Shown here: piece by piece, positions 1 to 64,000 of the stretch
How positions within the stretch are numbered: the stretch's first letter is position 1
Layout of the letters: every line of letters starts with the position of its first letter
Assembly: GCA_029204225.1 (NCBI GenBank)
Contig: CM055099.1
Coordinates: 61,659,753-61,723,752, forward strand
Source of the DNA: Diphasiastrum complanatum
Taxonomy: Eukaryota > Streptophyta > Lycopodiopsida > Lycopodiales > Lycopodiaceae
DNA length: 64,000 bases
Reading direction: 5' to 3'
Translations under genes and position numbers: made by a program
The notes under the pieces: model-generated
What the model saw: the letters and a program-made list of their open reading frames with translations, nothing else
Databases searched by the model: none
Told to the model about the DNA's origin: nothing

Positions 1-329
1 AGCGAGGGCAGAGATACAAAAAATTCCGGATTTTTTGTTGAAAAATTCTGGTTTTTACTTAGTTGTTGGAGCCCCACACCTGAAATCAGATCAGTCAGCT
101 ACTCAACTCAAGAACTAGGAAATTTGGCATCGTTTTGAAGTTTCAAATTGGCATTTTCCTGGACAGCAGGTCTGAAATCTTGGGGAAAAGAGCTGAAAGG
201 GTTCCTCTTCGTAATTTCTTTGGAAGTACAGTCCTCAGAAACAGCTAAGTCATCTTTCCTTTCCCTTGTACAGTTGTAAATTAGTCTTTTAGACTTTTTT
301 CCTTCAGAAGTTAAGGTAGCTCTCTTTAA
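1..329 (+). mobile_element. Leader fragment of a B-family chromovirus
   Basis: This stretch closely matches the untranslated leader of element B at about 8280-8672: the same run of phrases from the section about a 'lost' lysine-rich short ORF through to the words just before B's gag start codon. The match ends abruptly at 329, where the B leader would continue for about 15 bases to its ATG. It is therefore a remnant of a second B-family copy, cut off at the junction with the copia element on its right. It has no coding capacity of its own. Confidence 0.8.
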
Positions 330-368
330 CCTATTGATTAACTTTAACATAGTCATTTATTTCTAACA
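330..368 (-). repeat. Truncated 3' LTR of copia-1
   Basis: On the minus strand it begins TGTTAGAAATAAATGACTAT, identical to the start of the 5' LTR at 4219, and stays recognisably similar for about 39 bases before the similarity ends. It directly follows the purine-rich tract that primes plus-strand synthesis. Confidence 0.75.
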
Positions 369-370
369 CC

Positions 371-1669
371 CTCCTTAAATGACAATGCAGAAAAACTGAA
401 ATCTTCACCATGTAATAAAGCCAACACGTGGTATTAAATTTAAAGCTTGCGTAAAGCTTCAAATCTGACTCTAGGCAACGCCTTAGTGAAGAGGTCGCAA
501 TATTATCCTCTGTAGGACAATACTCAAGTAAAATGTCGCCATCATGAAGTCTCTCCCGAACGAATTGATAATGGATCTCGATGTGCTTCGTCCTCGCATG
601 AAAAACCGGATTCCGTGCAATGGCAATAGCACTTTGACTATCACTCAAGATAAGAGTGGCAGAGGGCTCGCTTGCTTGACCAAGAAATTGCAGAATTTCC
701 ATAGAAAAAGCAATGTCCACTTGTATCCGAGTCACTAAAACCAACCAAACATGCATCATCACAAGCTGCATGAATTGACTCATGAGTGAGACACTATAAG
801 AAATGTTCGGTTTTGAATTACATAGGTAATGAGACAGCCAATAGCTTGACAATATAAAGTAGTATCAAATGGTTCACCATCACCTTGACTACTTAATTTC
901 AGGCCTGTCTCCATAGGTGTAGCAACTGGCTTGCAATCTCCATCCTGAACCGCTTCAAAATCTGCCCAATGTAGCGTTCTTGAGAGATGAAAATTCCAGC
1001 CCCTTTTTGTACAAATTTTAGACCATGATAAAAGTGCAATAGGCCTAAATCTGAGGTTTCAAAAACCATACCAAGATCAAGTATTACGGCATCAATCTGC
1101 TGCTCATTACTTCTCGTAATAATAATATCATCAACATAAAGCAAAATAATGATGATATAATCTGAAGTATGCTTGACATAAAGAGTAGATTCGCTAGGAC
1201 TATTAGTAAACCTGCGATCACAAAAATAGGCATGTATCTTTTGATACCACATCCTCGAGGCTTGCTTCAGTCCATAAAGTGCCTTCTTGAGAAGACAAAC
1301 TTTATCTTCTTGGCCTTCAACCAAAAAACCAGCAGGTTGTTGAAGGTACACTTCCTCATTGAGATCACCATTGAGGAATGCTGTCTTTATGTCAAGTTGC
1401 CGCAAACACCAACCAAAATGGGGAGCCAAAGAGGTTACTGCCCTCATGGTAGTCATCTGAGCAGTAGGAGAAAAAGTCTCCTCATAATCAATCCCCTTTT
1501 GCTGAGCATAGCATTTGGCAACAAGCCTTGCCTTGTACCTTTCAATGGTACCATCTGCCTTATACTTGATTTTGTGTACCCATTTAGAACCAATTGCCTT
1601 CTTCCCATGAGGAAGATCAACAAGAACCCAAATCTGGTTCTTCATGAGTGAGTCATGACTCATACTCAT
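371..1669 (-). pseudogene. copia-1 reverse transcriptase and RNase H remnant
   Basis: The reverse transcriptase is nearly continuous from about 1669 to 899. It contains the copia blocks GSKWVHKIKYKADG, RYKARLVAK, LDIKTAFLNGDL, LYGLKQASRMWYQK and the catalytic LLYVDDIII. A TRS in place of the usual AS after YVDDIII and a stop after the RYIGQILKRF block mark decay. RNase H resumes around 770 with SDSQSAIAIARNPVFHARTKHIEIHYQFVRE, after loss of its N-terminal portion, and ends in several frames near 440. In the intact family the enzyme copies element RNA into DNA in virus-like particles. Here it is a non-functional relic. Confidence 0.85.
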
Positions 1670-2075
1670 CTTGCATCACATCCTCCCAACATTTTACTCC
1701 CTTGGCCTGCTCATGGAAAACAGGTTCTTCCGCAACATCTCCATGAGATGTAAGAGCAAAATTTGAAAAATCAGCATAGTCCACTGATTTTGTAGAGGCA
1801 CGTGTCTTTCCATCATAAAAAGAACTTTCTTTTCTGTCCCGCAAAGTCAATAGCAGCCATCGTGGGACTGTTTTGGCACATTCTTAATGTACTTTTCTTC
1901 ACCATTAGGTAGAATGATGACTACAATTCCAATTCCATGAATAGAATAAGATGCATTATCCACACATTGTACCTTGCTTCCATTTTGCACTTTCACTAAT
2001 TTAGTGAATGCTTCTTTGCGAGAAGTCATATGACGAGTAGACCACTATCAATCACCCATTCAATGGGCTGAAAAT
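1653..2075 (-). pseudogene. copia-1 protease remnant joined to the region before RT (integrase deletion)
   Basis: Gag ends with EWVIDSG, the active-site block of copia aspartic protease. A one-base frame break follows and the protease resumes as MTSRKEAFTKLVKVQNG and GEEKYIKNVPK. It stops at about 1850 and is joined directly to the linker that normally precedes reverse transcriptase (VKCWEDVMQDEYES). GAG-pre-integrase and the whole integrase core are therefore missing. The join is seen directly; the deletion is inferred from the fixed domain order of copia elements. Confidence 0.8.
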
Positions 2076-3072
2076 CAGCAACTTGCAAAACAGAACCTGA
2101 ATTCCTCATAGATGTAGAAGTACTAGTAGAAGCAATATTAGACACAAAAGCAAAGTCTTGGTTGAAGAGATCACCACTAGCTTCAAGCTCTTGCTCCAAA
2201 GTAGCAAGTGAAGCACTAGTATCAATTCCTTTACTCTCCTCTTTCACAAGCTTCTTCTTACAATCCTTGATGAAGTGCCCATACTTCTTGCAATAATGGC
2301 ACTTCCCTTTCTTCTTTTGAGTGTTGACATCTTGACCTCCAATGGGCTTTTGCTCATCCTTGGAAGGAGGCTTCCCCTTTCCTTTTGACTTGCCTTTGCC
2401 CTTGCCTTTCGTGAAAAAAGCTTGATCTTGTTGAGTGTCACCCACAAAATTTTGCCTCGTTTGCTCCTCTTGAAGAAGCAGCCCAACAAGTTAATCAAAA
2501 GAGAGTTGCTGTCCCCTACTCAAAGATGAAACAAATGGAAGATAAGAGGAAGGTAATGAGTTGAGAGTAATGGAAACAAATTGAGCATCCTCAATTATCT
2601 CATCAATATTGAGAAGCTCCTCACGAAGATCTTTGATCTTCGTCAAGTGATTGGTCACTTGATCCCCTTCTTGCATCTTCAACAAAGAAAGCTGACTTTT
2701 GAGATACACCACTCTTGCTGGATTTTTGACTCTATACATAGTATAAAGTGTATCCCACGCACTTTTAGATGTCTTACAAGACCTAATATGAGGTAAGATA
2801 GATCTTTTCACAGCAAGAGCAACCATAGAATGTGCTTGTGCATCCCTTCTATCCCATTTTTTTGGTTCTTCCGAAGATGTAGAAGAAGATGATGATCCAC
2901 GAGGTGTAGGAGGTGCCAAAGAAGGAGGCCTTTCCTCATCACCATTGACCAAATCCCACAGCCCTTTCGCTATGAGAAGATTCTTTATCATGTAACTCCA
3001 CAAGGAGTAGTTTGTGCCATCCAACCGATTTTCACTAAACAAAGAACCGATAGCTTCCGATTCTTTAGCCAT
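2026..3072 (-). pseudogene. copia-1 gag, one in-frame stop
   Basis: The start is placed at the ATG at 3072-3070 (MAKESEAIGSLF), because GTNYSLWSYMIKNLL follows at the usual place for UBN2-type copia Gag. The Gag body continues to RGQQLSFD, where a TAA at about 2488-2490 interrupts it. The same frame then resumes and carries a lysine-rich spacer and a perfect CCHC knuckle, CHYCKKYGHFIKDC, which would bind the element RNA. Apart from the single stop the frame is open into the protease motif, so this gag is less decayed than the pol behind it. Confidence 0.85.
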
Positions 3073-3780
3073 TATCTCCAACAGAATTTCAGCTTGTAGT
3101 AGATGGAAAAGAGAGCCTTTCCACAACCAAATCTCCTCACAAAATTTGCAGCAAACAAAGAGCTGAAAGTAGGAGCACAAGATGTCTTTCAATCTGCAAC
3201 CAAAGTGCCCAAAAGATAATGGATAGATGGCTGTCTTTCTACACAAAAAAGCCAGCTTCTTGAAAATCAGTTTAGCTTCGATTGAAGCCTACACCAAAAC
3301 CCAATTAAGAAGCCAAATAGTGTGATCACATTCCAATAGGGTTGTTGAAAGCGCCCTATTGCTTGCTGAGAATCTGCAAATTTCCAGCCACAAGTTGACC
3401 TAACCCTGTTAGGGTTTGCTGAATTTTGGGCGCCCTCCTACACAAATGCAAACTTGAAAACAAAAATAGCAAGATAAGGGGACACCACAACCAAAAATCA
3501 GTAGCAGATTTTTGGGCGCCCTCCTCCAAACAAAACTTGTTGAAAACTGGTTGCATAAAAGTCTGATTTGAGATTCCGATTTTTGGGTGCCACAAATTGC
3601 TCCTCCAAGATCTTTGATGGGTGCCCTCCTTCAACCTAAAAAGAGACGAAAAAGCTTATCCAAACTCCACTTGGAAAGATCAGCAGGATGCTGAAATTTC
3701 AGAACAAAAAGTAGAGAAGCTCCTCTTCTGGTAGGCCGCCAGCATACAAGCTTGCTGCAGATCCGGTAACTCTGATACCA

Positions 3781-3868
3781 TGTAGGAAAGCAAGAGTCAA
3801 GTCACCAAGATCTAGTTATCAATCAATCTCCACAAGAAACAAGAAAGAAGAGGCTGGGCGCCCTCCTC

Positions 3869-3920
<52 letters not shown>

Positions 3921-4219
3921 GCAACAAGAGCAATGGAGAGCAATGCTTAGCCAAACTGAAAAATGTGACACAATAAGCCAATATGTACTCTACCTACTTA
4001 TTGATTGTAGGGCACCCCCAAAAGTCAAGTTAGGGCCCCTAAACCAAATTAGACCCCTAAGGACCCATGAGTCAGTACATGACCAAAATTGGGTCCAACT
4101 GAACTTAAGACAAACTTAAGATGGCCTAAATAACTAAATACCCATGGTTACACAAATCTCGACCTTTTGGGTCAAAGTAACCTATGGAGTAAAATTAGCA
4201 TAGTCATTTATTTCTAACA
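3781..4219 (-). repeat. 5' LTR of copia-1 (439 bp)
   Basis: Bounded by TGTTAG at its minus-strand start and CCTACA at its end, immediately followed (minus strand) by TGGTATCAGAGT, the tRNA-Met-type primer-binding site. It contains a 47-bp AG microsatellite (3871-3917). The right edge abuts a copia-2 fragment at 4220. Confidence 0.85.
3871..3917. repeat. (AG)n microsatellite inside the copia-1 LTR
   Basis: Uninterrupted AG dinucleotides over 47 bases, close to the 3' end of the LTR in transcript orientation. Confidence 0.95.
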
Positions 4220-5326
4220 GAGCATCTATGGCCTAAAGCAATCAGCAAGGGCCTGGTTCCAAAAGAAGGATGAAGGTTTGAAGTTTCTTGGTTTTACTCC
4301 TATTAGTGCTGATCCAAATGTTTACACAAAGTACCTTAATGGGAAAATAGTAATCATTGGTGTTTATGTCGATGATACATTGATTGCCACTAAGTCCATA
4401 GAAAATATGGAGATAGTCAAGAAGCAAATATCCTCTATATTTGAAATTGCAGATATGGGAGAAGCCAAAGATTATCTTTGTGTGCAGATTGAAAAGAAAA
4501 ACTCTAACTATTTCCTACATCAATTTTCTATATTTCAAAGCTTCTTGATAGGTTTAACATGCAGGATTGTAAGGGGAAAATGGTTCCTATGCCTACAGGA
4601 ACCATATTATGGAAGGATGATTGTCCGACAACCAAGGAGGAAAAAGAGCAGATGGCTCTTATTCCTTATCAACATCTCATTGGTTCCCTTGTATACATAG
4701 CAACTTGGACTAGGCCTGAAATAGCTTTTTCAGTTTTCAGCCTTAGTCAATTCAATGCTAATCCAAGTTTGAAACATTGGAAATTAGCACAACATGTTTT
4801 GAAATATCTCAAGCATACTATAAACTATGGACTCATTTTTCCCATGACAAAAGCATAGAGGTAATCACCTATAGAGATGCAAGTTGGATGTCTAGGAAGG
4901 ATGATTCAAAGAGCATCTCTGGATGTGTTTGTCTAGTTGCAGATGCTGCTATTTCATGGGTATGTAAAATGCAATCCATTGTTGCTCAATCATCTTGTGA
5001 ATCGGAAATTGTGGCAGCAACAAAAGCGTGCAATGAGATCTTATGGATGCAATACATTTCGAACCAGCTTGGAGTTTTTCAAGAAAATCCTAACACTTCA
5101 GCTATCTTACTAAGCAAGGATTCAGTATTTCATCGAAAAACTAAGCACATAGCTATGAGATATCATCACATCAAAGATTTGGAGGAAAAACAAATCATCG
5201 AAGTGGAGTATGTGCTAAGTGAAGACGTGGTAGCCGACATCTTCACCAAACCATTGGATAAGAGCTTATTTGAAAAGCATCGGGAGGCATTGAAAGTTAT
5301 TTATTTAAACAAGTTTAAGGGGGAGT
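4220..5326 (+). pseudogene. copia-2 pol 3' fragment: RT C-terminus and RNase H
   Basis: The fragment starts inside the reverse transcriptase palm at IYGLKQSARAWFQK and continues through GFTPISADPNVYTK and the catalytic VYVDDTLIATK. A frame break near 4545 is followed by the thumb/connection (TRPEIAFSVFSLSQF). RNase H then shows SISGCVCLVADAAISW, SSCESEIVAATKACNEILWMQ, VFHRKTKHIAMRYHHIKD and VVADIFTKPLDK. The end is intact and runs into a purine tract (AAGGGGGAG, 5318-5325) and an LTR. Everything upstream was lost where copia-1 now abuts. Confidence 0.88.
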
Positions 5327-5489
5327 TGTTGAACTTATAAACCTAGCTAAATAAATTGAACATGGCACATGGTCATACTTGGGTCTAAATTTTTAAGGCC
5401 CAAAATAACTTAGGCAAATTTTTTTTGCTACAAACTCGTGGGAGGCCTTTTTGCATGATGATGGCACATAACCATTTTAGTTTGGTAGA

Positions 5490-5513
5490 CCCCCATGCAT
5501 ATGTGCATGGGGG
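5490..5513. repeat. Perfect hairpin in the copia-2 LTR
   Basis: CCCCCATGCA, a 4-base loop, then TGCATGGGGG: ten paired bases without mismatch. It could be a terminator-like or processing structure in the LTR transcript, or chance; no function is claimed. Confidence 0.7.
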
Positions 5514-5541
5514 AGAATAAGTTAGTTTGCCAGCTATCATG

Positions 5542-5546
5542 ACATG
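5542..5546. repeat. Target-site duplication of element A, left
   Basis: ACATG here is repeated at 18093-18097 immediately after the 3' LTR of element A, which fixes the element's outer boundaries. Confidence 0.85.
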
Positions 5547-5995
5547 AGTTATGGACTCGGCTCATTACATTCGCCGCGTCCATTTACATTTACAGTTGCT
5601 TTACTTTATGCATAAGCAGGCCTTGGGTCCTTTCTTATTCATTAGTGACATTCAGACTATATGGTTGGCCTTTGTCCTTATTATTCATTATTAGGCCATT
5701 TGGACATATTACTGGAGAGTGGGGGCCTTCTTGGAGGGCGCACTATTATCCTTCCTAGTTGGGCCCTAGCCACTGGACGCTTCCTTTTAGGGCTTCCTCT
5801 TGGCTATAAGTAGGGAAACTGTGTCATTTGTCATTCAGCTGATGATATTGATCTCTCTCTTTAGCCTCCTTAATCTCTCTCTTTCCTGCTTTCTAGGGTT
5901 AAGTCTTGCTTATGTGTTGCTTTCATAGCTTAAGTCTTGCTTATGTGATGCTTTTATAGCTTAGCTCTAGATCAACTATGGCTCTATTCGTAACT
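5547..5995 (+). repeat. 5' LTR of element A (449 bp)
   Basis: It starts AGTTATGGACTCGG and ends ATTCGTAACT, directly followed by TGGTATCAGAGC. The terminal inverted pair is AGTTA/TAACT. A TATA-like CTATAAGTAGG at about 5804-5815 probably marks the promoter. Confidence 0.88.
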
Positions 5996-6007
5996 TGGTA
6001 TCAGAGC
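5996..6007 (+). promoter_or_regulatory. Primer-binding site of element A
   Basis: TGGTATCAGAGC starts right after the last LTR base and is complementary to the 3' end of plant initiator tRNA-Met, the usual primer of minus-strand synthesis. Confidence 0.88.
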
Positions 6008-6682
6008 ACTTTTCTGAGCACAATCTGGAATTTTTTTCTTTGCTGCCTTGCCTTGCTCCTCCATCGCTGTTCCTACAGCTCCATTGCCGCTTTGACAGCC
6101 CTGTTCCATCGCTGCTCCTTCCACTCCTTCCTGCCTAGCGCTCCCCCTGTTTTGTCCCCTCTTTTCCTTGCTGCCCAGCGCTCCTCCTCTTCCTTTCCAT
6201 CGCTGTCCCTGCCTTTCGACCTGTCACTTTCGTCTGATATTTTTCCAGTTTGCAGCCATCTTCCACAGTTAGTTCCCTGACTGTCCAGCGCCCATCCTCA
6301 TTCAAAAACTACCCAATTCCGACATCATTTGCTATTCCAAACAACCAAAATTCTTCAACCTGTACATCGCTGCCTCAACACTCCCAACTTGTCACTTTTG
6401 CCTATTTTTTTCTCCATTTCTAGCCATCTTTTACAGCTTATCAAAAGGCTGTCGCGCGCTCATTCTCCACCACATTTTCAGGAATTCTGACTCCGTTTAA
6501 TCTTTCAAATTCACATTTTTTCCCTGGCTGTCCAGCGCATTTTTACAGCCCTCGTTTCCCACTTCTCCATTGTTCATTGCTACCTTTTTTCAGTTGTGAT
6601 GATATTGGTTGTAATAGGCTAATTTGGGGTGACGACAAGAGTAGGCTCCCTCAAGTTTTCGTCTATTCCTTCCACTATCATT

Positions 6683-7525
6683 ATGGCACATTCACCTACC
6701 CCGAGTGAGACTATTCAGGAAACCTTATCCGATCAGTTTCGTCGCATGGATGAGACCCTTTTTGGCCTCGTTCTTCGCTTCGATTCAGTTATGACCGGCT
6801 TTGCTACTATGCAGCCACAGATTGATTTTTTACAGCCTCATGGTCCTGGTAAAGCTCCTGTTTTTCTTACATTTGGGACTCCCCCTCCATTTGGATTTCC
6901 ATCTTCTTCTGCTAGTCAGCCTGGTGGTGGACCGTTCACTCCATCTAACCCACCTCCTGGTTTCTTTCCTCGTCCCCCCCTTGCTCGAGACTTTCGTGAT
7001 AGGGTACAGCTTGCTACCTATTCCGGTTCCTCTGACGGGAACTTATTAGAGAAATGGTTTGCTAAGCTTGACACATATTTTCAGATTTACCCTAAGACTG
7101 ATCCTCAGAAGATCCAGTTGGCTGCTTTACATTTAGATGGACGTGCCGCCACGTGGTGGCGAGTTTATAGAGCTGATCCTGATCGGGAAGGGCTCCATGT
7201 ATGGCATACTTTTCGCCGTGACCTCCGCCATGCTATGATTGATCCTCAATGGCTTGACCGCCAACGTGATACATTCCGTAGTCTCACTCAGACCAGTGAT
7301 CTTGCTTCTTTTACAGATAAGTTTATGGAGCTTTCTTATCTTTTCACAGATCTACAGCCCATTGAGCTTATTTCTCGTTACATTGCTAGGCTTCGTGGTG
7401 CTTTACGTTATGATGTTTCTTCCTTCCGTCCTACCACACTTGTTGAGGCGATGTCTCTTGCCAGTACTTTACAGCATAAGTACTCTGACACCCTTCCTTC
7501 CCGCTTCTCCCGACCCCGTCCTTCT
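6683..7525 (+). pseudogene. Element A gag, N-terminal part (split by element B)
   Basis: The ATG at 6683 (MAHSPTPSET) is chosen because it opens the conserved frame also seen in element C (43876). A proline-rich linker (GGPFTPSNPPPGFFP) is followed by the gypsy Gag core: ATYSGSSDGNLLEKWFAKL, AALHLDGRAATWWR, FRRDLRHAMIDP, SFTDKFMELSYLFTDLQP and SRYIARLRGALRYDV. Gag forms the particle. The frame breaks off at 7525 because element B was inserted, and it resumes at 13845 in the same frame once B and one TSD copy are discounted. Confidence 0.85.
7521..7525. repeat. Target-site duplication of element B, left
   Basis: CTTCT, repeated at 13840-13844. The corresponding position in element C (about 44730) is uninterrupted, confirming insertion. 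Confidence 0.88.
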
Positions 7526-7883
7526 TGTTACGAGCTCGTAACCAGTGCCGAACCCTAGAGAACACAGATAGGTCAGATACCACAGTCAGGGTCGTGTCCA
7601 GCGTACATGACCAACAGGGCAAGACAGTGTGAGTAGTGTGCCCCAGCATGGTCCATAGCCATGGCGGGCCTAACACAGCCTAGGGACCCTGTCAGCAGGA
7701 TAGGGCCCCTAGTTGGGTCCCGACGTGCAGTCGGCCACGTCAGTGCCATGTGGCCGACACTTGGCAGTAGCATGCTACCAGTCCTCACACTGGGCTAGGA
7801 GGGGCTTACTCTATATCAGGGAGTAGGCAAGGTTGGGTGGATCAGTTAGTGTTTGCCCTACTGTGGTGTTAGGATCTATTACA
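7526..7883 (+). repeat. 5' LTR of element B (358 bp)
   Basis: TGTTACGAGC...CTATTACA. Bases 7527-7542 are a perfect 16-bp palindrome around SacI-like GAGCTC. A TATA-like CTCTATATCAGG lies at about 7810-7821. Confidence 0.92.
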
Positions 7884-7884
7884 C

Positions 7885-7898
7885 TGGTATCAGAGCCA
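7885..7898 (+). promoter_or_regulatory. Primer-binding site of element B
   Basis: TGGTATCAGAGCCA, one base after the LTR, complementary to initiator tRNA-Met 3' end. Confidence 0.9.
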
Positions 7899-8686
7899 TC
7901 TCCATCCTAGGGAGTTTAGGACAGCAGTAGAGAAAGCTATCAGAAGATAGGAAGGGTTTCTCAGATTCTCAGAGAGGAATAGAGGAGGAGGATCGCTGTA
8001 GGAGCAGCCTTCAAACTTCTGATTTCCACTGAGAAATCACAGTAGCAAGGAGTCAGATTCCAAGTGTAGGTAACTCGCTGAAAAAACAGCTGTTTCTCAC
8101 TGACTTCAGAGGATTCTTCGTAGTTTTCCCAGCGAAATTAGAGTAGGAAGAAGCCAGCACCTCCATCGCTGTACAGTCAGAGACCTACATCCGATTTCCA
8201 GGGAAAAAGTTACTGGTTCTCAGCGAGTTGGAAGCCAAAAAAGAGGAGCAGGGCTAGCGCTGCCAGTGCTTCTGAAAATCTGGTTTTTCAACAAGTTTTT
8301 GGGCCCCAACGTCAGAGGTTTGGAGCAAGAGGATTCCTACCAGATCAGCGAGTAGGAGACTTCTGAAATTTCAGAACTCAGAAGGGTTTTTGGACTTCAG
8401 ATTTGCCTTTTTGTGGACAAGTTGGATTGCAATCAGACCAGCGAGCTACTATCCTCAAAAAACCGGGAAATTTAGTACCGTTTTGAAGCCTCAAACTGGC
8501 ATTTTTCGGAACAGCAGGTCTGAAATTTTGGGGAAAAGAGCTGAAAGGGTTCCTCTTCATTCTTTCTTTGGAAGTACAGTCCTCAGAAATAGCTAAGTCA
8601 TCTTTCCTTTCCCTTGTATAGTTGTAAATTAGTCTTTTAGACTTTTTTCCTTCAGAAGTTAAGGTAGCTCTCTTTCAGTTTCGAAG
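7899..8686 (+). other. Untranslated leader of element B
   Basis: About 790 bases between primer-binding site and gag ATG. It has no convincing ORF. It contains repeated short phrases of the kind CAGCGAGTAGGAAGC and would hold the packaging signal. Its last 400 bases are shared with the fragment at 1-329. Confidence 0.7.
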
Positions 8687-11600
8687 ATGACCACTCCTCA
8701 GGGACCTGATCAACCCCAGGAGAGAGGCTTCGACGAACTTGAAACAGAAGCCTTGGCTTACAGAAAAGGGAAGGAACCCATGGAAGTAGAAGAACAGGAA
8801 CAGTTCGCCGAAGAACTCGACGAACTGGTTACCAAGGAGCAGTTCCTCCAATTGGTAACAGAAGTGGATGAACTGAAGCTGGCATTAGCCAATTTCAAGT
8901 CCAGTGTGGACGACTCGTTCGCTGAACTCAAAAACTTGATTTTGAGCTTCGCGAAAGGAAGCCTTCCCTCCACTTCTCAGTTATCCCCTTCTCCACTTCC
9001 ATCAGTTTCGGGTGAGACTTTACGGTCTCACCCCAGTGTTTTTAAAGATTTAAAGCCTCCTACTTTTAATGGGGAAGAGAAGGATAGAAATGCAGATATT
9101 CTACAAACCTTCCTCAGCAAATGGAAGAACATTCATGCTCTTAAACAGACCCCTGACCATTTGCAAGCAATTGAGGCCAGTCTTTCTTTAGGGCCTATGG
9201 CCTATAAGTGGTGGTTAAATCTCCAGGAGACTGGGCAGACTCCCCGGTCATGGAAAGCTTTTGAAGAAGCTTTCCTAAGAGAATTTCTACCAGAGAATGA
9301 ACTTGATAGAGCCTGGGAAGCCTGGGAAAGAACAGTAATGGACAAGTCCCTCATCCAATATATCTCGCAGTATCGAGAGGCAATTTTAAAGATTAAAAAT
9401 ATGGATGACTATCAAAAAATCAGGGGATTTGTCCGTGGCCTCAAAGATGAATATAAAGCAGAGGTCCAGAGAAACTCGCCTACTACCCTTGAGCAAGCTC
9501 TCAGATATGCTCAAATCTATGATGATTCAGTGGGTAGGAAGAGAGCGAGACAACAACCACTTTCTGAGCAGCTTCCTCAGAAAGACTTTCAATTTAAAAA
9601 GAAATTTTTAAAAAGAAAGAAAGAAGATAAATTTAAAGGTGAAGCTCCTCAGAAACGCCCTTCACTCATACAGCCCTTAAAACCAGATGATTTTGAGAAA
9701 GCCAAACAAGAACGTTTGTGCTTTGTGTGTATGGGCAAGGGACACACAGTCAAACAGTGTCCCAAGGGGCCTTTCACTAAAAAAGATAAGAAAGATAAAA
9801 AACAAGTTCATCTTGTTCAGACTGTAAGTTTCCCCAGTGACTCGGCAGCTTCCGAGATCAAAGTGTATCATGAAGATCATGAACACTGTTGCCAGCTGAC
9901 CTCTGCAATGCTAGCGAGACCCTTCAGCTTTGGGCCGCATGACCTAGTACGTATGCATGGGAAAGTTGGTAACCAGTCAGTAAGAGTCATGGTTGATGAT
10001 GGGGCAACCCATAATTTCATCAACCACACCCTGGTTAAAAAGCTTAAACTACCAGAAGTACCTAGTCAGCATAGGTACATAGTTTCATTAGCTAAGGGTG
10101 AAGATAAAAAAATATGGGAAACTATGGTAAGTAAGTTAAATCTTGGTATTCAGGGGTACCAAGATCAAATAAACTTTCAGATAATGCACCTGGATCGAAC
10201 AGACATTGTTCTCGGGAGAGATTGGCTCTACAGTTTAGGACCTTCCCTCCACAGAAACTATCAGGAGAACACCCTCAGCTTTCAGTATAAAGGCCGAGAG
10301 ATCCAGTTGCATGGGGAGCATGATGTTCCCAACAGCCCTATGGTCTGCAGTTTTGAGCTCTGTCAGCTAATCGGAGACGAAGACCATCAGGTATTCTTAT
10401 GTGACTTTCAGTTTATTCCTGAAGTTTCTATTTCCAGTTCTATTCAGCAGAAAATCAGTAAATTAGAAACTTTATTGTCTAAATTTAAAGATGTTTTTCC
10501 TGAAGATTTGCCACATGGTTTACCACCTAGCAGAGAGGTAGATCATGTAATAAACCTAGTACCAGGTACAGCACCTGTTTCTAAACCTCCGTATCGGGTC
10601 AGCCGAACAGAGGATGAAGAAATAACTAGGCAGTTAACAGACTATCTTGGGAAAGGCCAAATTCAGACCAGTAGTTCACCATGGGCCTCACCAGTCCTAT
10701 TGGTGAAAAAGAAAGAGGGGTCTATGCGTCTTTGCGTAGATTACAGAGCCCTCAATAAAGTCACAATTAAGAATAAATACCCTATGCCTCGAGCAGACGA
10801 GTTGTTTGATCAACTCGACGGGGCTAAGTTTTTCAGCAAAATAGACCTCAGATCGGGATATCATCAAGTCCGTATAAAATCGGAAGATGTCTCGAAAACA
10901 GCTTTTAGGACTCGTCACGGTCATTATGAGTTTAAGGTGATGCCATTTGGGCTCACAAATGCTCCAGCTACCTTTATGACCTTGATGAACAGTGTCCTCA
11001 GACCATACTTGGGTAAATTTGTAGTCGTATTTTTAGATGACATCCTCGTTTACAGTAAAACCAGGAAGGAGCATCTAAAACACCTCAGTAAGGTGTTTCG
11101 ACTGCTCAGAAAGCATAAGCTTTATGCTAAACAATCCAAGTTTGAATTCTTCGTTGAAGAAGTAGCATATTTGGGTCACATTATCTCTTCAGATGGGATT
11201 AAGATGGACCCAAATAAGGTTAAAGCCATACTCAGTTGGCTGAGACCTCAGAATATTTTGGAACTTCAAATCTTTCTTGGTCTGGCGGGATATTACAGAC
11301 GATTTGTCAAGGAATATGCTCAGACAGCAGTCCCTATGACAAATCTCCTTAAGGGGAAGGGAAAGGAGTTCATTTGGGAGTCCGCACAACAGGAGAGCTT
11401 TGATGCTCTCAAAACAGCCTTAGCTACAGCACCAGTTTTAAAGGTCGTCGACCCCAATCAGCCATTTGTGGTCGAAACAGATGCTAGCGACTTTGCAGTA
11501 GGTGCTGTGCTAACTCAGGGTGGACGACCAGTTGCGTTCGAGAGTAAAAAACTCGAGCCAGCACAGACTAGGTATAGTGCCTATGAAAAGGAACTCTTTT

Positions 11601-11734
11601 CTATAGTCCATGCCCTTAAGACTTGGAGGCATTATTTGTATGGTGCCAACTTTGAGGTCCAGACCATGAGAGTCTCAGATACCTTTGCAATCAACCTGAG
11701 CTTAGAGGTCGGAAAGCTCGTTGGGCAGAGTTGA
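8687..11734 (+). CDS. Element B ORF1: Gag-protease-RT-RNase H (frameshifted end)
   Basis: 1015 codons from [10 protein letters not shown]. Gag occupies roughly residues 1-340, with [19 protein letters not shown] in its core, a basic stretch and the knuckle [14 protein letters not shown] at 345-358. The aspartic-protease block reads [12 protein letters not shown], with D437-D438-G439 where D-S/T-G is usual. Reverse transcriptase spans about 620-800: [45 protein letters not shown] and the catalytic FLDDILVYS (D784, D785). RNase H follows ([35 protein letters not shown]). A small deletion near 11665, just after the EVQT block, shifts the frame, so the last 30 codons are out of register. The rest of the polyprotein continues as ORF2. 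Probably translated as one polyprotein in the parent element. Confidence 0.92.
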
Positions 11735-13470
11735 TGCAAGAGTTTGACATGTCTATCAGATATAGGCATGGAAAATTCAATACAGTAGCAGATGCCCTTA
11801 GCAGAATGCCTATGATAAACGAGCTGAGTTTTACTCAGATTCGTAATGAGTTACTCGAGTCCTTGAGAGGGAAATGCCAGCATGATGCATTCTTCTCTAT
11901 TATCTGGAACTCAGTCCAGAACAGACAGTTACAGACTCCAGAACCAGTTCCCGAGGCTGGTGCCAGTTCATCCAAGAATACGGCAGCTTCCGTTGAGGAT
12001 GATGATGAGTCCGAGTATACGTCGTCAGATGACGTTGAGGATTCTGAGCCTGTATTACCCAAGCAAACCCCAGTGGTTGAGGGTCAGTTGACTCAAGGAT
12101 TCAAATGGAAACAGTATTCCATTCAGGATGAGTACTTGCTCTATAGAGATAGAGTATGTGTCCCCAATTCAGAGGATTATAGGCAGCAGGTCCTATATGA
12201 ATGTCATGACAATCCTAGCGCGGGACACCCAGGCATACAGAAGACCTATGAGCTTCTTCGTAGGCAATTTTTCTGGCCCAGTATGAAAAGGGACGTCCAC
12301 CAGTATGTAACCAGTTGCCAGAAATGTCAAGTAAATAAAGCAGAGCGTTTAAAGGCAGGAGGGTTGTTGCATCCCTTAGAAATACCAGCTGGTAAATGGG
12401 AGAGTATCTCCATGGATTTTATAGTAGGCGTGCCTAAAACCCAAAAGGGTAATGACGCTATATGGGTCACAGTTGACCGTCTGACCAAAATGGCTCATTT
12501 TATTCCGACCAAAACAACCGTTAGAGCTCCAGAGTTAGCGAGGTTGTTTGTAGACGGGCTATTTAAATTGTACGGTCTACCTTCCGGCATAGTCAGCGAC
12601 CGGGACAGTAAGTTTACTGGAAATTTTTGGAAGGCAGTATTCCATCATCTCCATACTAAACTTAATATGAGTACCACCGACCATCCACAGACGGACGGTC
12701 AAACAGAAAGGGTAAATCAAGTGCTGGAGGATATGCTTCGTGCATACGTCAGCAAGAAGCAGACTAATTGGGAGGAGTATCTCTCGATATTAGAGTTTGC
12801 TTACAACAGTACCAAACATTCAGCTACGGGATACAGCCCATTTATGCTGATGTACGGTTTTCAGCCACGCTCACCCACAGCTGTAGGGTTTAAACAAGAA
12901 AAAGTTGAAGCAGCCAGAAACTTTTTAGAAGACCTAAACCAGATGATAGAACATGCTAAGCGTAGCATTAGACAATCCCAGGATCGAGCCAGGCATTATG
13001 CAGATCCACACAGACGGGATGTGCAGTTCTCCACTGGTGAGAAAGTCTACTTGAGAGTCCCAGTTGACTCTAAAACCCTCAAATCAGGAGTGTGTGCTAA
13101 GTTGTCTCCAAGGTATTGTGGTCCCTTTACCATCAGTAGGAGACTAGGCGAGGTCACCTATGAACTAGAACTCCCACACAGCAGTAAGGTTTTTCCAGTC
13201 TTTCATGTAAGTCAGTTACGAAAAGCCTTAACCAGATCAGATAATCTGGTAGGGGACAGTGTTCTAGTTCTCCCATTGGATCCTCAACAACCTCCACATG
13301 AACCAGAGGAGATTCTTGATAGTAGAGAGACGCAGACTCGTCATACTCTATACCGAGAATATCTGGTTAAGTGGAATGATCAGCCTGTTGAGAATGCCAC
13401 TTGGGAAAGAGGCAGCGTCCTTCGCAAGATTTTTCTAGACTTTGTCTTAGAGGACCAAGACGGTTCTTAA
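11735..13470 (+). CDS. Element B ORF2: RNase H end, integrase, chromodomain
   Basis: This is the continuation of ORF1 after its frameshift, beginning with the connection [25 protein letters not shown]. An acidic linker is followed by the integrase zinc-binding HHCC (CHDNPSAGHPG ... CQKCQ). The catalytic core has D (MDFIVG), D (SDRDSKF) and E (QTERVNQVLEDM) spaced 60 and 35 residues apart, the standard DDX35E layout. The C-terminus has the GPFTISRRLGEVTYELELP barrel-like segment and a chromodomain (REYLVKWNDQPVENATWE), which in chromoviruses guides integration to modified chromatin. It ends at TAA 13468-13470, followed at once by a polypurine tract. No stop interrupts it. Confidence 0.92.
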
Positions 13471-13481
13471 GGGGGAGGGAG
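13470..13481 (+). promoter_or_regulatory. Polypurine tract of element B
   Basis: AGGGGGAGGGAG immediately before TGTTACG of the 3' LTR; primes plus-strand DNA synthesis. Confidence 0.88.
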
Positions 13482-13839
13482 TGTTACGAGCTCGTAACCA
13501 GTGCCGAACCCTAGAGAACACAGATAGGTCAGATACCACAATCAGGGTCGTGTCCAGCGTACATGACCAACAGGGCAAGACAGTGTGAGTAGTGTGCCCC
13601 AGCATGGTCCATAGCCATGGCGGGCCTAACACAGCCTAGGGACCCTGTCAGCAGGATAGGGCCCCTAGTTGGGTCCCGACGTGCAGTCGGCCACGTCAGT
13701 GCCATGTGGCCGACACTTGGCAGTAGCATGCTACCAGTCCTCACACTGGGCTAGGAGGGGCTTACTCTATATCAGGGAGTAGGCAAGGTTGGGTGGATCA
13801 GTTAGTGTTTGCCCTACTGTGGTGTTAGGATCTATTACA
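13482..13839 (+). repeat. 3' LTR of element B (358 bp)
   Basis: Same length as the 5' LTR and differs at one position that I could find. It is followed by the TSD copy CTTCT (13840-13844). Confidence 0.92.
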
Positions 13840-13844
13840 CTTCT

Positions 13845-14549
13845 GCTTCATCTTTTCCCGCTACGTCCACCCCTACATTGGCCCCTTCTGTTCCAGCTCT
13901 CTCCATTGCCCCTTCGCCTCCTCGTCCTCCGACTCCTCGACCTGCTTATGTCCGACGTTACACGTCTGCAGAGTTCGCTGATCTTCAGCAGAAGCGTCTT
14001 TGCTTTCATTGTAAGAGTCCTGACCATCTTGCCCGTGATTGCCGCCAGCCTCTCCCTACTACTACTGCTGTTTTTTACCATGAGGGCACTACTCCAGATG
14101 ATTCCGATATCTACATTCATATTTCTGATGAGCCTGACTTATTATCTGAGCCTTCCCCTGATTTACTTCCTGCTACTTGCCATGCTCAGCTTGCCTATGC
14201 TACTTGGACAAGGCGTCCTGGTCCTCGCTCCATTCGGTTACGTGTGCGTATTACAGGTCGTGAGTATATTGCTTTAGTTGATACTGGTAGCACTCATTCT
14301 TTTATTAGCAGTTATATCACTAGTCGGATCCGTGCTTCACCTATTCCTGCTCTACAGCCTCTCACAGTTGAGGTTGCCAGTTCTCATTCTTTTCCTAGTT
14401 CTCGGATGTTTCAGCGTTTACCATACCGCATTGGAGATTTCTCTAGACAGACAGATCTTTACATTATCCCTATGGAGCGTTATGATCTTATCCTTGGTGC
14501 TGATTGGTTTGCATCTCTTGGAGCCGTTACACTGGACTTGACACAGTAG
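13845..14549 (+). pseudogene. Element A gag end and protease
   Basis: The gag frame resumes after element B with a proline/serine-rich segment, then the knuckle CFHCKSPDHLARDC and the protease (IALVDTGSTHSFIS ... YDLILGADWFASLG). The triad D-T-G is intact. The frame ends at TAG 14547-14549 where element C reads CAG, so this stop is private to A. A second in-frame TAG (14634-14636) lies before the reverse transcriptase and is shared with C. Confidence 0.85.
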
Positions 14550-16310
14550 ACATTGACATTTGTACATGATGCAGTTACACACTCACTTGTTGGCATTGAT
14601 TGTCAGGGAGACTTCCAGTTGATTACTGGGAAGTAGTTTATTCGCAGCCTGCCAAAGGCTCATTGTGCTGCCGTATTATGCGTTCAGCGGGCAGTACCAG
14701 TTCCTCCAGTTTCTACACCAGCAGCTGTTCCTCAGGTGATTTCTGACTTATTACATCAGTATGCTTTTGTCTTTTCAGAACCTACGACGCTACCACCATT
14801 ACGTGACGTGAACCATCATATTGACTTGCGTCCTGGTTCTGCTCCTCCTTCCCGTCCCCCTTATCGTATGTCTCGATCTGAGCGTGATGACCTTGAGCTC
14901 CATATTACTGCCTTGTTAGATCAGGGTCTCATTGTTCCTAGTCACAGCCCTTTTGGTGCTCCTGTTCTCCTTATTAATAAGAAAGATGGTACCAAACGCC
15001 TTTGTATTGATTACCGTGCTTTAAATAAGTTGACTATTCGTAATCAGTACCCTATTCCACACATGGATGACCTCTTTGACCAGCTCGGTACCTCTAAAAT
15101 CTATTCCAAGATAGACCTTCGTTTTGGATATTACCAAATCCGGATGCACCCTTATGACGAACATAAGACTGCTTTCCGTACTCATCTTGGTTTACATGAA
15201 TTTCGTGTGCTTCCTTTTGGTGATACTAATGGCCCTCCTACGTTCCAGAATGTGATGAATAACGTCTTGCGTCCGCGTCTTGGTCATTGTGTCTTGGCTT
15301 ATTTTGATGATATTCTTATTTTTAGTCAGTCTCTTGCTGAGCATGTTGCCCATCTTTCCTCTGTCTTTCAGTTACTTGTACACCACCAGTTATTTGCTAA
15401 GTTGTCTAGATGTTCTTTTGCTGTTTCTGAGATCGAGTTTCTTGGTTTTCTTATTTGTAATGGTCACATTCGTCTGGACCCTCATAAGGTTCAGGCCATC
15501 TAGGATTGGCCTATACCTACTGATATTCATCATGTTCGTATGTTTCTTGGGTTAGCCACTCACCTTCATCGTCCAGTTTCTCATTTTGCCACTATCGCAG
15601 CTCCTCTTCATGCACTTTTGAAGAAGTCTAGTACTTTTCTTTGGACTCCTGATTGTCAGACAGCGTTTGATACTCTTCGTCGTGCTGTTGTTGATGCTGC
15701 CGTTATGTGTTTACGTTGATCAGAAGTTTCTTGTTGAGACTGATGCTAGTAATGTTGGTTTGGGTGCTTTACTTCGCCAGTCACAATGTATTATTGCTTA
15801 TGAGTCGCGTCGTCTTCGCTCTTATGAGCAACGTTATTCTATGCATGAGAAAGAGCTTCTTGCTATTATCTATGCTCTTAAGAAGTGGCGTCATTATGTG
15901 TATCGAGTCCCATTTGACATTATTACTGATCACCAGTCTTTACGTTATCTGTTTTCTCAACGTGACCTTAGTGATCGTCAATTTCGTTGGTTGCAGTTTT
16001 TAAAGTCTTTTAATTTCTCCATATTGTATCGTCCTGGTCGTGCTAACACTGTTGCTGATGCATTATATCGTCTTCCAGCTTTGTTAAATACACTCGTTTC
16101 TACTATTCCTCCATGGTTTGATGCCCTACCCGTAGCATACCTTACATGTTCTGATTTTCGTGATGTTTATGCCCCACCTGTTTCGTCCCGTCCTCATCAG
16201 GTTTACTCCATTAGTGACAATCGTCTTTATCATTATGATTCTCTTTGTATCCTTAGTTCTTTGGGTATCCGTTCCCAGTTGTTGCTCATTCCTCTCCTGT
16301 TGGGAGTCAC
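14550..16310 (+). pseudogene. Element A reverse transcriptase and RNase H
   Basis: In the gag-pro frame after two TAG codons: RLCIDYRALNKLTIRNQYP, KIDLRFGYYQIRM (F where C has S), VLPFGDTNGPPTF and the catalytic YFDDILIFSQS. TAG 15501-15503 replaces CAG of element C. A 5-bp deletion near 15714 relative to C shifts the frame just before RNase H, which is otherwise well preserved (FLVETDASNVGLGALL, YEQRYSMHEKELLAIIYALKKWRHY, ITDHQSLRYLFSQ). The change PPF-GDTN in place of the usual PFGLTN is shared with C and so belongs to the family. Confidence 0.85.
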
Positions 16311-17598
16311 TTTGGTTTTCAGAAGTCTTATGCTCATCTCAAAGACCATTTCTATTGGCCCTCTCTTCGATCTGAGCTTGCTGTACTTATTTGTACCTGT
16401 CCTTTTTGTTTTCGTAATAAGTACTCCCGTGCTAAATCTGCTGGTTTGCTCCAGAGTTGGCCTATTCCTCATCGCCAGTGGACTGATATATCTATGGACT
16501 TTATCCTTGGCCTTCCCCATACCCAGCGTGGTCACGATTCATGTATGGTGGTAGTTGACAGGTTCTCGAAACAGGCACATTTTATCCCAGTTCGCAGTAC
16601 TATCACAGCGGAGCAGTGTGCATGTTTGTTCCTGTCAGAGATTTTCCGCCTGCATGGATTTCCTCGTACTATCCTTTCTGATCGGGATAGTAAGTTTACA
16701 TCTATATTCTGGACAGAGCTTATGCATATTTTGGATGTTCAACTTTTTATGGGTTCTGCTTATCATTCTACTTCTGATGGGCAGTCTGAGGTCCTTAACA
16801 GGATCCTTGAGGATTATTTACGCCATTTTGTTACTCCTTCAGGGAAGGATTGGGATCAGCATTTATGTTTAGCAGAGTATAGCTATAATAGCTCTGTTAG
16901 TACCAGCACAGGTGTCTCACCATTTTTATTATCTCATGGCTATGCACCTCTTTTACCTGGCATTCCTCTTCCTCCTGAGGATACACCTGTTACACTTGCA
17001 TCTTTTCTATCAGGTGCTCGAGAGCTTATTACCCGGGCCAGTTCTCATTTACAGCATGTTTAGCAGCGTTATCAGACCTCAGTTGATCGTCACCGCCGCC
17101 ATGTTGAGTTTCAGCTTGGAGATATGGTTTATCTACGCTTACGGTTTGCACGTCCAGGGCCATGCTTCTACTGAGAAGCTTGCACCACGTTATTATGGGC
17201 CTTATCGCATTGTGGAGGTTCTTAGTCCAGTTACATATCGCTTACAGCTTCCTGCTTCCACACGCGCCTGTGATGTATTCCATTTCAGTTTATTACGTGC
17301 TACTATTGAGGATGACGCTCCTTGTGATGCTGAGTTTCCTACTGCTCCAGAGTTATTTCCATTTTTACCTGCTGCTATATTACAGGTCCGTCTATACCAT
17401 AGTCGACGCCGCCGGCAGATTCAGTTTTTGGTCCAGTGGGATGGTCGTCCTATTGAGGAGGCCACATGGGAGCCTATTGATGTCTTTTATCATACACCAT
17501 TACTTGCGGATTAGGCTCGTGCTCTTGCTGCACTTGTTGATTCCTCTACATCAGATGTTTCTCTAGCTGTTGATGCACCAGGGCTTGCTGCTACTTGA
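16311..17598 (+). pseudogene. Element A integrase and chromodomain-like C-terminus
   Basis: The zinc-binding part is out of frame near 16280-16430. The core is open from 16446: DISMDFILGLPHTQRG, SDRDSKFTSIFW and GQSEVLNRILEDYL give the D, D, E triad. TAG at about 17061 and a frame break near 17160 precede the C-terminal domain (KLAPRYYGPYRIVEVLSPVTYRL). The tail has a chromodomain-like segment, RRRQIQFLVQWDGRPIEEATWE. TAG 17512-17514 replaces CAG of C. The protein would end at TGA 17596-17598. Confidence 0.82.
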
Positions 17599-17625
17599 TC
17601 CGGTTATCTTTTCGGCAGTTGGGTC

Positions 17626-17644
17626 TTTTTTTTGTGTTGGGGAG
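17626..17644 (+). promoter_or_regulatory. Polypurine tract region of element A
   Basis: A T-run followed by GTGTTGGGGAG directly before AGTTATGG of the 3' LTR. The T-run plus purines is the same in element C (48258-48276). Confidence 0.75.
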
Positions 17645-18092
17645 AGTTATGGACTCGGCTCATTACATTCGCCGCGTCCATTTACATTTATAGTTACTTT
17701 ACTTTATGCATAAGCAGGCCTTGGGCCCTTTTTTATTCATTAGTGACATTCAAACTATATGGTTGGCCTTTGGCCTTATTATTCATTATTAGGCCATTTG
17801 GACATATTACTGGAGAGTGGGGCCTTCTTGGAGGGCGCACTATTATCCCTCCCAGTTGGGCCCTAGGCACTGGAAGCTTCCTTTTAGAGCTTCCTCTTGG
17901 CTATAAGTAGGGAAACTGTGTCATTTGTCATTCAACTGATGATATTGATCTCTCTTTAGCCTCCTTAATCTCTCTCTCTTTCCTGCTTTCTAGGGTTAAG
18001 TCTTGCTTATGTGCTGCTTTCATAGCTTAAGTCTTGCTTATGTGATGCTTTCATAGCTTAGCTCTAGACCAGCTGTGGCTCTATTCGTAACT
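17645..18092 (+). repeat. 3' LTR of element A (448 bp)
   Basis: AGTTATGGACTCGG...ATTCGTAACT, followed by the TSD ACATG (18093-18097). It shows several substitutions and small indels against the 5' LTR, so A is older than B. Confidence 0.88.
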
Positions 18093-18097
18093 ACATG

Positions 18098-18260
18098 CAT
18101 GCATGAGAATTTGAACACTTGGCAAATGCATGCCAGCTATTGTACATACTCAAATTCTAATTAATAGAGGCTCCACGAGTTGGAGGGTGTGAGATTTTGG
18201 AATCATCTTCCATCTTCATCATCTATGTGTCTTCTTGATCCCTTTTTTGTGTAGGTACTC
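18098..18260 (+). repeat. copia-2 3' LTR, right part
   Basis: This is the continuation of the LTR interrupted at 5546. The exact right end cannot be fixed because no second copy is present, so the end coordinate is approximate. Confidence 0.45.
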
Positions 18261-18308
18261 GCTGCTGGACCTGATCTGACTTTTCAGATGGTTCTCCCTC
18301 ATCACTCA

Positions 18309-18455
18309 TCCAAATTTGATGAGAACAAATGCAAACTGATTGTAGGAGGAGGGCGCTACTATTCATACCATTTCCACATCCAAATTTGATGAGAACAATT
18401 GCAAACTGACTGTAGGAGGAGGGCGCTACTACTCATACCATTTCCACTTCCAATT
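18309..18455. repeat. 70-bp tandem duplication
   Basis: A unit containing CCAAATTTGATGAGAACAA and TAGGAGGAGGGCGCTACTA occurs twice with a 70-bp period and few differences, with a short piece of a third copy. Confidence 0.85.
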
Positions 18456-19200
18456 CATGCAATTCTGAAACCAGATCAGCCATCAAACATTTGTGGGAGG
18501 GCGCTGGCTCAGTTTGTTTTATCTTTCATTTTCTCTTTGAAGAATTGTCAGAATTTGATAGAATCAGATGCATATGTTTTCTATTACACTATCATTACTT
18601 ATGATTAGAAGTCAATTAGAATCTGTTGTTCAGATCTGACACTCCTAATTGTATTGGCCAGCAAGTAGAAATCATTTTTTTCTTGATTCATCTAATTGCA
18701 TAGAGTAGAGTTCACAGATGTGAACTAGGATCAAATTTATGATCCACAGCTTGCTGGTTTTTCCATTTCAACTTGCATGACAGTTGCATGTCAAGTTTCT
18801 ACATTGCATGTTCCTTTCCTAGTCATGTTAGGACCAAGTAGACTTGAAGATAACATCACTAGGGCCCTGTGTTCAAGTAATTTCAAGCTATTCTAACATC
18901 ATCATTTTACGACACATCGCACCTGTCTGCAGCTCCATCACATCACTGAGGCAGAATTTTAGCAATCTTTTGGTGGATTTCGAGGCAGAAACAGGGCTCC
19001 AGCACAGTGAAGAGTACCTGCTGTTTACAGACGCCAACTCACAACCACAGTCAGAAGTTTTGAATCTGTTTGGGGCATACCTGTGTACCTCCGTATTACC
19101 TTAGTATTCAGGGAGCCATCTTTTCCATTTCTTTTCTGTTGATATTCAGTTCATTGTTGTTTCCAGCTAGTGGTAGTCAGTAGATAGAAAAGTCGTTTCT
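18456..19200. other. No gene seen
   Basis: There is only one short ORF (18844-19104, 86 codons) with no recognisable motif. Nothing else was recognised. Confidence 0.5.
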
Positions 19201-19475
19201 TCTGTTGGTCATCATGGCTGATGATAGAGTATTCGTACTAGTCCACCAGTTTCTCTTCAAACTCCACCAACCAGTGCTAATCCTGATCGTAATCCCAACA
19301 CGGTGATGACGAGTCCACTTGCAAGTGTCCCTCCGTTCGTGCAGGTTCGCATGGACAATATGGAGAGAAACATGCTTCCATGGCTGGAAATTGCGCATCC
19401 TTTTCTCAGTATCCTCCGCCGCACCTGTTGCAATTCCCTTCTCAGATGTCGCCACAGTTTCCCATTCCATCCTCC
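19201..19475 (+). pseudogene. Possible gypsy gag N-terminal scrap
   Basis: After an ATG at 19214 a broken frame gives proline-rich, asparagine-rich text of gypsy-gag style (TPPTSANPDRNPNTV, VPPFVQVRMDNMERNM). Weak evidence; assigned only because decayed gypsy sequence follows. Confidence 0.35.
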
Positions 19476-19479
19476 GGAT

Positions 19480-20188
19480 GACCTGTGAATACTTAAGCTT
19501 CTTCACCGCATGAGAGTTGATAATATTAGAGAGGCGCCAGTGTCGAATATCACAAGAACAGTTCAACCTTCCAGCTTCCCCCTCATCTGTATCAGCTCAC
19601 AATCCGAAAACTGATAACCATCTCGTGCTCTGGTGGAAAGGTAACAAATTGGTGCATCTAGAATAATCTTCCTCACTGAAATGGTCGTGACATGCTTAGT
19701 GTCCTCATCATTGCTACCCAGTCAATCATCCAACATGTCCTCATCCTTGTCCCGTTCTTGGCGCAGCTGTAGAGTATGAAGTTTCTTGCCCGTGCGCCGA
19801 GGAAAATCCTTGAACAGGTGCTTGCCAAGGCAAAAAAAACACAGTCCTTCTTTCTGGGCCTTTTCCTTTCGTTCCACTGTGAGGGGAGATTTACTGTAGG
19901 AGCGTTTTGGCAAAGAAAGTGTCGGCTTGCATTTCAGAACCTGCTGCATCTAGATAGGGTGTCCCTGCGAGAGATGTTTGTGGCTCGGCTAGCCCACCTT
20001 CCGCGACCCCTTCTTCTAGTGCATAAAAGGCACTCCAGAATCAGGCTTGCTTCTGACATTGCCTTCGTAGTTGAGAGCCGTCTTTGACATGAGCAATTTC
20101 TACTACCACCTGTCAGCAAAATCAATAAAATGGTATACCGCTTTCCGAATTCTCCAACCCTCATTGGTTGGAGCTCTTTTAAAAACAA
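19480..20188 (-). pseudogene. Decayed Ty3/gypsy gag-protease fragment
   Basis: On the minus strand a Gag C-terminal region with a degenerate knuckle (CFFCLGKHLFKDF; the last cysteine is lost) is followed, after a stop, by a protease block VLVIFDTGASLILSTL near 19530. The order NC then protease fits gypsy elements. Multiple stops are present. Confidence 0.6.
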
Positions 20189-20189
20189 A

Positions 20190-22060
20190 ATACTCTTCCC
20201 ATTTATGCAACCACTGATCTACCACATCAGTGGTTCTCTATTTCCAGCATATTTTGCAGGTTTTATGTCTTTATCATCTGGGGGTATTGTGCCTTCGGAT
20301 TACTGGTATACAGTTGAGATGCCGTATGGTAAGGGCACAGAGGTGTGGGATCGACGAATCTCTCAGGCGTTGCTTACTATTCACGCTTAGTCTGAGAAGT
20401 TAGACTTTGAGATCACCAAGTTAGCCAAGTTTGATGTTGTACTTGGAAAGCAGTGGCATGCGAGTAAGCAGCCCGCTGTAGGAAATCATAAACCAAACAA
20501 TAGAGCATTCAACATAACGAATCTCAAACGCACATGGAGGAGGAGATGGCTGGTTGCCCTCTAATATACCTAAAACATCAAGTGATCAGGCGCAAGGGGA
20601 CCAAATACCTTGGAGAAAGCGCAAATTCAAGAAGTTCAGAGGCCAATGGCAAGGGCAAGCTCAAGGTGGCGAAAAGGGAAAAGTGGTTGTTGCTCAAAGG
20701 CAAAGGGTTGTATGGGTGGCTTAATTAAAGCCCAAGGGGGTCAACGCTCTATGTTGTCTCCACAAGAGTGGGCAAAAAGAAAAAATTTATGCTTTGGATG
20801 CTTGGGACAACATCGGTGGAAGGGATGTTCACGTAATTAGATGAGACCCTAATAATCTTCAACTGGAGCAACAACAACAACAACCAATGGAAGACTGGAA
20901 GTAGAAGAGATCGAGCAAGAGACTAATCCTGACGTTTTGCATTTGATGAATGTTTCTGTGGTGTTGAAGGTGGACACGGCTTCTCTAGTGCCATTGTCGA
21001 AAGCACCGCAACATGGGTATCAATTTCCCAGCATTTTTATGATAGTTATGTATGGACAACTTTATAGTAGAGATGTTTTACTTCTATTTGACACTGGGTC
21101 CTCACATAACGTCATGATTTCAACTCTAGTTAAGAAGTTAAGAGTGAGCACACAATCGTCCAAGTATCAGTGTGCAGTTGAAACGGTTGACGGAAAGGGT
21201 ACGGAGATTTGGGACACAAGGTTTGTGAGTATTCCCTTAACTATTAAGGTTATTTTGAGGAGTTGGACTTTGAGATAACTTTGATGGGTGTGCTTTGATG
21301 CCATTCTGGGGATGTGTTGGGACTTGATGTGAAAGCCTTAAATGCCTGGGACATTCATGTGCATGAGTTTGGGCATGGTGGTAAGCTTCATTTTATCCGT
21401 GGCAAGTGATGTGCCTCCAGGACCACTGGTCTCAACTATGCATTTGTTTAAGGTAAGCTGTGAAAGTATGTATGTTTGTTTTTTGCTGGATATGACTAGT
21501 AGTAGCGACAATAGGATATGGCACGTGCAAGACAATACTTCAACTAGTCTAAACTGTGTATGAGTATCTTGTGAGGCCCTTGGTTTAACTAACGTCCTAG
21601 CTACATTCATGATGTTGATGAATGACATGCTCAAACCGTATATGGGTAAGTTTGTGGTAAATTCTATTGATGACATTTTGACTTACAGTGCAGGTGAGGT
21701 CAAGCATATGACTCACCTTAGGACTGTGCTAAGTCTACTTTGAGGAAAAAGAAGTTGTCTGTTAATGCTAGAAAGAGCGCACTTTACCAAAAAAGAATTT
21801 AGTATTTAGGTCAGGTTGTGACTTTTGATGGAGTAAGACCAAATTCTAAGAAAGTTGTTGTGACCATTGTGTGGCTTGTGCTAGTTGATTTGACAACATT
21901 GCAATCTTTTCTAGGATTGGTGGGTTTCGATAAAAAATACATTAAGGATTACTCCCTGGTCGCAACGCCTATGTCTGACATGACTCAAAAGAACAAGTTT
22001 GGTGAGTGGACTGAATTGCAGTGCGTGCAAGTGGCCAAGTGTACATGCCATATGGCATGA
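20190..22060 (+). pseudogene. Decayed Ty3/gypsy fragments: protease, gag knuckle, protease, RT
   Basis: A first protease C-terminal piece (20280-20465: KGTEVWDRRI, KFDVVLGKQWHA) is followed by a Gag knuckle CFGCLGQHRWKGC (about 20790-20830). A better protease follows (LLFDTGSSHNVMISTLVKKL, 21080-21145), then a much mutated reverse transcriptase (TFMMLMNDMLKPYMGKFVV and IDDILTYSAG near 21610-21700). The duplicated protease piece before the knuckle implies two overlapping gypsy relics. None is functional. Confidence 0.6.
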
Positions 22061-22099
22061 GATCAAGGTGGAGTTGACTCCTCAATAGTTTCTATTTAT

Positions 22100-22640
22100 G
22101 TAATGGAGTCATCCTCAAGGAGGCCCACACCCACATCCTCCTCTCCCTCTAATCAAGCATTTGGAGTTCCCAACTTTGTTCTCTTGTGGTGCTTAAGCTT
22201 TCCTTGTATCGTTCATGCTTCCATAGCTTGTTCCCTTCAAGCTTTCATTTTTGCTCCACATAGACTTCCTCCTCTAGAAATCCATTAAAAAATGCACCCT
22301 TAACATCCATTTATTGGATATTCCAACCAAAATGAGCCGCTAATGAAAAGATTGTCCTCATAGTAGTCGACTTTGCATCTAGTGCAAACGTTTTCTATAG
22401 TCAATTCCTTCTTGTTGTGCATACCCTTTTGCAATCAACCTTGCCTTGTGCTTATCGATATAACCATTTAATTGTATTTGGTTCTATGAATCCATTTACA
22501 ACCAATAGCGTTTTTCCCTATTGGTAAACACACAAACCTCCAAGTATTGTTCTTCATAATAGAGTTGTACTCCTCATCCATAGCTCCCCTCTAATCTCTT
22601 CTTTTTCAGCTTCTTTGAAAGTAGATGGATCTTTCATTTT
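22100..22640 (-). pseudogene. copia-3 reverse transcriptase N-terminal relic
   Basis: The text AIGCKWIHR and the block around a degenerate D-V-K-G-A-F-F-N-G (about 22290) correspond to copia RT blocks GCKWV and DVKTAFLNG. The sequence is broken by many stops and ends before YVDD. Confidence 0.65.
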
Positions 22641-22837
22641 CAATACCTTAAACCATGAATGCAAAATGTACATCCTCATCCTCATGCCGATCCTCGTTTC
22701 GATCTTGATGTTGATCCTCACGCTGCTTCTTAAGCCTTGCGGGTCCTCTAGCTCCTTGTTTACTTGACTCTGTTTGTTCCAAGAGAACTCCATCTTTGAT
22801 GCTCAAATATTTGACTTCCCTTTTTTTCCTGTCTCTT

Positions 22838-23652
22838 CTAAGGCTTCTCTAGGCAAGTGAGTTGGTGTAGGTGATACATGTATTGATATAGGCTCTTGTA
22901 ATGACTTGTCACAGATAATAGGAATACTATCATCTTGCTCCTTCTCACAAGATATTTTTGTATTTTATGAGATCCTATCTCATGAAAGATAACATCCCTG
23001 CTGTTAATAACCTTATTTCCTATGATGTCATAAAGCTTGTACCCCTTGTCCTGATCATTATATCCAAGCATCAAACACTTTGTTGCCTTTGAATCCAACT
23101 TGCTTGTCATGTCCTTAGGTATATGAGCATATGCAATACTTCCAAACACCCTCAAATGACTTACATTAGGTTTTTGACATGTATAAGCTTCTTCTGGAGT
23201 TTGATTCTTTATTGCTTTAGTAGAACTTCTATTCAAAAGATAAATCGCTGTTTGAATTACTTCACCCAAAAAAGAAGATTCTTACTCTTCAACATGCTCC
23301 TAGCTATCTTTACAATAGAAGAATTCTTTCTTTCCGTGACTCCATTTTGTTGAGGTCTTTTTGTACTTGCAAATTGTCTTTTTATACCATTGACCCGTGC
23401 AAAACTTTGAAATTTTGTAGAAAGAAACTCTCCCCCTTTCTCCAAGTGAAGTATCTTGATTTGTCTATCTGTTTCTTTTTCCACTTGTGCCTTAAACTAA
23501 GTAAAGCTTTTGCCTGAATCTTATTCTTGAAAAGATATACGTATATTCTCCTAGAAATATTTTCCACAAACATCATAAAACTTGCTCTACCATAATTGTG
23601 TTGTCATAGGACCACACAAATTTGTATGAACAAATTTTAGAACATTTTGTTG
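22838..23652 (-). pseudogene. copia-3 integrase core and C-terminus
   Basis: From right to left: FVHTNLCGPM (core start, first D changed to N), MFVENISRRIYVYLFKNK, then ILHLEKGGEFLSTKFQSF (second acidic position altered from SDRGGEF), RPQQNGVTERKN with the catalytic E, TAIYLLNRSSTKAI, and the C-terminal LRVFGSIAYAHIP and KCLMLGYN. Integrase would join element DNA to the host. Replaced acidic residues and frame breaks show it is dead. Confidence 0.8.
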
Positions 23653-24445
23653 CCTTGAACCATAGTTGCAGCGAATCGCGATTCGCTAGCTTCACGATTC
23701 GGGATTCGCTTCACAGAATCGTGGAAAAGAATCTTTAGAAAAAAAAAACCAAAAACTCGATTTCGGGCCTCCTCGTGCACAGAACCGCGCCAGTAGTGGA
23801 GGAGGCAAATTTTTTTTTTGAGAGCTTTGGGCGTCCAATCTTCGCAAGTGAATAGTTGGCAGGCATCTACTCGGCGATACGGAGGTGGTGTGCACGGTGC
23901 CGGGTGGGTCTGAGCTTCGTGGAGAGCGAAATGACCAATTTTTGATATTTGGTAAGTGTAGGCTTGATTTTTTGCAATTGTTGACATTGAGCTGTAGGCA
24001 ACCAAATCGAGCGTAGTTTGGCTCTAGACCACCTTTCTTCACGCCCACAGTGATTCCTACAGTGTCAGTTTCAGCCGTTATGGCACGCCTAGCGAGATTT
24101 GAACACCACATTCCAAATGCTTGTGTATTTTTGCCATTTTCACAGAATGACTTGTTGGAAACCGAGTGAGGTGATGTCTGAGCCTAGAATGCATTTCCAC
24201 ATGCCTGCACAGACTTTTATGACCTCCGTTTCGCCCGTCTACGTCCGTATCACAAATTTCAATATTCATGCCCTGATTCCATACTTTTTAGGGTTTAGGC
24301 GTGGACCATCGTGCAAACATCTGCTAGGGGCGCGGTTTGTTCACAAACACCAACTACATTGCTCGATAGACAACCTGTTCCTCTTCTGCGTGTGATACAA
24401 GGCCCAGGTGCTCCATTTCCGCTCACAAGCTCCTGCTGAACAGTT

Positions 24446-24847
24446 TTGTGCAAGGACTCTCTCAGCCAATCGCCTCAGGTCACCTGTGCTGCGCCCATGG
24501 ATGCATCCTCCCTCCGCCGACTCTGCTCTCCATCGAAAGGAAACTGGAAGCGCTCAAATGCGAGCAACTGGCTTGCAATGTTGGCCAGCATCGGACCTGT
24601 TGGCAGTAGACACAGGGCTGGGGGAAGCCAGATGGGGGCCAGAGGAGGGGAGAGAGGCAGAGGCAGAGGCAGGGGGAGGGGGGTGGTCCAAAGCCAGGGC
24701 ACGCAACAAGGATCCAGAGCACGCAGCAGAGCCAGGGCCACACCACGGCATATGGCTCCCTCCAGTTCCGATTCATATGCGGACCCATGGGACCTGCAGT
24801 CCACAGATTCGGATGATTTATCCTACCATGACTCTGACGAGCCTTAG
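24446..24847 (+). CDS. RG-rich ORF inside the hAT-type element, unrecognised
   Basis: 133 codons from MCKDSLSQSP. There is a serine/arginine-rich N-terminus, a central GERGRGRGRGRG segment, then RSRARATPRH, and an acidic tail STDSDDLSYHDSDEP ending in TAG. It is much more GC-rich than its surroundings. It could be a captured host exon or the degenerate 3' end of a transposase with an acidic tail. Overlapping frames are also open here because of GC content, so coding status is uncertain. Confidence 0.35.
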   Translation: MCKDSLSQSPQVTCAAPMDASSLRRLCSPSKGNWKRSNASNWLAMLASIGPVGSRHRAGGSQMGARGGERGRGRGRGRGVVQSQGTQQGSRARSRARATPRHMAPSSSDSYADPWDLQSTDSDDLSYHDSDEP

Positions 24848-25016
24848 TTATATAGTTTTCATTACGTTCATGGAACATCATTGTACCCCTTTTTGGTGCC
24901 ATGTGGCCCGATATTATATATTATGATGATCCTATTCACAGCATTGTCGTGATTCAGTATTGTTCTTTGTGGTTTTAGTTCAGTAACTTCGGTTTTATGG
25001 TTTATGATTTATGGTT

Positions 25017-25018
<2 letters not shown>

Positions 25019-25112
<94 letters not shown>
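25019..25112. repeat. (AG)n microsatellite, about 94 bp
   Basis: Uninterrupted AG repeats inside the hAT-type element. Confidence 0.95.
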
Positions 25113-25115
<3 letters not shown>

Positions 25116-25550
25116 GGTTGTTTTGTCAAAAATTGTTTCATTTAAGGCTAAAGTTCAGAATGATTTACCTAGGTTTTTGTTCAGCATGGTTTTAGTTCCG
25201 TTTGTTGTGAATTGTGATCAGAGAGTGAGATAGATAGAGGGAGAATCAGAGAAAGGGAGATCCCTGCTATGTTCATTGGGAATGCCCCAATGTGTTCTCT
25301 TTTTTTTTATATGGGATGTAGCTTTAGCGTAAAGGGACCATCTTGCACCTGAAACAGTCGGCAAACTACACAATCGTATTCCCCTCGATTAGAGCTTTCA
25401 TCTGATACCCATATTTCACAAAAAAATTTCAAAAAAAAAAAAATCGATTCTACGCAATTCTGGGAAAATCCCAAATTGCGAATCGGGATCGCGATTTTAA
25501 TCACGATTCTGAATCGTGATTCAGAATCGCGCTGCAACTATGCCTTGAAC

Positions 25551-26889
25551 ATACTACATGGAGATTTTTGCCTATGATGTTTTGTAAAGACCTTCACAAA
25601 ACCTATGATGTGAAACAATTTGAGGTAACCATATTGAATTTCCTCAAAACCTGTAGATTGTTATATTTCAAATGTCCAAACCTCTCGTGCCATGACCTAC
25701 TCATCGTACCTTGCAATTGCCGCTTGATGACTCATCACCTGAGCTTGAAGTTTTTATGACTTACTTGCGAGAACACTTTTAGCTACCATTTCATTGTGCT
25801 TCTTCTTGATAAGACATCGTTCTTCATCAAATTGCGCAATCACATGTTGCTTCGCATAGTTGAAACTGAGAGTAAGTTCTTCTTATGCTAGGTACATTAA
25901 AAACATCCTTGATGTCTAGAACTTGTCCTGAAGGTAAATGAATCCGTACCCTTAATGTCATAGTTGTCCCCAACTTGAGTTTACACATCATCTAGTTGTC
26001 AAGAACTAGATAGCCAATTGCATCGTCTTGTCATATGTCGTGATGCACTTGAGTCTTGAATCTATGATGTCAGATGAAGATGCTGATGCCAAAAGCAATT
26101 CACAATTGCCAAGCTCCAAAGCACCTATCTTCGTATTAAATTTTTCGATTTCCCACCTTTTTCTTTTTGTTGAACTTGTTTTTTCAGCATTCTTTTGCAT
26201 AATGGCCCAACTTACCGCAAATAAAGCAATTTCCTTTCTTGTTTGAATTTGCCTTCTTTTCACCTTTGATTGGTCTTCTCTCAATTCTATTGTTGATCCT
26301 GCTGCTTTTTCTTTGCTTTGTTCTTTTGCCTTTTCCACGTTTCCTGAAATTTTGTCCTAGCTTCTTTGCAATGGATGCTAGTTTTCTATCGTCTCATGAC
26401 AAAATTTTGATAGGCTAGCGATAAACTTTGAAGCATAATGGAAACCAAACCTGAATCAGGAACACTTTCTCCAGTTGCTATAAATTGCCCCCCCCGAGGT
26501 CTTTTTGTTCAAAGAAATTCATCACTGATTCTCCTGTATCCATCTTGAAAGTATGTAGCTTATTAGCTAAGAACAGAACCCTAGATTGATTTACATTCTC
26601 GTACAAATTCTTGAGGACTTCCCAAGCTTCCTTGGGTCTAGCATCATCTCTAATATGAGAGGTATAATCATATCTTTATCTGATAAGTTAGTGATATGAA
26701 GCTTTTCTTCTTCATTTCGGATACTCTCCCAGCTCCCTATCATTGGCTGGAGGTATCTCAGCACCTGTAACAATATCCCAATATTCTCAATCAATGAGAA
26801 ATTTTAAATCTTGAGTTTCCAGATGCTAAAATTCGTACCATTTAGATTACTAGCTTTTGGTAACACAACATCAATCAAACCTGCCATTG
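25551..26889 (-). pseudogene. copia-3 gag, protease relic and GAG-pre-integrase
   Basis: The start ATG is at 26889-26887 (MAGLIDVVLP), followed by LNGTNFSIWKLKI, the copia Gag signature, and then a stop. Further scraps are PRKLGKSSRICTRM-like text, a lost knuckle near 26200 (cysteines replaced), DSRLKCIT where the protease DSGASHH block should be (about 26045), and GHLKYNNLQVL of GAG-pre-integrase (about 25690). All are heavily decayed. Confidence 0.65.
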
Positions 26890-27700
26890 TAAAACAATAA
26901 CACTGATCTTCCCTGTAATACGATTTCACATTCTAGAAATCTATAATCTGATCATGCTCCAAGTGCCCTAAGCACTTAACCGAATCCTGGAATCTTTGTC
27001 GATTCTTGATCCTGGGACCTGTGTTGATCTCGAACAAACTGTAATAAAGATCTTGTGATCCTTCCTTGACATGCAACAGGTTTCATACACATCCAACAAC
27101 CATGCGAAGAACCGGTAACATGATCTCCAACGATCATGCAAACTCAGCAATATGTTTTCCAATGAACATGCAACACATAAACCAGTTTGCTTCTAGTAGA
27201 AAGTAGTGACCTATGCGAGCTCACTCCAGCAATCAGCAAATATATCTTACTAAAAAATCAGTGTTCAAACTGCCTGAGATCAGCAAACAATAATAGTTCT
27301 TCCAATGAACAATTCCCAATAAAAACTTCCAGCAATCTGTCTCCTTGACTTTCAGCGATCTAGCACAGTGGTAATCAGCTTTCAATTCTGCCTTGCAGAT
27401 CCGGTGAATAACCTGAAACACCAGCGAACAGCGTCCTGGAAACCAGCACATAACCACCTGAATCTCAGCATTTCTAACCACCTGAAATGCCAGCGAACAG
27501 CCTCCTGGAAATCAGCAAATAACCACCTGAAACAGCAGCAAACAGTCAACACCTGTCCAGCATACAATTTTGCTCAATTTCCAACAACAATCTCCAATAA
27601 GTCCTCCGTTGTATCCAAGACAATGACATTGTAGCAATCTCCAACCAACAATGGAATTCGAGAAGTTATCAACTTATCAATCAATTAGTTCTAACATGAA
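26890..27700. other. Probable copia-3 leader; tandem repeat inside
   Basis: It is upstream of the copia-3 gag start, so probably leader or LTR, but no LTR boundary or primer-binding site could be found. Positions 27411-27545 contain two 70-bp-period copies of a unit with CCAGCGAACAGC and CTCCTGGAAA. Confidence 0.45.
27411..27545. repeat. 70-bp-period tandem duplication
   Basis: CCTGAAACACCAGCGAACAG... at 27411 recurs as CCTGAAATGCCAGCGAACAG... at 27481, with a third partial unit. Confidence 0.8.
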
Positions 27701-28480
27701 TATCTCAATCTATTCTAAACTGTGAGGTGTCCCTTAGAATCAGTATAGTGTCAGGTTTACAGATTTTTACCTGTCAACCACTGAGGACCTTAAGCGCCAA
27801 TGTGGACCCTGTAAAAGGTGGCATTATGCTTTTTGATTTTTCATATAAGTTGGGAGTTGCATGCTAGTTGTATGAGAGATAGTAACTCTCTGTAAATTTA
27901 TCAATTAGTTCAAAAACTGCATCTGACCCTTTTCTAAATTGCCAGGTATAACGTAAAAACGGTCTAGTGTCAGTCAGATAGTTATATCAGGTGCATAGGT
28001 GTTGAACTAATCTTGTTAACTATGAGGGTTTAGTGCTTTGTAAATCCTGTCAAACACAACCACAGGAAGTCTTGTGCATTTATTCTATCCAAGTAAGAGT
28101 GCTACCTTGTTTGTAATGGTACCCAACCAGCTTGTTGTCTTAGTTGTAGATCATGAACTGTATGCGGGTGCGTTGTAACACTTCTTTTTTCTTCTGAAAT
28201 CATTGCATGGTCTGCGGCATGATTTAAAGTGTTTTCCTTTTCCCAAATCGTGGTTGGATGAGCGTCAATTCTTCAAATGCATGTTATAATTAGGATTTCT
28301 TGTAGAATTTTGTACTTGATGTATAAAGTCTACTGATTCGAGCTGACCAGAATAATGTGTTTCTGTTGTAGTCACCGAGCTTCAAAAGCTATGCACCATT
28401 TGCATATAGTGAATTTGCAATGGAAATCTTTATAATTATAAGTTCCATAACAATGTTGTGTGCTGTTTTCCCGGGTGCAG
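27701..28480. other. No gene seen; possible intron
   Basis: It has plain intergenic or intronic composition. It ends in a pyrimidine-rich stretch and GTGCAG that could be the acceptor of the exon at 28481. Confidence 0.4.
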
Positions 28481-28546
28481 GTAGCATTTTCTGTTAATGG
28501 GGTGGTGTTGCTGAGTGTCTTATGGATCTCCAAGGCCTTCCTTGAA
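28481..28546 (+). CDS. Putative host-gene exon: 22-residue membrane segment
   Basis: 66 bases between a good acceptor (TTTTCCCGGGTGCAG) and donor (GAA|GTAAGC), exactly 22 codons in phase 0. It reads VAFSVNGVVLLSVLWISKAF plus two residues, a hydrophobic segment typical of a transmembrane helix. It has no similarity to any transposon domain. It joins in frame with the exon at 38266-38439, which adds a second membrane segment. I do not recognise the protein; upstream exons were not found. Confidence 0.5.
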
Positions 28547-28839
28547 GTAAGCTATTTCAGCAATCGTCAGGTCCTCTGTTATCTCTTTACTCAAGCCTTC
28601 ATACGTGCTCCTTCTTGGGTTCCTCCTTGAAGTCTTGTTCCTTCATCATGCCAACTCCCTCTTGATGTTGATCATGATAACAAGGATCCAAACTAAGATT
28701 TTTTCAAGACTCTCAAGAACTTTGTTTTTAAAAATGTTTTCAAGTCTCAAAAACTGAATGTATGAGATTGTGGAAAACACCGGCATTTTGAACTTAGCTT
28801 AGATTCAAGCATGGTTCACAAGTGGATTCAACATGATTT

Positions 28840-28945
28840 TTTCTACGAACGAAGAATAAAGGGAGTTGTTTTTATTGTGGTCATCAGAGGCTGAAGTCAC
28901 ATGAAACAATTTGCACAAAGCATGAGAGGAAGGGGTGTTAAAAAT
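28840..28945 (+). pseudogene. copia-E gag knuckle relic
   Basis: SCFYCGHQRLKSHETIC follows a basic stretch, a degraded CCHC zinc knuckle of copia type. Same strand as the copia relics at 30066 and 36906, so probably one element. Confidence 0.5.
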
Positions 28946-29540
28946 TTATATATAGGAGAATATGTGATAGACTATTTTATAGTCTATGAAATGATCAGTC
29001 AAATAATGGTCTTATGACACTTGGCAGTTGTCAAATATAGATCTCAAATTATTGAATGAAGATTCAGATGTGATTTTAATCATAAAAATCACTACAGAAT
29101 ACTGTGTCCTGACTTTTGGTCAGTTTTCTGTTTTTGTACGATTCTCATTCATGTGAGATAAGTATTGATGTTTGAATATCATTTGCATACTATTAAGATA
29201 GTACTTGAGAAATGAATCAAACAGAAACATTAGATATTCAATGTACGATAGATTTTGTGAAAGAAATCTTCATTTTCTTAAAAATACAAAGAGAATTGAA
29301 GAACGTGATAGAAAATCAAATGTACTGAACATTCAAATGAAGTCTTTAGCTTCTGTAGAGCGATTTCCTCATCTGAACCTTTCTCCATTCAGTTTTAATC
29401 ATTCTCCTCTCAAGAATTGTTAGTTCTCCTAATAGATTGCACACAAAATTTTTCTCTTCTCTCTACGTTCACTCTCTCTTGGAGTGTTATTCAAAAAAAC
29501 AGATCCTATTTAAAATTTTCTGTTTAGAAAAGTCTAGAAG
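28946..29540. other. No gene seen
   Basis: AT-rich DNA between two copia-E relics. No motif recognised. Confidence 0.4.
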
Positions 29541-29547
29541 CTGAACA

Positions 29548-29973
29548 TTCTAGATTATTCTACTCTAATGGGAATTTCTAGAATCTTCCACTACTATGTA
29601 AAGTTAACATAGAGTGTATTATTAAGTAGGACCCTTGAATTTAATGATTGACCCTTGAATAGGGGTGTACTTAATTATTTTGGTAATAATGATTGACCCT
29701 TATGAGGGCCTCATAATTAAATTACCAACATTTTATATACTTGACAAGGGGGAGAGGATCAGCTTCTAGATTATTCTACTTTAATGGGAATTTCTAGAAT
29801 CTTCTACTACTATGTAAAGTTAACATAGAGTGTATTATTAAGTAGGACCCTTGAATTTAATTTCAATGTATATTAGGGGTCTACTTAATTATTTTGGTAT
29901 TAATGATCGACCCTTATGAGGGCCTCATAATTAAATTACCAACATTTTATATACTTGACAAGGGGGAGAGGAT
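29548..29973. repeat. Tandem direct repeat, two units of about 212 bp
   Basis: TTCTAGATTATTCTACT...GACAAGGGGGAGAGGAT at 29548-29759 is repeated at 29764-29973 with a modest number of differences. Each unit ends in a polypurine-like AAGGGGGAGAGGAT. It may be a duplicated piece of LTR-element 3' end. Confidence 0.85.
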
Positions 29974-30065
29974 AATATGATGGATTTCCAGTTCAGTCTT
30001 AAAGGCAATCCACAAATTTGTAGGTCAAGATGAATAGGACCTTCTTTTCATGGATAACAGAATAA

Positions 30066-30313
30066 GTTCAATTGAAAATGGTTGGTATCCGCATTTGGTT
30101 GCCTCTTCTCATAAGATGTAACATAGAGGGTGGTTTTCTCACGTCAATGAGGAGAACAAAAACAAAGTGATTCTTGGTGATGATAGCACTCAAGGGGTTG
30201 AGGAAAGGAGTATGAAGTGAGGCAAGCTCTACAAATTGCAAGTTGTTCTGAATCTTCAAATCATTTACGGTACAAAAGGATGATCAAAGTCTTCTATGAC
30301 TTAAGAGACTGGG
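30066..30313 (+). pseudogene. copia-E protease relic
   Basis: Broken text WYPHLVASSHKM, then WFSHVNEENKNKVILGDDST, corresponds to the copia protease region WYLDSGASNHM...VKFGDNS. It is interrupted at 30313 by element D and the same relic resumes beyond it at 36906. Confidence 0.65.
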
Positions 30314-30318
30314 TATCT
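30314..30318. repeat. Target-site duplication of element D, left
   Basis: TATCT, repeated at 36901-36905. Confidence 0.8.
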
Positions 30319-30773
30319 TGTTACAACTCCCAAGATCTCTGATAGCTTTGAAGGTTGACGCACACCCCATACAAGTGACGAAGCACTGTAACTGCCCATC
30401 CGTAGGATCACTCTTGACCCACTCCCATGCATTGGAGTTATCGACACTGCCTCCAACAATAACTAGCGTTCCATACCACCAGCCATCGCCCTCAACTCTC
30501 CCTAGCATACATCTCTTGGTTTGGAGATACATCCTGGCTATTGCATTTGCTCTCCCTCCACCAACTCCTGGATAAACTGAGTGAATGGCAAAAGGGATAC
30601 CCCACCTCTATATAGGGATAGTACAAGTGGGTCCCATCAAGCATGGTCCCACCGGCAACACGTGACCGCCTAGGATGGTGACACGTGGCACCCAAACATG
30701 TCGATAACGCCATACTTGCGTCCTGCCCCTCGCGAGGCCATCACTCAAGGATGTATTGTTATGGTAGATAACA
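30319..30773 (-). repeat. 3' LTR of element D (455 bp)
   Basis: Minus strand TGTTATCTACC...GTTGTAACA. It contains a TATA-like CCTATATAGAGG. It has about 80 bases (near 30380-30460) that the other LTR lacks. The polypurine tract GGGAGAGAGAA lies just beyond 30773. Confidence 0.85.
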
Positions 30774-30801
30774 TTCTCTCTCCCATAAAAATTTTCTTCT
30801 A

Positions 30802-31900
30802 TTAGAGAAAACCAGGGAATCTAAGTTTCAAATCATCATCCTCCTCCCAGGAATCCTCATCATCTGACTTACCCTTTCCAACGGTTAGATGTTCAGAAAT
30901 CAATCTATTTCTAAACTGATGACGTCGAGTATCCATGATCCTTTTCAGTTCATGGGGTACAAAGGAAGTCAAATCCTGCAATGACACTAGTTCATCTTCT
31001 GGAACAAGATTATCCTTTCCACCAAGTTGTTCCTTTAAACAACTGACATGGAGTACATGATGAATTGAAGTTCCTTGTAGAAGATCTAGTCGATAGGAGG
31101 ATTGATTAGTTTCGTTTACAATCTTAAAAGGACCGTCGTATCTGGGAGATACTTTAGGACATTTCCCCGTTCGAAGCACCTTAGAATCTTTTGGGATTCT
31201 AAGATACAGCCAATCTCCAATCTCAAATTCTCTAGGAAAGCGACTTCAATTAACATAGAATTGTGCTTTATCTTGAGCTGATCTAATACTTTCCTTAGCC
31301 ACCTACAACATTTCCTACATATCATGCAAGAAATCAGCTGCAGCTTGTAGCTCGAGACCTTTGAGTCCAACAAAGATAGGGGAACGAGGCTGAAAACTGC
31401 ATAAAAGCCTGAAAGGACTAAATCTGATGGCAAAATGCTTCATACTATCGTATGCGAACTCAACTATTGGGAGGTACTTTTCCCAATCCGATTGTTGTCT
31501 AGAAACATATGCCTGAAGCATATCTTCCATAGATTGGTAATTTGTTTGACACATTCGGTCTGCCCATCAGATTCTAGGTGATCCGAAGATGAGACACTCA
31601 AGGTAGTTTCCAATCTTTCAAGGCATGCCAGTGAACTTAGAACCACAATCACTAACAATAATGTTCAACAAGCCATTTGGTTAGCTTGTCAACTACTACC
31701 CAAATGGCATCATGACCTTTCCCAGATCTGGAAAGTTTGATCACAAAATCCATGGAAATACTTTCCAACTTCTTACTAGGGATATCCAATGGATGTAATA
31801 GAGCAGCTGCTTTGAGTCTTTCAACTTTAGTAACTTGGCATTGTTCACATTTTTGAACATATGCCTCCACATGACCTTTCATTTTGGCCAATAAAATTCC
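30802..31900 (-). pseudogene. Element D integrase and chromodomain relic
   Basis: Right to left: CEQCQVTKVERLKAAALLHP of the zinc-binding domain, ESISMDFVIKLSRSGKGHDA with the first D, then broken frames through MEDMLQAYVSRQQSDWEKYL and FAYDSMKHFA, then KVSPRYDGPFKIVNE. The end DSWEEDDDLKLRFPGF is chromodomain-like. Several frame breaks and stops; the middle D is in a damaged section. Confidence 0.78.
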
Positions 31901-33193
31901 TTAACAAAGGTCGTGTCCTTTGTATACCAGGAGGTCTCGCATTGGGACTATCGTGACATTCATGTAGGATTTGGGCCCTAATAACGACACAATTCGATGT
32001 ACGATGACGGTACTTAATGTCGAAATCGAACTCCTGAATGAGTTCTGACCAATGGGCCTTACGACCCATAAGGTCCACGACATCACATATAAACTTAAGG
32101 GACTCGTGATTAGTCATTACCATGAATTTAGATCCATACAAATAATGTCTTTAGATCTTCAATGCGTGGATGATAGCAAAAAATTCCTTCTCATAAGTAT
32201 AATATCTACTTTGAGCTGGGTCCAACTTCTTGCTTTCAAAAGTCACAGGTCTACCATCCTGGTAAAGGACTGCTCCCACTGCATAGTCACTAGCATCTGT
32301 TTCCACTACGAAAGGTTTGCTAGGGTTCACTATGTGTAAGATAGGGGATGGGGACACTAGCAACTTCAAAGCCTCAAAGATTTGATTCAAGTCATCGGTC
32401 CACTCAACTGGCGGGGGACTGATCTTACTTAGTCATCCGGCTTTCTTTTCATTACCATTTTTGGTTTTTCTTTTGGCGTTCTCCACTCCCTTGAGAAGGT
32501 TAGTTAAAGGTAATGCAATTAAGGCATAATCTTTGATAAACTTATGAAAAAATCTTATGAAGCCTAAAAAATATTTTATTTCTCCAATGGCTTTCGGGAT
32601 AGACCAGTCACGTACTTTACGGACTTTATTATAATCAATCTCAAGACCATGATTGGAAATGATATGTCCAAGATACTTGAGTTTTGTTTGAAAAAACTCA
32701 CACCATAGAGCTTTGCCTGCCTTGGAATATCTAAGGCCGTATGCAAATGCGCTTCATGCTCCTCAAAAGTTTTGCTATAAATTAAATACCATAAGAAATT
32801 GTCCCAGATATGGACGAAAAATATCGTTCATCATCTGCTGGAAAGTTGATGGGGCATTACTTAGACCAAATGGTAAAACCAAAAATTCATAGTGGCCGTA
32901 TCTAGAACCAAAACCATTTTGGAAACATTTCCCTCGTTAATGCTTATTTGATGGTAACCCGGTCTAAGGTCCAATTTGGTGAAATACTTAGCACCATTCA
33001 ATCGGTCCATTAGATCATCCATCCTTGGTAAGGGATAACGATCCTTGATGGCCATTTTAAGTTTCTTGTAGTCGATGCAAACACTTAAAATGTCGTCTTT
33101 TTTGCCGACTAATAACATAGGAGCTCCCCAAGGATATTTACTAGGTTGGATATGGCCCATACGTATACTCCTGTAGTTCCCTAGCAATCTCAT
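31901..33193 (-). pseudogene. Element D reverse transcriptase and RNase H relic
   Basis: The RT begins WGAPMLLVGKKDD, VCIDYKKLKM, RYPLPRMDDLMDRLNGAKYF, KLDLRPGYHQISI and loses frame after the palm. The catalytic F/YLDD region is not intact; a deletion appears near 32790. RNase H is better kept: [40 protein letters not shown], then SKFMVMTNHESLKF. Confidence 0.8.
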
Positions 33194-33492
33194 CTTCTTC
33201 CATCGGGATCATCCTATAGGGAAATAACAATACAGGAGTGATATTAGGAAGGAGATCTATGTGATGGTCTACACCCCAAGAGGGGGTAAGACCCTTAGGC
33301 AACCGCTCAAGGAATACATCATCGTATTCCGTCCTAAGTCTTTTAAAGATTTTACTTTCAAGGGTATTTTGTAAATTAACATATGAAAAAGGCCACTTTT
33401 TAGGAGAAGACGATACATCAATTTAAAAATTTTGAGTAACAAAAGCATCCATATAACAACCATCTTCCAGATAGCATAAATAGGAGTGATAC

Positions 33493-33919
33493 TCAGAATC
33501 TAATAAACATTGATTCGCTTCGTAGATCAGGCACATCGCCTTTAAGATGAACCATAGAGCCATTATGCAAAAACGATAAACTATGAGTTACATAGTCCTT
33601 CTTTAATGACTCATTTCTAGCGTAGAACCACTCTTTACCTAAAATTAACTCTACCTTATCAAGATTCATGATATAAAAAGACAAGCTATCTACATAATCC
33701 TGAATATTCAGCTGTAAGCGAAGGACAAATTGGTCCCAGACCTGCTGCCATCCTGACTACGTACTTGTGGTCACTTGGTGCGGTTGCTACGTTGAGCTTA
33801 TACACCAATTTCGCATTAATACAATTATGTGTTAAACCATCATAAAAAAGAACACTTACGACTTGATTACATACGAACCCATTCATGCGAATGAGGTCAT
33901 GAGGTTCAAAAACCGCCAT
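33493..33919 (-). pseudogene. Element D protease relic
   Basis: VSVLFYDGLTHNCINAKLVYK corresponds to the D-x-G-ATHNFI protease block with the catalytic aspartate replaced by Y. It is followed, after a break, by NLDKVELILGKEWFYA. Confidence 0.72.
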
Positions 33920-34000
33920 ATGAAAACAACATTTATTACAAATTGTTTCATCCTTAAAGGATACATCAAGGCAAGAAATAGAAGAGGTAAACGTAGAGCC

Positions 34001-34861
34001 TTAAAGGAACGGGCAACCTTCTTTTGTTTCTTTGGACAAATGCCCCTTCTCCATATAGGAGAAACACAACTTGTCACTCTTGACCTTATCAAAGTCTGCC
34101 CTCTCCAATTGAGGATGTTTCTTCTTCTTTCTCGATGGTGAAGCAATGTCAAAAACCTTCTCCTTGCCCTTCTTGAAGGAGGCACCCGAAGATGGTTTAT
34201 CTTTGGGTTCGGATTCTTGGCCTTGTCGCTCTTTACAGGTCATAGGGTGCGTATCGTCAAAGATTCTTGCGTAGCACATTGCATCTTCCAAGGTTTGTGG
34301 TTGATTGTGACGGACTTCCAATTGATAGTCTTTGGGCAAGTCCAAAATAAAATGCAACTTTAGAAGGATCGGGTCCATCCTACTGGCAAACCACGAAACC
34401 ACTTTATGAAAATCTTGTAAGTAAGCATCAAACGGTTTCGTGCCCGTTTGCACAGTGGCAAATCGATGATAATACTCAAAATCGGTCAAGATTGGCATAA
34501 GCGCGGCCTTAAAGGCAATTTGAAAGTCTTCCCAAGTTGTAGGAACATTTTTTTGTGTTCGTTCTTTTGACTTCTTCATGCAAAGAGGCATGACTTTGGA
34601 GGGCTTCTGAAACGAACTACATGCCAAAATCACATCTTGGTGCCTGTCTTTTTTCTGTTCTGTGAAAAAACTCGGGGTAAACATCGGGTTGAGGAGGGCT
34701 TGTCGAGATTGCGCCATGGCCTTCATCTCTGCCTCCACCCGTTCATGTTTAGATTGCATGTCTTTAATTTGTTGCTGCAACAAATTGATAGCCTGCACCA
34801 TTTCCTCCATATCGGTTGCTGCTGGGCCTAAAGCTTGGGTTTCTTCCCTTTGAGTGTCCAT
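34001..34861 (-). pseudogene. Element D gag
   Basis: 287 codons from MDTQREETQA (ATG at 34861-34859). A predicted coiled-coil-like stretch (AINLLQQQIKDMQSKHERVEAEM) precedes the gypsy Gag core (TWEDFQIAFKAALMPILTDF, LHFILDLPKDYQLEVRHNQP) and a basic region. The knuckle CFSYMEKGHLSKET has lost two cysteines. The frame is otherwise open, so gag is the best preserved part of D. Confidence 0.8.
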
Positions 34862-36505
34862 GACGATGAGAGAGAAATGTGTTGCAAAATAGCAGAGGCA
34901 AAACGGCAATCGTAGGTTCAAAAATCGGCTCAAATAAGTGTATGTAGCAAAAGGGGCTCAGTAATACACAAGCATAAGGAGCTAACTTGCAAGAAGGGAA
35001 GTGGAATGAATGGGTCCCCAAGTCACCCCCTTCTCATGCAAAAGGGACAGGCGGGGCCTAAAAGGAGCCCACTTGTTCCATGTTGACTTATTGACCAAGG
35101 TGGATGTCAAAAGGGCTTCCACTTGGCCTAAGGAACCGAAACTATATATCATTTCCATTAAGCCCCATTCCCTCTCCACTCCTTCCCTCCTGCGTACCTC
35201 TCCTCTCTCCAAGATACGTGCACTCTCTTGGAATTTGCAGGTACGTAGAAGAAAGAAAGATGGAGAGGAGATGGTACAACCTATGATTGACAGTGTACCA
35301 AAAAAGGAACCATGGCCTAAAGTTCTTTTTACTTGGTTTCCACTTTCTTTTAAACCTAGATTTTTTAAGCTTAGCTTTTAGCACAAAACATTTATTTTAA
35401 ACCAAAGCTTTACAAGCTTAGTTTGCAAAAGAAACCTTAGAGGTTTAGAGAGGCACACCCTTCCTCACCCATCACATCATGGTAGATGGTAGTAACACAA
35501 GTGGTGGCGGAGGTACACGTACCCCTCCCCTCGCTTCACATGGCCACCGCTGCCGCAAACCTCCCAGTCACAACATGAATGGGGGGAAGTAAGATCCCTG
35601 CCCCTCTTCAGACACGGTACGGCCCTGACAATGGCCCCCGAGGGGCTATGTAGGCAGCAGGCCCGCGCAGGCCCCGAGGCACAAGCTGGCCCGCCCAGTA
35701 GTTTAATTTTAATTTTTAATTTTTTGGAAGTTCATCTTCTCAAGTAAAGAAATGGGTGAAGTTGCAAAAGAGGGGGGGGGGAATAAAAACCTTAACTCTA
35801 AGTTAAACTTAAGCATAGTTCCAATGAACCATGGACGGTTCACCACGGTTCTTGGAACCGTATAGTGACCGTAGGGTTCACAAAGTTTGGTTCCAAGAAC
35901 CGTGGTTTATTTATTTTTTTACTTCCATGAGTGCCAAAAACAGTGAAATGAGGGCCAAAAATAGTGAGTGCCAAAAAACAGTGAGTGCCATGAGTGCCAT
36001 GAGTGCCGAAAACAGTGAAATAAGGGCCAAAAATAGCGAGTGCCAAAGAATAGAGTGCCAAAAACATTGAGTGCCATGAGTGCCAAAAATCCGTGGGAGG
36101 GGTTTTGGGGGGAAAGGGTAAAAAACCATGGTTCATGAACCGTGGTACGCTTCACCCCATGGTTCCCAAGACCCACAATTCTGAGAACCGTGGGTTCTAT
36201 GAACTTAAGTTACCCTTTCTTTAAACCATTGTTTTAAAGAAATTAAGTAAACTTCATTCTTTCCTAGGAAACCAAATAAAACTTAAGCTTCCTAAGGTTA
36301 AAGGTTTAAAATGAAAAAACCATAGCCAGCATAACAAACCCAATGTTTGCTATCATATAATAATTTTTTTCCAGCAAACCATACTCAGCCTTTTTCAGGG
36401 ATTAACCTAGAAATAAAGGCTAAAGGTAAGCCAAATTCCCTAGAGGAGTAAATCAACCAAAAGAGCATGAAAAGGGAACATATGCACCTATACAAAGGAA
36501 TCGAT
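34862..36505 (-). other. Element D leader with hAT-type MITE
   Basis: Untranslated leader between primer-binding site and gag, with a poly-G run near 35771-35781 and the MITE at 35814-36201. No gene seen. Confidence 0.6.
35814..36201. mobile_element. hAT-type MITE, 388 bp, with a GAGTGCCA minisatellite core
   Basis: The ends CATAGTTCC... and ...GGGTTCTATG share the first five bases in inverted orientation. The flanks carry a perfect 8-bp duplication AACTTAAG (35806-35813 and 36202-36209), as in hAT elements. The interior has degenerate inverted GGTTC/GAACC words near both ends. The core is a tandem array of GAGTGCCA/AAAACAGTGA units at about 35928-36090. Confidence 0.75.
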
Positions 36506-36519
36506 TGCTCTGATACCAA
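36506..36519 (-). promoter_or_regulatory. Primer-binding site of element D
   Basis: On the minus strand TGGTATCAGAGCAA, matching initiator tRNA-Met 3' end. Confidence 0.82.
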
Positions 36520-36900
36520 CTACTACAACTCCCAAGATGTCCGATAGCTTTTAAGGTTGATGCCACCCTATACAAGTGAGGCAACGATAACTGGCGTCCC
36601 ATACCACCAGCCATCATCCTCAAGTCTCCCCAGCATACACTCTTGGACTGGAGATACATCATGACTATTGCACGTGCTCTCCCTCCACCAATTCCCGGGA
36701 AGACTGAGTGAATGGAAAAAGGGATACTCCACCATCTCTATATAGGCATACTACAAGTGGGTCCATCAAGCATGGTCCCGCCGGCGACACGTGACCACCT
36801 AGGATGGTGACGCGTGGCACCCAAACATGTCGATAACGCTAGATGGATCTTGCACCTCATGAGGCCGTCACTTAAGGGTGTATCGTTATGGTACATAACA
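36520..36900 (-). repeat. 5' LTR of element D (about 381 bp)
   Basis: Minus strand TGTTATGTACC... to ...GTTGTAGTAGT, next to the primer-binding site. It lacks about 80 bases found in the other LTR and ends differently (GTAGTAGT versus GTAACA), so its inner boundary is approximate. Confidence 0.8.
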
Positions 36901-36905
36901 TATCT

Positions 36906-37250
36906 ACTCAAGCCTTACTAAAGACATTTGGTCTACCAAAGATCGTTGATGTTTCAAGAGGGTGAGCTTGTGTTATGGGTTAACAACAAAGAAATAAAAT
37001 TCCTTGAATTGGAGTGTATAGAGCAAAGGACGTTTTGGTGTCAATATGTGCTATATTTGGGGATTGGCAAAAATACAATTTTTTGAAGCTTTGATCTATT
37101 ACATCATGGTCATTGATGCTTACTCAAGAAAACATAGTTTCCCACCTTTTTAGGATGGCTCTTTCTAGAAGTGGAAGAATCAGCTTTTCAAGCAGTTCAG
37201 TATTGGTCCCGCCTAGAAAAAAACTTTGAAGAATTTGTTTAGGGTTTCAA
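36906..37250 (+). pseudogene. copia-E GAG-pre-integrase and integrase relic
   Basis: Fragments around FGLPKIVDVSRG (about 36930), then YYIMVIDAYSRKH (about 37095-37135) of the copia integrase core (second-aspartate block D-A-Y-S-R). Same strand and order as the relic at 30066, so element D interrupted it. Confidence 0.65.
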
Positions 37251-38265
37251 AAGATTATAATTTTTATTAGTTACCAGAAAATCAATTGTAGTAAGATTGG
37301 GTGCACTATATATCACAGTCACTCTCGAATTTACAGTCAAATTTAGTCATTTAGAATGAGATAAAATATGATATTGATGATACTAGTGTTGATTTTATAT
37401 GAACCGAGGTTCAGATAACAGGCAGAACCAACCCTGAAACTGTTTTGAACAAGAAAAAGAACTAGAACGAGAAAGAAACAAAAGCCAATAGCTCCTCTGG
37501 AGCAGGGGATCTGTAAACATTTGCACTTGGTGTTGAAGTGGATCGAATTGGATGAACCCTTTCAAATTGGAATTGTGGTTCAAATCTCAATGAATTGGAG
37601 AATAATGGTTCTACTTTGTGAAGCACAAGCCTCAAGCCATTCAATCTTTTGGGGAGTTTGGTTAAGAATTGAATGGAAAGGAAAATGAAAGTGCTAAGGA
37701 ATGATAGAGGAGAGTATAATTTTCAGGAGTTCGATGCGTTATGCAAAAGGGCCATTGAAACCACTTGAAGTTGAAGATTTTCAAGCTCATAGTTGGTGTT
37801 GTGTGAAGATTGACTTATCGTGTGAAGCTTGCTGGAAGGAGACGTGCACTATGACCCACATGAATGCTTGTAGCTTTACATGAATTCTTCAGCAAAGTCC
37901 ACGAGGTAGTTCAATAAAGCAACATGGATGAAGATTGTAGCCTCTAGGAATGCATGAAAATTTCTTGAAGGAGGCAACGTAGAAGGAATGCATGAAGGGC
38001 AAGAATCTTTTGGTGCATAAGACCCTTCAATGTGATGCATCTCTTGTGTGTAGAGGGTTTGTGTTACACTCCAGTAATTTTAATCTTCTCTACTCCTCCC
38101 AAAGCTCTAGAATTCTAGTTTTGTTTCTAATGATTGATGTTGTGTTTCAGATATTCGACTAACTTAAGATTTTCAACTTGAGTTTTGACATACTAGTTGA
38201 AGTGGATAATTTCACTTGACACAACAGAGTTTAACAAGCATGGGCAATTTCTTAATTTGATGCAG
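37251..38265. other. No gene seen; putative intron end
   Basis: Only short random ORFs. The final bases TTGATGCAG form the acceptor of the next exon. Confidence 0.4.
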
Positions 38266-38439
38266 GTTATTTGTGCAGTGGGGAATGCCATATTTTTTGC
38301 ACTTCTTGTGATACGAAGTATTTGGTCCGTACTCACTTATATCCAGTCCCAAAACCGTCAGTTTGAAGTCAACAATACTGGAGCAGATGGTGGAGGAAAT
38401 CAACGCCCTGATTTTATGGTTCCAGGAGCTCCTGCATAG
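38266..38439 (+). CDS. Putative terminal exon of a small membrane protein
   Basis: After TTTGATGCAG the reading frame gives VICAVGNAIFFALLVIRSIW and SVLTYIQSQNRQFEVN, a second hydrophobic segment followed by a polar glycine/asparagine-rich tail ending FMVPGAPA and TAG (38437-38439). Phase 0 at the acceptor fits the 22-codon exon at 28481-28546, giving two adjacent membrane segments near the C-terminus. No transposon similarity. I do not recognise the family. The intron would be 9.7 kb, filled by copia-E and element D. Confidence 0.55.
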   Translation, partial: VICAVGNAIFFALLVIRSIWSVLTYIQSQNRQFEVNNTGADGGGNQRPDFMVPGAPA

Positions 38440-39100
38440 ACATCTTGTCGTGGCTCTGCCACCAAAAGCAGATACAGATTGAGATCAAACATTTAGTATG
38501 ATATGAAATCCTTGATGTTCTGAAAAGGTGTGTTTCCATCACAGAAAATTTCAAACTCTTGAGCTTTCATACAGAGACTGCAAGTATTTGTTCATGAAGT
38601 TGAAATGGACGATTTTTGTTATTTGCAGGAACATCACACTTACTAAAAATAAAGTCAGGATACTAAAACAAGATGAGAAGGCAGCTGTTTTTTGTGATTC
38701 CTTCTAAGAGATATAGAAAGAATAGTGAAGAACCTAGCTGTAAATAAATTTTTTTTGCAACACTCATGGGCTTATGAGGTAGAAATAGTAATTATGGTCA
38801 TCTTTGTATTTGACATGAGCGGGGAGCTTTTACCTCTATTATAGAGCGACGAGCAGGCAAATGAAAAGCTGATACAGATTTCTCATTATCATCCTTTTGT
38901 AGTACCAAGTGCTCGTATGTATGAATGGGCAATATTGTGGAAATTTGTGAACTGCAGGTCAGACAACCAACGTGCAGCTTGCTATATCTAAAACAAAGTT
39001 CTTCAATCTTTGTATTACGTGGTGATTGATGTATAAATAAACTTTCGTGTGAACTTCCTTACAGGTTCAAAAGCTTTTTGGATGGTCTTATAGATCAGAT
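38440..39100 (+). other. Possible 3' UTR of the host-gene candidate
   Basis: No ORF. AATAAA-type words occur at about 38647, 38743 and 39034 and could serve polyadenylation. Confidence 0.35.
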
Positions 39101-39221
39101 AGCATGCTTATTTTTTAGCCATTGCCATCTTCCACAAGCATTGTTGTTTTGTACATTTTTGCTTTCTTATCGAATGACGGCTTTGAAAATGGGAATGGCT
39201 AATCATGTTTCTTTTACTTTT

Positions 39222-39351
39222 ATTGCACAGTAAGCTGAGTATTTAAATTTCACACGATCTTATAATTATAAACTCGCGGCATTGCACAGTAAGCTGAGTA
39301 TTTAAATTTCACACAAGATCTTTCAATTATAAACTCGCGGTAATTTGAATC
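39222..39351. repeat. 59-bp tandem duplication
   Basis: ATTGCACAGTAAGCTGAGTA...AAACTCGCGG occurs at 39222 and again at 39281 with few differences. Confidence 0.88.
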
Positions 39352-39359
39352 TTAGTGCC

Positions 39360-40240
39360 ATTACCTTGTAACTTTTATTATTTGCTCATCTGTGGTATAA
39401 CAACAGAGTGCATGACAAAAAGTGTCATCTTTGTTGCACAAATAGACTTACATTAACCAACTCAACATGTTGAGCAACTTCCTGGTTTGGAAATGTGCCG
39501 TTTCTATGAATGGTTTGATTGAAAAAGGCTAATGATCGTGTACATAAAAAACAAAAAATGAAATTAGTTCAGACACGGCCCATAAGAACTAGAGTATGTG
39601 GAATATATAGTATTTATGTTTTCAAATTGAGAATCCTATGGACAAGACACGAAACGACTCTACTGAAGATGATGGTTTTACCTATAGTAATGACTATTTT
39701 TGATTGAGGGCAGTATGTCTTTTATGACCTTGTGAATGATGCACTCATGAATTACAACTACTATTACTCTTGATTGCATGATGTGCCTTTTGTTGAATGT
39801 CGATGTCAATTGCTTCCAATTTAATTGAACGATTGGCCCTCTTCAAATAGAGGGGGATCAAAACTCTCTAGGCAGGTGAAACAGATCATTGGGGCTACAA
39901 ATCAACACCATTTCAAAGTGGAAAAATGCTTGGGCCGATCATTGAAACACAGTCTCCATCCAATCAGGGCACCTTGGGAATTGGGCCTCAAATTTAGGCA
40001 CCATATGCACATCAAGCATGAGAGATACTGGAAAAAGAGCCTTTCATTGACGGGAGAAAAAAGTGAGAGAAAATATAACCTATTGTTAGGCATGGACATG
40101 TTAGGCTAATATAGGCACTTGTATAAAAAGCATGATCATTATCCCATTGAAAATTGTAAAAGAAGGGTAAATAGGGAGAGTAAATATGGAATGGTGAGTA
40201 CATTGACCACTCCTTGAAATACTAGTATGATTGATGAGTG
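39360..40240. other. No gene recognised
   Basis: A 94-codon ORF (39825-40109) shows no motif I can name. Possibly the gag side of the gypsy relic that follows, but too decayed to say. Confidence 0.35.
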
Positions 40241-41500
40241 TCCTATTGTTTTCATGATAGAAACTTCTCGAACATATTAGGGCATATCAAGGCCATTAGG
40301 AGTTTAAGGTAATGCCTTTCAAGCTTACCAACGCTTTGGCAACACTACAGTGTATTAGACAATATCTTTGTAAATTTGTCATCATCTCTTTTGGTGACAT
40401 ATTGGTCTATAGCGAGACTAAACAACAACATTAGAAACATGTTTATATTGCTGCAAAATCATAAGCCTTGTGCTAAAAAGTCCAATTGCAAGTTCTTTAC
40501 TAAAGAAATAAGTTATTTAGATCAGCTAATCTCAAAAAATGGTATTAGAATGAATCCAACTAAAGTAGTCATTTTGAATTGGCCCAATTTTTCCAATCTT
40601 ACCAATCTCCAAGTTTTCTTGGACTTATTTGGATATTATAGGAGGTTCATCAAGATATGAACACCACCTGCGATACCCGTGACTAATCTCTTGAAGGGTA
40701 AGAGAAAAGATTTCAGTTGGCAACAATCGCAACATGAGAGTTTTGACACACTAAGCGAATTCTCACTATAGCACCAATACTAAAAGTCATGGATCCAAAT
40801 TAGCCATTTGTGGTTGAAATAAATACAAGCGACTTTGCAATAGGAGCAATTTTAATTCAGAATGGGAATCTAGTTGCCTTCAAAAGTAAAAAGTTAAAAC
40901 TCGCTCATGTAAAGTATAGTAGTACCTATGAGAAAAAGCTCTTCTACATTCAATCCATGCCTTTAAAGTCTGGTGCCATTATTTGTATGGTTCATGGTTT
41001 GAAATTTTAAGTGACCATGAAGGTATTCATTATCTTTGTAATCAACTTGACTGTCGAGAAAGAAAAAACCCAATGTTCGGATTCGATGTAAGAGTTTGAG
41101 ATGACAATTCACCAAAAGTCTAAGTTTAATGATGTAGCAAATGTACTTAATCGAAAACCCATAATTAATGAATTGAGTTTCACTTCGATTGACAATGCTT
41201 TTTTGGACTCCTTGAAAGGGAAATGTAAGGAAGACCCTTGTTTTTCTATTACTTTATATATAATCCAAAACATAAATTCAAATTAAATGGGTCATTAATA
41301 GTATCTAGGATTGAGGACACGAATTCCAATAATCTTTTAGACCATGATGAGGATGAGGAATCTATTGCAACAAACCATGTGGAGAAATTCAAGAGGGCTC
41401 AAATGGAAACATTACTCTATAGAGAATGAATATACACTATATAGATGTAGGATTTGTGTTCTGGAATTTGATGATGCAAGGCACCAAATTCTTTATAAGT
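40241..41500 (+). pseudogene. Decayed chromovirus pol fragment (gypsy-H)
   Basis: Broken frames give FKVMPFKLTNALATL and FGDILVYSETK (RT, catalytic block F-G-D-I where FLDDI is expected), NLQVFLDLFGYYRRF, then FVVEINTSDFAIGAILIQNG and YSSTYEKKLFYI of RNase H. PIINELSFTSIDNAFLDSLKGK of the linker before integrase matches element B's INELSFTQIRNELLESLRGK, so this is a distant B relative. The fragment stops at the TRIM array. Confidence 0.75.
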
Positions 41501-41654
41501 TGTGAAAAGTTTTTGCACTTGGTGTGTGTGGTTCGGCTAGGGATTGAAACCTAGATCCTCCCCTATTCCGGTGGGGCGCTCTACCATTGAGCTACCCATC
41601 CATTTGTGTTCATAGAATGTTGTGCAAGGGCTATAGCCTTGACACTTTCTAACA
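41501..41654 (-). repeat. TRIM LTR 1 (154 bp)
   Basis: TGTTAGAAAG...CTTTTCACA on the minus strand. It holds the complete tRNA-like part at 41530-41601. Confidence 0.82.
41530..41601 (-). other. tRNA-like cloverleaf in TRIM LTR 1
   Basis: Minus strand: 5' stem GGATGGG, TA, D-arm GCTC-AATGGTA-GAGC (perfect stem, GG in the loop), an anticodon-like stem CCCC/GGGG, a T-arm CTAGG/CCTAG around a TTCAATC-type loop, and a 3' stem CCGAACC that pairs with the 5' stem at 5 of 7 positions. The A box (TAGCTCAATGG) is close to the consensus. The B box has one extra T here, but LTR 3 has GGTTCAATCCC. The anticodon loop does not have the normal U33, so it is not claimed as a functional tRNA gene. Confidence 0.7.
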
Positions 41655-41727
41655 CTCCCCCTCAAGGCATAGTCTTTTTTAGCTACCGCCTACCTAGACC
41701 ACATCCACAACCATAGCTCTAATATCA

Positions 41728-41860
41728 TGTGAAAAGTTTTTACATTTGGTGTGAACCTAGGACCTCCTCCATTTTGGTGGAGTGCTCTACCATTCAGCTA
41801 CCCGTCCCATTTGTGTTCCTAGAGAGTTGTGCAAGGATATAGCCTTGACACTTTCTAACA
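41728..41860 (-). repeat. TRIM LTR 2 (133 bp)
   Basis: As LTR 1 but lacking about 20 bases that include the B box and 3' stem of the tRNA-like part. Confidence 0.82.
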
Positions 41861-41933
41861 CTCCCCCTCAAGGCATGGCCTTTCTTAGCTACCACCCGCC
41901 CAGACCACACCCCCAACCATGGATCTGATACCA

Positions 41934-42082
41934 TGTGAAAAGTTTTTACACTTGGTGTGTGTGGTTGGGCTAGGGATTGAACCACCTCCCCCATTCTGGT
42001 GGGGTGCTCTACCATTGAGATACCCGTCCATTTGTGTTCCTAGAGTGTTGTGCAAGGGCTATGGCAATGACACTTTGTAACA
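41934..42082 (-). repeat. TRIM LTR 3 (149 bp), tRNA-like part at 41963-42029
   Basis: Contains B box GGTTCAATCCC and A box (T-A-T-C-T-C-A-A-T-G-G, one change). Its 3' stem CCCAACC pairs well with the consensus 5' stem GGATGGG. The primer-binding-site match TGGTATCAGATCCATGG lies just left, at 41917-41933. Confidence 0.8.
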
Positions 42083-42120
42083 CTCCCTCTCAAGGCATAG
42101 CCCTTTTTAACTATCACCTG

Positions 42121-42564
42121 AGTTATGGACTCAGCTCATTACATTCGCCGCATCCATTTACATTTACAGTTACTTTACTTTATGCATAAGCAGGCCTTGG
42201 GCCCTTTTTTATTCATTAGTGACATTCAGGCTATATGGTTGGCCTTTGGCCTTATTATTCATTATTAGGCCATTTGGACATATTACTGGAGAGTGGGGGC
42301 CTTATTGGAGGGCGCACTATTATCCCTCCCAGTTGGGCCCTAGCCACTGGAAGCTTCCTTTTAGGGCTTCCTCTTGGCTATAAGTAGGGAAACTGGGTCC
42401 CATTCAGCTGATGATATTGATCTCTCTCTTTAGCCTCCTTAATCTCTCTCTTTCCTGCTTTCTAGGGTTAAGTCTTGCTTATGTGCTGCTTTCATAGCTT
42501 AAGTCTTGCTTATGTGATGCTTTCATAGCTTAGCTCTAGATCAGCTGTGGCTCTATTCGTAACT
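42121..42564 (+). repeat. 5' LTR of element C (444 bp)
   Basis: AGTTATGGACTCAG...ATTCGTAACT, followed by the primer-binding site TGGTATCAGAGC (42565-42576). Confidence 0.88.
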
Positions 42565-42877
42565 TGGTATCAGAGCACTTTTCTGAGCACAATCTGGAAT
42601 TTTTTCTTTGCTGCCTTGCCTTGCTCCTCCATCGCTGTTCCTACAACTCCATTTTCGCTTTCACAGCCCTGTTCCATCGTTGCTCCTTCCACTCCTTCCT
42701 GCCCAGCGCTCCCCCTGTTTTGTCCCCTCTTTTCCTTGCTGCCCAGCGCTCCTCCTCTTCCTTTCCATCGCTGTCCCTGCCTTCCGACCTGTCACTTTCG
42801 TCTGATATTTTTTCAGTTTGCAGCCATCTTCCACAGTTAGTTCCCTGACTGTCCAGCGCCCATCCTCATCCAAAAAC

Positions 42878-43527
42878 TGTGAAAGATTCAACTAGTTTCA
42901 TCACATTTTGCAATATTTCCATATTTGGCATATTGAGGCCAAAACTTGTTTTAGACTTAGAGGTTGACTTTTCAAAGTTCATTAGTCTAAATTTCATTTG
43001 AATAAACACTTTTTGAAAGTGTGGGAAAGATAGAATGTGAGTTTGAGTAGATTCAATTTGAATAAGTTGGGTACATTGAATCTAGACCCAAAATTGCTAG
43101 GGTTAGCATTTTGGTGGGAAAGCCAAGTGGCCAAATAGGGTTTGGACCTGCTATTAAAGGATGTAACTCGTGGAGAGAGTCATCTTCTCTCTTCTCTATC
43201 TCATTTCATGCTTATACATGGTTCTCTTGGGTTCTACTATCCATTGGTGCACTATCTTGGTGATTACTTGCAATTCTATGTGTTGAATGATCTATATTTG
43301 CTATTTTTGGATCCACACGTGTGAAATACAGTAGCTTGCTGGTTTTGTACGGACAGCAACAGTACATAATCATTTCATTCAAGTTTGATCAAGTTCTATT
43401 AGTGTTTGCATCTCAAATTGTGTGTAGATGCTGATTTTTCTACATTGGTGAGATTGGTAGTGTATTTTTCTTTCTAACCAAAGGTCATTCAAGTAGATTG
43501 GATCTTAAGGATCTGAAATCTTTCACA
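42878..43527 (+). mobile_element. Solo LTR (650 bp) related to element F
   Basis: It interrupts the C leader at a point that is continuous in A. It starts TGTGAAAGATT and ends AAATCTTTCACA, with the flanking pair AAAAC/GAAAC as a slightly mutated 5-bp duplication. Its length is close to F's 647-bp LTR, it has the same TGTGAAA...TTTCACA ends, and it shares internal words (CACACGTGTGAAA, GAGAGAGTCATCT, GATCAAGTTCT). It probably arose by LTR-LTR recombination of an F-family relative. Confidence 0.78.
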
Positions 43528-43875
43528 GAAACTACCCAATTCCAACATCATTTGCTATTCCAAACAACCAAAATTCTTCAACTTGTACATCGCTGCCTCA
43601 GCTCCCAACTTGTCACTTTTGCCTAATTTTTTTTTCCATTTCCAGCCATCTTTTACAGCTTCTCAAAAGGCTGTCGCGCGCTCATTCTCCACCACATTTT
43701 CAGGAATTCTGACTCCAGTTAATCTTTCAAATTCACATTTTTTCCCTGGCTGTCCAGTGCATTTTTACAGCCCTTGTTTCCCACTTCTCCATTGTTCATT
43801 GCTGCCTTTTTTCAGTTGTGATAATATTGGTTGTAATAGGCTAATTTGGGGTGACGACAAGAGTTCGCTATCATT

Positions 43876-45524
43876 ATGGCACATTCACCTACCCCGAGTG
43901 AGACTATTTAGGAAACCTTAAGGGATCAGTTTCGTCGCATGGATGAGACCCTTTCTGGCCTCGTTCTTCGCTTAGATTCAGTTATGACCGGCTTTGCTAC
44001 TATGCAGTCACAGATTGATTCTTTACAGCCTCATGGTCCTGGTAAAGCTCCTATTTTTACTATATTTGGGACTCCCCCTCCATTTGGATTTCCATTTTCT
44101 TCTGCTAGTCATCCTGGTGGTGGACCGTTCATTCCATCTAACCCACCTCCTGGTTTCTTTCCTTGTTCCCCCCCTTCCTGAGCCACACTTTGCTCGAGAC
44201 TTTCGTGATAGGGTACAACTTGCTACCTATTCCGGTTCCTCTAACGGGAACTTATTAGAGAATTGGTTTGCTAAGCTTGACACATATTTTCAGATTTACC
44301 CTAAGACTGATCCTTAGAAGATCCAGTTGGCTGCTTTACATTTAGATGGACGTGCCACCACATGGTGGCGAGTTTATAGAGCTGATCCTGATCAGGAAGG
44401 GTTCCATGTATGGCATACTTTTCGCCATGACCTCCGCCATGCTATGATTGATCCTCAGTGGCTTGACTCCCAACGTGATACATTCCGTAGTCTCACTCAG
44501 ACCAGTGATCTTGCTTCTTATACAGATAAGTTTATGGAGCTTTCTTATCTTTTCACAGATCTACAGCCCACTGAGCTTATTTCTCGTTACATTGCTGGGC
44601 TTCGTGGTGCTTTACGTTATGATGTTTCTTCCTTCCGTCCTACCACACTTGTTGAGGCGATGTCTCTTGCCAAGTACTTTACAGCATAAGTACTCTGACA
44701 CCCTTCCTTCCCGCTTCTCCCGACCCCATCCTTTTGCTTCATCTTTTCCCGCTACGTCCACCCCTACACCGGCCCCTTCTGTTCCAGCTCTCTCCATTGC
44801 CCCTTCGCCTCCTCGTCCTCCGACTCCTCGACCTGCTATAGTCCGACGTTACACCTCTGCAAAGTTCGCTCATCTTCAGCAGAAGCGTCTTTGCTTTCGT
44901 TGTAAGAGTCCTGACCATCTTGCCCGTGATTGCCGCCAGCCTCTCCCTACTACTACTTCTGTTTTTTACCATGAGGGCACTACTCCAGATGATTCTGATA
45001 TCTACATTCATATTTCTGATGAGCCTGACTTATCCTCTGAGCCTTCCACTGATTTACTTCCTGCTATTTGCCATGTTCAACATGCCTATGCTACTTGGAC
45101 AGGGCGTCCTGGTCCTCGCTCCATTCGATTACGTGTACGTATTACAGGTCGTGAGTATATTGCTTTAGTTGATACTGGTAGCAGTCATTCTTTTATTAGC
45201 AGTTATATGACTAGTCGGATCCGTGCTTCACATGTTCCTGCTTCACAGCCTCTCACAGTTGAGGTTGCGAGTTCTCATTCTTTTCCTAGTTCTCAGATGT
45301 TTCAGCGTTTACCATACCGCATTGGAGATTTCTCTAGATAGACAGATATTTACATTATACCTATGGAGTGTTATGATCTTATCCTTGGTGTTGATTGGTT
45401 TGCATCTCTTGGAGCCGTTACATTGGACTTGACACAACAGACATTGACATTTGTACATGATGCAATTACACACTCACTTGTTGGCATTGATTCTCAGGGA
45501 GACTTCCAGTTGATTACTGGGAAG
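43876..45524 (+). pseudogene. Element C gag and protease
   Basis: The start MAHSPTPSET is the same as in A. There are private lesions: CAG-to-TAG at about 43909 and 44315, an insertion with a stop near 44180, a one-base insertion near 44671 (GCCAAGTACT against GCCAGTACT in A) and CAG-to-TAG at 45339. The knuckle CFRCKSPDHLARDC and protease IALVDTGSSHSFIS are otherwise well preserved. The in-frame TAG at 45525-45527 after the protease is shared with A. Confidence 0.83.
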
Positions 45525-45527
45525 TAG

Positions 45528-46850
45528 TTTATTCGCAGCCTGCCGAAGGCTCATTGTGCTGCCGTATTATGCGTTCAGCGGGCAGTACCAGTTCCTCCAG
45601 TTTCTACACCAGCAGCTGTTCCTCAGGTGATTTCTGACTTATTACATCAGTATGTTTTTGTCTTTTCAGAACCTACGATGCTACCACCATTACGTGACGT
45701 GAACCATCATATTGACTTGCGTCCTGGTTCTGCTCCTCCTTCCCGTCCCCCTTATCGTATGTCTCGATCTGAGCGTGATGAGCTTGAGCTCCATATTACT
45801 GCCTTGTTAGATCATGGTCTCATTGTTCCTAGTCACAGCCCTTTTGGTGCTTCTGTTCTCCTTATTAATAAGAAAGATGGTACCAAACGCCTTTGTATTG
45901 ATTACCGCGCTTTAAATAAGTTGACTATTCGTAATCAGTACCCTATTCCACACATGGATGACCTCTTTGACCAACTCGGTACCTCTAAAACCTTTTCCAG
46001 GATAGACCTTCGTTCTGGATATTACCAAATCAGGATGCACCCTTCTGACGAACATAGAATTGCTTTCCGTACTCATCTTGGTTTACATGAATTTCGTGTG
46101 CTTCCTTTTGGTGATACTAATGGCCCTCCTACATTCCAGAATGTGATGAATAACGTCCTGCGTCCGCTTCTTGGTCATTGTGTCTTGGTTTATTTTGATG
46201 ATATTCTTATTTTTAGTCAGTCTCTTGCTAAGCATGTTGCCCATCTTTCCTCTGTCTTCCAGTTACTTGTACAACACCAGTTATTTGCTAAGTTGTCTAA
46301 ATGTTCTTTTGTTGTTTCTGAGATCGAGCTTCTTGGTTTTCTTATTTGTAATGGTCACATTCGTCTGGACCCTCATAAGGTTCAGGCCATCCAGGATTGG
46401 CCTATACCTACTGATATTCATCATGTTCGTATGTTTCTTGGGTTAGCCACTCACCTTCGTCGTCCAGTTCCTCTTTTTGCCACTATCGCAGCTCCTCTTC
46501 ATGCACTTTTGAAGAAGTCTAATACTTTTCTTTGGACTTCTGATTGTCAGACAACGTTTGATACTCTTCGTCGTGCTGTTGTTGATGCTGCCGTTATGTG
46601 TTTACCACAGTTTGATCAGAAGTTTCTTGTTGAGACTGATGCCAGTAATGTTGGTTTGGGTGCTTTACTTCGCCAGTCACAATGTATTATTGCTTATGAG
46701 TCGCGTCGTCTTCGCTCTTATGAGCAACGTTATTCTGTGCATGAGAAAGAGCTTCTTGCTATTATCTATGCTCTTAAGAAGTGGCGTCATTATCTGTATC
46801 GAGTCCCATTTGACATTATTACTGATCACCAGCCTGTTTTCTCAACGTGA
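45528..46850 (+). pseudogene. Element C reverse transcriptase and RNase H
   Basis: From 45627 the RT frame is open for 407 codons: RLCIDYRALNKLTIRNQYP, RIDLRSGYYQIRM, the family-specific PFGDTNGPPTF and the catalytic YFDDILIFSQS. RNase H continues without a break (FLVETDASNVGLGALL, KELLAIIYALKKWRHYLYR) to DIITDHQ. There an 11-bp deletion relative to A shifts the frame. This is the longest intact stretch in the A/C family and the better reference for it. Confidence 0.87.
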
Positions 46851-48231
46851 CCTTAGTGATCGTCAATTTCGTTGGTTGTAGTTTTTACAGTCTTTTAATT
46901 TCTCCATATTGTATCGTCCTGGTCGTGCTAACACTGCTGCTGATGCATTATCTCGTCTTCCAGCTTTGTTAAATACACTCGTTTCTACTATTCCTCCATG
47001 GTTTGATGTCCTACCTGCAGCATACCTTACATGTTCTGATTTTCGTGATGTTTATAGTTCTGTCCAACCTGTTTCGTCCAGTCCTCATCAGGTTTACTCC
47101 ATTATTGACAATCGTCTTTATCATTATGATTCTCTTTGTATCCCTAGTTCTTTGGGTATCCGTTCCCGGTTGTTGTCGGATGCTCATTCCTCTCCTGTTG
47201 GGGGTCACTTTGGTTTTCAAAAGTCTTATGCTCGTCTCAAAGACCATTTCTATTGGCCCTCTCTTTGATCTGAGCTTGTTGTACTTATTCGTACCTACCC
47301 TTTTTGTCTTCGTAATAAGTACTCCCGTGCTAAATCTGCTGGTTTGCTCCAGAGTTGGCCTATTCCTCATCACTAGTGGACTGATATATCTATGGACTTT
47401 ATCCTTGCCCTTTCCCATACCCAGCGTGGTCACGATTCATGTATGGTGGTAGTTGACAGGTTCTCGAAACAGACACATTTTATCCCAGTTCGCAGCACTA
47501 TCACAGCAGAGCAGTGTGCACGTTTGTTCCTATCAGAGATTTTTCGCCTGCATGGATTTCCTTGTACTATCCTTTCTGATCGAGATAGTAAGTTTACATC
47601 TATATTCTGGACAAAGCTTATGCGTATTTTGGATGTTCAGCTTTTTATGAGTTCTGCTTATCATTCTACTTCTGATGGGCAGTCTGAGGTCCTTAACAGG
47701 ATCCTTGAGGATTATTTATGCCATTTTGTTACTCCTTCAGGGAAGGATTGGGATCAGCATTTATGTTTAGCAGAGTATAGCTATAACAGGGCCATGCTTC
47801 TACTGAGAAGCTTGCACCACGTTATTATGGGCCTTATCGCATTGTGGGAGGTTCTTAGTCCAGTTACATATCGCTTACAACTTCCTACTTCCACATGCGC
47901 CTGTGATGTATTCCATGTCAGTTTATTACGTGCTGCTATTGAGGATGACGCTCCTTGTGATGCTGAGTTTCCTACTGCTCTAGAGTTATTTCCATTTTTA
48001 CCTGCTGCTATATTACAGGTCCGTCTATACCATAGTCGACGCCGTCGGCAGATTCAATTTTTGGTCCAGTGGAATGGTCGTCCTATTGAGGAGGCCACAT
48101 GGGAGCCTATTGATGTCTTTTATCCTACACCATTACTTGCGGATCAGGCTCGTGCTCTTGCTGCACTTGTTGATTCCTCTACATCAGATGTTTCTCTAGC
48201 TGTTGATGCACCAGGGCTTGCTGCTACTTGA
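46851..48231 (+). pseudogene. Element C integrase and chromodomain-like tail, internally deleted
   Basis: The zinc-binding part is intact in frame (AHSSPVGGHFGFQKSYARL ... HFYWPSL), then CGA-to-TGA at about 47268 and CAG-to-TAG at about 47374. The core has MDFILALSHTQRG, SDRDSKFTSIFW and GQSEVLNRILEDYL. After LCLAEYSYN about 265 bases present in A (about 16893-17157) are missing, with an AG microhomology at the join. The C-terminal part QIQFLVQWNGRPIEEATWE is present and ends at TGA 48229-48231. Confidence 0.83.
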
Positions 48232-48276
48232 TCCAGTTATCTTTTCGACAGTTGGGTCTTTTTTTGTGTCGGGGAG

Positions 48277-48725
48277 AGTTATGGACTCGGCTCATTACAT
48301 TCGCCTCGTCCATTTACATTTACAGTTACTTTACTTTATGCATACACAGGCCTTGGGCCCTTTTTTATTCATTAGTGACATTCAGACTATATGGTTGGCC
48401 TTTGGCCTTATTATTCATTAGTAGGCCATTTGGACATATTACTGGAGAGTGGGGACCTTCTTGGAGGGCGCACTATTATCCCTCCTAGTTGGGCCCTAGC
48501 CACTGAAAGCTTCCTTTTAGGGCTTCCTCTTGGCTATAAGTAGGGAAACTGTGTCATTTGTCATTCAACTGATTATATTGATCTCTCTCTTTAGCCTCCT
48601 TAATCTCTCTCTTTCCTGCTTTCTAGGGTTAAGTCTTGCTTATGTGCTGCTTTCATAGCTTAAGTCTTGCTTATGTGATGCTTTCATAGCTTAGCTCTAG
48701 ATCAGTTGTGGCCTTATTTGTAATT
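48277..48725 (+). repeat. 3' LTR of element C (449 bp)
   Basis: AGTTATGGACTCGG...ATTTGTAATT, preceded by the polypurine stretch GGGGAG. Confidence 0.85.
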
Positions 48726-48886
48726 GCCTACCTACTAGACCACACCCACAACCATAGTTTTTACACTTGGTGTGTATAGTCAGCTAGGACCTCTCCCATT
48801 CCGGTGGGGTGCTCTACCATTGAGCTACCCATCCATTTGTGTTCCTAGAGTGTTGTGCAAGGGCTATAGCCTTGCACTTTCTAACA
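48726..48886 (-). mobile_element. TRIM array, right part with LTR 4 (48758-48886)
   Basis: The rest of the interrupted internal segment (CTAGACCACACCCACAACC on the plus strand) is followed by a partial LTR. About 20 bases covering the primer-binding site and LTR end are deleted. LTR 4 ends in CTAACA like the others and keeps the D-arm and A box of the tRNA-like part. Confidence 0.75.
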
Positions 48887-48959
48887 TTCATCAAGCAAAG
48901 AGAATTGTATACAAATCAAGCTAAATTTGAGGACTATGAAAAATTGTCAAAAAAATTGA

Positions 48960-50750
48960 CAAATCCTACTCCTACGGTGCTCCTCTCATTTCATCATTTC
49001 TCTGAGCAACTGCCTTCTCTTGGTTTGTCTATTCAACCTCGCAAGTGTTCAGTGTGGTCTCCAACAGGTCTACCCCCGGACTTTGTTCCTCCTCAAGGTC
49101 TCCTTGCTCCTTCGGATGGCATTCGCATTCTGGGTGTTCCTTTTGGGTCTGCTTCCTTCAGCTCTACTTTTCTTGGTGAGGCTCTCCAGGAGGATGTTGC
49201 TCATTCAGATCTGCTTCCCTGGTTGGGCAACAATCAGGTCACGTTTGCATCTTGATGTCTTGCTTTATCCAGCGTCCTTCTTATCTGCTGCGGACTTTCC
49301 TCCCTACTTAGGACTTTTTGCATCTTCTCTCTTCCTTTGACAGCTCTATTATGGATTTTTTTGGCTGCCTTTTGGGCCCAGGTTTTTTGGATGGTGTGGA
49401 GACCCTTTCAACCAGGCTCGATTACGCATTTCTTGTGGAGGTGTGGGTTTTCTCTCTACGGTTTCTTCTGCACATGCAGCTTTTCTTGGGAGCTGGGCTC
49501 TTGTCGCCCCTACTTTGTCTTCTTTGTTCCTCTCTGGATTTCGCCCTCTCTTGGCGGATTGCATTGCTCATGTGGATAGCGGTTCTCTGCCTTTCCAACA
49601 CCTCCTCATCGCTGCGCGAGAGCTCCTCCCCCTCTCTGCCCAAGCTTGTCTTCATCCTTTTGAGCAACTCCCCATTTTCAGCTCAGATCACCTGCAAGAG
49701 ACCCTCTTGGAGCGCGTGCACAAGCAAACCCTTTTCAGCATGCTCTCTAAGGCTCCTTCGACGTTTCATCGAGCTTGGCTTCTTTCTTGTGCGGGTCCTG
49801 GTGCGAGGGCTTAGCTGTCAGCTCGGCCTATTATTCCTTCCTTTTGCTTGTCTTCGGCCATCTTCGCCACTGCTCTTCATCTTCGCTTGGAGCTATCTCA
49901 TCCTTCGGTCTTGGGTCTCTCCAGGTTTGTTTGTGGTCACCCTATTGATGCTCTTGCTATCCACCTCCTTCGTTGTCCTTCTGGAAGTGAGCGCACAACT
50001 ACGCATGATGTTGTCAAAGATGCAGCAGCCGCTATAGCCAGAGATGGAGGATTCCATGTCCTCAGAGAGCACTCTTGTGTCCTTCCTTCTTCCGCATCCC
50101 ACTCTTCGCGCAGGTGTGTTGACATTGTCCTCTCTCGGGATGGGCTTCGTACTTTGGCAGATGATGATGTTGCTGATCCCATGCATGGTGACCTATTGCC
50201 TTGCTCTGCCTTCACACCAAGAGAAGCGGCAGGCGTGGCAGCACAAGAGAAGGAAAAAAACTACTCCGACAGGCACCCCACTGATGCTTAATTCCCCTGA
50301 CAATTGAGACTTATGGCACCTTGCATCGACGCTTTGAGGATTTTCTTCGCATGTGTTCTCATCAGGCGGCAGAGCGTCAAGGTATTCCTGGTTCTATTCT
50401 CGTGGCTTCTGTCAAACAACGTATTTCCATTGCCTTGCAACGTGCTCAGGCCCTATCAATTCTGCAACGGGCGACGGTGGCTGGATCTGCTACATCTCAT
50501 CTCCCTTCATTAGCCGACTCCCCACTTCTTCACTTTTCTGATTTGCTGCAGTCATTTGGCAGACTCCCACTGACATCATCATAGTTTATGCACTTTTAAT
50601 TTTAATGCCAAGATCTGGATTAATCTTAACTTTACTGCAAGCTTCGCTCTTGTTTGAGCTTACTTTTGTTTAAACCTCCCCTTCGGGGTGTATATATCTT
50701 TTTCATCAATGTACCTACTACTTTTTCCTATGAATAAATGCACCAGGGTA
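48960..50750 (+). mobile_element. LINE 3' half with restriction-like endonuclease domain
   Basis: There is no LTR. Broken frames give a non-LTR RT C-terminal part (LGLSIQPRKCSVWSPTGLP, GIRILGVPFGS), then GGVGFLSTVSSAHAAFLGSW and FRPLLADCIAHVDSG. After these come a CGHPIDALAIHLLRC zinc motif and VDIVLSRDGLRTLADDDVADP, followed by KEKNYSDRHP and LTIETYGTLHRRFEDF. The last three blocks resemble the CCHC plus PD-D...K-x-x-x-Y endonuclease of RLE-type LINEs. It ends with GAATAAATGCACCAGGGTA and no poly-A tail. The 5' half is missing. Confidence 0.65.
49848..50291 (+). pseudogene. LINE zinc motif and endonuclease-like domain
   Basis: This frame holds CGHPIDALAIHLLRC, then THDVVKDAAAAIARDGGFHV, RRCVDIVLSRDG...LADDDVADP and KEKNYSDRHPTDA, and then shifts. 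The second copy on the other strand reads ADVVVVD where this copy has ADDDVAD, so this copy carries at least one substitution. Role in intact elements: nicking the target to prime reverse transcription. Assignment to RLE is from motif order only. Confidence 0.55.
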
Positions 50751-50873
50751 CTTATATGTAAATTAGTACATACGTGGATCCCACATGTGATCCATGTTTC
50801 CACGTGTGTAGGCTATTCTATTAGGTTACATATCATTCATATGGTTAGTTAGGTTTGTTTGGTCATAATTTCA

Positions 50874-50900
50874 TATTATATTATATTATATTATATTATA
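50874..50900. repeat. (TTATA)n microsatellite
   Basis: Five to six consecutive TTATA units directly in front of the tRNA-like SINE head. Confidence 0.9.
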
Positions 50901-50907
50901 ACCCAAC

Positions 50908-50971
50908 GGGGTTGTCTTAGTTGGTTAGCTTGACATCCAAAGTTTCTTTGGTCTCAGGTTCGAGCCTCCCC
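50908..50971 (+). other. tRNA-derived SINE head (A and B boxes)
   Basis: GGGGTTGTC then TTAGTTGGTTAGC (A box with the GG of a D loop) and, 33 bases further, GGTTCGAGCC, a perfect B box, then TCCCC, which could pair with the opening GGGG. It resembles a tRNA-derived Pol III promoter. A SINE body could not be delimited. Confidence 0.55.
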
Positions 50972-51260
50972 TTGGAAACCAAGAAGCATAATTCCATATT
51001 ATAGGACCAAACTATTCCTTGAATCGTGGAGGTGGATAACCAACCTACCCACCAACTTGGCAAAACTCTAGGGTTAGGTAAGATTGACAAATTAGGGCAA
51101 AAATGGTAAAATCATATTCCTTATTACATGCTGGATTTTCACCTAACTTGAGGTGGGGAAGAGCTTATTGTACATACAATCCATCATTCCATAGTGAGGG
51201 GCTAGAATTTTTGGAGCATATTGGCAATCTTGAGTATTCTACATATTTGTCTTGAAGAAA

Positions 51261-52036
51261 TACCCTGGTGCATTTATTCATATAAAAAACTATTAGGTAC
51301 ATTGATGAAAAAAATATATACACCCCAAAGAAAAAGTTTAAGCAAAAGTAAGCTCAAACAAGAGTGAAGCTTGCAATAAAGCTAAGATTAATCCAAATCC
51401 TGGCATTCAAAATAAAAGTGCATAAACTATGATGATGTCAGTGGGAGTCTGCCAACTGACTGATTGTAGCAGATCAGAAAAGTGAGGAGGTGGCGAATCT
51501 ACTAATGAAGGGAGATGAGATGTAGCAAACCCAGCCACCGTCGCCCGTTGCAGGATTGATAGGGCCTTGACACGTTGCAGGGCAATGGAAATACGTTGTT
51601 TGAAAGAAGCCATGAGAATAGAACCAGGAACACCTTGCCGCTCTACCGCCTGATGAGAGTACATGCGAAGAAAATCCTAAAAGCGTCAATGCAAAGTGCC
51701 ATAAGTCTCAATTGCCAAAGGAAGAAGAGCATCAATAGGGTGCCTGTCGGAGTAGTTTTTTTCCTTCTCTTGTGCTGCCACGCTTGTCACTTCTCATGGT
51801 GTGAAGGCAAAGCGAGGCAGTAAGTCACCATGCGTGCGATCAACAACAACAACATCTGCCAAAGTACGAAACCCATCCTGAGAGAGGACAATGTCAACAT
51901 GCCTACGGAAAGAGTGGGATGCAGTAGAAGGAAAGACATGCGACTGCTCTCCAAGGACATGGAATCCTCCATCTCTAGCTATAGCGGCCGCTACATCTCT
52001 GACAACATCATGCGTAGCTATGCGATCACTCCCAGT
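51261..52036 (-). mobile_element. 5'-truncated LINE copy, inverted relative to the first
   Basis: On the minus strand it matches 49980-50750: the endonuclease-like block (VDIVLSQDGFRTLADVVVVD), SVAAQEKEKNYSDRHP, IETYGTLH, then AVERQGVPGSILMASFKQRI, and the same 3' UTR ending GAATAAATGCACCAGGGTA. Several stops are present. The 5' truncation is typical of LINE retrotransposition. The two copies face each other tail to tail across 510 bases. Confidence 0.8.
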
Positions 52037-55000
52037 AGGAAATACCTAGTAATTCAAAAGACTTATAAAAACAACAGTTCTTTTGGCCTAAAATAAGGGT
52101 GGCCCTCTAGTATGTTACTAGTTGCTAGAATTGTCAAGTGAATAAGGCAAAGGACATAAAAGTTGGTAGTCTATTGTAGGCCTTAAAAATCCCAACCGGC
52201 AGATGGAAGCCCATTCTAAACCTTATCTTAAAGTAGTAACCTTTTAAAATTCCAATTGAGCTCTTTGCAATTAGATACATGTGAACTTTTTTTTTTACTT
52301 TTTATGAACAATTTCACTAACATAAGTATCAAAAATTGCCTAAACTCTCTATTTTTAAATTAGTTTTGATTTAATCCTTTTCAACTACCAATTAAGCTCA
52401 TTTGTCTTCAAGAATATTTCCAATCCTATAAAAGAACAAAATATTGGGCAATGGTGGGAAAGGTTAGATCCATCCCAAAAACCATGCTCCCCAATTTCTT
52501 CCATAATTTTTATGAGGATGTTGTAAGAGAATTAATCAAAAAAAAAAAAAAAACTCAAAAATTGATTTGTATAACATTGAAACTACTCATAACTACATTA
52601 CAAATCATGCATTGAACATCAACAAAAAAAATCTTTTTTTCTTTTAAGATATGTGACAATTCATAACAAGTTTTCAAGAACTACTCAACAACATTTTTCA
52701 CGAGGGAGTATTACTCCCTAAAAATCAATTGACATTAGCATGATGAGAATGTTCAACAATTCTCTTGCAAACTCTTTTTAACTATTCAAAAACTAAAGGT
52801 TTCCAAATGATATCATTTGTTTTAATCGAAAGGCAGTGCATTGTTTTAAATGGGTAAGGCTTTGAAGGTCAGGTATTAGTAAGCATACATAGTTCAATAT
52901 TCATAAACGCCATTCATCATTATTGAATGCAGTTAAGAAAATGATTTATATTCCGCTTAACTTGGGTAACCAATCTAGGCAAGGAGCTTGGAGAGGTTGT
53001 TACTATAAATGAATCTATAATGTCTACCGAACTTTTTCAATTTCTCATACCATGTTTTCAATGGCCTCCAGACAACATATCAATATTCTATAGCCACCAC
53101 ACACTTTCTCTAGTGTTGCTCAAATTTCTCAACATATGAGTTTTCCATAAATATAAGCCTAGGCTTTGACATTAGATTCGAGGGCATCAGACACGATGAC
53201 ATTTGTTTTGGGACTTTGACCTAAAAAAGAGTAACCTTTTTTGGTATTTTTTAGCAGTCTTAGTCATAGGCCAAAATCATGGCTTTTTTTAGGGATTCTC
53301 TAGAATTTTTTTTCTAATACTTAATCTTCAACTTATACAAAAAAGTACATTTTTATAATACATCATGACAAATAAAAATTACAAACTTCGTAAAACCCTC
53401 ATAATAAAAAGAAAACAATATTGAAAAATAACACATGATTTTGTAGAAGTCAAATTCTAAAAAAATATATGAGGGCCCAAAATATGTATACAGAACCTTT
53501 TTTTATAATACATTTTTCAAAGACTTTTCACTAATGTCTCTCAATTTGGAACTTGATATATTATCAATGCTCTTTGTTTTAGATAATGAAATTGAAGGCC
53601 CTATCTTCTTCATCAAAATCAACTTACATATTTTCTTTTTAATCGGTTTCAAATATTGACAAGAAATTGTGTAAGTCGGTCTTCTTCGTTAGGTGACGAA
53701 ATGAAGACAATGGTTGTCCAATTAATCCAAGTCATTTTTTCTAAATAGATATTGTTGAATTTCGTAAATGGTTGGTTATTATCAATTTAAAATTAAATAT
53801 TAAAACATCCACATCTGTTAGACATAAATTGTCAACCCTTTATTGATTTTTTTCACAATTGTTTTTTCTTGCTCTCCGGATGTAATTGCAACATTTCTTA
53901 TTTGTACATTTTCAAAAAATATTAGTTAACATGGTGTGCAACACAGACCCATAATATTTTTATTTAGTTACTATTTTGAATAAATCTAAACACTTATACA
54001 ATAGAAAACAGATGTTTTTCGCTATATTTAGAAGCCAAAACGTGCAACAAGACTTCTAACATGAAGCTCATTAGGATTATGACACATTTCAACTCATGTT
54101 TTTCTAAAAAAAAATTCAAACATATCATCTTTTTTCAAACTACAATTTGTTTTATCTTTCTAACACACTTCACATTATTTGTGAACTATCAAATTACTCT
54201 TATGTTTGAAATTTTAAAATTCTTTATCTTAATATTTATTGTCAACATTTAGATTTCTAATTATTTATTTATTTTAATAATCTAATAGTTTTTAAAAAAT
54301 TTAGCTCTTCTAGTTTTATTATTATTTTTTAATTGAGTTTTTAATTTTAAGATATTTTAAAACTTTCATTTCTTTAAAATCTGTAGAATTTTTATTTTAT
54401 TTTTTTTAGATTTCTCAAATTTAATACATAGTAGAGTATAATAACAAAAAAACTTATGCTATGTTGAGCATAGCAAGAGCAACTTTTGTTGTGCTAAGCA
54501 TATCAAAAGAACGGACTGAAAGTTGCTTTTGCTATGCTCAACACAAGAATAAGCATGAGTATTCCTTGCTTTTATCAACAACTATGTTGACAAAATGGAG
54601 CTATGTTCAATATTGTCTACTCAAAATTTCAATGGCTTTAACTCTACTATGACCCTAACCTATGTCTTTAACTGTATTGTGACCCTCATCTACAAAACAT
54701 GGTCCTAGTAAAGATTTGGAGACCAAGGTGCGACAGGAGATCTAATGAACGGAAGAAAACTCTAAAATATTGAACATAAAAAAAAAAAACTTTAGAGCTT
54801 TGCTAGCTCTCAATTTTGAACCTTTGACAAAAGGCGACACGACACAACACGACACAAAATCAGTCGTGCCTCACGAACAACCAACAAAAAATCAGCCAAA
54901 TACCATGGGATACAGATATTTGATCTGATCTCATGACATCATCAGAAGTATTCTAGATCGTGGCTAATCTACCACTCTTGTAATTTGCGAACTAATTGTA

Positions 55001-55540
55001 GATGTTTAATCTTTCTAATCTGTAAGTTACAAGAATGTGACACGAAATTGTTCACGAACTGTATACTTTCTGTTTTGATGCATAATATAAGTCTAATGCT
55101 AGTAAGCAAGACAAGACATCAGAAGAAGAAATATACAGAATACGAATCCGCTTGCGTGCGAGATAATTCTGTATAGGATCTGTAGATCTACAAGTCCGCT
55201 AATAAGCGAGACTCGAATTCATGAGAGAACTGTATTTCTCTCACGCCAACACACTGTGTGGATCTGCATGCGGTGCTTGGAGAATCAGGAAAAATCAATA
55301 GATAATTTTGTAGCTGTTGTGCACATTATTATTCTAGATGATTGTATGATCTTGTATGTAAATTCGTCTGCTACTATTCGTGTGTCTGATTCGCTTGTTC
55401 ATTCTATTCCGCACTTTGGTTTGATCTTGTTGAATGCTACATTAATTTGTTAACGTAGATCAACAGTGTCTGACTACTCTCCGAAAGATTGTAGGAGTGA
55501 TACAATTGGCAGTGACCAGCAATCACATCTGAATTTCTAA
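52037..55540. other. AT-rich interval without recognisable genes
   Basis: 3.5 kb of AT-rich DNA with poly-A/T runs. The only structured object is a hairpin at 54453-54554. Short ORFs (for example 54061-54252) lack motifs. Confidence 0.55.
54453..54554. repeat. Short inverted repeat, MITE-like hairpin
   Basis: The arms (54453-54486 and 54519-54554) share TTGAGCATAGCAA-AGCAACTTT in inverted orientation with few mismatches, around a 32-base loop. No target duplication could be confirmed. Confidence 0.6.
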
Positions 55541-55545
55541 CGAAC
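55541..55545. repeat. Target-site duplication of element F, left
   Basis: CGAAC, repeated at 61102-61106. Confidence 0.92.
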
Positions 55546-56192
55546 TGTGAAAATTGTCAACATTTCCTTGTCTAGTTTTAGGCCAAAATTGCTAAAAATG
55601 GCACATAGTTTAGGATCTGACTTTTCACACGTGTGAAACAGGTCTAGATATTTTTAGTAAGTGTATTTTTTCAGTATGAAGAAGTGTCAAACTTCAAGAC
55701 CTTCGAAATGAGTCCATTTTCATGTATTTTGGACATATATGCCAATTTTACCTATATAGGGCATATTTTAGGTAAGGAGGGTCTAGAGAGAGGAGAGAGA
55801 GTCATCTCTCTCAGCTATATATAGCAGGTAGGCCGTGGAGAAACAGGTTGGAGCAGATCCATTGTATTCATTTGCTTAATGAGAGATTTTTCTATTGGGT
55901 TCTCCTTCCATTGTTGGCATTGTGTAGTGATTGAGTTCAAGCTTTGTGTGTATGATCTTAGGTGCTTTCCAAAAGTGGTAGGCTGATGTATTATGGACTG
56001 TATAATGCTATTTTGGGCCGCACTTGATGTTTATGGAAGTTTCCATTTGTGATAAATGTTTTTTGATCAAGTTCTTTGCATTCTAGGTAGCATAGAATGT
56101 GTTGCCAATTCCTAGCTTATGTAGTTTGGAGTGCAAGCATTCAAGCCAATGATCTTGGAGTTTAGATCCACTTAGGATCTGTATTTTTCACA
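55546..56192 (+). repeat. 5' LTR of element F (647 bp)
   Basis: TGTGAAAATTGTC...GTATTTTTCACA. A clear TATA box lies in CAGCTATATATAGCAGG (about 55813-55829), shortly after a GAGAGAGAGTCATCTCTCTC imperfect palindrome. Confidence 0.95.
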
Positions 56193-56205
56193 TGGTATCA
56201 GAGCT
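56193..56205 (+). promoter_or_regulatory. Primer-binding site of element F
   Basis: TGGTATCAGAGCT starts at the base after the LTR; initiator tRNA-Met type. Confidence 0.92.
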
Positions 56206-57366
56206 GGTTGGCTTCTATTCATAGTAAGTATTCCATTTTTGGTGATATTTGGATGTTTGATCAAGTTCTAGCATGATTTTGCATTGCTTTGTTGATCAAA
56301 TCTTACTAACCTTTGTTTTGTGAGTTGAACTTGTGGATCAAAAGCATATTTCAGGTCTATTGAAGATCAGAGGCTGAAAAGAAACTATTTTGGATCAGAT
56401 CATAACACCTAATCATTTGTTGATTGTGAGGCTTGTGCATATTCAATACTAACAATGTTCTTTTCAATCCTATTGTTGACAATCTCCATTCTTGGATGAA
56501 CACTCTCCTTAAGTGGATGAAACTTCTCCTTAAGTGGATGACAAATGCTCTTTTGAGTGAGTTGTAATTCTCCTAAAGGCTGAGCAAAGCTCCCATTTGG
56601 ATGAAAGATCCCCTTTTTTGGGTGAACATATTGTAAGCTCCATTGTGAAGAGCATATTGTAAAGATTGTCATCAATTTTGGCATAAATTTTGGTGTACTT
56701 TGTTGAGCATGTAAGTAACTCTCCTTATGTAATTTGATTGGAGCATTTGCTGGAAGGTGTTAACCATTATGCAAGTGTGTTTTCAGGTTCTTAACAGGTT
56801 GAGGAACATTCTCATGTGAAGTGATCTTAGATCTACATCTAAACACCAAATTTTGACAAGATAGTGAAGCTAGTCTTGTGATTCACTAAGTGTGCTCATT
56901 CATTCACCTCTAAATATTGTATTTATCACTTGCTGGAGTTTATAAACTTTTAGAAGTGTGGTTTACATGTGGTTTTACAGGTTGAATCAATATCTTAGTG
57001 TGGTGATCATATGTTGATCAAGTTTGTTCATTACTAGGTAATTTTGGCATCCTAGTTTTGGGTATTTTCTAAGAATGCAAGTAACTCTTCACACCATAAC
57101 TTGATTTGGTCACTTGCTGGAAAGTTTGAGAGCTTAAGCAAGAGTGTGTTCAGGTTGGTTTGAGTTTGTAATCCATTCTTAGTGTGTGCAAAGTGTTGCA
57201 TGTGTTTCAATCTTCCTTTCTATGCTTGAAAGCCAAATAGTTTCAAGATAGAGGTCATTTAGGGTTCTAAATCTTTTAAGATCTTCTCCTTCTTCATTTA
57301 TTGAGAGAAAGGAGAGTGCTAGGTGCATTAGAACAGAGCCTAAGGACACAAGAAGATTTTAGCATC
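56206..57366 (+). other. Long leader of element F with internal repeats
   Basis: 1.16 kb without a long plus-strand ORF. Three diverged repeats carry the words ACTTGCTGGA (or ATTTGCTGGA), AAGxGTG and CAGGTT: about 56745-56800, 56925-56985 and 57110-57160. A separate 21-bp tandem CTCCTTAAGTGGATGAAA lies at about 56509-56545. Such a long structured leader could hold a packaging or translation signal. Confidence 0.75.
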
Positions 57367-60300
57367 ATGACATCCAATGGTGGAATCATGTTGGAAGCTA
57401 AAGAGAGGTTAAACTCTACAAACTATTCAACTTGGAAAGTGAGGATGGAGTCTTTACTAGAGTTGAATGAGCTAATGGATATAGTTGTGGGAATTGAAGA
57501 AAGACCTCTAATTCTTCAAGAGCAACTAAATTTTGATAGAAGGGCTAAAAGAGCCTTACATATCATAAAGATGAATGTTACCAATGAACTTCTTAAAGAA
57601 GTTGGTAAATGTACTTCTTCAAGTGAAGCATGGAATGCTTTGAAGAAGATCTATGAGTCCAAATCCACATCTAGGGTTCTCACCCTAAGAAGGCAAATCT
57701 TCCAAAGTTGTCAAAGAGAGGGAGAGAGTGCACATTCATTTGTCTTGAAGGTTAAATCCTTGAATGATGATCTAGCATGCATAGATGAAAGCATAAAGGA
57801 TGGGGAACTAGTTCAAGTCATGTTGAATGGTTTGCTTGATGAACATTCTAACCTTGTACAATGCTTTGCTATACAAAAGTCCTTGCCAAGTGTCAATGAC
57901 TTGCAAGAGATCTTGGTGGCTGAAGAGCATAGGTTGCAAGCCAAAGGTGGTGGTGCATCAACACAAGGTGGAGATGAAGAAGCTCTTTTCACAAAGGGCA
58001 AGTTCAAAGGCAAGTGGTCCAAGCAAGGTAGTTTGGAGCATGGAAAGCATTCTTCTTCTTTGCAAAGTAGGAAGCAAGATAAGTCCAAGTTCAAATGTTT
58101 TTATTGTGGGATAAAAGGACATTTTGCAAATGAATGCCATAAGAAACAAAATGCTAGATCTAGGTTGAGATCTAATGTACTTCTTGGAGATGATAATTGT
58201 TGTGCTAACTTGGCAAGCTTTGGTGAATCTATGGTCAATTTTTTGGATCCATTGGATCTTGAAGATGCACTAGTGTTACCTACTAGTCATATGGAGTCAT
58301 GTGGAGCTAAATTAGCATCATGTTTGTACTCTTCTACTCATGGACTTCCAAGGCTTGGTGGTTCTTCAATGGTGCTAGATGGCAAGTGCAAAAATGGAAA
58401 AGGTAAGGAAGGAGCTAACTTCATCAATGGAGTTGATGAAGATTCTTCTTTGGAAGTGATTGTTGCTAATGACTTGTTTGTTCATATGGAAAAAGATGGA
58501 GATGCTAAGTGTCATTCTTTGCAAGAAGATGGTTGTTCTTCTAATTCTTTTCATATTGATGTATGTAATCATGTGGGAAAAGATGATGGTGCTTTGAGCA
58601 TGCTTGAAGGAAATGGTTCTTTTACATCTTTTTGTGATAAAGTCATTTGTGCAACAAGTGGTGTCACATTTCTTCATAAAAAGAGTAGATCAAAGGTTTC
58701 TATCATGAGACTTGGTGAGGGAGATCACAAGTCAAAAGGAAGAGAAGTATGTGAAGTGTTCAAAGTAGGATGTACTTTGAATGATGTTTTTATGAACGAT
58801 AGTGAGGAAGAATCATTATCATATGACTCATTACCTAAATCATTGAGTAGAAGTTCATGTTTGAAAAGAGAGAGTACTTCAATCACTCTTATGTTGAAGG
58901 TACTAAGGATTCTTTTCTTGGCTTCTAATATTCAAGAGTCTTCTACTTCTTATGGTGCAACTATCAAGAGGGAGGTTTCTAACTTTTGTGGTGCTAGCAT
59001 TAAGAGGGAGTCTTGTGAAGGAAAGGGCAATGGAAGAGTGGTTCTTGGGAAGATCCAAAGCATGGATCTAACATCTCTTCATCAACTCAAAGCATTCTAT
59101 GATTGTGGTGGATTGTTCATTCATGGTCAAGATGGCAAAAGGTTGGTTGAAGAAGACTACATGGAGCAACTCAAGTGGCAACTTCTTCAAGGCAAGGGAG
59201 ATATCATTGGTGAGCTTATTGAGGTTTGTTATGAACTCAAGAGGGCTGTTTTGATTAGGTTTGATACTCATCTTCACCTACTCTACTTCATGTTAAATGG
59301 AAATGTTGGAATCTATCTTTTGGTTTATGATGGTGGCATTGTTTTCACTAACTATAGTGAAGGGTCAAATTTGAGCATTGATGAGATCTTGTGGGATCTT
59401 AATCATGTGTTTGAGAGGGAGTATCTTCAGAGTTTCAGATCTGAAGATGTTCACATATGCAAGATCTTTGATGTCTTATTGGAAGATCAAGAGGTTGATC
59501 TTGGATTGCTTCATCAACACCAAGAGACAAGTGGCAATTCGAAGCTAGTGAAAAGCATCAAAGAAGAGACAAATGGTCAAGGCATTTTGGATCTGTTTTT
59601 ACAGGTTCTTGAAGGTTCAAGTAAGGTCTTTGGAGCTACAAGGAAGTGTCTTCTTACTCTACCTCACTTGCCTAATCTCATGTATGAACATTGTTATGTC
59701 AATGTGTTGAAATTGTCAAATTTCAATAAAACTAGTTCCATAGTTTTGCATCCTTTGGATCTTGGAGATGGAATAGTTATCATTGCTGGTTTGTATGATC
59801 AAGTACATGAATTCATTCAGATCTTGAAAGGTATTGAAGTGGTCAATATGTTTTCTTTTGAACAAAGTTCAAGATCTAGTATTCTAGTGTTGGCAAATTG
59901 GCAACTTGTTGACATTGTAGGATCAAGCGTTGTGTGCAAATCTTGTGGAGGTACTTCAAGTATTTCAAGTTCAGGTTTTGGTCATTCAAATGGAGTAGGG
60001 AACACATCTTTTTGGCATTCATTCACTCAAAGGCTTTCATGGATTGAAGATCTACAAAGGCAAGGTGGTGATGGAAGTTCATTCATGGAGATACATGTTG
60101 CATTCACTATATGTATAGTGAAATGTGGAGGAGGCATGCAAACACTTGTTGATCACTTTCATTTACAACTTGTTTGCTACTATTTTACAGAGAAACCAGA
60201 GATGGATACATGGAGGAATTCATTAATTGAGATTCTATGTTCTTTTACATGTACCATTTTTATGATTCTATGTAAAATTGATGTAAGAAATAGTGAAGCA

Positions 60301-60441
60301 TCCTATATGGACACTATTATCTATATCAATTATGTTGTGTCCTATTTTGTACATATTAGGATCCTTGAGAAGAGATCTATTCTGATGATGGAGATCATTC
60401 TTAAGTTGGAACAAAGTAGTGTTGTAAAACTAGCAAGTTAA
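57367..60441 (+). CDS. Element F ORF: copia-type Gag plus 767 residues of unknown function
   Basis: 1024 residues from ATG 57367 (MTSNGGIMLE). This ATG is chosen over the open frame upstream because it begins the Gag homology. Residues 1 to about 200 are UBN2-type Gag: RLNSTNYSTWKVRMESLLEL, SSEAWNALKKIYESKSTSRV, LKVKSLNDDLACIDESIKDG. A basic region leads to the knuckle CFYCGIKGHFANEC at 244-257. Residues 258-1024 contain no D-S/T-G protease, HHCC/DDE integrase, YVDD reverse transcriptase or RNase H block. They are serine-, glycine- and cysteine-containing with a repeated IKRE motif near 545-560, a hydrophobic patch near 637-660 and two membrane-like segments at about 954-970 and 982-1000. No stop or frameshift occurs. 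I do not recognise this part. Confidence 0.9.
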   Translation: MTSNGGIMLEAKERLNSTNYSTWKVRMESLLELNELMDIVVGIEERPLILQEQLNFDRRAKRALHIIKMNVTNELLKEVGKCTSSSEAWNALKKIYESKSTSRVLTLRRQIFQSCQREGESAHSFVLKVKSLNDDLACIDESIKDGELVQVMLNGLLDEHSNLVQCFAIQKSLPSVNDLQEILVAEEHRLQAKGGGASTQGGDEEALFTKGKFKGKWSKQGSLEHGKHSSSLQSRKQDKSKFKCFYCGIKGHFANECHKKQNARSRLRSNVLLGDDNCCANLASFGESMVNFLDPLDLEDALVLPTSHMESCGAKLASCLYSSTHGLPRLGGSSMVLDGKCKNGKGKEGANFINGVDEDSSLEVIVANDLFVHMEKDGDAKCHSLQEDGCSSNSFHIDVCNHVGKDDGALSMLEGNGSFTSFCDKVICATSGVTFLHKKSRSKVSIMRLGEGDHKSKGREVCEVFKVGCTLNDVFMNDSEEESLSYDSLPKSLSRSSCLKRESTSITLMLKVLRILFLASNIQESSTSYGATIKREVSNFCGASIKRESCEGKGNGRVVLGKIQSMDLTSLHQLKAFYDCGGLFIHGQDGKRLVEEDYMEQLKWQLLQGKGDIIGELIEVCYELKRAVLIRFDTHLHLLYFMLNGNVGIYLLVYDGGIVFTNYSEGSNLSIDEILWDLNHVFEREYLQSFRSEDVHICKIFDVLLEDQEVDLGLLHQHQETSGNSKLVKSIKEETNGQGILDLFLQVLEGSSKVFGATRKCLLTLPHLPNLMYEHCYVNVLKLSNFNKTSSIVLHPLDLGDGIVIIAGLYDQVHEFIQILKGIEVVNMFSFEQSSRSSILVLANWQLVDIVGSSVVCKSCGGTSSISSSGFGHSNGVGNTSFWHSFTQRLSWIEDLQRQGGDGSSFMEIHVAFTICIVKCGGGMQTLVDHFHLQLVCYYFTEKPEMDTWRNSLIEILCSFTCTIFMILCKIDVRNSEASYMDTIIYINYVVSYFVHIRILEKRSILMMEIILKLEQSSVVKLAS

Positions 60442-60442
60442 G

Positions 60443-60454
60443 TTGAAGAGGGAG
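60443..60454 (+). promoter_or_regulatory. Polypurine tract of element F
   Basis: TTGAAGAGGGAG immediately before TGTGAAAA of the 3' LTR, two bases after the stop codon. Confidence 0.9.
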
Positions 60455-61101
60455 TGTGAAAATTGTCAACATTTCCTTGTCTAGTTTTAGGCCAAAATTG
60501 CTAAAAATGGCACATAGTTTAGGATCTGACTTTTCACACGTGTGAAACAGGTCTAGATATTTTTAGTAAGTGTATTTTTTCAGTATGAAGAAGTGTCAAA
60601 CTTCAAGACCTTCGAAATGAGTCCATTTTCATGTATTTTGGACATATATGCCAATTTTACCTATATAGGGCATATTTTAGGTAAGGAGGGTCTAGAGAGA
60701 GGAGAGAGAGTCATCTCTCTCAGCTATATATAGCAGGTAGGCCGTGGAGAAACAGGTTGGAGCAGATCCATTGTATTCATTTGCTTAATGAGAGATTTTT
60801 CTATTGGGTTCTCCTTCCATTGTTGGCATTGTGTAGTGATTGAGTTCAAGCTTTGTGTGTATGATCTTAGGTGCTTTCCAAAAGTGGTAGGCTGATGTAT
60901 TATGGACTGTATAATGCTATTTTGGGCCGCACTTGATGTTTATGGAAGTTTCCATTTGTGATAAATGTTTTTTGATCAAGTTCTTTGCATTCTAGGTAGC
61001 ATAGAATGTGTTGCCAATTCCTAGCTTATGTAGTTTGGAGTGCAAGCATTCAAGCCAATGATCTTGGAGTTTAGATCCACTTAGGATCTGTATTTTTCAC
61101 A
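60455..61101 (+). repeat. 3' LTR of element F (647 bp)
   Basis: Same length as, and no difference seen from, the 5' LTR; followed by the TSD CGAAC. Confidence 0.95.
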
Positions 61102-61106
61102 CGAAC

Positions 61107-61509
61107 TAATCTCGTTTGCGAATCCTTTCGCTTCGTGATTCACTTCACTTCGCGATCACCTGGCTACAAGAATAAATCAATTACAGAGCTCACCTAGGTT
61201 TCATTTCGTTTCGTCATATTTTGTTTCATCTCGTCTCGTTACAGAGCCTACTTGATCCAACTCAAACAGAAATAATTCGAGTGTCGCAAAAAGTTTCGCG
61301 AATCGTTCGTGATTTAATTCTATCAGTTTGTCACCAGAGTTTTGGCTAGAATTTTGTATTTTGTGAGTGCATTTTTCTGCATATTTTTTGCATTTGTAGT
61401 ATAAGAGCCAACCTTGCCATAATCTGACATAGCCAAAGGGCAATCAAATCAAAGGGGCTAAACCATTCAAACAATCAACCATCAACAAGTGCACACGAAT
61501 TCAGAAGCA
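61107..61509. other. No gene seen; possible leader of copia-G
   Basis: It contains TTTCRT/TCGTT-rich low-complexity text (61200-61240). It leads to the copia gag start at 61510. Confidence 0.4.
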
Positions 61510-61985
61510 ATGGCTTCAATCGGTAGCATACAATCCAAGATTTGTACAGTTCTGGATTCTTCAAGATCTAACTTTCTAGCATGGAAAGTTAAGACATCGT
61601 TGAGACTAAAGGGTGAAGGTTTATTTCCCTAGGTGGATAGCACAGAGGGGATGCCTACAACATTAGGCAAAGAGCTACGCGAGTGGAGGGAGAAAAATGA
61701 CAAGGCAGTAGCCTTGCTATCATCATCCATCGAAGATAGTCTCACACTTGACCTAGCTACACTCTCCAAGGAAAAGGAGATGTGGGATACACTGCTCACG
61801 AGATTTCAAACGAAATCACGAAGTCAAATAATGATGCTGAAAGATCAGTTGACAAATCTACAATGGGATGGAAAAGACCTCACTTCTATTGTAAGGAAGA
61901 TATGCTCAGAGAAACTCGATCAAAACATTCACCAAACTTTCAGAATGAGAAATATATGGCACCAATATTCCATGACTTGGAATTG
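61510..61985 (+). pseudogene. copia-G gag fragment
   Basis: MASIGSIQSKICTVLDSSRS opens a copia-type Gag, then NFLAWKVKTSLRLKGEGLF, a TAG at about 61630, and SLTLDLATLSKEKEMWDTLL, FQTKSRSQIMMLKDQLTNLQ. The frame drops out at about 61900. One nonsense codon and the later break make it a pseudogene. Confidence 0.75.
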
Positions 61986-62480
61986 AGTGGCCAATACTCA
62001 TATCAATACTCTGGATTATTGTTCGATGCCTTATGGATCCATTAGTGAAGAGCTTCAAGTGGCTTTTGTTGGAGAACTTTGCTCCTATCATGCATTCTCT
62101 AGAACTCAAAAGCCAATACGTAATTTACATGCATACTCAAAATGTTTGAATGTGAATACTGATTGGAAACATTCTCTCAGTCAACCAACACTCTATAGGA
62201 AGCTGATTTTAAAATATGCCATCAATCTATATCAGTTTCTTTGGAGAGCTTTACATTGCTCAGTAGACTCAAATGTGATCAATCCTCTATTGGGTAATGT
62301 CAACAATAATTGTTCATCAGAGGTTATTTGGAACAATCGAAACATCAAATCCCTGGTTCAACTCTGGAGTGTATTTTCACTATTTGGGATTGTGCTTCAG
62401 TCATTTATATGGGCGATTACAAGTCTTATATTTCAAAATGAGAGTCAATTTTTTATGTTAATCAGGTCAATTACTCACAA
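61986..62480. other. Unassigned insertion-like segment
   Basis: It separates two pieces of copia-G gag. A 167-codon ORF (61987-62490) is open but shows no motif that I recognise. Confidence 0.35.
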
Positions 62481-62800
62481 TTATCTATGAATGAATTATT
62501 GACCAAATTTGAAGAAATATATTTTGGCCAACAGTATGCCCAGATATATGCTTCATCGTACGATTGAGTGTCAATATTCATGTCGGCTACTTCGTATGGA
62601 GCATTTATATACAAACAACAATTCATGACTACCATTGTTCATGAAAGAATTGTAATTTTCGTCATGAAATTGGTCACAAAACATGGATTGCCAGCCATGA
62701 CAGAAAAGTCGGATGCAAGACAAAAACAAAATTTCAAGGGAATTGGATAAGCATCCAATTTGATATGATGTCGAAGAAGCAGACAAAAGAGGATATTGCG
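62481..62800 (+). pseudogene. copia-G gag knuckle relic
   Basis: MNELLTKFEEIYF, a stop, then CNFRHEIGHKTW, a CCHC knuckle with the second cysteine changed to R, followed by a basic stretch. Confidence 0.55.
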
Positions 62801-63640
62801 ATGATACACTCTGTCCATTCCATATAGATTGGTCGCCAACAAGCAATATGGTACTTTATCAATCTCTCCTTTGACCATCATTTTGCCTTCATGGGAATAT
62901 GGGTTACAATTTGAAGCCAACAAATGGACTCCATTCAACATGTTAGGGCAATTTTTGGCAAGGGATTGGTCCCACCAAAAAGTCCTTGAAAAGTCAAGGG
63001 GCACCACTTCTGATGGTGGTTATGCCCTACATGAGTAATGGAGGTCTTGTCACATCCAATCCTGGGGGCTTTCTTTGTTACCCTGTGCTCTCGAGCCAAT
63101 GAGAATTTTCCAAACTCTCAGAAGTATGACTGTAAGGAGGGGGTGCTAGTACTTTTGATGCAATGATTCACTAGCTTTTTAGGGTCACGGTTCCATACAA
63201 ACTTTTGGTTGCTAAATCGCGATAGGATCTTGCTAACAGTATGTTTGACTTTTAAATGGCCTTTGGGAGATGTGACTTAGGGCATCCTCTGGCGGCTCTG
63301 AGTATTGCCTTCATTTCCAAGGTACTGTCCCTATAATGAGGGTGTTAGCGGATCGTGGCCATGGTGATCACAGACATCCTTAGTCCACTAAAATCCCATA
63401 ACCTACGTGTTCCCCTTATATCTTAAAATATTATCTTTATGTCTTTAGGATACCATCCTTTGAGTCCTAAGAACTTGTCCTTAACTCCTTAAGGATTGGT
63501 CCTTTAAGACTAGGATACTACCTTTAAGTTTTAGGACTATGCCTGTAGGCCACAGCGTGTAAGTACGTGTCTTTGAGGCCGTGGGACACTCAATGGGTGG
63601 GGCTAGGCTCTTGCCAGATCATATGGGGTGTAAGAGGCTG
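62801..63640. other. No gene recognised
   Basis: There are only weak protease-like words near 62840. Positions 63420-63560 have loosely periodic CTTTAAG/CTTAAGGA-type text. Confidence 0.4.
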
Positions 63641-63649
63641 ACACTTGCA

Positions 63650-64000
63650 ATTAACAATCATAGAGCATACAAAAAAAGACTTTGCAATATCAATGCTCGT
63701 CAAATGGATTTGAGGCATCCTCTTTTTAGTTATTTTTCCGTGCTGTATAGACTCTAATGATACTTGATTTTGATTGTCACAATAGATTGTTGTAGGAAGT
63801 GTTTGTGTAAGGTTGATGTCTGCAAGCAGTTGCTTGAGCCAAATCGCCTCTTTGGTTGCATTTGTGGTAGCTATGTATTCAGATTTCGTTGATGATAATG
63901 CAACTGAGGTCTGCTTCCGGCTGTTCCATGAGATTGGGCCTTGGTTGTATAAGAATGTAAATCCAGAAGTTGATTTTCTGGTGTCGACATCTCTTGCCCA
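63650..64000 (-). pseudogene. Ty1/copia RNase H fragment, runs off the window
   Basis: From the right edge on the minus strand: WARDVDTRKSTSGFTFLYNQ, ISWNSRKQTSVALSSTKSEYIA, TNATKEAIWLKQLLADI, TIYCDNQNQVSLES. These are the copia RNase H blocks in order, in one frame over about 100 codons. It lies on the opposite strand from copia-G, so it is another element. The upstream RT would lie beyond the window. Confidence 0.85.

Follow-up and report, generated by a model that had tools for sequence, protein, structure and literature searches.

The window, a stretch of 64,000 nucleotides from Diphasiastrum complanatum, contains an LTR retrotransposon, element F, whose two LTRs show no difference over 647 bp (start TGTGAAAA, end TTTTTCACA). 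Its ORF (57367-60441, 1024 codons and a stop) encodes Gag followed by 767 residues, hereafter the tail. A previous sequence-only reading had described identical 647-bp LTRs, a perfect target-site duplication (TSD) and an unbroken 1024-codon ORF, and all of these were confirmed on the sequence. The features are the following.

55541..55545, no strand: 5′ target-site duplication CGAAC, by sequence inspection
55546..56192, + strand: 5′ LTR of 647 bp, same sequence as the 3′ LTR
56193..56204, + strand: primer-binding site (PBS) TGGTATCAGAGC, directly after the 5′ LTR and the same in the partner; we take it to be of the tRNA-iMet type
56193..57163, + strand: leader, compared with that of the autonomous partner
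57367..58137, + strand: gag, type gag1
57445-57945, + strand: Retrotran_gag_2 domain within gag
58093-58137, + strand: zinc knuckle (CCHC)
58138..58155, + strand: junction from knuckle to tail
58156..60438, + strand: putatively remodelled pol tail, 761 codons, open frame, amino acids near-neutral
58268..58374, + strand: variant patch, where copy L040 has 13 differences in one block
59101..59415, + strand: RT-palm-like stretch (tail residues 322-426), 31% identity to the partner RT
59326..59337, + strand: YDGG in place of the partner's YVDD
60064..60189, + strand: approximate site of a 126-bp in-frame deletion in copy L039
60442..60454, + strand: polypurine tract (PPT) GTTGAAGAGGGAG, common to the partner, directly before the 3′ LTR
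60455..61101, + strand: 3′ LTR
61102..61106, no strand: 3′ target-site duplication CGAAC

Gag, leader and the autonomous partner

Pfam matched Retrotran_gag_2 to ORF residues 27-193 with 78.5 bits (cut-off 27) and DUF4219 to the ORF with 27.6 (cut-off 27), and the CCHC knuckle at residues 243-257 scored 17.8, under its cut-off of 20.8. Two types of gag were distinguished, gag1 in element F and gag2 in a sister subfamily. Omega was 0.11 for gag1 versus gag2, and again 0.11 for gag1 versus a cousin element, L076; the gag substitutions fell 51/38/126 on the three codon positions and gave a ratio of 0.14. Judged by these counts, the Gag of element F is under strong purifying selection, and we predict that it is functional as part of the explanation favored below. 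The search for further copies that the earlier reading had advised found many in the genome: all 148 scored gag matches were printed as 100% identical (from 119675 first-look candidates), and so were all 59 scored tail matches over 767 residues (from 19135 first-look candidates; window copy included).

An autonomous copia element that matches element F in its LTR ends, PBS and leader, also named as something to look for, was found in the same genome. This partner (gag2, L053-L057) has the same LTR tips, PBS, leader and PPT as element F; it differs in its intact pol of 1054 amino acids and in its LTR of 655 bp, which is 15% diverged (84.9% identity over 644 aligned positions). Pol_BBD, integrase and RVT_2 domains were identified in the pol of one copy and the DSGA and YVDD motifs in three, and the partner frame runs through the PPT (VEEGV) into the LTR. 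The leader of element F is 98-100% identical to that of the partner in each 100-bp block, unlike the adjoining LTR, which suggests that it was recently acquired from the partner. In the sister subfamily, a gag2 identical to the partner's Gag takes the place of a block that starts between 57163 and 57228 and reaches at least 58097. All 145 scored gag2 matches were printed at 100%; 88 of the 145 lie in frames of 1300-1400 amino acids and 17 in the tail class of 1030-1035 amino acids. These alignments indicate that leader and gag are exchanged with the partner and that the tail is kept. Given the agreement in PBS, leader, PPT and LTR tips, the partner would supply protease, RT, RNase H and integrase to element F, whose RNA would be packaged with that of the partner, and we infer that this partner probably mobilises element F. 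The description of element F as non-autonomous, very young and endowed with an intact Gag was borne out.

Origin of the tail

The tail contains no stop in the gag frame, whereas 36 and 82 stops fall in its two remaining frames (log10 P of about −27), in agreement with the earlier view that it is not open by chance and was kept coding. Its start corresponds to an integrase core, its middle to a faint RT palm and its end is like pol, and the whole looks like a remodelled pol. Comparison of the tail with the partner RT gave a Smith-Waterman score of 90 (at most 70 in 600 shuffles) and an hhalign E-value of 4e-5 at a probability of 70%. A profile built from the tails scored weakly on the partner RT (8.4 bits, where none of 200 shuffled sequences exceeded 5.8); the direct comparisons were stronger. 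The claim that no retroelement enzyme motif follows the knuckle holds in Pfam, which is blank for pol domains and does not detect the RT remnant, and fails in the direct comparison with the partner, where a faint RT palm is visible. On this alignment the catalytic aspartate pair of RT is lost, YVDD being replaced by YDGG.

No confident family match to the tail was obtained in Pfam (best E 0.57 for residues 258-1024), NCBIfam, PHROG or PDB, as would be expected if a captured host gene had been fused to Gag. However, no host protein came up for the tail when 5.8 billion proteins were searched three times: one search was empty, one returned two plant copia proteins in the Gag part and one a short tail homologue. 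Moreover, the start, the RT-like middle and the C-terminal end of the tail correspond to copia pol. The host-gene origin suggested by the sequence-only reading thus appears scarcely credible, at a limited sensitivity of the searches that could let a diverged host gene hide behind the many copies.

AlphaFold2 prediction of residues 560-1024 without relatives gave a mean pLDDT of 32 and no fold information, and no internal protein repeats were found in the tail at E 1 or better. We rejected a membrane protein, as the two hydrophobic segments previously noticed near the end proved to be weak (Kyte-Doolittle peaks of 2.07 at 951-974 and 1.7 at 839-857) and were all that pointed that way. An overprinted or antisense pol was likewise rejected: for the ten longest of the 15 other-frame stretches of at least 45 residues in the tail the best E was 0.018, and no match came from pol. 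Codon-usage log-odds scored the reverse frames equally high and so carried no information.

Three diverged cousins, L076-L078, chosen for their intact frames, carry gag-protease-tail ORFs, and BLASTP aligned the tail to its cousins with 48.8% homology over 780 columns. They retain about 200 residues with a DSGA protease motif at the junction, so element F probably lost this stretch by deletion. In older cousins stops are common (31 of 38 among the matches listed first). Some of the broken lengths recur there in pairs, reflecting either propagation or duplicated contigs. These stops, and the choice of L076-L078 for intactness, weigh against the explanation favored below.

Open frame and amino-acid sequence

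The tails of element F and L076 are separated by 380 substitutions, distributed 128/131/121 over the codon positions, and the N:S ratio of 3.25 over 609 codons is to be compared with a neutral value of 3.26. Purifying selection on the amino acids was not detected over these 609 codons; the last 80 residues may differ locally. None of the 380 substitutions is a nonsense change (21.9 expected), all 11 indels are multiples of three, and the gag frame alone is stop-free, the other two tail frames containing 18-83 stops. Taken together, the even codon positions, the neutral N:S ratio, the lack of stops and the in-frame indels suggest that the open frame of the tail, and not its amino-acid sequence, has been kept. 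The sequence-only reading had named, as evidence against its own idea, clear homology to a known protease, integrase or RT in decayed form, or a dN/dS near 1 with frequent stops in other copies. This was borne out in part: decayed RT homology and a dN/dS near 1 were found, and the accompanying stops were not. A dN/dS near 1 without stops is the combination that we single out as the point of interest. In the cousins, the protease stretch still has an intact motif, yet with 10 N to 2 S changes it too is near-neutral on these few changes, so that the tail is not alone in its near-neutrality.

Within the family of element F, 18 copies differ by 1-16 substitutions per tail, as would be the case for an ordinary decaying pol in a family too young for stops to arise. 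With so few substitutions, the intactness of those copies alone proves nothing. Against simple decay stand the 380 substitutions between element F and L076, with no stop in either, and a simulation (no indels) of stop-free drift from the partner pol to the observed similarity, which required 1.0-1.5 substitutions per site and the rejection of some 190-330 stop-making changes; we therefore consider this explanation unlikely. A constraint at the nucleotide level (RNA structure, packaging signal) instead of translation is very improbable: being codon-blind, it would fit the flat codon-position counts, but divergence is substantial at all positions, and the absence of stops restricted to the gag frame and the indels in multiples of three would be left unexplained.

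Another explanation, doubtful but deserving attention, is that the Gag-tail fusion is a fast-evolving accessory protein, in which purifying and positive selection average to an omega near 1. A Gag extension aiding co-assembly with partner particles would be one example. The frame is open in three intact forms (gag1-tail, gag2-tail and gag-PR-tail), and omega is 0.53-0.61 in four of eight windows of 100 columns. Furthermore, in P0005, a homologue from another data set, the last 60-80 tail residues clearly resemble those of element F and the cousins, more so than the remainder of the tail does, a hint of constraint acting locally. These points are opposed by the flat codon-position counts, the overall neutral N:S ratio and the variants within the family. 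Shared tail variants comprise 17 nonsynonymous and 4 synonymous changes; in the patch of copy L040 (58268..58374) the shared variants number 10 nonsynonymous to 4 synonymous, and all 40 scored matches to the variant patch were at 100%. When gag identity or the patch served to select the copies, their private tail variants numbered 38 nonsynonymous to 5 synonymous; the ratio of 15 synonymous to 3 nonsynonymous in copies ranked by tail-protein identity was discarded on account of that selection. Four copies share a frame length of 1011, and the one of them that was read, L039, has a 126-bp in-frame deletion; this loss of 42 codons seems to have spread, which also speaks against an accessory protein. 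Four other copies of altered length were read, and each contains, in contrast, a frameshift; that the recurring length is the in-frame one favors a frame kept open.

The best explanation, to which we assign a probability of about 0.55, is that element F belongs to a non-autonomous Ty1/copia family, young and present in many copies, that depends on its partner and retains the tail mainly as an open frame. Amino-acid changes would then be tolerated, and stops and frameshifts would not be passed on. Our proposal is that the RNA is protected or licensed by being translated over its full length. If ribosomes travel on until 14 nt before the 3′ LTR, the RNA would be spared a long untranslated stretch after gag, and with it nonsense-mediated decay (NMD) or a translation-linked silencing of short Gag RNA; alternatively, translation in cis could be coupled to packaging. 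Against NMD, passages of PMC6173133 indicate that long 3′ UTRs have only a weak effect of this kind in some transcriptome-wide studies. That the open frame is itself the adaptation, a “ribosome runway” leading up to the 3′ LTR and free of selection on amino acids, is a tentative proposal to which we give somewhat less than even odds. A decayed pol would then have to be translated even though its residues carry no meaning. If true, plant cells may be policing retrotransposon RNAs by the extent of their translation, and parasites of parasites may be adapting to this control. The family addresses the question of what keeps a long ORF in place when it encodes no enzymes, and it is a reminder that a transposon can have a long, unbroken ORF and yet no working protein from it. 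Since the autonomous donor, both versions of gag, the tail cousins and well over 100 copies are all present in a single genome, selection on the frame and selection on the sequence can be separated.

Comparison with known systems

Element F is of the TR-GAG type, and unusual for a tail that appears to be kept as a frame only. As in TR-GAGs, there are two LTRs with a TSD, a PBS, a PPT and a single ORF, in which GAG is the sole domain recognised by Pfam. Passages of PMC8704663 describe elements with a Gag-only ORF as widespread in plants, and a TR-GAG copia element of Arabidopsis, with an ORF of 562 amino acids, that transposes in ddm1 and for which a similar, potentially autonomous element is known. 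Inpactor files elements with only GAG, or with GAG and AP, as TR-GAG (in a portion of PMC6022998); the cousins L076-L078 look like the GAG and AP form, their protease being known here from its motif alone. Element F differs in that three quarters of its ORF are an unrecognisable pol remnant, open without detected amino-acid constraint, and its family in that the exchange of gag and leader with the partner is traced copy by copy.

The protease, integrase, RT and RNase H that follow Gag in frame in an autonomous Ty1/copia element were not found in element F. BARE-2 and LARDs are, like element F, non-autonomous LTR elements. BARE-2 keeps pol and loses Gag translation, whereas element F has an intact Gag under purifying selection and no pol domains in Pfam. 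A LARD carries no domain, as defined in a portion of PMC6022998; element F has a Gag domain and a 1024-codon ORF. The additional ORFs of plant LTR retrotransposons, in the sections of a review concerned (PMC7264820), are separate, lie mostly between pol and the 3′ LTR, and leave pol in place. Like them, the tail adds a long coding stretch that has no known homologues or role, but it replaces pol and is fused to Gag.

In Dasheng/RIRE2 and SNRE, a non-autonomous family tracks its autonomous partner by recombination. These pairs of non-autonomous and autonomous elements, from rice and, with LTR swapping, from soybean, are cited in a passage of PMC3701649. Recombination during transposition bursts, in the part of PMC5668417 that treats it, takes place between members of one LTR family, whereas here it would link an autonomous and a non-autonomous family. 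The family of element F differs from Dasheng/RIRE2 and SNRE in exchanging its leader and gag instead of its LTR, and in retaining the long ORF.

Anatomy and copies of element F

The ORF, the LTR pair and the target-site duplication that the sequence-only reading had assigned to element F, a young non-autonomous Ty1/copia retrotransposon, were borne out, and its LTRs are identical at 647 of 647 positions. The following features of the window are considered here.

57367-60441: ORF of F (1024 codons), Gag (type gag1) followed by the tail (residues 258-1024)
899-1669 and 2491-3246, minus strand: pieces of another copia (RT, Gag), with a Gag 31% identical to that of F
8687-13470: Ty3-like gag-pol with two long ORFs (read from ORF translations), which appears to lie within an older Ty3-like element that is broken (flanking pieces 6629-17514)
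44448-48231: similar broken Ty3-like element (from ORF translations)

F encodes a standard copia Gag (Pfam Retrotran_gag_2, 78.5 bits, plus a CCHC knuckle). The coding frame of the tail is real, having no stop as compared with 36 and 82 in the remaining two frames. Residues 258-1024 gave no confident family in Pfam, NCBIfam, PHROG or PDB searches; the lowest E value in family searches (0.047) came from an NCBIfam antiporter model that scored 14.3 bits, where the cut-off is 94. Proline is rare in the tail (58156-60438), around 1% despite the 761 codons.

The host genome (1.74 Gb, 5176 contigs) was searched for copies, scoring was confined to the best candidates, and all copy counts are lower bounds. 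All 59 scored matches of the tail (best of 19135 first-look candidates) had a printed identity of 100% across the full 767 residues, and 58 of them were stop-free. The 148 scored matches of gag1 (best of 119675) were likewise all printed as 100% identical; 109 belonged to full 1053-aa frames, 39 to frames of other lengths and none to frames of 1300-1400 aa. For the LTR, all 40 scored matches (best of 221) had a printed identity of 100%; 12 LTR pairs could be matched up by position and were spaced by 4907-4925 bp. Two gag1 copies (G000:C13:25401529 and 25406438) lie exactly one element length apart (4909 bp) and the match of copy L027 continues beyond its 3′ LTR, which suggests a tandem pair with a common LTR.

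The autonomous partner and exchange of gag

An autonomous copia with matching LTR ends, primer-binding site and leader, which the sequence-only reading had proposed to look for, is present in the host genome. Its LTR tips, PBS and PPT are identical to those of F, the LTRs as a whole are 84.9% identical, and the leader is 98-100% identical per 100-bp block as far as 57192. Behind its gag (gag2), a pol of 1054 aa runs without a stop and carries DSGA (protease) and YVDD (RT) motifs in three of three copies (L053-L055); the one copy scanned contains Pol_BBD, gag_pre-integrase, integrase, SH3-like and RVT_2 domains. The LTR pairs of two copies show 3 and 6 differences over 655 positions. With gag2 taken from a tail copy as query, all 145 scored matches (best of 120357) were printed as 100% identical; their frames measure 1300-1400 aa in 88 cases, 1030-1035 aa (the tail class) in 17 and other lengths in 40. 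The true copy number of gag2 is probably far higher because the matches listed span contigs C1 to C3 only.

Thirty copies, the window copy among them, were fetched (L012 is incomplete owing to a run of N). Their 3′ LTR, the visible part of the leader and the tail are practically alike, and they carry one of two gags, starting between 57163 and 57228 and reaching at least 58097, which differ at about 20% of nucleotides. In the gag2-tail copy L013, the leader shows no difference from that of partner copy L057 and four from that of L056 (711 positions). Copy L036 (G000:C22) is a recombinant whose gag begins as gag1 and continues as gag2. Since a partner-like leader or gag stands beside an own LTR, we infer that the family of F acquired the partner leader and that a sister subfamily acquired leader and gag, both retaining their LTR and tail. 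This pattern would be the expected outcome of co-packaging and template exchange; recombination during bursts is known in an LTR family (PMC5668417). Two further observations concern gag2: L045 (G000:C12:51882100-51885360) is a recombinant with an internally deleted gag2 and a divergent tail patch, and L013-type copies have an 18-bp lysine-glycine expansion ahead of the knuckle (residues ~215-222) that gag1 lacks.

Comparison of gag1 with gag2 gave a dS of 1.18, a dN of 0.13 and an omega of 0.11 (244 codons). Because neutral evolution on either branch would give an omega near 0.5, the Gag of the non-autonomous F itself appears to be under purifying selection.

Origin of the tail and constraint on its frame

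Alignment of the tail with the partner pol reached a Smith-Waterman score of 90, which none of 600 window shuffles attained (maximum 70). The two align over the RT palm, where the tail has YDGG in place of the partner YVDD, and a profile comparison was concordant (116 columns, E 4e-5, probability 70%). The case for RT homology is moderate, and the tail-profile test alone would be insufficient for it. Most of the tail (~290-575 and 690-1000) is without detectable pol similarity, the upstream score being reached by 34 and the downstream score by 199 of 600 shuffles.

A homologue of 244 aa from another data set, P0005 (39% identity, E 7e-56), came from a protein search with the last 342 residues; its C-terminus is VEEGV, as in the partner pol. 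With P0005 as query, the best 150 of 15465 places in the host genome were scored. The first class (38 matches, 59-67% identity) has a stop within the matched stretch in 31 cases; matches thereafter are mostly 53-56% identical, many with an intact frame 1088 or 1145 aa long, and 21 of the first 83 have frames of at least 1040 aa. The 59-67% class (G000:C9:25021958 and 37 others) is older, mostly broken and nearer to P0005 than is F (39%); it could root the history of the tail.

Three diverged relatives (L076-L078) have the order Gag, protease-type pol stretch, tail. Their Gag is 66-67% identical to gag1 (BLASTP), the middle stretch shares 44-45% identity with partner pol 2-257, WWIDSGASSHM included, and the tail is 45-49% identical to F 249-1021. 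As these cousins carry a protease part before the same tail, F is probably a derivative that lost it. Some 30 residues of the tail, where the integrase core begins, are still covered by the pol match. In L077 and L078, a 29-residue pol piece from just upstream of RT (E 8e-4 and 5e-4; single comparisons) is placed behind the RT-like stretch, so that the pol pieces seem permuted. Between these two copies the protease stretch shows 2 S and 10 N changes, a near-neutral ratio with the DSGA motif retained, and may no longer be constrained.

Selection was estimated from NG86 counts within one genome. Between F and L076, gag gave dS 1.78, dN 0.20 and omega 0.11, and the tail (609 codons) dS 0.28, dN 0.23 and omega 0.83, a value that pools segments of unequal age (dS 0.07 to 0.68 along the tail). 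These figures point to modules of different age, a further sign of exchange. Tail substitutions numbered 128, 131 and 121 at the three codon positions, and codons with a single difference had an N:S of 143:44 (3.25, where the observed spectrum predicts 3.26). The identical test on gag gave 51, 38 and 126 and an N:S of 28:66 (0.42 versus 3.0 expected). Among the 380 tail substitutions separating F from L076, which like the two other cousins was selected for its intact frame, 21.9 nonsense changes were expected and no stop was seen; 11 of 11 indels were multiples of three. For L078 there were 392 substitutions (22.6 nonsense expected) and 12 of 12 indels were multiples of three. The L077-L078 pair, with fewer changes, shows the same trend (20 S and 59 N in the tail, an omega of 0.31 in gag). 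The dN/dS check suggested by the sequence-only reading thus had a divided outcome: amino-acid changes are near-neutral, yet the tails compared contain no stop. The tail is constrained in its frame, and constraint on its sequence was undetected.

Within the family of F, shared variants of 54 tails comprise 17 N and 4 S, many within one linked patch. In 24 copies selected on gag or patch, private tail variants comprise 38 N and 5 S (no-selection expectation 30.9 to 9.8); 18 of these copies were pre-chosen for full-length frames, and their stop-free state is no evidence. Shared gag variants (2 N, 1 S) are too few for an N:S test. Of the 39 gag1 copies whose length is altered, four share 1011 and two share 1028; the one copy read of each length is in frame (L039 has a 126-bp deletion, and the tail of L040 is intact). 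No length occurs twice among the remaining 33, four of which were read and are all frameshifted. In this small sample, changes that break the frame appear to be private, and those that keep it to have spread.

Proposed working of F and known elements

The anatomy of F, its exchange with the partner, the constraint on its Gag and that on the frame of its tail are regarded as established. The enzymes would be provided by the partner and Gag by F itself, while the role of the tail would be to be translated. The partner frame enters the LTR and that of F stops 14 nt short of it; the cousins and P0005 share the VEEGV end, so their frame presumably enters the LTR too. A stop after gag could be penalised in three ways, of which decay or silencing is ranked ahead of packaging in cis, though present data fit all three. 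In the last, packaging would be coupled in cis to translation, a familiar idea. Decay would act on RNA with a long 3′ untranslated region; it is reported in plants and weak in some genome-wide data (PMC6173133). Alternatively, the penalty would be translation-dependent RDR6 silencing, which PMC8892269 describes for the copia element EVD and its short Gag RNA.

A search of open-licence literature yielded no description of a tail kept only as a frame. In its domain content F is classed with the TR-GAG elements (PMC6022998, PMC8704663).
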